A DNA stretch of 64,000 nt from Xanthostigma xanthostigma. Taxonomy: Eukaryota > Arthropoda > Insecta > Raphidioptera > Raphidiidae. Positions 1 through 64,000 of this stretch are shown here, piece after piece. Under the pieces are notes generated by a model, which saw nothing but the letters and a program-made list of their open reading frames with translations, made no database searches and was not told the origin of the DNA. The stretch's first letter is position 1. Each line of letters starts with the position of its first letter. The translations under genes were made by a program, and so were the position numbers. The stretch spans positions 35,558,001 through 35,622,000 of the forward strand of contig OY754466.1 in the NCBI GenBank assembly GCA_963575645.1, in the 5' to 3' direction.

Positions 1-76
1 TTTCCTCTTGACATGGACCCCTTGCAAGTTGTCGTCGACCCCTGGGGGTCGATATAGACCACTTTGGGAATCACTG
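1..76. mobile_element. hAT MITE, right end (cut by window start)
   Basis: The last ~63 bases match the right end of the full element at 15347-15859 almost base for base, ending in the same CACTG terminus. The left part lies outside the window, so its target duplication cannot be checked. Confidence 0.7.
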
Positions 77-2856
77 GTTTAAACAATCGGCCATGTTAGC
101 GGTCTTATGTGAGTGACGTCATGATATACGATGCTTGTCAACCTTGATACCAAATTGATAACGTAAAGTTTTCTAAGCTTTAATATTATATTTATGCTCA
201 ATTTTGTAATTTTTGAATCGTTTCAATATAAAAATAGGTTTTGGAGCGAAATATTAGTGTTTACTGCGAGTTTTATTGTTTTTTTTTTCATTAGCATCAT
301 ATTATAGAATTTTTAATCTTTTTGTATCTCGCGTGCTTTTTACGGCGTTTTTCACATTCAAAATGGCTTCTAATTGGAACCATTCCGCACCATGCTCAAG
401 GATAGGCATCCGCTATCTATTAAATATATAATATATCTATGATTACCACTTGCATTCGTGCTTCTGTCTGAATCTGATTGTACACTATCGGACTGAAATA
501 ATGACATTTCTACGTTTACACTACTTGACCAAAATCATTATTATGACTGCACGAGAGGTAAAACTTCTGATTCACTTCTATTTGAATGCCGAAGGAATAC
601 AACGGCCGTCTCGTAATTGACCGGTCTTTAATCAATAAACCGATATTTCATTAAGCGTACGTGCTGCATTATTAATTAATAATTACCGACCCCTATAGCT
701 ATTAAATTAATACTACGTTCCATTAATAGGAAAAGATAATATGTTTATTTTTATTGCAGTATTAAGTCTAGATTACAGTTGTGCAGCAATCTATGCTTTA
801 AAATTTATATATTTTGTTTTTTTAGTCACTGTATGAAAAATTTAATTTCCGTTACAAAATTTATATTTAAAAATGATATTTTAATCGCGATAAAATAAAA
901 CTACTTTTTATTGTAGTTTTCTTATTTTTAAAAGTGTTCCGTACACAATTTCAGATAAATGGATACTATAGATTAATTATAGATGCTTAACAACAAAGGT
1001 CATTAACGTCTACATATATTCAGCCAAAAGTCATATTATAATAGGGTAAACAAAATAAATTTTAATTACAACAGAAATATTTTAAGGAAGTACCCTCGAT
1101 AAATGAATTAACGAACAGAAAATTACGTAAATGTGCAAATATGTCAAAACTTTTTCAAAAATGACTCAGTTAAATTTTTGTGATTTTTGGTTGACTTTGA
1201 AAAAAGATATTGATAATTTTATTTCGCTGCACTTAACATGGAGTCTTATGGAAATCTGTGATTTTGACGCACTCCATCATTTATTACGTTGGAATTGACA
1301 AACAGATTTTGATAAAATTTTCAGGAAATATAAACGAATATTCTATGAACATTTTTCTTTTTCCAAAACGTATAAAGTTTGCTTATGTTAATAGAAATAA
1401 TTAAAACAAAGCCGAGCTTTTTAGCAATTCATAAACATGGCAACACCGCAATATTATAGTTTGTGGCGCGTCATTCAAAGGTAAGTTACGAAACTGCAGC
1501 AGTTTTGATATCGTAAAAACATACGTAAATTGAGTAAATGCTAAAAGCATAGTATTCCAAAAAAATGATAGTATATTATTATTTCCGAAATGACAGGAAT
1601 AAAGAAAAGCATTTTCATAAATTAATGCGAATTTGACACCGCATGCTGACTTATGCTGCGTACATAAGCACTTGTAACTATGGCAAGGCATGCGGTGTTG
1701 CCAAATTATATACTACGTTACTCAAGTAGAAGACTGAAATTCTTTGACTTACTGCGTACCGAGGGTACTTCCTTAAGCACTGAATTTTAGTATGATTTTC
1801 ATTACAATTTATTTTTGTAAGTCGGAAAACTATCATAAAATATTACAAAATTAAACTAAAAATCTGTTTAAATTGTTTTGTTTGTTTCTGATACGACATT
1901 TAACTTTAAATCTAAATTTTAAATTGCCATTTGTTTTTCAACTAAATGGGAAAACAAATGACATTTTTAAATCATAGATTTAATGTTGAAAATCGTATAC
2001 CAAGCATTAAAGATCCGTTCTAACAATTTTTTAACATTTTTTTGTCAAAATTGATTAACTACTCTATAGGTATTTTTGATAGTTTGTTAAACATGTGTCT
2101 GCACAATTTTCTAGCCAATACTTATATCAATCATTGCCAATGCTATTTCCACAAGTATTTTCCGTCCTTTGCCGTATATTTGTGATCGAAATGCAAAGGC
2201 AAAGTCGTTTGCATACAGAAAGCAACAAAGTTAACCTTATCATTACATCTTGCATTAATTTTCTTTCCCATTTTACAATGTGAGTAGCACTCGCGATTTT
2301 TTTCCTTTTACTATAATTACGTCTTGAAGGATTAGTGTCACCGCAACAACAAATTTCTTCCTCGGAAATATCGCATGGGACTCTGGGGAATATGTCTCTA
2401 CATGATTGATTTCGATCAATTTAAACATGGCACATTAATAATAGATAAAAACACTCCAGAGTAATACTATACAAGCAATTTGGTTCTTAAAAGCGTTCTC
2501 CTCTTCGTTCTGTTATCGGTTAACTGTTAATTTCTGATTGTCATCTACGGTTATTAACTGTTATTTGTTTGTTTTGGTACCAGTTGGCATTCAGCAACGT
2601 TTGTGGTTGCTATGCTATGAAATTGTATTTCTGTATTTAAAGTACATTTTTATTACAAACGACATTATCGACTGTCGGTTGCCATTTATTACTAATAAAC
2701 TGTTATATTTTAACGGTTGTTGGGAACGGGATATTTTCAAATAACAGTACCTAACAGTACAATTTGCCAAAAATCATTATTTCGCTCATCATTACAGCTA
2801 TTGGTATAGATGGCGACACCATTAACATAGCCGTTTGTTATTTGATTTGATTACAG
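77..2856. other. Hk intron sequence, no exon recognised
   Basis: AT-rich DNA before the first Hk exon in the window. I looked for the exon that should precede 2857 (the N-terminal beta strand of the aldo-keto reductase barrel) and found none, so it is probably upstream of the window. The only organised feature is the TTAA-flanked element at 1086-1772. Confidence 0.5.
1086..1772. mobile_element. TTAA-flanked inverted-repeat element
   Basis: Starts GGAAGTACCCTCG after TTAA (1082-1085) and ends with the exact reverse complement before TTAA (1773-1776). A second inverted pair inside (GGCAACACCGC near 1439 and GCGGTGTTGCC near 1691) is consistent with a foldback. TTAA duplication is the piggyBac hallmark, but no transposase is visible, so assignment is inference. 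Confidence 0.55.
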
Positions 2857-5800
2857 GAACATGGCCGACATTCAGCCCAGGAGTAACCAAAGAACAAGCC
2901 GAACAAGTGATTCTATTGGCTGTGGATAGCGGAATTAATGTCTTTGATCTCTCTGAAGCACATTCAGGTATTTGCTTTCATTGTTTTATTGGGCCAATAG
3001 TACATGTAGTAGTATAACAATTCTGTTTAATTACATAATGTTGTATAGACACGTTTATACAGGAACGGTCTCATATCCACCTGAAACATTTTGCTACGCA
3101 ACTCACGTCTGAATGTCTTGTAGTTGTTTTTTTTACAGGGTCGGTGTCGTTTAAACGGTGGGTGGTAGCGCACTTAATAGAATTGTTTGTTTTTATTAAG
3201 AAAGTCAATTCGTTGTTCAGAGAAACTTGCTCTTATATTTTGCATACCGCTTGTGTTCACCAACTAAATGGTCAGTAGAGTGCTGCAATAAAATTAAACT
3301 TAAAATATGTAAATCTTTGCAAATGAAACCCGTCTTGCTAAATTCAAAGTCGCACGACGCCGTAATTAGGGCACAAACTCAGAAGAACGCAATCAGCAAA
3401 GCGAGTATTATTGTTTTATTTGAATATATCACCCAAAAAAAATTGAATTAAAAAAAAAAAGTTTTTTTTTTTTAAATCAGCCTTGCCATGGGCGCCGATA
3501 AATTCAGCTACGACACTGCTTCTTACTTGGCTAACATACAGTATAATCTGATAAGGATTAGGCAGAAGAAAAGCACAATTTTATGTGAGAATAAAATTAC
3601 GTTTTCATTTCAAACACTGACTTTTTGTGTCGCAATCTGACTCTGCTGATCATTGATGTAGTACATATATTTATTGACACCCTAAGTACTAACTAATCTA
3701 AAAAATATTAGCCTTCACAAAATTCTTAAATTTTTAACCACGATTGTTTAAGACGCGTTTTTCAAACTGAACTATGAATTCACCCACTAGTATGCCCATA
3801 TTCACCGAACACTATTAAATACAGAAGTTAATAATCTTGGAACAAATTTATTCGTTAGAATAAAATTTACTTCAATTTATTCATCAAGCAAAATATCAGG
3901 TAGAAAAGTTAGTTAAACACTATACTCCTTGCTCTTTTTGTCGAATATTTTGATGTTCACCCAGAAATCCGACCGAGGGCGTTAGTGTAAACATCAAAAA
4001 ACAGTTTCACAAAATAATAATGTTTTATCCTAACCCAATTGCACACAAAACTTCCATTAACTTTAATGTTTTACAACTACAATACACAATAAACAACACA
4101 TAAATAGACTCACAAGAGCAAACTGTAGATACGTATAATACGCCACTTTTATAGGTTAGGTGTTATGATCTATGTAGTGGTCAGTATATTATTTTATCAG
4201 GCGAATAAATATTTATACCCTGGAAGTAAGACAGAATAGATTTATACCTGACGTAAACATAATTATGCTTAGTGAATTGAATTATCGCTATTTATTCGAA
4301 GGAATAGTTATCTGAAGAACAAATGGACCGAATAAATAAATAGTTACGTTCGGTGAATATGGCCATTAGTATGTATGTTTTTATTATATCCCTTGTATTT
4401 ATATTACACTATTCGTGTTCTAAGGCGCGCGAGCTGAAACTGAATTAGGTCAAATTCTCCAAAGAAGGGGATGGAAGAGATCGAGTTACATTGTCACCAC
4501 TAAAATATATTGGAGCACCAAGTGAGTATACTGCAACTTGAATTACTAGTTTAGTTTATATCCTACACAAATCTACAATGTACCGTACGATTGCGTTTAG
4601 TAAAGTTCATAGTTCAAAGGGCGCTATGTCGTTCCTAAAGTATATATTTTTTTTATTTTGAATTAGTAGTAGTGTTTGATTTTACTGTCATCGAGATCAA
4701 AAAGTGTTATTTGTTATTATTCACCCGAAAATTCACAAAATATGAACTTTTATATGATTTTACAATTTTATTCACTTTAAACGTAGAATATTTAATGTAT
4801 TGAAGAAAATATTAATTTATAAAATTGTTCAAGAACGAAATGAACAGTCTAATGTAAGAAGAAAGAAATATAAACATAAAGATAATGAAAACAAAAGTAA
4901 TACATTCCAATTACTTAGCTCTCGTTGGATTTTAAGCGTAAATCTTTATGAAATATTATTTACAGTAGGTTTACAAAACTTTTTTCTGTCACCCGATAGC
5001 GCCACTGGCAAGTAAAGTATGTGTCATTCTATTGTTAGTACTTCTTATATTTTCGGCCACCTGATGGCGCTACTATCCAGTAAAGTATTTGTCATCCTCT
5101 TTCTATCTTTGCTAACTTATATCTTCCTCTCAACTTCCGTTCGCCTAGCCCGATCACACTTCCGTAAATCTCTCGTAAGGCACTCACCAGCTTACTCCCC
5201 AAGTCAAGCGTGCGTAAAGAAGTTTTACTTCAAAAATGATTATTTAGAGCATGGAGGATAGAGAGAAAGGAGACTAATCTCCGTACATTCGTTGTTGTCA
5301 AGAAGTGAGGAAAAGATGGTTCCTACTTTGACGGTAAAAACGCTGAAGTTACAAGACTTCAAGTAGAATTAATCGGGAGATTTAATTAGAGATTTTTTGC
5401 AAAATCGAAGTAAACTGAATTAAAAATAATGTTTATTGACAGTACAAAACACCGCTTTGCCGCAGATTCGCATATAAAATCATGTAAACTGACAGCACCG
5501 CGCATGAGGATTTTATAAATCCTTGCCGTCATAAATTTTCGGACGACGCTCTTCGCATTGCGGCCTACCGAGATAGTTCTTTTCCTCTTTATCATAATTT
5601 GGAGAATCAAGTACTCGCGTTTACTCTCAAATCATTTTTTCCTTCTGCACTACTTGTTTTTACTCGAGATACATAACTCTAGAAATTTTAGCGCATGCGC
5701 CAGTATTATTATTTGCAGATCGAGAAGGCAATGAAAACGTTGACTCTTATTAAATTTTTCTACTTGACGATTGAATAATTTTACTACTCGACCAGTACAC

Positions 5801-8800
5801 AATGTTTCGAGTATTCGCACATCCCTAGTATTTACATTAGAATTGATTATTTTTAAAAATAAACATACCGGTTGTAATTTCAACAGCTGTGTTTCTTGAA
5901 CTAACTCTGAATCAGGTTAAAAAATTCGTTGTGTATGGATGTAATTTTATCATTTACTTTATTTTGTTGTATTTATTTTTCACTATAAATAAACACAACA
6001 TATTTTTTTATAAATTTCCAATACTGAACGAGTCCATGTTCAACTAAAATAATATGTTACGTATGTATTTCAAACCTAAATTTACGAGCTTTTATTGACT
6101 TATGTTTAAAACATTTTATATTTTTCTTAAATCAGTTTAACGTAATCTTTTAATAAAATTTCTAATAAGTATTTATTTCAGCTGTTAAAAACATTTTAAA
6201 AGGTTTATTTTTAGTTTTAGTTTAAATTGTGATGTTCGCAGGTCGGATGAACGAGGGTTGTCCAGAAAGCATATAATAGAGAGCGTCAGGGCGAGTTTAA
6301 CGAGACTTCAGCTGTCTTATATTGATGTTGTGATTGTACATAAGGCTGATCCAATGTGTCCTATGGAAGGTAATAAATACAATAAAAAATAAATAATTAC
6401 TTTAATCCAGACATCCGCAGACCCAATCATATTTAATTTAATATTTTCATTATAAAGTTTAACTTTTCTTTTAGTAATATGTTTGAATTTAAATTTAGTA
6501 GTACAATTTTTATCACAAATCGAAATAACGCCGACTATTTTTTATATAAACGCCGCTTCACACGAGGCTAGATTTGACTACTAGTTTTCTAGCGCTGGTT
6601 TTCTTGCTTTCATTGGTCATGTGCTCGCTTCACACAAGACGTCTTTTCAAGCTTGTTTTGTAGGTAGATCTGGTGCGCGCGCTGTGAAAGTTCAAATATA
6701 AACACAGAGCAAAATGTGTGTGTTATCTGACTCTGAGCAGAATGGCGCCATGTTGGTTTGTGGACGTTTGTTCATGTCGCCCATGTGACAAGATACCGTT
6801 TCCAGATCGGTTCTTGCTCAGAGCAAGCAGAGAACCTAGCAATAAAAATAGCCCCTGTTCTAATTTTAAAACCTATCTTGTGAGCTAGCAGGCGCGCTCG
6901 CAATGACGTCATTTCTTGCCTCGTAACAAGCCTGCCGACCAGCAGATATCCAAACAGTGTTTTCAGCCTCGTGTGCAGCGGCCTTAAGTTGTAATTATTA
7001 ACGTTGTGGTATTTTATCTTGGTCTTACGTACATCATATCGACACGTACTACCACCATATCGACCCGTACTTCCGCCATATTGACACGTATCTTTGCCAT
7101 AATAATTATTAACGTTACAATGAAGAATTTTAGAAGTTATGTTCAAAATTTAGAAGTTGCGGTTTATAAATTTCATTTATTTTGTTATGAACACAAACAG
7201 TTGTTTTATTCGATGACCCATTATTATGAGGCATGTTAAACCGATCTGCACTTACGCCATATCCATATCGACCCGTACTTCCGCCATATTGACACGTATC
7301 TTCGCCATAATTATTAACGTTACAATGGAGAATTTTAGAACAGTTATGTTCAAAATTTAGAAGGCGCGGTTTATAAATTTCATTTATTTTGTTATGAACA
7401 CAAACAGTTGTTTTATTTGATGACCCATTATCATGACGCATGTTAAACCGATTTGCACTTACACCATATCGACACGTACGTCCACCATAATTATAAACAT
7501 CACTGTCATAACGCGAATTCTTAAAGCTACATAATCTTTCAATTGAAAGGCAATATTCTGTGCGGAACTGGATGACTGTGTTGTTTTATTTTTAAACCAA
7601 TTAATTAAAACAAAAAAAAATATATACAGTCGAACATAGAACCTCCTCCTTTTTTGAAGTCGGTTAATTATTACTTAAATCACTGTTATACTTATGCACT
7701 AGTGTGACCTGTGCCAATTATTCACACTAAATAAGTATAATAATTATCACTTTACCAAATTATTTTTTAAATATGATGCAGGTATTCAATTCGTTTCTAA
7801 TTTTGCACACTGCTTATAACGTTCTTCTTTTTGTTGTATTACAATATGAAGCTCAGATGACAGATCGAAGAAATATTTTACTAAAATTGTCATATAGAGG
7901 CGCAAGTAGCAAAAGCGTTGAGCTAAGCCAGATGGCCTCATGCAGCATTGCTGTGACGTTGTTCAGCGTTGCTCGCTGTTTCAAAATTAAAGCTGTTAGA
8001 TGGCAGACGTTGTTCAGCGTTGCTGTATTTTAATTAATTTACAAAAACAAAAGCAATAATAAATTTTTTAGTTGTAGATGTCTGTAGAGCAGGCAATTAT
8101 CTGTAAAATGATATATAATTTATGTGGAGAAATTGTGAGGTTTTTTCTAAAAAGGGAGGCAAACATCTTTAACCTTAGCGTATTAATATATATGATTGTA
8201 CACATACTTTTTATAACGTATATTATTTTTTCATGTAATTAAATGTGTCCTGTTATGTTTTCAGAGGTTGTCCGAGCCATGAACTATGTGATATCCCAAG
8301 GCTGGGCCATGTATTGGGGCACAGCGAGGTGGTCCCCTGTTGAGGTTAGTCACTTCCACCGAATACAGTAGAATCTTTGTAAGTCGAACTTCAAGGGAGA
8401 CGCCAAAAAATTTGAGCTATAGAGTTTTCGACTAATTTCTAATTTTGAGTTGCTATGTTCGAGATACAGAGGTCCAATTTATTTTTTCGAGTTATGGAGG
8501 GAAAATATGTACCGAAATGGCTAGTGACTCACTGATATATCGACCTATAGAGGGTCGAGATTTCGAGTAATGGAGATTTTGGGGCGTGAAGGAAAGAGTA
8601 AAAAATTTTTTTTCGAGTTTTTGAGATTTTCGATTCATTGAGGTTTAACTTAAAGAGGTTCTGCTGTAATAATAAATGAAAAACGATTTGTTTGAAATTA
8701 ATTTTAGGCCTAGTTTATATGAGAGGCGTTCAACGCGCGTTGGCCCAACGCGCGTTGAACGCCTCTCATATAAACTAGGCCTTAATTAAAGAAATTTATA

Positions 8801-11800
8801 CAGGGTGTCCCATTTTAAAGTAGTCACCCTTATATCTTCGTTATTTTTGAAGATAGAAAAACAAACAAATACTTATTAGATAACTTCAAGTGTCAATTTT
8901 CATTGCTTTATGAAACACACACACACACCCAACACTTTGAGACATAAATCAGACCGTGCAACCTCCCCCTGGTATATCTTGGGTAATGCTAATGCCAGCG
9001 GTAAAAAACGATTATTACCACGATAAAAACGGCGCAAATCGAAAAATGTTTCAAACACTTTTTCTCCTCTATCGAATGGGATAATAAAAAGTATAGGTTT
9101 CCACTTAAAAAAAAACACAGTTTAGATATGCGCCATCTATCGGGATGTTCATGTGTGCATATTATTTCCCCTTCCAAACTTAGCGACTTTTATTTGGAGA
9201 ATTATTTTCTATCTTCAAAAATAACGGAGATATAAAGGTGGCTACTTTAAAATGGGACATATATAGCTGATAAAAATTCGACCGCGGGCCGTATAGCTGA
9301 TGAATTTGACCGCGGGCCAAAAATTTGCAGAACAAAAAAAAAAGGTCCTCACATTCTATTTCCGCATTTCGAGATTGCTATTTCTTAACTATTTTTTTAA
9401 AATTTGTAAAATGCTTCGCGGGTCGGACAAAATTGTGCTGCGGGCCCGATGCGGCCCGCGGGCCTCTATTTGCCCAGGCCTGGTGTATACTTTATAACGT
9501 GTATACGACATTTAATTTAATACTTCTTTATCTTAAAGCTCAGCGTTGCTTTTTACCATTCCTACCCAATACCATTCCCCAATGGTTTAGTTTAGGTCAA
9601 AAATCACTTTTCAAAAATTTTACACTTTCCGTTTGAGGTCCCCCGAATCCAAAAAACAAATTTTTGAAAAAACTCTGTGTGTCTGTTAGTCTGTGAACAC
9701 GATACAGATCAAACGGATGAGCGGATTGAAACCAAATTTTGAGAGGATGTTTGGAATGCAAATGGGAAAAGCCTTATTGTTTTTGGGGAAAATCGGCGCA
9801 TGCGCAGAAGAGATATATGCTATAACGGTATTTTTTATATAATAATGGTATACTTTTCATAACGGCTTATCATTCTATTTATTGTTTCAAGAAAGTTTCG
9901 TTAACATTTTTTTTATCTAAACTTTATAGTTTCGGAAATATTTGAAAATAAAAAAAATCAGCAGCTCTTTTGTTTTACGGATCTGTCAGAAATTCGGCAT
10001 GCTTCGATTAATTTTTACAGCAAATATCATATTGAACACTATCCATTACCCGCGTCACCTCACGCGATATCAAATTTTATTTTCTTTATTTTAATCAAAT
10101 GTCAACATTTTTGAAGTTGGAAATGGCCCCGTCGCCCAATTGGCTGGAATTTTTTGTAAATAAAATAATTTTTGTGCTGCAGGTCATGGAAGCGTACACA
10201 AATTGTCGACAGTTCAACTGCGTCACTCCAATCATGGAACAGGCTGAGTATCATATGTTCTGCAGAGAAAAAACGGAACTGTACATGCCGGAATTGTATA
10301 ACAAAATAGGAGTAGGTCAGTAAAAAGGGTCCAATATTAAAAGCATAATAAATTCTGCCATAACTTGACAGGCTCAGCGTGACCATGTTTAAAAAAAAAA
10401 TTGGTTGTCTGTAAAGTCGGTTTACGGACGATAGTTTTACGTGATAACGTATTCCGCTCGAAAATCATATTTAATAATACATAACCTAAATTTTAGTAGC
10501 TGTCAAACTATATTTTTACCGACTAATAATTTAATCAACCAAAGCAAAATACATATTTTTAAGCAATTATAAAAGACATTTAAAAGAATGTATATATATT
10601 ATATATTTGTTAACAAACCGTATAATTTATCTGCTGTTATGAAATGCAGATCCATTATCGTGCGTTCAGTTATACTTTGGCTTGGATGAATCGGCAATAA
10701 TTATATGACACAAAAAATATCCGTGCAAAAACGAACAAATAACGATGTATTATCTGAAAAATTGCTTTAAAAATTCGATAATTTATGACATTTTTATTAG
10801 ATATCTTGATTTTAAGTCTTAATTTCCACGGTTTATAAAACAAAGGCCATCTGTCAGATGTAGCTTTCGCTGGAACAGCCGAAAAAAATGTTGAACGCAC
10901 ACTACTGTCTGACGTCACGCGAGAAGAGTGAAATGCGTACAAGCCGACGCCGATCGTGCTTCTCTATCGCTTATGATGCGCTCTCGCTTGCACGCGCAGG
11001 GTCAGGCAGAACGTTACGGCGTTACACTTTTTCGTGCGTGCAGCTGGTGTTTTCATCAATTTATAAGACGTTATCACGTCAAAAACATTAATAGTACTCA
11101 AAAGTCGCTCGATTCGTTATGACTTAAAGAATGTATTTTTTAAAACAGGTTTAATGGCGTGGGCTCCAATCACAATGGGGATACCCCAGAAGGACGACAG
11201 CACTCACCTGTTTCAACGTTCTAGCTTTAAAAACAAATACAGTTCATTCTCATGGACCGAAGATGAAACCGTCGCAGCGAACAAAGAAGTGAGAAAGCTA
11301 GTTGTTTTGTTTCATTTGTGTTACCAATTTTCCGATTGTTTATATTCGTTTAACATTGAACTAATTGATACACATATTATATTAAACACAAATACGCTTG
11401 TTTCCACATAACAAAACACTATCACTGTATAGTGTATTGATAGATTGTTTGTACAACTAAACACTGCATGGAAAACCAGTAACACTGATGACCTCAGCTG
11501 TTGAGCGTCTATATATTCTATATACGACACTATTTTGAACAACACTCAATCGTTATATTTCTGTTTGATGTTTAAACTTACATTTAAAAAATTTATTAGC
11601 ATGCAATGATTTGTAATGTTTGGTTAAAAAAAACAATGACTTGTAATTAAAGAATTATACAGAATGCAGTTTAAAGTTTGCAGTATTGTCTTGCAGGAAT
11701 GGAGTTTAGTGTGGTTTGTTTAGTGTGGTGTTATGATTTGTTGATTTTGCGGCTGATGTAGAGCTTCACATGGTTGAAGGATCGGCTGCAGCCAGAAGAA

Positions 11801-14203
11801 ACAACGCGACGACATTCGGACAAAGTGAGAGACATCGCCAACCTGGCTGAGAAGCTAGGGTGTTCTGTCTCGCAGCTTGCAGTCGCCTGGTGCCTCAAGA
11901 ATGAATCCGTACAGTGCCTATTGCTTGGGGCTTCCACTGTTGAACAGCTTTACGAAAGTATTCAGTCTTTGCAGGTATCTATCTAGTATCTATACACAGT
12001 ACCTATAAAACGAAGCCTCGGCTAATCGGCTAATCTAGAGAACTACTGAACATACAGTGTAAACTCTATATAACGACACTCAAAGGACTGTGCACTTTGT
12101 GGCGTTATTGAGAGTTGTTAAACGGAGAGAAGAAATAATCTATTAATATTTTTTTGCTATAATATGCATTTACGCATAATATCGTCTTATGTGCAAAAAG
12201 TAAAATTTGCAGGAAAGGCCAAAAAGTGGTTATTTCAGCAATGGATGGTAAGAACTAGCAATTTCAGAGGTATATTACTAATTCATACTTATCTTCACTA
12301 TACGTGTTTAATTAAGACGAAGTATTTTCTTAAAAAATATTTAACGTTAATTTTCGATTTATTGGCACATGGGAAGAATTATTTGATACAACTTTTCACA
12401 AAAGAGTTACTTCCCCTTGTTGGTTACTGTAAAATTAATTTGGAGGTATTACTAGTGTATAGAGCTCGTTTCCTGAATCTTTTCATCTAAAAAACGTGAA
12501 ATCTGCCAATTATGCACATAAGAGCTATTACAGAACCAAGGACGATATATTAAATTTACAACTGACCAACAAACAGCTGGGCTAAACATAATGAAAGATA
12601 ATCCCAACAAACAAAAAAACGAATTTCTTAGAATCTTTGGTAGGTATGCATGATATCGACAAAGCAACAAAATAACAAACAAGTACTGTTTATTGCTTAA
12701 TGATGACGTATTGTTGTCGTTATTTAGAGTGGGTTTTTCGTTATTCAGAGTGTATCATTGTATGAGCAACAAGGTAAACCAACTAGAGTTAAGTAATTTC
12801 GATGTTTTACGAAGTTTGTCCTTATATCGAGTGACGTTAAATGGAGTTTACACTGTATTTGAATGTTCACCATTCGATAGCTTATTAAGACCGCTGCACA
12901 CGATGCTGGTTTTGCCGCTAGATTCGTTGCTTGGTTCCCAGCGTTCTGTGGCGCTGAATTTCATAATGATTTTTATGTGTTGGCTCCGCACGATGCGTGT
13001 TTGAATCTGGATTTGTTGATGGTTTTAGTGCGGCGCAGTGACAGTTTGAATGTTAACAAAAGTGGACGTTTATTGTCTCCGAACAGAACACACGTTATGA
13101 CGCCATGTTTGTTTTGAGGCGTTTGCTCATGTCCACGTGACAAGATAATGTTTTCTGATTAGTTCTTGTTCAAAACAAACGCAAAAAATAGCCCCGGTTT
13201 TAATTTTGAAATTCAGCTCTAACCACGCACGCGAGCCCGCAATGACGTAATTTCCATTCTCGTTAGGGCTTCACACGAGACGAGAGTAGACGAGACTATC
13301 AAAAATCTCGTCTCGGTCTCGTCAATCCCTAGAAAATTCAGTCTCGTTCAAGTCTCGGTCTCGTCTCGTTACCAGATGTCTCGTCTCGTCTCGCTTAATT
13401 TTAAATAATGAACATATACTTAACCGAGAGTGCGGTAACTCATCGATATTAAAAAAAAAATCATTCAAACTTAAGATATAGAAATTTGCAAGGATAAATA
13501 TTTATGATAAAAGATACGTTACAATAAGAAGTGTTAACAAGTTGAAGTAAGAATGTGAAAAAATCATACTCTGTTGAGTTTTTTTTAAATTTACTATAAA
13601 ATAGGTATGTCACAGATGGTCACCAGATTTTATATTTTGTAAAATATATTGTTTTTTATTTCGACCTTTTCTAATTTTTCCAATAAAAACTTTATAAAAA
13701 AAAATTTAACGAGACCATAAACGAGACTCTCGGGTTGCACTGTATGTGGTCTCGGTATCGTCCAAAATATTTACCAAAACGTATCGTCTCGTCTCGTCTC
13801 GCTTTTCCGAGACGAGAACGAGACGAGACGAGAAAAATCTCGCTCTCGTGTGAAGCCCTAATTCTCGTAGCCAGCACAAGTCCCAGTAGTGATTTCAGCG
13901 GCAAAAGCAGCCTCATGTGCAACAACCTTTAATTAAGGGAAGTTCAGATCTATACTAGCTTATTATTCCGGCTTCACCCGAGTGCAAATCGAATTGATTT
14001 CAAGTCGAATTGAAATCAAGTTTATGTCAAAAGTGATGTGTATTTGTATATCTTTAAAGGCAATTGTTATTGATATATATTAATAATAACATAATTTTCA
14101 GCTATTACCAAAATTGAATAGTGCCACAATGGTGGAAATTGAGCGAATTTTAGAAAATAAACCAACTCGACCGCCAATGGTGTCAACCCTGGCACTTAGA
14201 TGA
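2857..14203 (+). CDS. Hk: Hyperkinetic, voltage-gated K+ channel beta subunit (5'-partial)
   Basis: Eight exons: 2857-2967, 4434-4521, 6242-6369, 8265-8344, 10183-10315, 11149-11288, 11762-11974 and 14102-14203, all with GT-AG borders and matching phases; 995 bases plus one upstream base give 331 codons and TGA. The protein is the aldo-keto reductase domain of Kv-beta subunits, cytoplasmic proteins that bind the T1 tetramer of Shaker-family channels and hold NADP(H). Recognisable in order: [105 protein letters not shown] and ENKP.RPPM.STLALR. This is closest to insect Hk. The lysine of the KIYW motif is kept, but the position of the catalytic tyrosine of mammalian Kv-beta2 is His. Mammalian Kv-beta2 has 367 residues; only the short N-terminus is missing here. 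Introns are loaded with MITEs. Confidence 0.95.
3793..4365. repeat. ~570-bp inverted-repeat element, family A copy 1
   Basis: Begins TGCCCATATTCACCGAAC and ends with near-exact reverse complement GTTCGGTGAATATGGCCA. A diverged second copy is at 61801-62368, sharing internal blocks such as ATCCTAACCCAATTGCACAC. No coding capacity seen. Superfamily unknown. Confidence 0.55.
6550..6984. mobile_element. Harbinger-like MITE, copy 1
   Basis: Terminal inverted repeat of the form AGGCCGCTGCACACGAGGC at both ends (left end mutated to ACGCCGCTTCACACGAGGC), flanked by TAA on both sides. Full relatives are at 12888-13928, 41229-41637, 42061-42631 and 56190-56627. A 3-bp TWA duplication is typical of PIF/Harbinger. 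Shared internal blocks include a GGTGCGCGCG stretch and a TGACGTCA-like palindrome near the right end. Confidence 0.6.
7005..7500. repeat. ~205-bp tandem repeat with 21-bp subrepeats
   Basis: The motif CGA(C)CCGTAC recurs at 7061, 7269 and 7469, so the unit is about 200-208 bases with two full copies and a partial one. The first unit starts with about three 21-base subrepeats around CATATCGACCCGTACTTCC. Units differ by scattered substitutions and small indels. The array abuts the MITE at 6550-6984. Confidence 0.65.
7130..7586 (-). pseudogene. Unrecognised repetitive ORF or decayed exon
   Basis: The minus strand of the tandem array is open from about 7586 to the stop at 7130 (~150 codons). 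The first ATG is at 7441, but an acceptor-like CAACACAG lies just upstream of the open stretch. The protein repeats a ~69-residue unit: a Tyr/Gly-rich segment ([11 protein letters not shown]), then [26 protein letters not shown] and LLNFEHN. A third unit continues below 7130 but is frame-shifted, indicating decay. I recognise no family. It could be an exon of an unknown gene, a captured gene fragment in a transposon, or repeat DNA open by chance; the repeated unit kept in frame favours a coding origin. Confidence 0.3.
8366..8666. mobile_element. pogo/Tigger-like MITE (Tc1/mariner), copy 1
   Basis: Ends CAGTAGAATCT...AGAGGTTCTGCTG flanked by TA on both sides (8364-8365, 8667-8668). Interior is rich in TCGAG/TCGAC blocks. 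An inverted second copy is at 58025-58326. The termini resemble pogo/Tigger elements; no transposase is present. Confidence 0.6.
8706..8782. repeat. Perfect 38-bp inverted repeat hairpin
   Basis: Two 38-base arms pair perfectly around a single central base (8744). The arms start AGGCCTAGTTTATATGAGAG and reach a GC-rich tip made of ACGCGCGTTGG. It lies in an Hk intron between two MITEs. No mismatch in either arm suggests recent origin or gene conversion. Confidence 0.92.
8801..9258. mobile_element. Tc1/mariner-type inverted-repeat MITE
   Basis: Left end CAGGGTGTCCCATTTTAAAG follows TA. The right end is its reverse complement (CTTTAAAATGGGACA), and the arms stay complementary for about 60 bases around ATATCTTCGTTATTTTTGAAG. 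The last few right-terminal bases are lost. The terminus resembles that of 30161-30876. Confidence 0.6.
9262..9482. repeat. GC-rich hAT-like end fragment
   Basis: Contains repeated GACCGCGGGCC blocks and ends GCGGGCCTCTATTTGCCCAGGCCTG, an arrangement common at ends of hAT-type MITEs. No matching left terminus or target duplication found. Confidence 0.35.
9640..9870. repeat. Interspersed repeat with CGCATGCGC core
   Basis: Reverse-complement relative of the array at 51000-51500: it shares CGGCGCATGCGCAGAAGAGATATAT, the GGGGAAAA run beside it, and the tail around CAGATCAAACGGATGAGCGG. A similar tail occurs in the loop of the foldback at 30161-30876. Superfamily unknown. Confidence 0.45.
10395..11085. 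repeat. Probable interspersed element bounded by ACGTGATAACGT inverted motifs
   Basis: ACGTGATAACGT near 10439 and its reverse complement ACGTTATCACGT near 11069 bracket a block with a GC-rich, CpG-containing 3' third (10910-11060) unlike the flanking intron. It looks like an inserted repeat. It sits between Hk exons 5 and 6 and no host coding sequence is seen in it. Confidence 0.35.
12055..12855. mobile_element. Tc1/mariner-pogo-like element relic (801 bp)
   Basis: Left end CAGTGTAAACTCTATATAACG after TA (12053-12054); right end is its approximate reverse complement ending GGAGTTTACACTG before TA (12856-12857). Interior holds only short unrelated ORFs. The right end nearly touches the Harbinger-like element at 12888. 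Confidence 0.55.
12888..13928. mobile_element. Harbinger-like MITE, copy 2, interrupted
   Basis: AGACCGCTGCACACGATGC at the left end, right end CATGTGCAACAACCT, TTA on both sides. It is split by a complete hAT MITE at 13264-13860; without it the length is about 440 bases, matching the other copies. Confidence 0.6.
13264..13860. mobile_element. hAT MITE nested in the Harbinger-like element
   Basis: Termini TAGGGCTTCACACGAG and CTCGTGTGAAGCCCTA are exact inverted repeats, flanked by identical 8-bp duplications ATTCTCGT (13256-13263 and 13861-13868). Both ends are enriched in GAGACGAGACGAG-type simple repeats on opposite strands, so the element can fold. Confidence 0.8.
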
Positions 14204-14429
14204 CAATCAATGTGCCCACCGGGCTCCATTAGGTAAACACTTTTGATACCCCAAAAAAAAAAATGTTTTTCAGATATCGTCTAAAAGTAGGTCCTATGAA
14301 TATGATTCGTTTGAAACGTCATTCATTTGATATTAAATCCATGTATCTTGATCTGTCCGTGGAAATAATTTTATTTTTCCATTTAAAAATGGGTAGTATT
14401 TAAACGAGTGCCTGTAAATTACAATTTTG

Positions 14430-15080
14430 GGTGACAAAAATAATCAATTTGGGTTACTGTATTACTAAGTGAGCGACTGACTGCGTGTGACGACAAAATA
14501 ATAGTTGGGTGACTGAATTACTAAGTGAGCGACTAGAATGCCTTCGGTAATTTTGAAGCAGATATCTTCAACCGATTGAGATGAAAATTTGCATACACGT
14601 TTAGTTTGGATGACAATGCATGGTTAGCTGTGTGACGTCACTCTAAATCCAATATGGCGGACTTCTAAAGATGGCAGACTAATTTTATTATGCTTTCCTA
14701 CAATATGGGTATCAAATGAAAGGGCTTGCTGAGAATAACTCGAAAAATAAAGTGACGTCACTCTGAATATTGGTTTTAGAGTGACGTCACTTTATTTTTC
14801 GAGTTATTCATTTGATACCCATATTGTAGGAAAGCATAATAAAATTAGTCCGCCATCTTTAGAAGTCCGCCATATTGGATTTAGAGTGACGTCACACAGC
14901 TAACCATGCATTGTCATCCAAACTAAACGTGTATACAAATTTTCATCTCAATCGGTTGAAGATATCTGCTTCAAAATTACCGAAGGCATTCTAGTCGCTC
15001 ACTTATTAATTTAGTCACCCAACTATTATTTTAATATCTCAAGTTATTAAAACAGTATCTCATTATCAGTCACCAAGTTT
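14430..15080. mobile_element. Foldback element with TGACGTCA arms
   Basis: Two ~260-base arms (about 14500-14765 and 14775-15035) are near-perfect reverse complements around a short loop at ~14770. They share CCGCCATATTGGATTTAGAG, repeated GTGACGTCAC palindromes and ATCTTCAACCGATTGAGATG. One arm lacks about 16 bases near 14800. The same arm sequence is expanded into a satellite at 50041-50860. Confidence 0.8.
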
Positions 15081-15346
15081 TTTTTTTATTCGACCGTTTT
15101 ATAATTCCCCTTTAAAAATGTATCATCAGCGTCAGAGTTTTGTGTTCAAAAACGTAACTTATTATTCCATTTTCAGCATGCGTTAATAATTTTTATAATA
15201 CAAAATTCATTAATCCGACAATTCTATGAATGGCATGTTCTGTAATCCGCCGGAGTGTAAGAAATTTTAAAAAATAATTCAAATCGGGCATTGCATACAC
15301 TTCAAATTTTATTTCTTTTTGAAGTGTATTTAACCATTGTCTAGGT

Positions 15347-15859
15347 CAGAGGTTCCCAAACTTTTTTGTCTCGTAGACCACTTCCCATGATTTTCGGTTT
15401 TGGGTAGACCCCCGGCTTATCTGATATTGATTTTTTGCAAATTCATTAATTTCAAATGTATTTTTGACAACCGGTATAGTGCTACTCATTTTCAATGATT
15501 TAAATTTATAACGGTAGTGAAATTTAGTGTGAAATGTTTAGTTTTATACATTTATTAATTAGATTCAAATTAAACGAATCAAATTAATATTTACTTTCTG
15601 TTACATAAAATAACTAAGCAAAAAATAAATGCTTTTAGTGTGAGGGATCAACATTATTTTGGCATCAATTTACTTAGATTTAATCTTAAATCTCTTCGGT
15701 TAACGACGTCTAGTTTGTTTCTTTTTTTGTTAGGAGATTCACTATCGTTGACCCCCATTTTCATTTCATGGACCCCCAATTTTTTTCCCGCTTACATGGA
15801 CCCCTTGCAAGTTGTCGTCGACCCCTGGGGGTCGATATAGACCACTTTGGGAATCACTG
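15347..15859. mobile_element. hAT MITE, complete (513 bp)
   Basis: Starts CAGAGGTTCCCAAACTTTTT, ends AAAGTGGTCTATATCG-type complement closing in CACTG, and is flanked by identical 8-bp duplications GTCTAGGT (15339-15346 and 15860-15867). An intact right end of a sister copy is at 1-76. Confidence 0.88.
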
Positions 15860-16017
15860 GTCTAGGTGAAGAACCAAAAGAATATTATTTTGGTTTTAAT
15901 GAAAAATGATACTTTGTTTTAATTGCTATCGACCTAAATTTTACAGTTGACTAAATTTCAACTAGGAACGTTGATTTTTTTGTCGCGATACATAATTATG
16001 TGACAAATAATAAAAAC

Positions 16018-16440
16018 ACTTGAAAATTCTACAAAATATTTTCTCTCTCAACAATCGTTTCAGACTATCAGTGCATCTTCAGAAGTACCTACTCTTGAAG
16101 ACAAGGGCGTAGATATGTGGGGGGGAGGGTAAAGGGGGTAATTACCCCCCCCCAGGACCATAATAATCAAAAATATAAATATTAGGAATACCTAACAGAA
16201 AATAAAGTTTAGAAATACTTCTTGAAAAAAATTTGGAAAATTAGTTTGGGAATTAATATTTTACTTGACACCTTCCTTCGTGAATATTCTTGTGTAATAT
16301 TAAAAAAACTTAAAAAAATATTATTTTTTTTTGCTTTACAAACCTCCTCCCCCCCTCAAATATCTACGACCTTGCCTGAAGATGGACTGATTGTCTGAAA
16401 CGATTATCGAGAGAGAAAATATTTGACAGAATTTTCAAGT
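16018..16440. mobile_element. Foldback MITE, interrupted
   Basis: ACTTGAAAATTCTACAAAATA at the left and its reverse complement at the right; the arms extend to CAATCGTTTCAGAC / GTCTGAAACGATTATCG. The loop is interrupted by the hAT MITE at 16102-16374. It ends 110 bases before the Hk 3' exon. Confidence 0.65.
16102..16374. mobile_element. hAT MITE nested in foldback
   Basis: Termini CAAGGGCGTAGATAT and ATATCTACGACCTTG, flanked by CTTGAAGA / CCTGAAGA (7 of 8 bases identical). G-run on the left and C-run on the right arm. Confidence 0.65.
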
Positions 16441-16974
16441 GCCGAGTGGAAAAATCATTGCAAATTATAATCATGTGATTTTAATTAATTTATAGGCCGG
16501 TTTATAAAGTAATTTTTATTATATCTTATTTGATAAAATATCTATACAGGTGAAATTGTATTGGGTTACAGCGGGGGTCAAGGTGGGCCGAGTAGCGTGG
16601 AAAGTCCAAAAGAGATCGATGAGATCAGCAACGCCGAAACGGAAACTAAAGAAAGTCAAAAACTTCCGTTCTGCGAAATCCAGTGACAAAAGATGACCGA
16701 GTTAATGAAAACTCGCAAATTTAGGAAAAAATCGTTGCCGAGTCCGGATGAGAAATCTTTAAAATCGCCAGAAGACGGTCCTGCAATCGGAGGTGGTCAA
16801 GTGGTCACTGCTAAGAAACTTGACAAGTGCAGCGATCCATGTCCAGTGCAGGTATGAAACCGGGAGGCCGTGGTCAAAACACGCTGATCTCTATTTTTGC
16901 AGCCGCCTCAGAAGACGACGGCTGTTGTGTTGCCTGTTGGTGCTGCCGAAACGTTGCTTTGAAATAATAATAAT

Positions 16975-16980
16975 AATAAA
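16975..16980 (+). terminator. Hk: Candidate polyadenylation signal of Hk
   Basis: AATAAA in an AATAAT run, 13 bases after the last TGA of the extended frame. It is the first such hexamer after the last recognisable exon; cleavage site not determinable. Confidence 0.35.
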
Positions 16981-18208
16981 TACATGCATCCATACATACA
17001 TTGTAGAGTATGTATTAGTAGGTGCCGGCTTACCGACACAAATTATGATACACTGACTAAACCAGACACATAGTAGTCGATATAAGCGTTATTATTACTA
17101 AAAATGTTTATTAAATTATTCATTCATCAACTTTTTATTGCCATGCCAAATTAGTCTTATCGACTTCTTGACTATTTAGTAATTTCAGAACATATTCATT
17201 ATCTGCCTTTTGCCTTGCTCTTTTACCAATATATTATTATTATATAAATATTAAATAGGTACTTAAAAATCGGCTGTATGTTATAAAAATTATAATCATT
17301 ACCGACACAATGTCACTGTACTGGCCGTTATCAAGAAATTCAATATTATTATAAACATTCAACAAAATGATTTATTAATTAATATTTAATACTATATTAA
17401 TGAAGAAAAATTGTTTTACAATTTTCATTAAGATTGCTTGTTATTCTGTACATAGGTATTAATAAATAAATAAATAAACAAATAAATACACAACAATTAT
17501 AATAAATTAACCAGTCATACAACACGATCGTGGTCATACAATAATGCAATATGGTTTCAAATAAATTATAATTATTATATCGAGATTGATATAATTCCGA
17601 TTGTGTAAATAGGACGACACTGAATATTTAATGACAAATCTAAGTGAAGCTGAAGAGGACATTACAGTATTTTGTGTAAAATTAAACTACATATTTCAAC
17701 AGTTGATAAAATGAATGTACGAAATCAAAAACAGTTTATTGTAGGTTTATATGAAAAACATAGACAATACACTTTTGTAAATTGTAAATACACATTTTAA
17801 CACCAGAAAATGAAAGGTTTTCCTATTTATAAGCATGCCGTATAATATTATGTAAATTCAAATGATCAATCATAAATCAATTCATGGAACATGCAAAATG
17901 TTTAAATGATAAAAAATTTATATTTTGTATGAGTCGTTGTGATTCATTGATATTTTCTGAAAATATTGTCAATATAAAATTGGGATATTACCAGGAGGTG
18001 GAGTCCGTTTCAAAATATTCAATATGGCCGCCCTATGCGAAGCGTTAGCATTGGCAATATACTACGTTTCGATGTTTTATTTAAAATGAGGAAGAAATTT
18101 GTCGTTGCGGTGATACTAATTCTTCAAATGATAACTATACTAAAGGGAAAAAAGTGCTCTTCACATCGTAAAATATGGCAGAGTCATTGGTGCAAACTGT
18201 AGTGATAA

Positions 18209-18564
18209 GGTATGTTCCGAAATATAACCCAGACACTGGCCAGTGCTAATGACGTCATGAATCCGAAGCCATAATTGTACTGGTGTGCCACCATATTGTA
18301 CTGGTGAGACAGATGTGACGTAGTATAAATATTTAACCGGATGTGTGTGCATCAAACTTTGTGGAATTTTTTATTTTATTATTTTTGTTATTTGCAATAT
18401 GTAATGTCTGCTCAACAAAGTAAACAATTACCTTTGGTGGACGAGGGAAATAATAATACGTCAACGCGCTGGCTAGTATATTTCGGAACGAATCAACAGT
18501 ATGGCGTTGATTCATGACGTCATAAGCGCTGGCCAGTTTACTGAATTAAATTTCGGAACACACC
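18209..18564. mobile_element. Inverted-repeat MITE with TGACGTCA motifs
   Basis: Left end GGTATGTTCCGAAATATAA and right end AATTTCGGAACACACC are inverted; further in, CTGGCCAGTGCTAATGACGTCATGAATC pairs with GATTCATGACGTCATAAGCGCTGGCCAG. Superfamily not resolved. Confidence 0.7.
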
Positions 18565-19143
18565 CAAGGTTAACTTTGTTGCAAATGACAAAAATCAACG
18601 GTGTATAATCAGCTGATAGCTGTCAATTTTCAATTTAATAATTTGATATCAATATTCACACTTAATCTACTAACACAATTAGATACTGCACAACACATGT
18701 CATGTTTCTTCTTCGATTTTTCAACGACGTGTGTAACTTTCATAATAACCAATTAGATATTTTAAAAAATACGTTGCGCCCAATGCTTTACTAGGTATAT
18801 GAGACGCTTCGCATAGGATAGTTCACTGAAATGCCGAGTAAATGGTCGACATTAAATTCCAGTTAGCTAATCTGTAATACCTATTTCACTTTCAAAGTTG
18901 GACTTTTACTTGCCTTCAACAGCCCTACCATAACTTTACTGTCATTCAGTTTTTACTTTTTTCCAGTGTAATTGGCTGCGTACTGTACATTAAATTTTAA
19001 AAAAGTCAAGATTTTTATTATAATTAACGATATTTCATTAAGAAAATCGTAAATTACCGATTTAAATAGTTTATCGATTTATATAGGAATGCTATTCGTT
19101 AGTTTATTATGGAAGCTAGTACCTACGTGTAAGTAGTATAAGT

Positions 19144-19222
19144 AGGTCGCTACACACGAGGCTGGTTTTGCCGCTAGATTCGTTGCTACGTTCCAAGCGT
19201 GCGGTAGCGCTGAATTTCGTCA
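19144..19222. repeat. Harbinger-like MITE, left-end fragment
   Basis: GTCGCTACACACGAGGCTGG followed by TTTTGCCGCTAGATTCGTTGC matches the left end of the copy at 12888-13928. The rest is missing. Confidence 0.5.
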
Positions 19223-22200
19223 CATCAGGATATTGGGAGTTTCAGGTTTGAATCCTGACGTTGACAAATGTTTAATAAAATATTTCCTGTTCGCAATGAG
19301 TATGAATATGAGCCGATTGAAAAAATTTGTACAATCGAATTTAAATATGGTTTTCTAGAAAATGTCAATAAATCTGCAAACTGAAGACAAAATAAATAAA
19401 AATATTTTTCCATTGAATAATTAATAACTTTATTATTGTGTTATTTTATTTAAAAACTACAAATTTGTGATAATAGAAATTAATAGATATTATAATCAAT
19501 AAGGTGTATGGCAGAGAAATATCTCGCACGTCTACGTGTTTGAAATGATCCAACGACATAGAGAGCCTGGTAAGTCTATGATAATGCATAATATGGTTAT
19601 GAGTGATGAGACCGTGAAAAACATACATTACCTATTATTATTATTGTGTAATTAATATGTTTATAATATTATTACGGCCTTCTTTTATTTAATGCTATAT
19701 TGTCCATTTGAATAATTGATAAAATTTCATTTAAATTTCGTAAAAAATTTAATCAGGAAATAAAATTATAAGATTTATTTAATTAATCAAAAATGCATTA
19801 TGTTTCACGATAGATAGAATTTCGTCCTTAAAAGAAACAATAATAAAGTAATATATTTGATAATTATATAAAATATTTAAAAGAAATTTGATTTAGAGCA
19901 ATTTTTATCCCGCGCTACATTGATAAAACATAAGTATAATAAACGAAATGCATAGCTCACAGTTTATTTAATTACTTGTCTTTATAATTAACCATTTTTA
20001 TGTAAGAACTGCCGTATTTAATTTGTTGTAAGATCTCAGTACAGCTTTGTAAATATTTCGCAAGCTTCAAATAATTAACCTGCAAATTGCAGGTTGTTAG
20101 ATTAATTTCAAAATATCTCAATGCGACTCAGAAATATCAGAACATGAAATCTTTGGAGAGCCTCCACCATCTCAGTAATAATAAATTCAAAAATATATCA
20201 AAACAGAAGAGAAACACTATTTTAATTTATACTGTAAAGTATAATATCAACGAATTAAAAGATAAAATTGGTCTATACCTACTCAGAAAGGAAAACGTTA
20301 AACTATTCTCTTTTAAAATATCCGTTACAAATCCTTTTTAAATAAAACACCAAAAAAATAGTTTTAACATGAGTGATAAATGTAATCTCATTAATAAAAT
20401 CAGCAAACGAGACTATATTAATTCATATTAGTTAAAATTAATGAAAATTGAAAATTATATGCTTTATAAATAATGTCTAATAAAGTTTAAATTTTAACCG
20501 TTTTCGTTAACTTTAACGAACAGCGAAAAGTGAATCTGTGTAGTTCTGAAAATAAATGAATTTGAATAGTTTTGTTATTATTCAGTTGATGTCATAAATT
20601 GTTATTCAGTCAAAGAAACAAAGCTAACAATCTTGGTTTAGTTATATACACATTATATTTTATATTACTTAACACAATTTCTTTATTGTGTTGCAAAATT
20701 CACTTATCGTGAATTTAAATTATTTTTTAAATTGGTATCGGTTTATAGTTTGTAATATTTTTGTTTCCTATGGGCTATGCCATGAAAAACATCTCGTAAG
20801 TATTGTGCTCTAAACAAATCGTATAACAATGGCGTATATAATAATATATAGGCTGCCCAGCAACAATAATTAGAGATTATCATTATAAAGTTTGTAATTA
20901 AATTTGCTACATAAATTACCTATAAACAAACAAATATAATTATTATGTAAGGTTCTTAACAATAAACACGAATGTTTAAAAAGTTAGTCTTGACTCTCAA
21001 AGTGTGATCTGAAAACTCATTAACTAATATTTATATAAATTATTTATAATATTTATAATTATGCTGCTTTTGCATGCATTCAGTATAGAGCAAAGCTACT
21101 ACCTATACAAGTTGCGTAATTGAGAAAAAAAAGGAATATTATATTAATAGAAATATTTCAACCAAGTTTTTATTGATAATGTTTTAAATAGTAGCTTGAT
21201 AAAGAAATTTATAATGGTTATAAGTACTCCCATATGTTTCAATTTTTAATATTTATTATACAAATATAATTATATTATTATAATTAGAGGTATTGAGCGT
21301 GCCAAGTATGGTTTAATTTGTCATTTTATTTGTCCGTAACTGAAATAGAGGCAAAAGATTGAAAATATAATGACTTTTTAAACGATATTTCGATACTTAA
21401 TACTTTTTCAATTTACAAAGAAAAATAGTAATAATTATAAAAATGATATATAAATACTTATCTATTTATGAGTGAACAGTTTTAAGTAGAGACTTGAATC
21501 TTGTGATAATTAGAGTCAGTTCTTATAGTTCATAACTGCGAATTTGTATCTTAAATTAAAGCATGTGCAAAGTCTAAAAGATCTATGTTTCTATGCGGCA
21601 TAGAAATATAGATTTTTTACTTACAGCAATCTACAGTACTGGATTAGATTATAGACGCTCAACATCTAAGGTTATCAGCGTCTATTACAGTACTGGAGCT
21701 AAAAGTTATATCTGACAACACCGCGCTATTACCACATACACAAGACTAGACAAGGGATAATGAGAAATGTAATATAGTTGGTTACCTAAGTTGATTGGTT
21801 TTTATAGAAAAACACGCGATATGACATTTTTTCTCCTTATGGCATGCATTCTTTTTAAATTCCAGATCCCTCGGAAATACAAAACCTCTATAATTTGAAT
21901 ATGTGCGATTTATTATTTTAATGAAATGTGCACAGACTAGTTGTCAAGCAGTCAAGTTTGACAGGACCCAGCTTTACTAAACTATAAGTTCGGACTCTAC
22001 TGTCATTTTTAAGTTGTTTTCTTATAGTTTAATTATATTATTTATTTGCTCCTTAAATGATTTTTAAGTTTTACCTATGTTTCTGGGGAATTTATATGAT
22101 TGTACAAATGTTACACAAACAATGTAAAATATTTATATTGTAAATGAATATTTATCCACATCACAACTTACACCTGTGCAAGGATTATTGTAAAAAAAAA

Positions 22201-22796
22201 ACAATGTTGTTATTGCCAAGTATGCACAGACAAATTGTTATTGTAAATCCTTATCTCTAAAACATTTCAGTTTTCACATGAACTCGATAAAATCTGTATA
22301 TTAATAATTTTGTCTATTGTACTCAAATTTCTTTGCTCAACAATTGATTGTACTCAAAGTTATAAACTTGTGGATTGAGTTTTTTGAGTCTGAGATTTTC
22401 TAATAAAATATTTAAAAAAATACTAAGTGTTTTACTCACCGGTTTTAGTGCCTTGAATTAGTACATAGTACCTATTTTAATTAAAATAATAACATTAATT
22501 TCTATAACACTAAGTCCAGTCTATGTTGATACTAAACAGCTGAGATCAACGTTTATAAACCGGTCTATAATTTAAATCATTGTTGGTACGGTGTGAGTTT
22601 TGTTTTTTACAGTTGGCTTTCTAGTGACTTTTTGTAGTAAGTTATAACTTGTAAGTTTGGTAGCAACAAAACGTGACAGTATTCGGACATTTCAGATGTG
22701 TATGGTGTGCGAAGCAGCTATTTATAGAAATTTCAAGAAAACATAGAAAATTGTTATTTGTAAATCTATTTTCTATATTTGTATATTTAAAATAAA

Positions 22797-25700
22797 ATGT
22801 CAGATCGTTCACGGTATTATGATGGTGATTACGGTGGAAGTCGACGTAGTGGAATTGATGAACCTCAGAACTCAAGACTTTTCATCGTCTGTAATAAACA
22901 ACTGACTGAAGATGATTTTCGCAATGCATTTTCAAAATTTGGAGAAATTGAGGAAATTTGGGTAGTGAAAGATAGAGTTACAGGAGAAAGAAAAGGTAAC
23001 TTCATATCTAGTGTGTGATTTAATTACAGATTGATGATACATTATTTGCTTTCCATTGCTAAAAATCGCAATAACTTTCACTTATGATTAGCATCATTCT
23101 TATTGCTTGAGGGCTTTTCTGATGGAATGTCTAGTTGCAATGTATTCATATTATATGTATATCGTCATATGTACACATCTCTGCACACATTTTGTAATAA
23201 CATATATTTTTTTTTATCAATTTTTAATCTATAACATGATTTGGGGATATAATGGAATTTTCTCTCCAGTGCTAACCGCAATTACAAGAATTTAGAGTTT
23301 ATAATTATTTTGTTTCCCATAATTTATGTTATCGAATATACCAGGGATCAGCAACACATCAATCAGGATTCCGATTTTGGTCACTCGCTGAAAGATTTTA
23401 AAATTGTTTTTGTTCAATATTTCAAACCAACGATTGTCATAACACTCTCCACCTAGTAGAGCTTACAAACATTTTTGGGTAGGTATTTGATACAGTGTAA
23501 AAATACACTTTTGTAATGTCTGAACAAAATCAACGACACTGAAAGGTAGTGGGGTCTAGTCAAACCGTGAATTTTTTACTTTGGTAAATGTTATTTGCAA
23601 AAAAGTCCTTGAGGCATTGTGAAATTTTAAATTTAGTATTTAATAAAATAAAAAATAAATAAGTCAGATCATTTAGCCAGGTGTAAATGTCTGCCAAGCG
23701 GTAACAAAACTATCTATTATACGTAAGTACGAGTAAGATGCTACGGGTAGGTTTAAATGTGAGAGAAAGCGTATGTGGGTTGAGTTGAAGTGTGCTGCAG
23801 TGTGATATATGCCGTACACTCCCTCTCATACTTCAACCTACCCGTAGCATCTTACCCGTACTCACATTTAATAGATAGTGTTGTTATCGCTTGGCAGGCA
23901 TTAGACCCAGCTAAATGATCTGACTTATTTATTTTTTATTTCATTAACTACTAAATTTCAAGGTATTAAAATTTCAAATTGCCTCAAGGACTTTTTTTGT
24001 AAATAAAATCTTGTAAAGTTAAAAATTCATAGCTTGCCTAGGCCTCAATACCCTTCAGCCCGGTCTTCGATTTTCTGTTTGGGCATTACAAAAGAAGTTT
24101 TACACAAATTTTCACGCTCCCTCAAATACCCACCCAATAATATTTTGATAGCTCTTGGACTAAAAAGGATTCGTAGATTAGAACTTTAATCATACAGATA
24201 GATCTTTGATAATCAGCAAACTTGTTATGTAGTTCCTACCGCTTGGATTTTTGTCTTCTGTTCATCTCATAGTTGACCGAACCTATCCAAATGCCGGGAC
24301 TCCAAGCTAGAGACATGTCAGTCCGCCCTTGTGGGTACCATAAGTTCATCTATGCGGTCTAGTTGCTGATCCCTGATTTAAATATGAATTAAATTTTTTG
24401 CGTTTTGTTTGCTAGTTTTTATTGTATTGAAAAAATCATTTTGAAGGTGTCACATACATCAAATTTTCAAAAACATCTGAAGCTGCAGCTGCAATGGAAG
24501 AAATGAACGGTAAGACAATCGGTAGTTGTCCTCGGCATATAAAAGTAATGATTGCCGCTAGCCGCGACCAAGGATCCAAACGCGAAGGTAATGAGGAGGA
24601 ACGAATGCTTCGACTGTTTATAATTGTACCGAAATCAATGACAGATGAAGAGTTGACGGAGCATTTTAAACAGTTTGGAGAAATTGATTATGCGTCTGTC
24701 ATTAGAGATAAAGAGACCAAAGAAAGTAAAGGATTTGCGTACATTAAATATTTTAAGTGAGTACACAATGCAAACAATTTAAGTATGTTTGTTTCCATTT
24801 CCCAGATACTTAACTCCCACAAATCACATTCACATTAGCTGTTCATAGTTAAAGTCGATGTTACGATTTTATTTAAAAATTATTTTTGTTGTTAGGAACG
24901 AACGTTCTGTAATGACCGTTTTCTGATGTACATTCGATGTCTCTTTGACACTTTCAATCTTATTTTATTTAAGGCAAGGCTTATATTGAGACGCGTGTGA
25001 AGCGCGGTTATTCTCATATTTCATCGTAGTGCAGTGGCAACAGCCCCGGATCTATGATTTTTTCGAACCGGGCAGAAACTTGATTCTGGCGCCTCCTCTC
25101 TCCAGCGTTTGAGATAAATTACTTTAAAAAAACTCACAAATAAAGGGTGGGCCAGAAAGGCGTGCGATTTTAAAAACACTCTTGCGTTTGAACCTTATGA
25201 GAGGGGGCTGCGCGGGTAGTGGGGTTGGGAAGCTCGGTTCTCGGAAATTTAGTCGTGATGGATCACTTCACCGGAGCGCAACGTGCATTCTGCGTTAAAC
25301 ATTATCACACAAATGGCGATTCGTGCATTATTGTTCGGCGTGAGTTTGGATTACATGACCTAAATCAGTGTCCGAAGGAAAGTGTGATTCGATCGTGGGT
25401 CAGAAAGTTCGAAGCAACTGGTTCGGTTCTCAAACAGAAGCCTGCGGGACGCTCAGGTCAACAAGAACGGAAGACACAATTGAACAAGTTAGAGCTTCAG
25501 TTCAACGTAATCCTGGACTATCGACTCGCAAGCGATCAGCCGATAATATCGATATCATCGATCCATCGCGACTAAATTTCCGAGAACCGAGCTTCTCAAC
25601 CCCACCACCCGCGCAGCCCCCTCTCATAAGGTTCAAACGCAAGAGTGTTTTTAAAATCGCACGCCTTTCTGGCCCACCCTTTATATAAGGGTGCCATCAC

Positions 25701-28700
25701 ATGGAACTTAAAGCTGTCAGAAAACAAGTAGATTGAGTAAATCGGTAAAAAGACAGATTGGGTGTGGTTCTCAACCATATTATATTATGATTTTGGCGCC
25801 CCCTGAAACTGCCGCTTGAGGCGGTGCCCCGGTTTGTCCCCCTCCATTAGATCTAGAGCTGGGTGACAGTTTTGTGGTCTCTTAACGTTACTTCGCACTT
25901 TTAATTAATAAAATGAATGAATTACATAGAAAATATATTTATTCAGATTCCTTACGTTCAGAGTCAGATAGTGATGCTGAAGAAGAAATGTTGCTCTAGT
26001 CTTTGACGGAGAAAAAATATAAATCACTGAATAATTTTTATTTAAGTAAAAGAAATAATCATGGACAATTTAAAATCACAGTCGAGTTTCATGATCAATA
26101 AAACCCACTGATTTTAATTTTTTTATATTGATAAAAGTACGATACGTTAGGTGTCGCACATGGGAAACTGCGTTTCAGCGACAGCGCCGCGCGATTGCTC
26201 GCGATACGCATGCTACACTGTATCTCGTCATGTACCAATTTGCGCTGATTCACCCGTTTCCACTGGTTACAAAAAAGCGCGCTGTGCTGTGCTGCTTCAC
26301 ACGCGTCATACGAGCCTCAATATGCAGCTTGCCTGATACAATAAGTTAACAAGCATTGTGTAATACAATATGCCGTTATCCAGGGCCGTAACGTGGATTT
26401 TGTGGGCCCTGGGCAAGACCTTCAATAAAAAAAAATTGAAAAAAAACTTACCATGGTTATAGTTCCTGTTCTTTCACATTTTTAAAGTTTAGTAGGTATA
26501 TCACTTAATAAATAAACACAAAATAAGGAATCTTTAAATTGGTCCTGTCCATATTTTTTGTAATTTTTTTTTTTATTTTATATTTATGAAGAAAAACGAA
26601 TTAAAAATTTGTTTAAATTGCATTCTTCTTGCTTTTTTCTCCGCAAACTCATCAATTATATTATTAAAATCTATTTCTTGCACTATGCTAGATTCAATTG
26701 ATATAATAGACAGGTTCGACAAACGCTGTTGTGAGAGCGACGATCTTAAATAGTTTTTAATTAACTTCAGTTTACTAAAACTTCTCTCGCAAGAAGCGGT
26801 GGTGACTGGTAGTTTTAAAGCAACAACGATGTTTAGGTACGATTCTTTTTAAATAAAAATTCTATTAGCATATTCTGGCCTTTTCGGGCCCCGTCTATCT
26901 GAGCCACCAGTGGTGTTACTTATATATGTGATTTGTAATATTCATTAAAATACGAATGAAAATAATTGAGATAATTTTTTATCGGGCTCTTCTTGGGCCC
27001 TGGGCAAGTGCCCCTATTGCCCCTGCCTAGTTACGGCCCTGCCGTTATCATATACTTAATACTCCTATATTGCTAGTTCCGTAAGTGGAAATGGTGCCCA
27101 CCAAGAGAGACAGCAACTGCATACTTCTAATTTCTATATTATTTATTTATACTCAGTCCATTGTGCGCAAACGTTGCGACTGTAGTGGGTAAGTGGGCAA
27201 GTGCGTGCTCCATTCCCGGACATGGAATAACATTTGAGATCTAAATTACGAAGACAGATGTATGTCGGCCACCGTTGGGTCGTCATCCTTTTCTAGGCCC
27301 CTACTAGCAATATAGGAGTATTAAAACAACTTGTTGTAGAGAATAGTTATAACTTAAAATGCCTGTAGGTTAGGTATATAAACTTTGGTCAAGAAATTTG
27401 ATTATTGAAGTGTTTAATTTTCTTCTGAAGGTTCTCACATGCAGCAAAGGCTTACGAAAATTGTGATAAGAAATTTAAAGCTGTATTTGCTGAACCAAGA
27501 AGATCAAAGAATTCGTATGATATGGAGGGCATAGGAGGCAGTGGTTACGGAAAGTTACCTTTGTTACCACCTTTAGACTTGGGCACATCTGGTTCCAACG
27601 ATGGAGGTTACACTCGATTGCATGTTATATGCAGTCCGTTCCTTAATCAGGACCAACTATGGAAGTTATTTGATATTGTTCCAGGTACTCAATTAGATTT
27701 TTAAGTTTAATTAAAAATGTCAGACATAGAAAATCTTTATTGTAACCAGCAAAAACCATAGAGCTATTAAAATTAATGCGGACTGAAATTCTACAGGTGA
27801 TGTTAGAAGGGGAGTTTTTAAAAAGTAAACAAATTCTTTTATTTTTGATTGGAAACACCTACTTGCGTGTTTGAATGAGAGTAAAAACGTGCTAATCATA
27901 CGACATTCTGATGGCACGACGTTATGTTTTTTAGATACTAGTACCTATTTCGTGAAATGACAGCGCGTAACGCTTACTGTGTATATGCGTTATAACATGG
28001 CTTTTGTTGAAGGCGCCATCTAGATGACATTAGTTACTAGAATTTCGCTTAGATTTGTGTTTCACATCTGCCACATCTCACGTTTTTTTTTTACTTTTAA
28101 CAATTTTTAGGATTGGATTATTGCCAGCTACGAAACGAAGCAAGATTCAGAGGTGGACGACATGTCACAGTCGTTTATTCGAACTGTCAAGCAGCAGCTT
28201 ACGCAAAAGAAAAGCTTCATGGTTTTGAGTATCCTCCTGGCCAGCGGTTGATTGTTAAACCGGATCCTGAACCGTGAGTGTTTTTTATAAACTCCAAATA
28301 GTAATACCTCTCATTGATGATAAGCGACAGATGAGCAATAATTATGATATTGGCTGTTATTATAATTGCACCATGCACTTACTTGAGGGATTCAGAGACT
28401 GTACTATTCAAAATGTAATTATAACTCTCTGTTTAAATAATCTAGGCGAGAATCAGTGAGCAACACTAACTCCCCTCGCGCTGCGTTGACATCACCGTCT
28501 CGAACAGCTAAACCGCTAACTGCTGACTTGGCTCATTTGGCAGAGACGATCGCACAAGCTACCAGCTTAATCCAGGCGGCCGGACTTACTCCTGGTAAAT
28601 GATAAAAACTTTACTTTTTTTGTTTAATTATTGCATCTTAATCTGTGTTTCTTCTTTTAGATGCTTTACTTGCTCGACATGCTTCAAGCATCAAAGACGA

Positions 28701-29612
28701 TTCTTACTGTAGCGTTAGTCTACCATCAGTCCAACCTTTGGCTGACATCGATGCAGAAGTTGTCGCCAGGTACATTATTTCTTTGAAGTGCTAGTTCTTT
28801 GTCGGGTGAATAATTAACTAATAATTTCGTGCGTCCACAGATGTTTTATTGTTTGTTCGCCGCAACCACCACCGATACTTGCACTCCGTGATGCTTTTTG
28901 CCGATTCGGTAACTTAATAGATGTATATACTTTAACCAATAGGAATTGTGGGTATGCAAAATATGCCAATCAGGATTCCGCCGAAATGGCCATCCGAGTA
29001 AGTTATAATAAATAATTAAAACTACAATATATTGCTCAATATCTGAGGTCATCAGCATCTATGTTATTCACTAGAGAAATTCATACATGTAATACCCCTA
29101 TATTGCTAGCGTCTGTAAGTGGAAGTATCAAGCCGCAAGTGAGACAGTAAATGACTGTTTCTATCTCTGTCGAGAAATCCAACTCGTGCGCAAGCGTCGC
29201 GATTCTCGTGGGGAAATTGGCAAGTGTGGCGGGGAAAGTCTCCTCTCGAAGCTTAAAATCAAAATCTAGGCGCTGTGAGCAATGATCATACTCCATTCTC
29301 GGATATGCGTATAAGGTTTGACGTTTTGCGAAAGAGCATATATGTCTGCACCATAAAAGCTTCGTCTGGCTCCAGACTACTATTGGCAATATAGGAGTAT
29401 TACATATAAGGAGGAACTACAACTCAAAGCTATTTTGAACTTGAAATAAAGATTTTTTGACCTCATTTTTTTTTGTTTTTTTATAAACTTAAATAATTTT
29501 TCAACAGACATTGCATGGAGCTGAGGTTTGTGGTATTAGACTCAAAGTTCTTAAAGCAGAAGAACGCCGCGATGATGAAGATCGTAGGAAACGTCTCCGC
29601 ATGGATACGTAA
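22797..29612 (+). CDS. RBM45: RNA-binding protein 45-like, four RRM domains
   Basis: Eight exons: 22797-22995, 24447-24756, 27431-27684, 28111-28273, 28446-28594, 28661-28769, 28841-28997 and 29508-29612. All phases agree; 481 codons plus TAA, against 476 in human RBM45. Start chosen at the first in-frame ATG before DEPQNSRLFIV. RRM1 (about 26-105) has RNP2 LFIVCN and RNP1 KGVTYIKF; RRM2 (121-195) has LFIIVP and KGFAYIKY; RRM3 (231-310) starts TRLHVICSP; RRM4 (395-470) has CFIVCSP and CGYAKYA. A Ser/Pro/Ala linker of about 80 residues separates RRM3 and RRM4, where vertebrate RBM45 has its self-assembly region. The basic RRKRLR tail could be a nuclear localisation signal. The family binds RNA in the nucleus and in neurons; the specific insect role is not shown here. 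Introns 1 and 2 carry hAT and mariner insertions. Confidence 0.95.
23342..24375. mobile_element. hAT-like foldback element in RBM45 intron 1
   Basis: Termini CAGGGATCAGCAAC and GTTGCTGATCCCTG. Inside, long imperfect inverted arms surround about 23800, e.g. AAGTCAGATCATTTAGCC with GGCTAAATGATCTGACTT, and ACGGGTAGGTTTAAATGTG with a matching block near 23850. The flanking octamers do not match, so the duplication has decayed or the termini are misplaced. Confidence 0.55.
25143..25681. mobile_element. Mariner-type element with ~105-bp inverted repeats
   Basis: Left end AAGGGTGGGCCAGAAAGG after TA; right end is the exact complement before TA. The arms extend about 105 bases to CTCGGTTCTCGG / CCGAGAACCGAG. 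The interior is a broken N-terminal transposase domain, so it is an internally deleted copy. It lies in RBM45 intron 2. Confidence 0.8.
25258..25578 (+). pseudogene. Truncated transposase N-terminal helix-turn-helix (DUF4817-like)
   Basis: From ATG 25258 the frame reads MDHFTGAQRAFCVKHY, GDS..IVRREFGLHDLN, ESVIRSWVRKFEATGSV and KPAGR, the DNA-binding start found in insect mariner/Tc-like transposases. Near 25465 the homology moves to another frame (TIEQVRASVQRNPGLSTRK), so there is a frameshift. The DDE catalytic part is absent: after about 100 codons the sequence runs into the right inverted repeat. Not functional. Confidence 0.75.
25913..26101 (+). pseudogene. Possible Harbinger-type transposase N-terminal relic
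   Basis: ATG 25913 opens a frame MNELHRKYIYSDSLRSESDS..EEEMLL, an in-frame TAG at 25997, then 33 codons with KRNNHGQFKITVEFHDQ before TAA. The acidic DSD/EEE start and the short NNHGQF-like segment recall insect Harbinger nucleases, but the match is weak and short. Confidence 0.25.
26381..27041. mobile_element. hAT element, internally deleted (661 bp)
   Basis: Termini CAGGGCCGTAACGTGG and CTAGTTACGGCCCTG, flanked by identical 8-bp duplications CCGTTATC (26373-26380 and 27042-27049). Carries the C-terminal piece of a hAT transposase on the minus strand. Located in RBM45 intron 2. Confidence 0.88.
26575..26857 (-). pseudogene. hAT transposase C-terminal dimerisation domain fragment
   Basis: Read on the minus strand: YLNIVVALKLPVTTASCERS, FSKLKLIKNYLRSSLSQQRL, SNLSIISIESS..QEIDFNN and IIDEFAEKKARRM. 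The TTASCERSFSKLKLIK...SLSQQRLSNLS pattern is the hallmark of the hAT dimerisation region. It is open for ~94 codons to TAA at 26575. The catalytic part is missing and no start codon is present, so it is a remnant of the parent of this element. Confidence 0.8.
27060..27320. mobile_element. TTAA-flanked MITE, copy 1
   Basis: TACTCCTATATTGCTAGT at the left and its complement ACTAGCAATATAGGAGTA at the right, with TTAA on both sides (27056-27059, 27321-27324). Sister copy at 29093-29399. Confidence 0.65.
29093..29399. mobile_element. TTAA-type MITE, copy 2
   Basis: Same termini (TACCCCTATATTGCTAGCG and TTGGCAATATAGGAGTA) and start pattern TCTGTAAGTGGAA as the copy at 27060. Flanks are GTAA and TTAC, so the target site is not an intact TTAA. 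It lies in the last RBM45 intron, 108 bases before exon 8. Confidence 0.6.
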
Positions 29613-29760
29613 GTCGGTGAGTGTTGTTTTTTTTCTATTCTGTGCACGCGAGATGACTGCAATGTTTAACGTAACGTCTTATCCACATGAAGCATTCATA
29701 CCCGACACTAACGAAAGGTGTTTTTTCCACAGTTTGACCGACTTCACTGGTTTGACTTGA
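29609..29760 (+). other. RBM45: Alternative RBM45 3' end: donor overlapping the stop codon
   Basis: The stop reads GATACGTAAGTC: GTAAGT (29609-29614) is a perfect donor that contains the TAA. An acceptor TTTTTTCCACAG ends at 29732. Unspliced, the protein ends RMDT; spliced, it would end RMDTLTDFTGLT with TGA at 29758-29760. Thr is encoded either way. It may be an alternative tail or a chance donor. Confidence 0.35.
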
Positions 29761-30160
29761 CGAGGCACAAGTAACAAACCAACATTGACTGGAGAATAAG
29801 TGTACTACTGGAACATGAGTACATCACAATACATTACTTTTACATTAATTTTACATATTTTTACTGTTAATTTGAGACCGTTTAACCAGGCTGCACATTA
29901 ATGTATACTTATTAGTTAGTTTTTTTTCTAACAGTTATAACACAAGCTGATATCAGTAGACTTTGAAAAGATTAGTTTTAATTGATCACTAGTTTTTGTA
30001 TCCTTTGTTTACGTTGACATTGCCTTACAGTAATCAATGTAGTGATTTACTGACAAACGAGTATTTTTTAACCTTCTGCAGTATAGGTAAAGCCTCGCCT
30101 GACTCGCGCTTTTTTCTGTTTAAACGATATAATAGTGTCAAAAACCCTGAAACCTCTATA
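29761..30160. other. Probable RBM45 3' UTR / downstream DNA
   Basis: AT-rich, no further coding exon seen. No AATAAA close to the stop that I can place with confidence, so the transcript end is unknown and could run into the foldback at 30161. Confidence 0.35.
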
Positions 30161-30876
30161 CAGCGTGTCCCATTTTAATGTCCCACCCCGGATAACTTTT
30201 GTCAGTGACCTTGAATGAAAAATTGTTTGGTACAAAAGTTGTACAACTTGGAGGGGGACATTCGATGGCACTAATACTTTTGACCTTGGGTATAAGGTTC
30301 AAGGTCATTCAAGGTCAACTTTCTTTTTTTTAATGGAACGTCCTATTTTTGACATCGGCAATCGATTGCGCGTGAAAAAATATGAGACTTTTGTCTGAAA
30401 CTTTTTTCGAGAACGGGCAAATTTTCTCAATTAATTTAGCCTTCAAAATTGAAAATTTTTGAATTTTCAACTCGAGAATGGTGAGATTTTCTTCAAAAAC
30501 AATAGGGCTTTTCATATTTGCATACCAAACATCCTCTTAACATTTTGTTTCAATCAGTTCATCCGTTTGACCTGTATAGTGTTCACAGACTAACCGACTA
30601 ACAGACGCACAGAGTTTTGCCCGTTCTCGAAAAAAGTTTCAGACAAAAGTCTCATATTTTTTCACGCGCAATCGATTGCCGATGTCAAAAATAGGACGTT
30701 CCATTAAAAAAAACAAAGTTGACCTTGAATGACCTTGAACCTTATACCCAAGGTCAAAAGTATTAGTGCCATTGAATGTCCCCCTCCAAGTTGTACAACT
30801 TTTGTACCAAATAATTTTTCATTCAAGGTCACTGACAAAAGTTATCCGGGGTGGGACATTAAAATGGGACACGCTG
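30161..30876. mobile_element. Long foldback Tc1/mariner-type element (~260-bp arms)
   Basis: Left arm 30161-30421 starts CAGCGTGTCCCATTTTAATG; right arm about 30616-30876 is its near-exact reverse complement, flanked by TA on both sides (30159-30160, 30877-30878). The ~190-base loop contains text related to the repeat at 9640-9870. No transposase seen. A transcript would form a ~260-bp near-perfect hairpin. Confidence 0.92.
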
Positions 30877-33762
30877 TATAACAATAATGTTTTTATATCA
30901 AACTACACAAAGATACTACTAAGCTAGGATTTAATATAGTCAGATCTCTCTAGGAGTGACCGTATGAAATCGCAGTCAATCTATAGATTTATAGTCTATT
31001 TAAAAAAAAATCGTTTTATAAAGAGACTACACCACTACAAACTTTCCGCAGTTCAAGTATATTCAGTACACAAATCTGCTAGAAAAATTGAACTGCGGGA
31101 TGAGTGAAGTGTAGTTGTGGATTGCATTGCTTCGTGTATTTGTTGACTAGTATTCGGAGAGAGAATTGAGGACGTATTGATTCTCAATGAGTGTATTCTT
31201 AGAGAGAGTTTGATATTTGATGAATAGAATAGTCAAAAAATTCCTTTTATAAAAAAAGTTCGCATAGAAATACCCAATTCAGTTAATTTTATTTTAAAAT
31301 TAACAAGTGACGCTGTTTTTTTAAACGAGGTTAATAGATTTATGCTAAGTTTGCAGATAGGTTTGTCAAAAAATTTCATTTGACAAATGACAATGACCTT
31401 AGATTGTGATCATACAATTATAGTTTCCATTCGTCAGAAGCAGTCTAATGTCAAACTCCCTGTCATCTAGAACATTAGACTGTACTCACACAAAAACAAA
31501 TGAGTGATCTACATAGAAAAAGACCACTTTTCAACCTAAATTCTGATCAAAATTCATAGAAAAACGTCGTTTCGAAGTGAAAACTGTACAAAAAACGATT
31601 TTAAATACATGTAAACACAATTTAAGAAAAAATATCGTTTCATTTGATCAGTTATTTTTCAAGTAGGATCGATTTAAAATTCTACAATGCTTTTCATATA
31701 GAGAAATATGTATGTTCACAATCTAAGAGCATTGTCAAATCAAATTTTTTGACAATCTTTTCAGCAATCCAGCAGAGTGATCACAGACCTAGAAATGTCC
31801 AGAAATTCTTTAGAGAAGGGAAATCACTGAGAAAAGTCAAGTAATATTAATCACAGTCGGGGGAAATCACAATTTAAAATTTGAAAAAAGCTCAAAAACT
31901 ATTTTGAAAACCTAGAAAATCCCAGGCAGTTAACATTAAGATACGGAAACAATTGATCCATGAATTTCCAAAACGGACTTCACTCTGAATTGGTTTGACA
32001 CAGTACAAACAACTGAAATATTTACATGAAAACAAACTAGACTGGGTAATTAACAGGTATGGGCAATTAATTGATTTAAAAAAATTAACAAGTTTCAACA
32101 TCCTAAACTTGGATACAGATGACAAATTTAAAAATCGAATGACACAACAGTTGATCAATTGACCACATTTTTATGAACTGATTGTATTTCCGAAATATAT
32201 CCAGTACATAAAGGTGTTACGAAGCGACAAAGATAACACCGAATAACTTTTTTAGACAGAATTATTTTACATTTTGAACACTACTCACTGTATTTATGTT
32301 TGTGCTTTGATGTGCAAAATGGTTAATGACCTAAACTATATTATGTTAATGACTAGACTTTTGTTAGTATTTTTAACATTCCAGGTGGAAATTTTAACTC
32401 TTGAAAAATAGTGATCATGAAAGGAATGTTTATAAGAAATATTTCCATCGAAATTGTTATTGTTATTTTGTACATTTTATTAATTTTATTTAAATACGTA
32501 AATTAGGTTTGAATCCTCAGTAACGGGATTAGGGGAAAAAATATCTCGTATGAAAAAAATAGTTGAAATTGGAATTATTGCATTTGGTATAAATCCTTTG
32601 ACTAAATAATCATTGCGATTAATGGATCTCTTGTATGAGTTGTTTTATGAGCTGATTACTCTACAGAAAGAAGTTCGATATTTTTCTGAGATTTGCTGAA
32701 CTCGTAGTTAGAACTGCGCGACGCCAAATAGAGTTGTTTTAACTTTTAATCACAAAGTCGGACACTATATAATAATTTACAATTTTCATTAACAAAAAGC
32801 CGGGATCCATACTGTTTCATGTGCTGTGAATATTTTTATAGCTTTTCCCTCCAAATTGTATATTTAGCAATGTTTAACGTACCTCTTTTTCTAATTAGTT
32901 ATTTAGTCGTGCGTTAATAAATGAAAGTCTGTAGGTATTACAAATCTGTACAAATAAATAAATAGATGATAGAATTATAAAAATTACAAAAGAATAATAT
33001 ATATCTACTTTTAGTTAACTCCGGCTCTTGTAATGGTTATTATTTGCTTATAAACAATTTCACTACAATTTGACTCATGATATTCATCTTAAAAATTTAA
33101 CTAAAGGTGATTTATATCACAAATCTTGACGAATTACGATTTGAATTTCCAATTTCCAAAGTTGTTCTTAACTTTTTTTCATACTAAATACGTGTATTTT
33201 ACATATTTCTAGTTTTAGTTGTTTTTAAAATTGTTTTTATTCTTTTTTCGGGTATATGATTTATAAATTCGTTTTTTCATTAATAAAAACTCCATGCTGG
33301 AACATGATTGTATTTTGTAATATTTTTTAAAGTCGGTTCGTTATGTAGGCTCTATGCTCTAGTTGTGTATTTTTTTAGTTTTTAAGACATATTAATATAA
33401 TATTAAACAAGTACCTAAGTGTGTGTTAATTAATTATTATTGAAAAACTATACTAAAATTATTACATTTTTCACTGTATCCTTGCTAATAAATATTTTCT
33501 TGCCTTACAACGTTATTCATTAATATAATTGTGAATATGCATAGAAATATATTAATTTCAGTAACGTTTCCCGATTGGAATGTTTCACGATTATTTGCGT
33601 AGACAGAAATCTGAGAGAATCTCTTATTAAAATGGACGATGAGCAAATCTGGCCTAGGAAGGTGTTCCAGGAATGTCGGCAAGAAAGTACAGAGGTATGT
33701 CACTATTTTAACTAACTAGGGGTGTAATCGGTCAATTTACAAAACACTCCGATTGAATATTA
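30877..33762. other. Intergenic DNA, nothing recognised
   Basis: AT-rich single-copy-looking DNA with only short chance ORFs. Several AATAAA hexamers occur around 32920-32960, but I cannot tie them to a transcript. Confidence 0.45.
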
Positions 33763-34201
33763 TGCGGGCAGTACGCTCTCGGCGAGACGCAATGAGTGCA
33801 AGAGTACTTGCAAGCCCTTGGTCTCTCTTGTGCGGGACTCGCATCATCTCGCAAACGCTTCGTTTCAAGTCGGTTTTTTTACCACGAGTCAGGAAGCGAG
33901 TGGTGAGTGCGAGAGCGCCAAGTACACTCTCGTCTATGCTCGTCACATAACGAGAATTTTAACAACCACTTAAATTGTGTTTTAATATGGTCGACAATCA
34001 AATGAACCCATTTTATGGGATTATGACCCTAACAACAATAAAGTAAATGATGTGTGGGATATCTCACCTATTGACTGAACAATAATTGTATGATGTAAAG
34101 CGAGTCAAGCCGAGAGTGTACACAGTTCTTCGCCTTAAGAACATCTTGCTGAGACATTCGTCGGAAGTTCTCGCCAAGAGTCACAGAGTGTACTGCCGGC
34201 A
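33763..34201. mobile_element. Harbinger-type MITE, second family (439 bp)
   Basis: TGCGGGCAGTACGCTCTCGG at the left and an inverted TGTACTGCCGGCA at the right, TTA on both sides. GC content in the first 200 bases is above the surroundings. Confidence 0.65.
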
Positions 34202-34659
34202 TTAGCATTATAAATTAATTCCAAATTCAGCTTTATACAACGGAAGTATCTACCATGTATTAATTTTATAAACTAAAACAAACAGATGGACATCGGGGCC
34301 TGATAGAGATAGGGTGTTGAACTACAAAATAATAAGTGACAATAAAAGTACAACATTATTTTTGCAATATGATTTTAGTTCATTATTGCCATTACCTTTT
34401 GAAAACAGTATAATATTTTAAAAATATCGGTGTATTGAAGTAACTGAAATGTTTTCGCTATTGCAACTATGGTGACATTTAAACAAATCTGAATAACATT
34501 TTCGGAGAAATTATGGGTTCATCTGAGGCCCCATAATCAAAATATTACTCTTTCCTTCTAACCCGTGCAATTTCTAACCTGAGAAACACTTCTTTGATGC
34601 TAACAATTTTTATGTGTTGATAACTAATAAGGAAGTATCTATAAATTGGTAAAATTTCA

Positions 34660-35165
34660 CTGAATGGATTCCAACGATTTTGGCGGTATTTGAAACGGGG
34701 TGGTGTCAGTGGCGAATTTGCCCTAAGGCCCGGGCCTAGAGCGGACAGATACTAGGGGCGGCCAATCGTGACAAAACACATTATAGCGTATGGCAGGCTG
34801 AACTGCACGATGCAGTCTGCACCGCACTGTATAACAATAATCTTCCTAAAAAAGTGATCGGAATATCTAATTTAGATCAATAATTGGGACAGTTGAGTTT
34901 TTTGTTAAACGCCTTTAAAACAGACAACTTATTATAGTTAACTAAATTTCTGAATTGATTTCGATAAAAGTTGCAAATAAAGTAAATTCACTATATAGAC
35001 TATATAATGGGTGCTGAGAAAGGAGCGGCTGGTATTAACTACATGGCCTGGGGCGGCTAAGACTGCAAATCCGCCACTGGAAAGTGTCGATGCGATTGCG
35101 TTTTTTTTGCGCCAAAATCGTTGGAGCCCATTTAATGAAATTTTACCGGAAAATTTTACGAACAT
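34660..35165. mobile_element. Outer foldback MITE split by a hAT element
   Basis: GGTAAAATTTCACTGAATGG...CCAACGATTTTGGCG on the left pairs with CGCCAAAATCGTTGG...CCATTTAATGAAATTTTACC on the right; the hAT MITE at 34707-35079 lies between. Outer limits approximate. Confidence 0.5.
34707..35079. mobile_element. hAT-like MITE nested in foldback
   Basis: Termini CAGTGGCGAATTTGCCC and TGCAAATCCGCCACTG. Flanking octamers match only partly (5 of 8). GC-rich ends, AT-rich middle. Confidence 0.55.
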
Positions 35166-35331
35166 GTAAACTTTTAAGTTTAATGCATTTTTTTCTAAAT
35201 ATACGGCCCCTTCACATGCATGTTCGAATGTATCTGTTCTTTGGCCGCTCGTGTGTCCCACACACTTTTCATGCAGTACATTATGAAGTAGCTGCTAGAT
35301 AGCAGTGGCCCTAAGAGATGGTACTAGGTAC

Positions 35332-35848
35332 TAGTGATGTGCCGGAGATCCGTATCCGCGGATATCCGAAGGAGAAGAAAGATCCGTATCCGTTATTTTT
35401 TGGCGGATCTTTTACCTTATTAATTTTCAATTCATAGATGAAATTTTATATATATAGGTGATTAGGTAATAATGAAAAAACTGTTAAATTCCATTCAGAT
35501 TATTTTTTATTTTTTAAAATCGTATTTGGCACCTTTATATTGCAAACATTTATCGTAGTGAGTACCATACTAATAGTACATAACTCAAAGGTACTAAAAA
35601 ACTATCTTTATAATGAGATATTGCACATCGATCTTTGGAAAGAGACAATCTGTTATGAGAGTTAACTCTTAAAGAGGTCAATAACTTTTTCCCATAACAG
35701 ATAGTCTCTTTCCAAAGGTCGATGTGTAATATTTACCGTTGCGTACTCTAAGAAAGTTAAGATCCGTATCCGCGGATCTTGAAATCAAATATTCGTATTA
35801 AGATCCGTATCCGCGGATATACATTTTTAACGATCCGGCACATCACTA
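35332..35848. mobile_element. hAT MITE of the GATGTGCCGGA family, copy 1
   Basis: TAGTGATGTGCCGGAGATCC at the left, ATCCGGCACATCACTA at the right, identical 8-bp duplications CTAGGTAC (35324-35331, 35849-35856). Subterminal GATCCGTATCCGCGGAT repeats at both ends and an internal hairpin (CACATCGATCTTTGGAAAGA with its complement). Copies at 44214-44736 and 59914-60166. Confidence 0.9.
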
Positions 35849-35856
35849 CTAGGTAC

Positions 35857-36989
35857 CATGCATTTTATGAAAAAATAGCTTCAATTATTTTCGAAAAAAA
35901 ATTTAACAAGTTTGCCACCAGAGTACTAATGTAGGTGTAAGTAATAACCATACCTCAGAATAATATACTATTTTTAATTTTCAGGTACATCCTGTTCTAT
36001 GTAGTCTACATATTTAGTTGTCCGAAGTGACGCCATCCAGATATGCTGAATTTCAAGCTTCAATTCGGCACTTTTGACGAGTTAGAACAACATGCACATG
36101 AAGAATCATAACGTATAAACTATTATTACTTAAATCTCTTATAAGCACTAAATGGTAGGATTGTTCGGTTCTAACATGAATCGTGCATGGGCAGTGTAAG
36201 GATTGACTTTATTTTAATATAATTTATTATATTTTGTAATAATTAGTTTTGTGAGATTGTTATGTTAATTTTGAGATCAATAAATAAACTATATTGTTAC
36301 TAAAAAGTGGTTATATTGAATACCCAAATACAGAACAAATTCTACAATTGTAAACATGAATTTTTTTATTTTTAAAATTCGGTATTTATATTAAAAAATT
36401 ATTGATATTAGCACTACAAGAAAATTATTTATTTAAAATTATGCCGCGTGGTTATCACGGGCGGTCTGAGGTGCCATTATTATTAATATTGAAACGTATG
36501 TATTGACTTGCAATGAATTAGAAGCATAATGCTAGGGTCTGCCTGAGTTTCTGAAACCCTAAAACGTAAAAAGTGGTTTTCAGCATGACAGGTGTGTCAC
36601 TAAAATTTCATAATAGCTTCTGCAAAATTGTACAGATTTGAATGATTTTTTATGTTTTCTACCAGTAAGAAGTCTAGGCCTAGGATTTTGGTGCCAACTG
36701 GGTCAGTAGTTTTGAAAATATACGCAATTTTGTGCATATTTTTTTAATCCAATAAACAATTTCTAACAGATTTCACGACATTAAGAAAAAGAATTTTGGA
36801 ACATCGAAGTTACGCATCGTTCTCTTATCTCTATCGATATTTTTAATTTGCATTCTAAATATAATGTTTTTAATCACTGATGATCATTTTGCCTCGATTT
36901 TTGATTTTTTATTTTCAAATGGTCAATGAATTTCCTACCGTTTTATTCTTTACTCGTGTATAAAAATGAGTTAACAAGTCTGAAGTTTG
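35857..36989. other. Intergenic DNA upstream of pum, nothing recognised
   Basis: No exon, RNA gene or element with clear ends seen. Confidence 0.4.
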
Positions 36990-37338
36990 CCAAAGTAAAC
37001 ATCGAGAAACAAATGCGCGCGCAGCAACGTAAAAATGGCGAGCATCTGAGCTCTTCGTACATAGACATTTTAAAATCGGTAAATATCAAGTGAAATAAAT
37101 GGCGTAAACAGTGAATCTTGTATTTATTGTATATTGTAAATAGTTTATTGTATAGTTAGTGATAATATTATTGTGTTTTAAGTAATAAAATCGTGTTTAA
37201 TTTGTGATTAAATTCAGTTAGTGCTAGTGTGTTTTTTCTAGTGAGAAAATATCTTAAGCCGACGCCGACGTATTTTACGTCAAAAAATTAAGACAATACG
37301 TCTCATTGATGGTCGAGACGCCACAGAAACCATTGCAG
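36990..37338 (+). promoter_or_regulatory. pum: Probable pum 5' UTR exon and promoter region
   Basis: A GC- and CpG-rich island (GCGCGCGCAGCAACG, GCCGACGCCGACG) ends at donor CATTGCAG/GTAGAA (37339). The next usable acceptor is 40741-40742, eight bases before the pum ATG. Several short upstream ORFs are present. The transcription start is not defined; the link to pum is inferred from order, strand and splice sites. Confidence 0.4.
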
Positions 37339-40300
37339 GTAGAAAATACAGTTTTTTGAATACATTTTATTCCCTCTATTTGTTAAATTACAAGACGTTT
37401 CTTTGTTAAAACTGTCAGTTAAATTATAGCTGCCATTTGTTTTGATGCCGACTGCACAGCATTCTCAAATGTCATGTTTGCTTTATTTTGCATTATTTAA
37501 GCATTTTGGATGAATAACTTGACGTCATGTAGAACGATATTACGGCGTAATTTTTATTATTTGTGTGGTGTAATGGAACTGAAAGTTCTTAGGTTTGTTA
37601 TTTTACCATTTGTCAGAAAATGACACAGCCCAGTCAAAACATCAAATATTTGTATTGGATTATAGCTTAATGCATAACTATATTTTTAGTGTGAATAATT
37701 TGCTTTATTTGTAAAAATAATCAATTTAAAAATGTTTGCCTTGAGTTGAGTGTCAATGCTTTTGTTTTGTATACAAATGCTCATATTTTTTTAGTCAATT
37801 TTGTCTCGTCATTCAGATTCAGCTATGCTTACCAAATTGTTAAAACATTATGTGGGTAGTTCACATAGTTTGCGGGGTGTTATTTTTTTGCTTCAGAACT
37901 GCTGCTAAATTTATTTTTAAGATACACGATTTTTGTCGTTTCTTTTAAATAGGAAAACATCCGACACCTAGAAATTATCTATTGGCATTTGGCACCGAAG
38001 CTTACAAATTTCCTTAAAATATTTTCATTTTAATCTTAGAGTAATTTAACATTACCTTATTAAGTTGTCATGTAGGTACCTATTCTGAAGCTATTTGGGT
38101 GTTACCTCGTCCAGGCTTAAGGGGGTAACATTTGTAAAGGAGAGTTTTTGAATATTTAAGTTGTTTGCAGCTTCTAGGTAATATGACAGTATAATATACC
38201 TATAGGTACCTGTTTAAACCATTTTAAAAGACCTCCCTTAACTGATATATGCATATGGTTTGATATATATGACAATTAGTGTAAACTGTATAGGTATACA
38301 GTCTTAACACAAATAATATTATTAATTATTATTAATATTGTTCAAGTTCGTGAAATTTTATGAAGTCTTTTATTTCTGCCTATAAACAATCTTACATTCT
38401 AATTTTGTTTGTTCAACTTGACTATTTTTGTAAGTTTAAAATGTTATAAGAAGAAATTATGACAATAATGTTTATCATAACGTTGGTCAGTAGCTAGCTT
38501 GTTGGCCTTAATTATTTTGAATCGTTAAAACAAAATGATTATCTATAGATAGGTACTTACAGCAAGATAAAGTTTCAGTCGATGTTTTAGGTGACTGAAA
38601 CAGAACATCTTCTAAACGTTAATTCAGTTTTGCACTACTTTTCCTTATTATTCTTGCATAATTCGATTAAAAAAATAACTATACCTATAACGTATTATAT
38701 TATTTTTTGTAATCGTTTAAGAAAATTAATTTATCTGAAATTTATTTTTTTCAATAAAATAGTAAAAACGACAATGGTTTGGTTCACAGCACTACAAATT
38801 AGGTATTATAGACTTAAGGTCATAAAGATGTAGGTACCCGGGGTTTTCCTGTAATTGAACCTTCAAGTAAGCCAAAGCACGACTCCAGTTTTGCAATTTT
38901 CTTCTTTGGTTTATAATAGCAATTTTGTAAAAACTTTACACTCCGTAAGGCTTGAGGACATTGTTCGAGCATTTGTGATTGGAGGGAATTCACTAATTGT
39001 AATTATGTCTACAGATTGTTGAAATCATATTTTTAATTTGCTGTAATATAATAATATAAAATTTTTCATTGATACACCTTCTGGTGAAATAGGTACAAAT
39101 TAAATACTCTAATCGAGAGCGTTTCTTTTTCATGACAATAATTTTTGGTTGCAAATGGTACAAATTCACAGCATAGTCAAAATATATTCCTTTTATTTTG
39201 AAACGATCAAAATAACACTGAAACAGGTATTTTTTTCATCAAAATGTACCGACGTTCATCAAAACTACGGTGCGATTTTTACAATACTTAAAAAAAATCA
39301 TTTTAAGTTTCATATTTCTGAGAGTATCGTATTCTGTTTGTCATCTCCAATTGATTATATTGACGAAAACCTTTCCATTTTTTCGTCGAGTTTTTAAATT
39401 GTCTTTTTTATCCGACCATATAGCTATAGACTCTTATGATGTTCATAATCTACAATATTTCTCCTGCAATTGATGTTTGAACGGTTATTGATTAAACGTC
39501 ACGATTCTGTTAACCTTAACCGCCAAACAAAACTTGAGTGATCAACCCCTTTCTGTCATTTCAGTATTGGTTATTATAACCATTTAATATGAAGTCTGTC
39601 GTTGATGGGCATAATTTTGTAGGTACTGTATTTAACAATTTACCACTAATCTGTACCTACATAGCTTCAGTTTTTTTTCTTAAACCCGTCGCAGATCATA
39701 AAACTAGTACTTACGTCATTGAAAACTAGAAGTTAATCAATGTACGAGTGTAATAATTGTATATCAAAAATGTATACCCGAATATATTATGTGTTGTACT
39801 TGTACGCGTCTCATGGACAAAACCATTCAACATAAAGATACCCATAGTTGAATAACGCCGTATTTTCCTTGAAACAGACGTGCGACTTGCGAGGCTTTGG
39901 CCAAAATCAAGCCGAATGTTGAATGTAGTGAATAATCGAAATAGTGGCATTATTGCGTTTAAATCATACACATGACTACGCAACAAAGAAAATTAAAAAT
40001 AAACGAGAAATGAAAAAAAACACTTGCGTTTAGCTTGCAACAATAAATATTTTCCCTCGCTCTTTTTGCATTTAAATATACGGCAACTTGCAATAATAAG
40101 TGTTTTCCTTTGACCGAAGGTCAGAAAAAAATCGAAGTTATGGGTTTCGGTCAGGAAACTGGTCTTCGGTCTGAATTTACCTGCTTACGATTGGTTTGAT
40201 ATAAAAATTTACATGACAACAAAATAATAGGTTATGTATCTATTGCGTAATTAATCATGGCGATGTGTGACTTGGTGAAACGATGCATTTGACGACGCAA

Positions 40301-40754
40301 GTTAAAAAAGGGCTCGATGCCGAAATCGAAAATACGCTCTTCTGTAAAGTAGCATCTAGTTTCTAAAATTGCCAGTTGCAAGAAATAAAGCTACTAATTG
40401 CTACTTTAGAGTACAATTAGAACAACTTAATATTATTTGAATATGCAGGGATTTATTGATTGTATAGATATGCTCGACAATTGGGGAATGCTGTGCATTT
40501 CAGGAAAAGTTTATTAAAATAATTTTGGTGGGCTGAATGCATAAAATCGTACTTCAAGGGAAATGGAATAGGTACAAGGCAAAATAATAACAATACTGTT
40601 ATTTGCTGCAGAAGCTTCGCCTGTTGGTGTCCTATAAGGCGCTCGAATTTAGTAGACGGGCACTGTTTTGTTATGTAAAAATAGTTCGTGTGGTTTAATT
40701 CGATATCAATTGAAACGTAATAATTGTTTTTTTTTTTTTTAGTGTCACTCATGA
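37309..40754 (+). promoter_or_regulatory. pum: Upstream ORF overlapping the pum start (after splicing)
   Basis: If 37338 is joined to 40743, ATG 37309 opens a 13-codon uORF (MVETPQKPLQCHS) whose TGA (40752-40754) overlaps the main ATG as ATGA. Such an overlap favours termination-reinitiation control. It depends wholly on the inferred splice. Confidence 0.3.
37339..40742. other. Inferred first pum intron, no gene recognised
   Basis: AT-rich with a few chance ORFs under 115 codons; no element with clear termini identified. Confidence 0.4.
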
Positions 40755-43700
40755 AGTGGCCAAGCAGCAACGGAAACGGCGGCGGTGGCATGGTGTCTGG
40801 GGGTTCTGGAGCTGTGGCTGAACCCGTACTCGTTGACGCCGGAGGTGTGGCCGGAACGGCAATCAGTCAGGCTCAGCAACGTTCTCAAGATGATGCGGCT
40901 GTAGGATATGTATTTCAGAGGCCGCCGGATCCGGAATTTCCACTTTATGGTCCGAAACAAGCTCGCTGGGCACTCGGCGATGACAGTATCATTGATGTAA
41001 GAACAATAAAATACTTGATCTTGTATATAGTTCAAGAGCTATCCAACATTTTTGGGTAGGTATGTATTAAAATTTCAAAATGCATCAAGGTATTGTGCAA
41101 ATAAAATTTCGGAAAGTAATAAAGCTGTTACACAAATTTTCACGGTACCTACCTCAAATATCTACCCAAAAAAGTTTGATAGCTCTCCTTCTAATAGTTT
41201 TTAAGATATTTAGTACTTACCAAAGTAAAGGCCACTGTACACGAGGCTAGAAACGCTGCTAGATTTGCCTACTAGTTTTCTAGCGCTGGTTTTCTTGATT
41301 GCTGTTAAGTGCTCGCTTCACACGAGATTATTTTTAAGCGTGTTTTGTGGATAGGTTTGGTGCGCGCGCAGTGACAGTTCGAATATAAACACAGAGCAAA
41401 ACGTGTCTGTTGTCTGGCAGAACGACGCCATGTGGGTGTCCAAGTGCCCGCGTGAAGATACTGCTTCCTAATTGGTTCTTGCTCACACCTAGCAACAAAT
41501 CTAGCAGGGAAAATTGCCCCTGTTCTAATTTTAAAACCTATCTTCTGAGCTAGTAAGGCAGCCCGCAGTGACGTCATTTTCAGCTTCGTTCCCAACCTAC
41601 CGGCTAGCAGCATTTCTAGCCTTGTGTGCAGCGGCCTTAATACTCCGAAAGAAAAAGTAATTTGCGCTGTTTACAATATCTATCTTGTCCGAGTTGTGTC
41701 AAACCGTTTTGTTGGTTAAATAATCCAGAATCTAGATGAGAACCAAAAGACAACATAAACTGTAAACACAGCTCGAATGCTCTATCTAAAAAAATGTGTT
41801 CGGGAATTAGAAAAGGGGTGAGAAACTAGAACTACTATTATACAACGCATGCGCATAATGGTTTCACTATTAAAATAACATGCATGTCATGTGTCATACA
41901 GTCTGTACCTAATTGGCTGACTTTTTTGACTGATAGTCGACCAGAACTTTTGACAAATGCTGTTAGATATGTTTATGGTTTGTATACTTTTTTGTGTTAT
42001 TCTTTTACTACAGACACAACCGGATATACTTCTTATAGCAGAAGTATTTTATTAGTATAAAGACCGCTGCACACGAGACTGATTTTGCTGCTAGGTTTCA
42101 AGCTGAATTTCGTGATGGATTATATGCGTTCGCTTCACGCGATGCCCGTTTTAAAGCTAGTTTTGCCGATGGGTTTGGTGCGCGCGCAGTGATAATTCGA
42201 ATGTTAACAAAAGTTAATGTTTTCAAATCGACAATTTTATTTATTTGAAGAGTTCTATTCAGACGTTAATCAAAGATTTGAAAAGTTAATGTTTTCAAAT
42301 CGACAATTTTATTTATTTGAAGAGTTCTATTCAGACGTTAATCAAAGATTTGAAAAGTTAATGTTTATTGTCTCTTAACAGAGCACACACTGTGACGCCA
42401 TGTTTGTTTGTGGGCATTCGCCCATATCGCCCACATGGCAAGATACTGTTTTCTGATTGATTTTGCACAAAACAAGCAGACAAACAAGAGCAAAAAGTAG
42501 CCCCGATTGTAATTTTGAAATCAATCTTGTGATCACAACGCGAGCCCGCAGTGACGTCATGTCCGTATTCGTAGCCAGCGCAAGTCCCAGCAGTGATTCC
42601 AGCGGTAAAACAATTCTCGTGTGTAGCGGCTTTTATTTTCCATTTGTTGCGCGTTTAACCTCACTGAAAAAGAAATTATTTATGTTCAAGTGTAATAACT
42701 AATGTCATACTACAACATCGGTCATGGTAATTTTTTGTACCTTCACCAGAACTACTTCTTAAATCTTAAACTGACTATTCTCTTATTGTTAAAACAACAC
42801 GAAGTAAATTATATGGATCCAATTCATCAGCTATCAGTATGTGATACAAATAAATCTGTAAATTTGGTCGATGTCGTCCTAACCTAAAAATAAGTACATA
42901 TTTCCATTTTCTCTTATTTTTAGTTAATTCTTTTTTAGTTTTGCTATGGAAATATCTGTTATCCTACAACGCTAGAAAACAGAGGAGCACTAGATTAACA
43001 AAAAGTAACTCATGCACTTTCCAGTATGTGCTGCACCTGGCATCAATTCATAAACTATAAGACGTTTAAATGCCCGTTTCCTCGAAATTAACAATTTGAA
43101 GATACTGGTTTTAGACCAAGACGGCATTATACGTAAATTAGTATACAGAATATATCTAACTCCGCTGTTTGAAACAATGCTATAGACCTTTTCAGAGTTA
43201 ACATTTTTTGTGCGCATGTTTCAACTTCTTGCCTTATTTTTCGGGCACTTTTCATGTTAACAGGTAGAAAGTTATTAATTTAAAAAAAGTATATAGTAAT
43301 TAAATAAAAATATTATTTAAAGAAAGAATACAATCTAAAAAAATATTTAAATACTTTTGAAAATACATTTTTCGGCAATCAACGGTTTATAACGGTAGGA
43401 CTAACCTTTCAACCAGCTTTAGTTTACATTCACCATTTTTTCCAATAATAGCACTTCAACCGCCGTCTCAATTGAGGCACAAATGTGTTCTTCTACTGTT
43501 TTGTGCAATAATTTAACATCGTCAGTAATATTTTCGTCTAAATTAGCATTGAAAAAACGTTACTTGGCCAGCTATTGCGTCAAAAAGTGCCCGAAACTTT
43601 TAAATACTGTGATAACCATATAGAGACGACGCTTGCTTGTGAAAACGATGAAAAACCTTATTGTTGTTGGGTGTCATATAATTTTCCGGCAGCTTTGATC

Positions 43701-45217
43701 ACTATGATCAGCACAAACAGCATCTCAGCCCATAATTAAGCGGGATAAAAAGTAGCCTACACAATAATCTTTGGGTGTCAGTGTGCATCTTACTAAGTTT
43801 CATCAAAATTGGTTCAGTAATTCTTGATTGATGTGCAAATATACCAAGACGGAAAATACCTAAAAAAAGAACTTAGAGACGGAGTTGTTTTGCAATTTTA
43901 TATATTAGTATTGTTAAAAACAGTCGAGGATTAATGAGGATGGGCACTGCCAAACTTGATCGCTAGAGACGTCAGACTTATAATATAACCACCTCAATTT
44001 GTGGACCATTTATTGTACCTATACTGTGTACAAAATAAGTTTATTTAAAATAATAAATCATTGACAATGCCGATGTGTTATGTTTATCAATGTTCAAATT
44101 ATAAAGGTTTTGTATTTCCAAAGGATTCGGAACTAAAAAAGAAGTGGTTGCATGCTATCAGAAGGAAAAAAGCGCGTTTTCCTATAAAAACCAATCATAA
44201 CTTAGGCAGCTATTAGTGATGTGCCGGATATCCGTATCCGCGGATGTCCGAGGGAGAAGAAAGATCCGTATCCGTTAGTTTTTGGCGGATCTTTTACAGT
44301 ATTAATTTTCAATTCATAGATGAAGTTTTATATATATAGGTGATCAGGTAATAATGAAAACCTGTTAAATTCCATTCAGATTATTTTTTATTTTTTTTAA
44401 TCGTATGTGGCACCTTAATATTGCAAACATTTATCGTAGTGAGTACCATACTAATAGTACATAACTCAAAGGTACTAAATCAACTATCTTTATAATGAGA
44501 TATTGCACATCGATCTTTGGAAAGAGACAATCTGTTATGAGAGTTAACTCTTAAAAAGGTCAATAACTTTTTCCCATAACAGATAGTCTCTTTCCAAAGG
44601 TCGATGTGCAATATTTACCGCCGCGTACTCTAAGAAAGTTAAGATCCGTATCCGTATCCGCGGATCTTGAAACCAAAAATCCGTATTCAGATCCGTATCC
44701 ACGGATATGCATTTTTAACGATCCGGCACATCACTAGTAGCTATATACCTGCTGTCATCTATATTAACGTTTCTCATGTACCCATCTCCATTCAAACTGT
44801 TGTTAGTAAAATCTACAGTAAATTTATTTTGTATCTTTGCAGAATCACGATAAATGGAAGTACACTGTACCAACAAAAATGACACCAGAAGCTCAATTGG
44901 CCGCAACATCGATCGGCTTGTACGATCCCAGTGCCATGCTTCAACAAACATTGGGCGTGAACATTGGTAAGCAACCGCAAACACCCCAGCAGCCTTTGAA
45001 TCAGGCTCAACAGCAACAGTTGAGCCAGGCGCAACAACAGTTGGCACAACAACTAACTCCCGAACAACAACAGCAACTGATTTACCATATGGCGCCACCT
45101 CACGGTTTGGGTCTGCCGTTGGGATTGCACCAGCAGTACGTGCAGAACTGCATGGCGCCACCTCCATTGCAGCCGCAACAACAGCAGCAGCAGCTCGCCC
45201 CGTCGCAGCATATGCAG
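40751..45217 (+). CDS. pum: Pumilio N-terminal region (3'-partial)
   Basis: Two coding exons: 40743-40996 (ATG at 40751) and 44843-45217, joined at phase 0, 207 codons. Residues 1-43 are Gly/Ser/Ala-rich. Residues 44-58 (RSQDDAAVGYVFQRP), 72-77 (RWALGD) and 83-89 (NHDKWKY) match the conserved N-terminal boxes of insect and vertebrate Pumilio. The second exon then has a long Gln-rich low-complexity tract (about 135-205), as in insect Pum. Pumilio is a cytoplasmic translational repressor that binds UGUA-containing 3' UTRs through C-terminal PUF repeats; those exons are not in the window, so they lie beyond 64000 or after a long intron. The intron 40997-44842 holds four transposons and a THAP relic; a hAT MITE ends 106 bases before the second exon. 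The exon ends at CATATGCAG/GTCAGT, phase 0. Confidence 0.92.
41033..41188. repeat. Short foldback related to the 23342 element
   Basis: AGAGCTATCCAACATTTTTGGGTAGGTA pairs imperfectly with TCTACCCAAAAAAGTTTGATAGCTCT. It shares TTGGGTAGGTAT and the ATCAAGG / AAATTTC blocks with the foldback at 23342-24375. Confidence 0.4.
41229..41637. mobile_element. Harbinger-like MITE, copy 3
   Basis: AGGCCACTGTACACGAGGC at the left, GCCTTGTGTGCAGCGGCCT at the right, TAA on both sides. Close to the copy at 6550. Confidence 0.65.
42061..42631. mobile_element. Harbinger-like MITE, copy 4, with internal tandem duplication
   Basis: AGACCGCTGCACACGAGAC at the left after TAA; right end CTCGTGTGTAGCGGCT. Longer than its sisters because of the 72-bp duplication at 42209-42352. 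Confidence 0.6.
42209..42352. repeat. Exact 72-bp tandem duplication
   Basis: Two consecutive identical units starting AAAAGTTAATGTTTTCAAAT, followed by the first bases of a third. Part of the unit (GACAATTTTATTTATTTGAAG and the next ~35 bases) also occurs at 53970-54030 beside another hairpin. Confidence 0.9.
43745..43920. repeat. Interspersed repeat tail (type uncertain)
   Basis: The run AAAAGTAGCCTACACAATAATC, then TAAGTTTCATCAAAATTGGTTCAG, resembles 3' tails of interspersed repeats common in insects. No termini found; the class is a guess. Confidence 0.3.
44067..44213 (+). pseudogene. THAP-domain relic, cut by a hAT MITE
   Basis: Forty-nine codons: MPMCYVYQCSNYKGFVFP, then KDSELKKKWLHAIRRKKARF. 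The C-x4-C pair followed by F.FPKD.EL.KKWL.AIRR is the N-terminal half of a THAP zinc-binding domain, found in P-element-type transposases and host THAP proteins. The frame ends at a TAG made of the first three bases of the hAT MITE at 44214. Joining across the insertion gives no clear C-x2-H, so the second half of the finger is degraded or absent. Probably a transposase remnant in the pum intron; a captured host exon is possible. Confidence 0.55.
44214..44736. mobile_element. hAT MITE of the GATGTGCCGGA family, copy 2
   Basis: TAGTGATGTGCCGGATATCC to ATCCGGCACATCACTA; flanks GCAGCTAT / GTAGCTAT (7 of 8). Near-identical in layout to 35332-35848, so both are recent. It sits 106 bases before the second pum exon. 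Confidence 0.9.
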
Positions 45218-46728
45218 GTCAGTTTTCTTTTTATTAATTTTTGTAAGTGTCGTCGAATTTCCGTAGAGCGAAATCACCAAAGGCACCGGTAAAGAATTCG
45301 TTCTGCGACTGTTTAACCAAACGTTTGTATCGGATTATCGGCTGTTATCAAATGTTAAATTTGTCAGTTAAGGAGGTTGGGTAGGCACTTTTGTGGGGTA
45401 CATAGTGCGAGAAAAACTTTATGCTTATACACTGCCCTCTTAATTTTATATAATATGGTGTCTGCAATAATATACCTTCATTACATTTGTTCATAGATGA
45501 TAAACATATTTTCAACTTAGACAAAGGTATTGGCAACATTGCATTTTCTTTCTCACTTACACATAGCTCGCTCTTGCTTTCACTTATTGTTGTATTGCGC
45601 AGTGCAAAGGAGAAACACTTTCACCTACAGGTTTTTATCCCTACCCTCAAGAGACTACAAGCGGAATAGAGCAAGCCTCGACTGCCATTTAGTTATTGAG
45701 AATTTATGTAAAACTCACTAAATCGGGATCTGTGTTTTATTTAATTAGTTTCTCATAAAAATTATAAAAATACATATTTTTTTGATTAACACGCTAAGGC
45801 TTTACTAATTAGGTAGTATAGAAAAACTGACTATGAGAATGAAAAAAAGTTCAGGAAAAATTCCATTAAAACACTGGAAAACACGAAGAAGTCGGATTTT
45901 TTTCTTCGAATATACGTTTTTTGAAATTTCTGTAACTATTTTACTAGTACATATACCGATTTTTTTTCGTTCTATACTTTATAGATTCACGTTTGGTAAT
46001 TTCCATGCTTCAAAATTTTGAAAAATATTCTTAATCAGTTTTTTCTTTTTTTGCCGAGTACGGTAAAATTATCTTAATTAGGTACATGGTAATTGAAATT
46101 CGAATTAAATATTAACTTAACGGTTACTATGATTAACATTTAAAGGCTCGCAACCCTAGAATATTTTCTTTTATGTTTTGAGCGCCGTTATTTGGGGTGT
46201 GCGCTACCCTGTGTAGGTGCAGCTGATATGCCACAACACAACCCAGTGAAATATACGCTTCTCGGTTCTCAAAGTTTTGCTTGCTATTTATTAGAAAAAT
46301 AGGAGTTGATTCACTGAAGAATTAAATCATTCGTGAGTGAACGAATCATCTACATATATTTCTATCTATTTACAAATTAGGTAATTATTTTATATGAACG
46401 CACCCTTGCAAGGACAACCAATTAACGATTAAAAATATCATTGAATTGAATTCTAATTATAAGATACGACCTGTTTGCTATTCGAATATATTATAGGTAT
46501 AACTATGTAATAATAATAATTTCTCAAGTTCAATCGTCAACATTTCATTGCATTTGAAGAATGTTTGTAGATTGAAGACGTTCGATGTCAGAGAATGTAA
46601 GCGTCTATAACATATATTCGGAGCGATATGTCGCTTGTTATGAAAATCATACGGTGACTTTTATATTATATAGGTACTTACTAGAGTTTTGTTAAGGTAG
46701 TCATGAAAATCATTAATGCATTACAGGA
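45218..46728. other. pum intron, nothing recognised
   Basis: Only chance ORFs; no pum exon found here. Confidence 0.4.
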
Positions 46729-47100
46729 AAGGGTCGTTCACAAATTACGTGAGGTAAATTTTGAACCCTTATTACATCCATTTAGGTGTTGAATTTTCAA
46801 AAATCTTCTCTTATCGAATGCCTACGTGATAATAACTATCTGCGTACCAAATTGCAGCCCAATCCGTCCAGTAGTTTGAGCTGTGCGTTGATAGATCAGT
46901 CAGTCAGGGTAACCTTTTATGTATATTTAGAGTGTTTTGTTGATAAGCTAGCTATGGAAATCATTAATGCATTACCCACAGAAAATCGTTCCACATAAAA
47001 TGCAACATCGACCGGACGCCCAAGGGTGGTTCGTGTATATTTCATAATATGGAACGATTTTCTGTATTACATTAAAGATTTCCATAACTACCATATCAAC
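46729..47100. repeat. Inverted repeats with GTTCACAAATTACGTGA end
   Basis: GGGTCGTTCACAAATTACGTGAGG near 46730 matches the left end of the MITE at 55389. Further on, a block around 46939-46995 (ATGGAAATCATTAATGCATTAC, AGAAAATCGTTCCA) is inverted at about 47050-47099. An older copy of the first block is at 46690-46730. Compound or rearranged elements. Confidence 0.45.
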
Positions 47101-47239
47101 AAAACTCTTGCATTTTATTTCACTGATATTATGACGTGATATGCCTCTAATTTCGTTTTCTTTCGGACGTTTCCGGTCTTTTGTAAAAGATTGGTAAACA
47201 GAAGAGCGCATTTCCAGAATTTCTGTTTTATCAGCGTGT

Positions 47240-47846
47240 CATCGTTCGGTACGCCTGTGCCGATTTTATATACGTTTAAACGAACAAGGACATAAAAAAA
47301 ATCGCAACCCTTGGTTCGCAGGTGCCCGTTTCGTTTAAGTTGAATCAGTCGAGAACGATTGACTTGGTATTATTACTCTCTTCTCGCTATGCTTTTCTAC
47401 CTATACGTCGTCGCTGTCGTGTTGTTTGTTTCGTCTACCGCGTGTATCGGACCGGTTTGTGCGCACGCGCATGCCGGCACGGGCAGCCTCCTTTGTTTGG
47501 CATCGGCTTGTATCATCACAGTGCGTTCGTTCTGCAGTCGCCAGTTCACCAGTTTTAAGTCTTGCGTCAGTTTAGTTTGTGTGTTGTTTGGAACTGTCGC
47601 ATGCGTTTTTGTGTGACAAATATCAAATACCTTTTTGATGCGTGAAAATTAAAATGGCATAGAGCCCTTCTGTCTCGCCGTGTGTTATATTGTATAAAGT
47701 GTGTGTATATATTATATATTACAAAAATATATTGAAAAGTGTAAATAGTGTGTGCAATTTTTGGTTAGATCAAGTGTGTTGTGAATCACCTGTGTTGAGT
47801 GTGTACGCAATTGTTTAGCGCCAATACAAATTCAGTGGACAAATTA
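47240..47846 (+). promoter_or_regulatory. pum: Probable internal pum promoter and 5' UTR
   Basis: The most CpG-rich 350 bases in the window (GTGCGCACGCGCATGCCGGC, CGTCGTCGCTGTCG), then TCAGTT (47567-47572), a plausible insect initiator, and a GT-rich leader to ATG 47847. Base composition changes abruptly from the AT-rich intron. Assignment to pum rather than a nested gene is inferred. Confidence 0.4.
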
Positions 47847-47915
47847 ATGTTCATGAAACCCCTCAATGAATTTGTTTTTCCTGGACGTACTATGAAAGAC
47901 ATGGGACCTGACATG
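47847..47915 (+). CDS. pum: Candidate alternative first coding exon of pum
   Basis: ATG 47847 opens 23 codons (MFMKPLNEFVFPGRTM, KDMGPDM) ending at a donor ATG/GTAAAT, phase 0. That is the same phase in which the upstream pum exon at 44843-45217 ends, so both could join the same downstream exon. A second in-frame ATG follows at codon 3. I do not recognise this peptide from known Pumilio isoforms. It could instead start a separate gene nested in pum. Confidence 0.4.
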
Positions 47916-49629
47916 GTAAATATGTCATTTTTTTCAAATTACTCTTTTGTTTTGACAGTGTATTGTTTTTTGAGTGACGTGGTTGATTTTTTGTTGAAAA
48001 GTATTGAGGTTTGGTTGGCGCGTTTTCTGTTGAAATTATCGAGCGACGTTTCTCTCTTGTCTTTTTTTATTTTAATTCAGCAACAGGTTTGTACTGCAGT
48101 CTTTTGTTTCTGTTCAGGTAGCCATATTAGGTGTTGTATACATTATAGGGATGGAGTGAACCTACGCCCTTATGCGTGGTGCGCCACATAATGTTAAAAT
48201 GGTAAATTGCCCGATACCTACTTGATAGATTTAATACGTATATGTCGACACTCTCCAATAATATTGATATAATACGATAAAACTGTAGAGACGTTTCGCC
48301 GTGTTGCCAGATTTCTGTCGAGGTTTTGTTTATATTTACAGAAACATTATTTTTGCAATTGCTGCAGTTACTCCGTGTATTTTACCTGAGTTATTATAGT
48401 ACTAACCTTTATAAAGTTTTGCCCTGAAACTGTAATGTGACGTATTTTCACAAAATTGGCCTTAATTGATATAAGTCGCACCTTCTTAGTATACCCCTCA
48501 GATAAATAAATGAATGGGATATAGCTTCGTTCACATTATTTGCTGCCCACAATTAATCACATTCTGAACGACACCGGTGAAAAAAAATTTATTTATTTAT
48601 TTTACCAATCAACAGAGCTGTGCTCCAATTACAGATGGTTATATATAAACAATATAAAAATAATGAAATTAAAAGAAAAACAACAAATTTATATCAATGT
48701 TGTCAAACTGCAACTAATCATTGAATAATGTATTGATAAAACATTCAAATCAGTTGTAAATTATAATTGATGTTATTCATGATGAGATACCTAGATAAAA
48801 TAAAATTTGAACTTTAGAAATACTTTCAAGGAAAATTATTTTGAACAAGATATGTTTTTTTAGATATTCATAATTTTCAGTTTTCAATAAAAGCAATCTA
48901 CTGTACCCTAGGAACCCTGAGTAATAGATGCGTGTACCTACACTTGGCCGGTTTTTACTAACTTTGCGGTGTGGATTCGCTGGGATAGATTTCGGTTTGG
49001 CACTGTAATAATCAAGAGCAATAGATTTCTCATATATTATGTCAAACGTTTAACCAGCGTACACCAATTTAGCACAGAAATCACGTGCGGTATCATTTAT
49101 GATTGCCATGGGGAAACATTTTTTTAGTTACAAAATTTTACGTAAATAAATATGGAAATAAAGATATCTATCGTATTTAACCATTGATATACATAAAATG
49201 TATAACTTCATTGAATAGACAAAGATTGTGAACACTTGTAATCTCTGTATTTATTTCGTTGAATATCGCGTCCATTTACTGGTCAACTGGGAAATTGGGT
49301 GTTCATTGAATTTGGAACGATTTAACATAATTGTCGTGACTTTGAACCAGTGGGAGTATATGCCCAAGTAATTCAAGAATTACAAGGCGCGAAATTTTAC
49401 AGCAAATACCCCGGTGTTTTGTTTGAAAATCGGTGTATATATTTAACGACACTTGGAGCTTAATAATATAACTTAATTTACTTAATCTAAGAAAAAAATA
49501 ACAGTTGAAAATAATGAAACACAGAAAGGAAAAAAATAATTTTAATAATTTCATGGTTCTCTATGTAATATGTTATTATGTCATGCAAAAATTAAACAAA
49601 GAACTACCTAACTAACATCTTCAGAACAA
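47916..49629. other. Intron-like DNA, nothing recognised
   Basis: AT-rich with short chance ORFs; no exon or element with defined ends found. Confidence 0.4.
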
Positions 49630-49800
49630 AAGAACAACAGATTTTTTTAAAAAATATTTCTTAAATTATGAGTTTAGAAAAAAAAATTCATAACTTTCTT
49701 GTAAAAACAGATTTTCTATCTGTTTTTACAAGAAAGTTATGAATTTTTTTTTCTAAACTCATAATTTAAGAAATATTTTTTAAAAAAATCTGTTGTTCTT
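49630..49800. repeat. Perfect AT-rich hairpin, 83-bp arms
   Basis: Left arm 49630-49712 and right arm 49718-49800 are exact complements around a five-base loop (TTTCT). Flanking text (GTTATGAAAACTACCCAATTATTATATAAAAAC) is related to the ~125-bp array at 51000, so the hairpin may have arisen within that family. Confidence 0.92.
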
Positions 49801-49900
49801 CAAAACAGTTATGAAAACTACCCAATTATTATATAAAAACAACGTTAAAGCATATATGCAGTGAAACGCGATGGGGCAGAGGTGGAGTTTTTAAAAAAAT

Positions 49901-49974
49901 AATTCCGGGGTGAACGATAAACGGGTATGCGAATTGTAATTCCGGGGTGAACGATAAATGGGTATGCGAATTGT
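49901..49974. repeat. 37-bp tandem repeat, two copies
   Basis: AATTCCGGGGTGAACGATAA plus 17 bases, repeated once with one change. The block before it (GTGAAACGCGATGGGGC... GTGGAGTTTTTAAAAAAA) recurs at 49981-50035. Confidence 0.85.
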
Positions 49975-50040
49975 CTCGCAGTGAAACGGGAAGGGTCAAA
50001 TGTGGAGTTTTTAAAAAAACAATTCCGGGGTAAAAAACTA

Positions 50041-50860
50041 AGTCCACCATCTTTAGAAGTCCGCCATATTGAATTTAGAATGACGTCACTGTATTTTTCG
50101 AGTTGTTCTCAGCAAGCCCTTTCATTTGATACCCATATTGTAGGAAAGCATAAAAAACTTAGTCCGCCATATTGAATTTAGAGTAACGTCACTTTTATTT
50201 CGAGTTGTTTTCAGTTAGCCCTTTTATTTGATACCCATATTGTAGGAAAGCATAAAAAACTTAATCCGCCATCTTTAGAAGTCCGCCATATTAGATTTAG
50301 ACTGACGTAACTTTTTTTTCGAGTTATTCTCAGCAAGCCCTTTCATTTATACCCATATTGTAGGAAAGCATAATAAAATTAGCCCGCCATCTTTAGAAGT
50401 CCGCCATATTGGATTTAGAGTGACGTCACTTTATTTTTTGAGTTAGTTTCAGTAAGCCCTTTCATTTGATACCCATATTGTAGGAAAGCATAAAAAACTT
50501 AGTCCGCCATCTTTAGAAGTCCGCCATATTTGATTTAGAGTGACGTCACTTTTTTTGAGTTAGTTTCAGTAAGCCCTTTCATTTGATACCCATATTGTAG
50601 GAAAGCATAAAAAACTTAATCCGCCATCTTTAGAAGTCCGCCATATTGAATTTAGAGTGACGTCACTTTATTTTTCGAGTTATTCTCAGCAAGCCTTTTC
50701 ATTTGATACCCATATTGTAGGAAAGCATAATAAAATTAGTCCGCCATATTTAGAAGTCCGCCATATTGGATTTAGAGTGACGTCACACAGCTAACCATGC
50801 ATTGTCATCCAAACTAAATGTGTATACAAATCTTCATTTCAATCGGTTGAAGATATCTGC
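50041..50860. repeat. ~118-bp satellite of foldback-arm origin, seven units
   Basis: Units start at about 50041, 50161, 50263, 50381, 50501, 50617 and 50738 (spacing 120, 102, 118, 120, 116, 121). Each has TCCGCCATCTTTAGAAG, GTGACGTCAC and CCCATATTGTAGGAAAGCAT; the second lacks ~17 bases. After the last unit the sequence runs into the terminal part of the foldback (CAGCTAACCATGCATTGTCA ...), identical in order to 14880-15060. Confidence 0.93.
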
Positions 50861-50999
50861 TTCAAAATTACCGAAGGCATTCTAGTCAGTCACTTAGTAA
50901 TTCAGTCGCTCACTTATTAATTTAGTCACCCAACTATTATTTTAATATCTCAAATTATTGAAACAGTATCTCATCATCAGTCACCAAGTTTTTTTTTAT

Positions 51000-51500
51000 T
51001 CGATCGGTTTATAATTCTCCTATAAAAAACAACTATGGCATGTACCTATCTCTTTTGCGCATGCGCCGATTTTTCCCAAAAAATATACAAAACTCTTGAA
51101 AAAATAGATCGAATAAAAAACCGTTATGAAAAGTATACCATTCTTATATACAAACAACTTTATAACTTATACTTCTTCTGCGCATGCGCCGACTTTCCCT
51201 AAAAAAAAAACATTTTACAAAACTTTCTTGTAAAATAGAATAAAAAACTATTATTAAAAGTACACCGCTATTATTAAAAAAAAAAAAACAACGACGGCAT
51301 TTATCTCTTGCGCATGCGCCGATTTTCCCCAAAAAATTTACAAAAATTTCTATTAAAAATAGATAGAAGAATAAACCGTTTTAAAAACTATATTATTATT
51401 ATATAAAACAACATTATAAGAGATATATTCTTTTACGCATGCGCCGATGTTCCCCAAAAACAATAGGCCACTTCATATTTGCATATCAAACATCCTACCA
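51000..51500. repeat. ~125-bp tandem array, four units
   Basis: CGCATGCGCCGA recurs at about 51058, 51181, 51311 and 51436 (spacing 123, 130, 125), each followed by TTTCCCC and an A-rich stretch. An inverted single copy is at 9640-9870. Confidence 0.75.
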
Positions 51501-51879
51501 AAATTTGGTTTTAATCCGATCATCCGTGGTGTCAAAATGGTAAAAAATGTCAAAAGTGACGTTTGCATCTGTCAAAGTAGGTAGTATTACCTATGTTCTA
51601 ATAATTAGTTATTCAAATTGTTAACTCAGAAGGCATTGCATTTCACAAATATTCGAAACGGCATCCGTTTTTGAACAAATGCTATCTTTTAATTTCATTA
51701 TTGTAATAAATAATATTATCGACCAATTTTATTTGAAGACAGAACATACGCAATTTTTAAATTGCCATGTTAAACCGTGCAACAGAGAGAGATAACCGAA
51801 AGATGTTTGCCATCGGTTATATCAAATTGAATTTATTTCTATATAAATGTGTATAAAAAAACTGTTTGGGCATTTTCTG

Positions 51880-52205
51880 TTGTACGAAACTTATGTAAAA
51901 TTTTCTCCTCTTTCGTTTAAGACAGGTTTCGAGCCGATCGGATTTAAAATGAGCGAGCTATAAGCAAAAAACTTCGTTTTTCCTAAATTTCTCCCCTCTG
52001 GGGCCAAAATTCAAAAATCGGGCGACGTTAGGATCTAAGTTACCCGGAGACGAATCGATCAAAAAAAAGTTTTTTAAAATCGGTTAAGGCGTTTGGGCTG
52101 TACGCGTGACACAAAAAAGTGGGACGTACAGATTCACAGATTCACAGACGTACAGACAAAGCGAGTACATATAGGCGCTTTAGCTTACGCTATTCGCGCC
52201 TAAAA
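51880..52205. repeat. Interspersed repeat tail (type uncertain)
   Basis: GACAGGTTTCGAGCCGATCGG, GATTCACAGATTCACAGACG and GGCGCTTTAGCTTACGCTATTCGCGCC give a G+C level above the surroundings and a degenerate tandem of ATTCACAG. No termini found. Confidence 0.3.
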
Positions 52206-53847
52206 ACCAAAACTGTTTAGAGCAATATTCAGAACGGTTCAAGGTTGAACGCTAAAAGCGAACGTGTAGTATTTTTAATCGGCGTCTAAACTTGAAATCT
52301 TCGTAATTATAGCGAGTGATGTTTTTGTAGTAGACTTACACAGTGACCTTGGATCTTTAAACAAAGTTGAGACACACAGTGTTGACTGTTCAGAGAATTA
52401 CAGGTCAGTGGCATGGACTTAATATATACAGGTTACATACTATACTTGTGTTAGGTAGGTACCTCATTTACCTTCATGACGTATTTATGGTTATCTTATA
52501 TTATACAAATCGTTTAGGTAGTTTTGTTTATAAGCATTTTATTATATTAGGCTTAATGTCTATTGCACACCTTTGTTAATGAAAATAATTGTAATGTATC
52601 GTACTACCGTAAACTATCTTGAAATTAGCTTTGGGGAAAAACACTATCCCACCAAACATAAGTACATGTAATCTGACTTAAAGCAGTCTCATCATCGTTG
52701 TAAACCGATGACGTTAACAAACTTTTGCCAATATATTGCACTATTAGATTAGTGCGTGTCGTATTCTTTTCATATTAAAACATTGTTTGCCAAGAGTTCA
52801 GTATTTGGTATGTTTTTTTTTTTTATTATTATTAAAAGTGTATTTTTGACAACTTGGTCATTCATGCGAAATAATAAAATAAAATAACAAAAATATACAT
52901 CGTACATTATAGCTTACTGCTAGATAAGAAACAATTTGTATTGTTGGTTCACTTTAGAAACCTTTATATTTTATTATGTGTCCGTTGGTATGTTTTTTTT
53001 TTTGAGTTTCAATGAAATAATGAGTAAATTTGATCAAAATTAATGTTGATTAATGTTTAATGTTAATAGATTGTAAATTATTAAGGTCATCAGCGTCTAT
53101 GTGTGTAATAATTAGAGAATCTGCCAGCCGGCATACTAATACGAACTGGGGTTCCTGGGAGGAATAATTTCCAAAAAAACGTTGGAATGCAAACTGCATT
53201 CGAATGTTTTCCCTGAACATTAAATAGTGAATTCTATTAGAGTCTAAACTGTTTCTTCGTAAATAATATATTTGTTAAGCCATCTAGTTCCCAGATGTAA
53301 CATTTTTATCAGGCTACAGGTCAGAGGTTAGAACGATTGAAAACAGCAAGACTGAGAAGAACTGCCATTGATTTGGAACTGACATTTTTGAAAATTCATC
53401 ATTCTGTATTTGTACCTACTACCTTTTTTATTTCTGTAGCTGTTACATAAAACTTGATTAACATTATAAAATATCGTATTGTTTTCTTTATTGTTCTGTG
53501 GCAATAATGCGTTTACCTATGTAATTATTATAATTACTCGGCTTTAAAACAATAATTTTATTGTAATAATGGAAGATATAGAGTACATCTACGTAGGGTT
53601 GGACAATAGAATAAACCTTTTTCATTTGTTATGGGAAGAATATAATAATCAAATAGATACATTTTCATTTTATATACCAGGTTTAAACAATGCAAGTTAC
53701 ATTTATTTAATTACGAAACCTATATCTTTTGCTTTAATTTGGATTGCAAATAATTATAGACGATCGAGGGCAATGTCATTTGGATGACAATCATTAATTT
53801 GTATGCATGCCTATGGCGCCATATGAATTAAATTTTAAAATATATGT
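52206..53847. other. Intron-like DNA, nothing recognised
   Basis: An ATG frame at 53569-53787 (72 codons) is AT-rich without any family resemblance; I do not call it a gene. Confidence 0.4.
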
Positions 53848-53994
53848 CAAATAAATAAAATTGTCCACCAATTTTTCTCAGACCAATATATTGACAAAAA
53901 ATAAAAAAATAGCAAATCAATATAACACATTTTTTTTTTATTTTTTGTCAATATATTGGTCTGAGAAAAATTGGTCGACAATTTTATTTATTTG
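53848..53994. repeat. Hairpin with ~55-bp arms
   Basis: CAAATAAATAAAATTGTCCACC...ATATATTGACAAAAAATAAA pairs with the complement on the right with one mismatch (CCACC / CGACC). The right flank continues with the text of the 72-bp duplication at 42209. Confidence 0.88.
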
Positions 53995-54269
53995 AAGAGT
54001 TCAATTCAGACGTTAATCAAAGATTTAAAATGTCATTAGCTTTATTTATATAGAGTTTAAGAGTACTAGTTGCTTGAATGATTGCTGTAAATATTAAAAC
54101 AGAAATGATAGCCGCGTAGAATTGCTGAAGGTTTCGAAAAGATGTGGAAAGCTTATTGGAACTAAACTAACCACTTAAAACGTTTAGAAACGAGTTATGC
54201 AAGAATGCATAATATAATGTTATGGGAACAATCTGTAGTTGAGTGTATCTTTAGCTATTCATGCATTAA

Positions 54270-54692
54270 GAGTATTCGTCCCTGCAAACACCCCCTGCAC
54301 CCTTCATCTCAAATCTTTTCCCCTCGCCTAAAAACGGTTCGCGCTCTCCCGACGCTATTTTTAAAGCTAGGGGGTTCTAGTAAACGCCAAATGAAAGACA
54401 AAGAATCAGACTACAGATCCTTCAGGCGAATTTTTTGAAAAACAGTTTCGCCTACGTGCAGTGAAATATTACGTAACTTATTATTTTTTTCAAAAGGTTG
54501 TAAGTTTTTTCAGGAATTTTTTTTCAAAAAATTCGCCTGAAGGATCTGTAGTCTGATTCTTTGTCTTTCATTTGGCGTTTACTAGAACCCCCTAGCTTTA
54601 AAAATAGCGTCGGGAGAGCGCGAACCGTTTTTAGGCGAGGGGAAAAGATTTGAGATGAAGGATGCAGGGGATGTTTGCAGGGACGAATACTC
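54270..54692. mobile_element. TTAA-flanked foldback element, ~175-bp arms
   Basis: Ends GAGTATTCGTCCCTGC / GCAGGGACGAATACTC, with TTAA on both sides (54266-54269, 54693-54696). The arms are almost exact complements to CAAAAAATTCGCCTGAAGG. Both arms encode the same spurious peptide, a consequence of the palindrome. piggyBac-like by target site only. Confidence 0.88.
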
Positions 54693-55388
54693 TTAACGTA
54701 TAATTTTAATGTTTTAAATTCAGAGGTTCTGCAGATGCGCTCTATATTAATTCTTATCTTACGGATGTATCTCAAGTCACCAAGAAATGACTGCAAATTT
54801 TGTCAACTCATTTCTTAATCTATCTGCAATAATTGTATCCAAAACTTCAAAATGGCTTATTAATTCGTTTAAAAAAATTAAAGTTACGAAATTGTATATC
54901 TAGTGATCAACATAAATAAAACATATTTCTATTTCTACTTATGGCAAAATCGCGCATTCATAGTTTAATACTGATATAATACATATCACGTATCTAAGAA
55001 ATTCTCTTCAAAATTTGATATATTGTCACCGATGGAAATCACAAGAAAATAATAATTATGACTTAAAAGTATGAAACAGAATATTTTATAAAATGTGTGT
55101 TCACATTTGACAACAGAGCACTCATGGAGTACAAGGTTTATTATAAACATTTTTACCATAACTACAGCTTACTTTTGACAACTAACCAATAAAATTGAAA
55201 GATTTAATTATTGTTCAACTGCAACACTGTCATTATATATCTTTCATGCTAGTTACTCACTCATATAAGAAAAATGTTGGTTGATAATATAAACATAATT
55301 TCTGGATCTCTACAACAGCGCCACTTACCGGCTCCAACTATAGCTAAGAACCGTCCAGGTGACCCCATAAGTACCAGAATTTGATATA

Positions 55389-55603
55389 TGGAGGCGTTCA
55401 CAAATTACGTGAAGCAAATTTGGAGATTTTTCGACCCCCTCCCCTAATCTCCCGTGAGATTTTTCAAAATGCGTATTTTTTATGTAAATATACGTTAATC
55501 TGTACTTGACTGCGTTGGATTTATTTATAAAATTAGGTGAGGTTCGGCTCGAACCCCCCCCCCCCCCCCCCCTAAACGCCTCACGTAATTCGTGAACGCC
55601 CCC
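55389..55603. mobile_element. TA-flanked MITE with poly-C tract
   Basis: GGAGGCGTTCACAAATTACG and its complement CGTAATTCGTGAACGCCCCC with TA on both sides. Contains an uninterrupted run of about 20 C just inside the right end. Related end at 46729. Confidence 0.65.
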
Positions 55604-56189
55604 TATATATAAGTAGTATAGATTGCTATCTAACAAATTGTACGGAAGTACAAGTTTTGGGTCAAGTTGATGTTGCTACCATCTTATAATACCCGACTAC
55701 TTCATACATCCTTAAAATACAGCTCGAATATATATCGAGGAATAATTTTACGGTTATAGTGAAGCGTCCACTGTAAAATTTGTTCAACACCGTTAAAACC
55801 ATCCACTTCGGTGTGCAGTTGAATTTGTTCGAAAAAATATTTGACTTTGCTTGAAAGAAACGAATCTATAATAGGGAAGTATAATGTAATAATTATGAAG
55901 AGTGAAATTTGTGTGGGTGTTGTTTTTATTTTATAAGGAAAACATACATTTTACCGTTACACAATTACAGAAAACAAACACACCATCATAATGCCAGTTT
56001 TAATGCAACTGCAGAACAGTGTTGTGCAAATAAAAAAGCTAGCCGTATCAATAGTCGTCGGTTTGATACGAACTTGAATTTTAAACATCTGAAATCCCTC
56101 GTTAAATAGCACGCTTGATTATCTATGCTGCCGTCCTAATCTAAAAAGCTGTATTATACGAGTATAATACGAATATAATAGCTGTCTAA
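55604..56189. other. Intron-like DNA, nothing recognised
   Basis: No gene or bounded element seen between the two MITEs. Confidence 0.4.
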
Positions 56190-56627
56190 AGGCCGCGCTG
56201 CACACGAGGCAATAGAAACATTGCTTGGAGTTCTGCTGGCCGGTAGGCTGGTTACGAAGCTGGAAGTGACGTCACTGTGGGCTCGCCTGCTAGCTCACAA
56301 GATATAGGTTTTTAAATTAGAACAGGGGCTATTTTCCTTGCTAGACATGAGCAAGAATCAATCAGGAAGTAGTATTTTGTCACGTGGGCGATTTGAACAA
56401 ATGTACACAAACCAACATTGCGTCATTCTGCTCAGATTCAGACAACAGACACGTTTTACTCTGTTTATATTTGAATTGTCACTGCGCGCGCATCAGATTT
56501 ATTCACAAAGCAAGCTTGAAAAGACGTCTTTTGTGAAGCGAGCACATAAAAGCAATCAAGAAAACCAGCGCTAGAAAACTATAGTAGGCAAATCTAGTAG
56601 CGTTTCTAGCCTCATGTGCAGCGACCT
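56190..56627. mobile_element. Harbinger-like MITE, copy 5 (inverted orientation)
   Basis: AGGCCGCGCTGCACACGAGGC to GCCTCATGTGCAGCGACCT with TAA on both sides. Its interior is the reverse complement of the copies at 6550 and 41229. Confidence 0.65.
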
Positions 56628-57360
56628 TAACAAGCTGTCTGTGAACGGTAACAGAAACGTCACTGTATTGCCGACACAAACAGTTTCGGTTTAGCTACTG
56701 CGCAAGACGGGACGGTTCTGGTACCGTTCACGACAGCTTGGGTCAGAGCTATTGTAATTAAGATCTTATGTACTTTGCAGTACCATGCACTTGACATCAT
56801 CAATTCAATTTAGAAATCGTGATTTAATGTTAAAGCTCTAATTTAATATAAATCTGTTACAAAATTCACTTCGAGTTCGGATTTATATCTCTGTGAATTT
56901 TACGTTATGCCAGATATTAAATATCCGTGTTCGTTTTCAGAGACCGCTTAAATTTATGTAAAAAGTAAGAACTATCAATACGGATTATTTCATAAGCGTG
57001 AATGAACAATGAACTAAAAGAAACAATAATGTTTGCATGTTCGTTAAACGTTTAACGTGTCGCGAAATGGAATAGAGCCGTGTACATTGTATATATTGTG
57101 TTTATTCATATTTTGACGTGTGTTTTAATCCCGTTTCGTTATTGATTAACGTAACCTTTTGATTCAGTCCAACGGTATGCAAACGACGCGGTAATAGGCG
57201 GTGACGTTACAGGGAATTAGCTGACAATTCTAAATTGCAAAGGCCTGACAACATGCAGTTTAATCATTTACATACTATTATTATTGTGATATCGCAGTTT
57301 TGTACACGCGCAGTAGTGGATTTAAAATGTCGCGCCACTGAGGTTTTTGGACATCTATAA

Positions 57361-57720
57361 CTAATATATAAAGCTGAAGAGTTTGTTTGTTGATTGAACG
57401 CGCAAATCTCAGGATCTACTGGTTCGAATTGAAAAAAAAAAATTTTTTTTTGTTCGATAGCCCATTTATCGAGGAAGGCTATAGGCTATGTAATATCACG
57501 CTACGACCAATAGGAGCGGAGCATCAATGAAAAATGTTGCAAAATGTAACTGAAAATGTGTCCGTCCGACAAAAACTTTTGAACGGTAACTCCGATCATC
57601 ATGAAATTTGGACACAACATTCATCTCAGTAAACTAAGATGAATGTGCGTACTCATGTCCCTCCCTCCATCCGTTCTTTTGCACCTAGGTGAAACCGGGC
57701 GTGACGGTACACTCAAGGCC
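57361..57720. repeat. Interspersed repeat, possibly Helitron-derived
   Basis: AAGCTGAAGAGTTTGTTTG, then GAACGCGCAAATCTCAGGA, CCCATTTATCGAGGAAGGCT and GGAGCGGAGCA form a motif series I know from dispersed repeats in many animals. The class is uncertain. Confidence 0.35.
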
Positions 57721-58024
57721 TGCTTTAGTTGTATGTCGTCTAAAAAATTTTAACGCATCTAATCAAAAGTGAAACAAAGCCATTCTAATTTATTCTTCGT
57801 TATGCATCTGTATATGTTGAAATCGTAGTCAATGGTAAAATTGCTAAGCAGGGATGAAGTTGACCTGATATTTAAATTTCAAAAGTATAACTTCCATGTT
57901 TATTGAGATTAATGATTACTACAATATCTACTTAATAAAACTTAAACACTGACTGGCTGATACTGTCAGACAACGCACAGCCTAAACAGATGGGCTTAGA
58001 AGCATAACACAGGAGTTCCTTATA

Positions 58025-58326
58025 GAGTAGAACCTTGATAAATCGAAAACCTCCAAAACTCGAAAACATGTTTTGTTCTCTTCTCTTCAAGCCCCAAATC
58101 GCAACCCTCTAAAGGTCGAAAAATCAGCCATTTCGGTACATGTTTCCCTCCATAACTCGAAAAAATAAATTGAACCTCTGTGTCTCGAACATAGCAACTC
58201 AAAAATAGAATGAATCTTAACCTCTACAAGTCAAATATTTCCTTACATAATCCCCCTAAGTGGAAAACTCTATAACTCGAATTTTTTGACGTCTCCCTTG
58301 AAGTTTGACTTACAGAGATTCTACTG
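58025..58326. mobile_element. pogo/Tigger-like MITE, copy 2 (inverted)
   Basis: TA-flanked, GAGTAGAACCTTG to AGATTCTACTG; full-length reverse complement of 8366-8666. Confidence 0.65.
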
Positions 58327-59913
58327 TATAACGTAGGCGATCACTTGAAAATTCATCCCCTAAGTGGGTTAAATATTTAGTAAATAAAAATTAAGAAAAT
58401 GTCAACTAATTTTAGATGATACTAAAATTTGCAGACATTCGATAAGTAGCCAACAAATAATAGTGTAATACAGTGGAGCCGCTAGTAGATGCTGTTGATG
58501 TTTAAGTTATATAATTCTTTCATAAGCGGTGTACTGTGTAGTTTTCTATTTTTAAAATTTATCAAGTAATAATAACTTTATACAACGAACATCCATTGTA
58601 TTGAAATCAGTGAGCGAAATGCAGCTGCTTTTCAAGATATTTGCCAGATAAAGATGCTTCAACTTGCTAGCAATTTTTCACTTGGTATTAAGACATAAAT
58701 ATTCCAAGATTTGTCAGACACTTTGTAACTCGTAAGTTGTACAATGTATTACGAGATTTGATAATAAATAATATCTTGCTTGGGGTATTTGTGTGTTTGA
58801 GGTTTTGTCGAAGCATCAATTTCTCGTCGCATTTGTTGAGTTATGAGTTTATATAACCTTCAGTTTGTTTTGTCGCCAGTAAAGTCAATCGGCACGTAAT
58901 GGATTTATGTATGGTTCCTAATTTTGATTGTTTATATATTTACGGTATAGTTATCATGTAGCATAAATAAAATACTTCGCGGTACTTGAATTGAGTTAAC
59001 GCGTTTGACCTTTCGGATTATAGAAATAAGAAAAAAAAATAAAATATACAAGATGTTGTTTTTGACACAACCCTTTTAAACAATTGATTTAGGCTCACAG
59101 GCCACAGTGTGTGTATTATTTACGCGAATCTAACTTAAAGCTTTCTTAGTGGCAATAAAACATGTCGTTCTCTATACCGTGTAGCGCCCGAAATTAATAT
59201 GCTTCTCTAAAATACGTGTTCGTTGTAGGAGTCACCTATTGTGTCCTACCCAACCCATCTCGACCATCCTTCTTCCTGGCCATCTTGTTCGTCTAATACC
59301 TGACGGGAATGGCCCGAAGCAAATCCATGTCCCCTATCCTAACGTCTGTGTGCGCTATCTATCTTGTATCCCTGTCTATGTTTCTTAATATTACGTCGTT
59401 TATGTTCTCTCACCTCATTTAAGTCAAATATCAAAACAACTCTTTCTAATTACTTGTTAAAGTAAAAGGCCATTCTGTAAAAACGTATTTACGTCAAATA
59501 GTTTAAAAGAAAATTGCCTGAGACAGACGAACGGACACCGAAGTGATTCCATAAGTGTTCCGTCTTGCACGGAACACTAAAAAGATTCAACATTAATGAT
59601 TTACCATTTTGTCTATACAGATAATTACTATGCATAATGCATAATATAGGTATACATATTTGGTGTTTTCATTACATTTTTGTTAAAATAATATTGCCGG
59701 CAACCGGTGTATGGAACTCATACGATGATCAATATCTATTTCCTGCAAATCAGTCTTGACATATTAATGGATAATATTGTATTATACATATAATATTCAA
59801 GGACAAATGCTCATGAATTCGTTGTTTGGATGTATATAGCCAAATGTTTTTTTTTATTATTGCCTGTGAGAAGTACACTCCGTTATCAAATTAATTGCAG
59901 AACAATATATATT
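58327..59913. other. Intron-like DNA with one repeat tail
   Basis: No coding region found. At about 59510-59585 GACAGACGAACGGACACCGAAG and a small hairpin (AGTGTTCCGT...ACGGAACACT) look like the end of an interspersed repeat. Confidence 0.4.
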
Positions 59914-60166
59914 TATCAACTATCTTTATAATGAGATATTGCACATCGATCTTTGGAAAGAGACAATATGTTATGAGAGTTAACTCTTAAAGAGGTCAAT
60001 AACTTTTTCCCATAACAGATAGTCTCTTTCCAAAGGTCGATGTGCAATATTTACCGCCGCGTACTCTAAGAAAGTTAAGATCCGTATCCGCGGATCTTGA
60101 GAACAAAAATTCGTATTCAGATCCGTATCCGCGGATATACATTTTTAACGATCCGGCACATCACTA
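59914..60166. mobile_element. hAT MITE of the GATGTGCCGGA family, right half only
   Basis: Matches the right half of 35332-35848, including the internal hairpin and terminal ATCCGGCACATCACTA. The left half is lost. Confidence 0.85.
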
Positions 60167-60483
60167 ATAGCAAGTCATTGAATTGGGTGATCTACTGGAC
60201 TTCAGTATAGTGTTTAACCAACGAGCTGGATAGATAGACTGCTATAGTCTGATCTGTTCCGATAAAAAGAATCAGGGACAAATGGATTAATAGTTTCGTC
60301 TTTGTCCCGCTCAATAGACCCTACAAAGTGTGCCATGTAAATTTTAAAAAACGAAGAAACGTCAAATTTTTAGTGAAGGGTTTATTTTTAATCAAAATTA
60401 ATATTTCGGACTATTTTGTTATTTGATGAATTATTTGAAAATAATTTGGTTATGTCAGTTTTTTAGCGTTTTAGTTTTCTGTT

Positions 60484-60504
60484 AGAGAGAGAGAAAGAGA
60501 GAGA
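60484..60504. repeat. (GA)n microsatellite
   Basis: GAGAGAGAGAAAGAGAGAGA, one interruption. Confidence 0.7.
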
Positions 60505-60953
60505 CGTCAGTCAATTCATTACTTCTCTTAAAAACATATTTAGATGCGCAGTAGTACCAGCTCTCCATAGGTACAACTCGTTGAGTGTAACTTTTTTTAA
60601 TTTTTAGCGCTTACCTCCCATAAAATAGCTGATTTTCGCTTAATAAGTGTATATTTATGTATATTTGACAGTTCGCCTATATTGGAAATTTGAATTGTTT
60701 ACGAAGATAAAGCCTCCTTTGCTGTCTCTGTCGCGCATATAGATTTAAGTGATAAATGGCAGAGATAGATAAAATTGAATTATATTGTTTTACTTTACGC
60801 ACTAGTGCGAAATGGATCATTTTGAAAGGCAGCCATTTTATAGGGGATCGTGCAAAAAATCCATATACTTTTATTCTATACTGAGCATAGGAATAATATC
60901 GCAATCGAACCATTAGGGTGCAAACATACACTTGTCTTTTTTTAAGCCGTAAG

Positions 60954-61050
60954 CACTGGCGTATCCAGGAGGGCAAAACAAGCACAGGGGATCCGGCTTA
61001 AGAAATTTCTAATTTGCCCTCTCCTGGGCTAAAAGCTGGGTACGCCCATG
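60954..61050. repeat. Small hAT-like fragment
   Basis: CACTGGCGTATCCAGGAGGG and, ~80 bases on, CTGGGTACGCCCATG form an imperfect inverted pair of a type common at hAT ends. No duplication found. Confidence 0.35.
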
Positions 61051-61800
61051 TTAACGTCATAGAAAAAGACACAGTTTTTGAAACAGAGATACTTTATTCA
61101 GATTGAATGCAAGTACATCAATCAATCCTATCATCGGAGAAATTAGGGAATTACATCAAAGAAAGAGACGCAGATATATTTTCGATACGCTTTGTTGCCT
61201 TTACTCACCGCACATTGAGTAGATCGACAATGATTCATATAGTAAATTATTAAATATATGAAAAAATCATATACATAACTATGTGACATAATATGTATTA
61301 GGTACGTCGGATATATTGTTTTCTACACGTGGTGCAGAAAATAATATATGGCGTTAACTTTCCGAAACTAACTTTTAAACTGTTTCGTCGGTGACAAAAG
61401 TGTATAACTAGACGTGTTTCTGTGTCGTGTAGCCTCTTATACTGAACGTTTTGTGTACGGAGTGTACAACAAAATAAAACGATCGTGACCATGTTCGGTA
61501 CTTCGGTTTGTCAGCGCCCAGGCGATGAGTTCGATGCCTTCGTTTGACAGTCGTTCTTAACACTCGAAACTTGTTTTCACTGTTTGCGTATTTGTTTAAA
61601 ACATACACTCGTATAAGCAAAACGCTTTCGTTCGAACTTATTAATTTATTATGCATACCTGTCTATTATATTACAGAGGGCACTGGTCAACTATTGTTCA
61701 TATAGATATGTATTGTGTAGACAAAAAAATATTTTAAAATTCTAGTTTATGTATCGGTTAGGACCTCAAACTAAATTTGCATCACAAAAACTGAGAATAA

Positions 61801-62368
61801 TGCCCATATTTACCGAACACTATTAAAGATAGAAGACAAAATTTGAAACAAATGTATTCGTTAGAATAAAATTTACTCTGAATTCACTAAGCAAAATATC
61901 TGATAGAAAAATGAGTTAAAGAATAAATATACACTGCACTGTACTCCTTACTCTTTTTGTTGAATATTTTTAAGCACACCCAAAAGTTCGACCGATGGCG
62001 TTAGTGTAAACGTCAAAAAAATTTTCACAAGATATTGTTTTATCCTAACCCAATTGCACACAAAACTTCCACTAACTTTAATGTTTTACAACTATACACT
62101 TCACAAAAGATTAATAAATAACACATGAATAAATTCACACGAGCAAACAGTAGATATAATTCTCCACGTTTATAGGTTAGGTATTATGATCTATGTGACG
62201 GCCATTATTATTTTATCGGGCGAATAAATGTTTATACCCTCGAAGTAAGACAATAGATTTATACTTGCACTAACATAATTATATTTGGTGGATTGAATTA
62301 TCGATACCTATTTAGTCGGATTTATAGCTACCCGCAGAACAAATCCACCGAATAAATAACTACTTACG
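61801..62368. repeat. ~570-bp element, family A copy 2
   Basis: Diverged copy of 3793-4365: left terminus TGCCCATATTTACCGAACAC and internal TTTTATCCTAACCCAATTGC are kept; the right terminus is eroded. Confidence 0.55.
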
Positions 62369-64000
62369 ACCATAAGAGAGAAATTGTGTTTTTGTAGTTT
62401 GTAGTTGACAGTATTATGTTTCCTGAATTACAGAAATAGCATATTATTTAACCATCTATTTTATTCAATACTTTTGATGTGGAACATAAAAATCGAGACG
62501 TTCTCCGTTGTTGTTAACAAGAGGCCTTAATCTACCTCTCTTTGGTAATAATTGTCAAAAATTTTTGAGGTTATGTCACTGTCATTCGAGCCACGTGGAC
62601 GGAGTAGCTGTTTATCTTTATAGCAAATCTCGCTATAGACACGGGTGTGGTAACAAAGTGAATCTACTGTATAATAATATAGATACAGCCGGGTGTTTGG
62701 ATGGCTTCATTGTATGCACGAAGTATCGCGTAAACATGGCAACACGGTATTGATTCCAGACCGACGACGCTTATCCGTCAGTCAGTCCCGCGAAACACGC
62801 CGCGAACAAGGGCAGTACACATCGTATGCTATGTTTGTAAGGTATGTAATGTACAGTGTGTCCAGGAAGAACGAATTACAAGACTTGATTTTTAATGTGT
62901 AATTAATATTTTTTACGAACCTACCACCCATTTCACAATAAAAAGCTTATCTCAAGTTAGAGTAAATTCGTACAATCTTACAAACTAGGCTTGGGCAAAA
63001 ATAATATTTCTGTTTTTCTGCTATTGGGATTTGACATTTGGTTGGATTTTAGACCAAATATGATATCGAATCCGACCTTTTCCATATATTATATAGTAAT
63101 AACATCATGTAAAATACAATGTGTTTATGGTTTAAATTTCTGTCACGAGATGTCGTACCGTTTTATGTCAAATTCAAATACAATAACTGTGCGCTGACGT
63201 CAGCTGCGCGCATGGTCAAAAATCAAAATAATACATACTCAGGGGCATGCTGCCACCTGTGATAATTAGTACATTAACTACCCGGGGGCTTCGCACGCGA
63301 TTGAGACGAAACGGATGCATTCTCATTATTTGGCATAGTTACACCTTTTTCGACGTAGACCCCCCGAATAAATTTCAAAATTGATGATATTCACGTGATC
63401 AACGTCCTGACAAATCTTGAAAATGACTATTTACTTCTTTTCACCCTCTGAAGGGACTGTTTTTGAAAAAGCATGAAACACGTGTTTATTTATTTGTTTA
63501 CATTTGTTTCGTGTTATTTTCAGTCATCTTTCTATAGTTCCATTTATGATGCATGCAAGGAAAATATGTACGGCTTGTTGAATTTAAAGCTAGGTATTTC
63601 AATATATGGCATGATTTATAGAACAGTAGAACACACTTTATTCTGGACAGTTCAAAAACTACCGTGTGAAGGAGATCACAGTGAATAGTTGAGATCAAAA
63701 TGAACCAAATATGCAAATAATCGTGTCTGAATTTGCTTTGTTTTCGAGATTGGAGGTCTTTGAAGTAGTAAGAGCTACACTGGACATTGGCGATGATAAT
63801 ATCGTGCTCCGCCCGTTCTGCGAAATAACGTATTGGCTCGAGATAGTAGTGCGCCGTTGTTTGCAGGGGACAATATTATTATACCTACATTGTCCGAAGA
63901 AGCACAAAACATCTTGAATTTCACAATTTGATAAGAAACTTTTTATACAATGAATAGTTTTTTTTTCTTCATTAGATAAATATTTTCTTGGGTGTGCTTC
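62369..64000. other. End of window, nothing supported
   Basis: A dispersed-repeat-like block (CCCGGGGGCTTCGCACGCG) is at 63282-63300. Short ATG frames at 63473-63688 and 63711-63917 show no family resemblance or splice context. No pum PUF exon is present. Confidence 0.4.

Follow-up and report, generated by a model that had tools for sequence, protein, structure and literature searches.

A candidate two-stop readthrough extension of Hk, with a predicted hairpin assembled by splicing, in Xanthostigma xanthostigma

Readthrough of the Hk stop codon was previously predicted from conservation in Drosophila, and Hk was one of six genes tested in a 2026 study (PMC13170385). In that paper, the Drosophila Hk hairpin brought a reporter in S2 cells to 4–5 times the level of dfr, in a construct that carried the dfr stop and hexamer, without Hk's own stop. 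The hexamer CARYYA is known as a readthrough motif (PMC4132726, PMC3542737). In the same papers, stop-CARYYA defines type I (tobamovirus) readthrough and is active after UGA too; natural viral type I cases generally use UAG, and viral readthrough structures start 'around 8 nt' past the stop (both from PMC3542737). Double readthrough, in which two in-frame stops are each followed by coding sequence, has been described in 22 fly cases (FlyBase 2015) and in 35 Anopheles candidates, 13 of them with adjacent stops. Among the literature matches listed, judged by title and start of abstract, PMC13170385 was the only relevant paper on Hk readthrough; none relevant was found on hairpins and exon junctions, and none in the Hemiptera literature.

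We analysed a window of 64,000 nucleotides from Xanthostigma xanthostigma (GCA_963575645.1, contig OY754466.1, positions 35,558,001 to 35,622,000), in which Hk ends at a TGA stop (TGA1) and its frame can be followed past a second (TGA2) to a third (TGA3). The gene was identified as Hk (Kv-beta) by joining its last two canonical exons, for which Kv-beta2 took the top 12 places among 22 matched PDB sequences (E 3.6e-25 to 1.9e-24); the same joined exons matched PF00248 (Pfam; aldo-keto reductase) above the cut-off. Judged by name and by protein similarity, Drosophila Hk is the same gene, and PMC13170385 describes a post-stop hairpin for the fly gene. The locus is laid out as follows, in window positions.

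11762..11974, + strand: phase-0 coding exon of Hk (Kv-beta), 71 codons long; Kv-beta2 and PF00248 matches together with the next exon
14102..14203, + strand: last canonical Hk coding exon; coding 14102-14200, TGA1 at 14201-14203, translation ending in MVSTLALR and the stop
14204..14209, + strand: CAATCA hexamer directly after TGA1, fitting CARYYA
14233..16571, + strand: proposed 2339-base intron separating TGA1 from the extension exon; GT at 14233, AG at 16570-16571
16550..16571, + strand: stretch added by the rival acceptor 16550; shuts the frame (AGG TGA)
16572..16683, + strand: extension part A; with 14204-14232 (29 bases) makes 47 codons, Ser/Glu/Gly-rich, net charge -5
16684..16686, + strand: TGA2, then CAAAAG
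16687..16851, + strand: first 55 codons of extension part B, Lys/Ser/Pro-rich; coding-like together with the last 19 codons
16852..16902, + strand: 51-base phase-0 GT..AG intron, GTATGA...TTTTTGCAG, donor score 4.7
16903..16962, + strand: final 19 extension codons and TGA3 (16960-16962), by translation; GC 57%
16975..16980, + strand: first AATAAA past TGA3

Joining 14232 to 16572 leaves the Hk frame open for 47 codons past TGA1, up to TGA2 at 16684-16686; beyond TGA2, 55 codons lead to a 51-base phase-0 intron, after which 19 more reach TGA3. Translation reproduced this layout, claimed by the first-pass annotation, with every coordinate exact, together with its claim that acceptor 16550 shuts the frame immediately. 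Both splices, and with them the use of acceptor 16572, are putative, and the counts of 47 and then 55+19 codons are conditional on them. The donor after 14232 reads TTAG/GTAAAC and acceptor 16572 is an AG followed by C; the pyrimidine tracts of the rival acceptors are poor and alike, with 9 of 18 bases at 16550 and 8 of 18 at 16572. The donor of the 51-base intron was scored, like the bypass donors discussed below, with a generic matrix. This intron is short (one other intron, inspected by eye, measured about 80 bases), and keeping it in stops the frame immediately (GTA TGA).

A leaky stop context is present at both stops, TGA1-CAATCA and TGA2-CAAAAG. Counted over both strands and with TGA1 itself, CARYYA follows 9 of the window's 2350 TGA triplets. 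TGA2 has neither CARYYA nor a strong hairpin (-8.4 kcal/mol, with 34 of 200 shuffles as good). TGA1 shares the hexamer with type I readthrough and differs from the natural viral cases in being TGA where these are generally UAG (PMC3542737). Like the fly and mosquito double-readthrough genes, this locus has two in-frame stops with coding-like sequence past the second; those cases rest on comparative evidence, whereas Hk here rests on one genome.

Folding of the spliced mRNA predicted a 13-bp hairpin that begins 10 bases past TGA1.

14214..14227, + strand: hairpin 5' arm, GCCCACC-G-GGCTCC, in the Hk exon
16574..16588, + strand: hairpin 3' arm, GGGGTC-AA-GGTGGGC, in the extension exon

The arms lie 2.3 kb apart in the DNA, with the splice junction within the apical loop; because they are in separate exons, the hairpin could form at such spacing only in spliced RNA. 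Its pairs have predicted probabilities of 0.935–1.0 in a 323-nt spliced context, and the first 60 bases past TGA1 fold at -24.7 kcal/mol spliced versus -10.3 unspliced. When 14232 was joined to each of 461 AG sites, acceptor 16572 gave the best fold over 60 bases and the fifth best over 80, while acceptor 16550 would enlarge the loop by 22 bases and end the frame. An equally good fold was reached by 7 of 200 shuffles and, in a larger run, by 126 of 3000; with shuffling confined to the downstream half the count was 183 of 3000, and 386 of the 4082 60-mers after + strand stop triplets satisfied our own version of a published hairpin criterion. The predicted hairpin thus appears only mildly unusual for its composition. 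Its predicted start at +14 (T of TGA1 = +1) is close to that of the element at +9 to +59 in Drosophila dfr/vvl, where a leaky hexamer likewise precedes a hairpin near the stop, and it is close to the viral spacing of 'around 8 nt' given in PMC3542737. In contrast to dfr, which uses UAG, Hk here has TGA1 and a predicted hairpin split by a 2.3-kb intron. The hexamer, the predicted split hairpin, the predicted readthrough of Drosophila Hk and the cell test of the fly hairpin were all absent from the first-pass annotation.

We scored reading frames with a measure trained on 45 exon matches of the same genome (15 of 60 loci were omitted, having a stop inside the match), which in held-out exons was accurate in 126/135 cases at 47 codons and 134/135 at 74 codons. 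The Hk frame ranked first of three in part A and in part B. Among 4000 dinucleotide shuffles of part B, 146 stayed open and 10 had a coding score as high, with none combining the two; nor did any of 4000 shuffles match A+B with at most one stop. Part A alone is weak (903/4000 open, 662/4000 reaching the score, 146/4000 both) and by itself is not clearly coding. An earlier codon-versus-composition score, built on 23 exon matches, had put the Hk frame top among the three frames of part B and second in part A; in neither Hk exon did it rank the correct frame highest, and the measure above replaced it. GC content is 49% over the extension versus 25% over the next 738 bases (16963-17700), and falls from 57% in its last 60 bases (16903..16962) to 31% in the following 100. 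A GC of 49% is reached by 10 of 3183 segments of 340 bases, and nine of these begin between 44841 and 45001, where a long open frame runs. The disordered look that had been ascribed to the tail held for part A, with 70% disorder-promoting residues and a position on the disordered side of the charge-hydropathy line, and was borderline for part B (61%, on the line). Neither part matched Pfam up to E 1. In a whole-genome search, the sole copy of the tail after TGA2 was its own locus, and relatives of part B were confirmed in none of 24 pattern matches in viral contigs and none of 594 in prokaryote genomes, as expected for an arthropod tail; these searches carry little weight because they cover the species' own genome, viral contigs and prokaryotes only.

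Of the claims made earlier, the central one, a C-terminal extension through two TGA-C stops, best fits the open frame, the coding-like part B, the CARYYA hexamer and the predicted hairpin. If the exons past 14232 were instead ordinary Hk 3' UTR, open by chance, the unremarkable shuffle result of part A alone and the lack of a Pfam domain in the extension would be accommodated, and it counts on the same side that the candidate was chosen by a reader out of the 64-kb window. We nevertheless consider this unlikely, given that no shuffle matched part B or A+B, that GC drops past TGA3 (57%, then 31%, then 25%), and that neither the hexamer nor the hairpin position is expected in a UTR. Somewhat less likely again is an alternative C-terminus made without readthrough, through splices that bypass TGA1 and perhaps TGA2 too; the bypass introns listed for the two stops were judged poor. 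Skipping exon 14102-14232 and using acceptor 16550 does give an open 48-codon frame, and upstream of TGA2 there is a fair donor at 16582 (score 5.6). However, the skip would cost the final 33 residues ahead of the stop, and its frame scores -1.3, where the Hk frame scores 6.3 on the same stretch. Upstream of TGA1, the sole GT in phase with 16572 (14181) scores -6.2 and the sole GT in phase with 16550 (14120) -5.5, by the generic matrix, and none of the in-phase acceptors listed past TGA2 has a clear pyrimidine tract by eye.

Part B could also be a separate downstream frame, reached by reinitiation or carried on another transcript. ATG 16693 is in frame just past TGA2 with an A at -3, and part B is better supported than part A, but this reading, which we regard as improbable, accounts neither for part A, open and rich in GC, nor for the CARYYA hexamer and predicted hairpin that follow TGA1. 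Lower still is our estimate for RNA editing that would turn TGA1 into TGI (Trp) through exon-intron pairing in the pre-mRNA. In pre-mRNA the TGA1 adenosine has a predicted pairing probability of 0.84 when the flanks are 100 bases and 0.58 when they are 150; this falls to 0.00 at 60 bases and is 0.09–0.11 in spliced RNA, and TGA2 (0.18–0.36) would need another explanation. Although both stops are TGA, selenocysteine at either is highly improbable: no SECIS family was among the 9 Rfam matches (E up to 5) in 10001-19000, and we rejected the selenoprotein reading.

Given the open frame past two leaky stops and the hairpin that splicing would build, we think that Hk probably makes a second, longer-tailed protein form by programmed stop-codon readthrough. 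In the course that we propose, Hk mRNA would be spliced from 14232 to 16572 and from 16851 to 16903, and most ribosomes would terminate at TGA1, yielding ordinary Hk. A fraction would read TGA1 with the aid of CAATCA and the 13-bp hairpin and gain 47 residues, and some of those may also pass TGA2 (UGA-CAA), gaining 74 more; readthrough at TGA2 is less certain than at TGA1. The product would have a largely disordered tail, with a proposed role in tuning or targeting the channel complex. More tentatively, and to our minds somewhat short of an even chance, splicing might gate Hk readthrough, only one acceptor choice giving both the tight hairpin and the open frame and so setting the amount of long-tailed subunit.

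Hk readthrough is of a kind already known; the second TGA-C, the intron inside the extension and the splice-assembled hairpin would be new. For genome annotation, pipelines that read unspliced DNA past stops would miss such extensions and hairpins; PMC5100048 read unspliced DNA past the stop wherever the 3' UTR lacked annotation. If our reading is true, readthrough of this nervous-system potassium-channel subunit extends beyond Drosophila, and an RNA structure that drives readthrough needs splicing to assemble, connecting two regulatory layers that tend to be studied separately.

The first-pass annotation had proposed that Hk, a Kv-beta potassium-channel gene, continues past its stop codon through two in-frame TGA-C stops, and translation of the spliced sequence bore out every one of its coordinates. 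The features are:

11762-11974, preceding Hk exon
14102-14200, last canonical Hk coding exon, end of the Hk (Kv-beta) coding sequence
14201-14203, TGA1, the first in-frame stop
14214-14227, predicted hairpin 5′ arm in spliced RNA, GCCCACC-G-GGCTCC
16574-16588, predicted hairpin 3′ arm in spliced RNA, GGGGTC-AA-GGTGGGC
16684-16686, TGA2
16960-16962, TGA3

The two exons, used jointly, matched Kv-beta2 structures (best E 3.6e-25). With 14232 spliced to the acceptor at 16572, the Hk frame runs unbroken through 47 codons up to TGA2 (part A). Past TGA2, 55 codons and, after an intron of 51 bases, 19 more (part B) lead to TGA3; joining 14232 to the competing acceptor at 16550 gives AGG TGA and closes the frame at once. 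The hexamer 3′ of TGA1, CAATCA, matches CARYYA, a plant-virus readthrough motif (PMC3542737) with about equal effect after UGA and UAG in an OPRL1 reporter (PMC4132726). CARYYA follows nine of the 2350 TGA triplets on both strands of the window, TGA1 included. TGA2 is followed by CAAAAG, with C at +4 and without the full motif.

The main rival explanation is that the extension exons are plain 3′ UTR. A codon score was trained on stop-free exon matches from the same genome (45 of 60 loci, from kinase and ion-channel families); with three held-out draws per exon, it chose the right frame for 126/135 pieces of 47 codons and 134/135 of 74 codons. The Hk frame outscored both other frames in part A (-0.2, the others -5.0 and -15.6), and did so again in part B (13.3, the others -10.9 and -15.2). 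Among 4000 dinucleotide shuffles each, 146 were open and 10 as coding-like for part B, with none both; for A+B, 165 had at most one stop and 21 were as coding-like, again none both; for part A, 903 were open, 662 as coding-like and 146 both. Because of these frame scores and shuffle counts, part B is well supported as coding, whereas part A is not supported by itself. An earlier codon model was mixed, placing the Hk frame first of three in part B and second in part A. GC is 49% over the extension's 369 bases (among 3183 windows, each 340 bases long, 10 reach this level), 57% in its last 60 bases, 31% in the 100 bases beyond and 25% across 16963-17700.

Across same-size windows on both strands, 81 of 6364 reached the coding score, and two of these had at most one stop, both within long open frames (44861, + strand; near 40.5-40.9 kb, minus strand). 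The open frames at 40453-41059 and 44822-45292 resemble exons of a Pumilio-type gene; close to the former, a frame on the minus strand is also open and scores as coding. At 25201-25575 lies an open frame, GC-rich relative to its surroundings, that resembles a mariner-type transposase start.

Splicing round TGA1 could reach the extension with no readthrough, but a generic donor matrix gave no good right-phase donor before TGA1, and an exon skip via 16550 scored -1.3 vs 6.3 for the Hk frame over the same span. RNA editing at TGA1 is a remote possibility: in pre-mRNA the predicted pairing of its A is 0.00 with 60-base flanks, 0.84 with 100-base and 0.58 with 150-base flanks, and in spliced RNA it is about 0.1. 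Selenocysteine was rejected, as no SECIS was found among Rfam matches up to E 5 in 10001-19000.

By eye, two adjacent Hk exons hold similar-looking stretches (17 and 14 residues; at 11148-11290 and 11762-11800) where Kv-beta2 apparently has one; they are possibly alternative exons. Many aldo-keto reductase matches cluster on contig C1 of this genome (79956270-79993591). A long, nearly perfect, MITE-like inverted repeat (about 14501-15030, by eye) lies in the proposed intron that separates TGA1 from the extension exon; Rfam miRNA models give it sub-threshold matches, probably owing solely to its hairpin shape.

The hairpin predicted after TGA1 begins 10 bases past it. Its stem of 13 pairs, two G-U pairs included, has pair probabilities of 0.935-1.0 when folded within 323 bases, and its 7-base loop contains the splice junction (ATTAG^CG). 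The first 60 bases after TGA1 have predicted energies of -24.7 kcal/mol spliced vs -10.3 unspliced. When 14204-14232 was joined to every AG in 14260-24259 (n=461), 16572 gave the lowest energy with 60 bases and the fifth lowest with 80. Shuffles folded as well in 7/200 and 126/3000 cases in two sets, and in 183/3000 with the downstream half alone shuffled, making the hairpin only mildly unusual. With 16550 the same arms are still predicted to pair, around a loop 22 bases larger, a fold matched by 43/200 shuffles. Our version of a published hairpin criterion admitted 12/460 other acceptors and 386/4082 60-mers after stop triplets. Because some shuffles, other acceptors and other stop triplets do as well, the hairpin is suggestive as a possible readthrough element; what weight it has is owed chiefly to where it sits and to the fly gene.

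In Drosophila this gene is already a readthrough candidate; we take the Hk of the Drosophila hairpin test to be Hyperkinetic, a word counted once in the paper and not found in its main text. That test covered six hairpins from genes with readthrough earlier predicted by conservation, in a reporter retaining the stop and hexamer of dfr, a readthrough gene with a proximal stem-loop; Hk was one of two named hairpins giving 4-5 times dfr readthrough in S2 cells, and distance and stability both matter for the dfr hairpin (PMC13170385). Double readthrough is reported for 22 fly cases (PMC4528330) and 35 mosquito candidates (PMC5100048), and fly ribosome profiling saw 43 of 283 predicted readthrough cases (PMC3840789).

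As a sequence feature the finding is real, and the sequence past TGA1 is most likely a readthrough extension. Going beyond sequence features, we infer that splicing would join the two hairpin arms, that the hairpin may slow or perturb termination at TGA1, and that the CAAUCA hexamer may favour near-cognate tRNA decoding. A small share of Hk would then carry a 47-residue acidic disordered tail, and a smaller share 74 more residues, Lys/Ser/Pro-rich. The 14232-16572 and 16851-16903 junctions lie 29 and 309 bases past TGA1, and 29 bases past a stop is too near for the usual junction-based decay signal. The kind of event is already known; with its predicted split hairpin and a further TGA-C, this Hk is a variant that merits testing.
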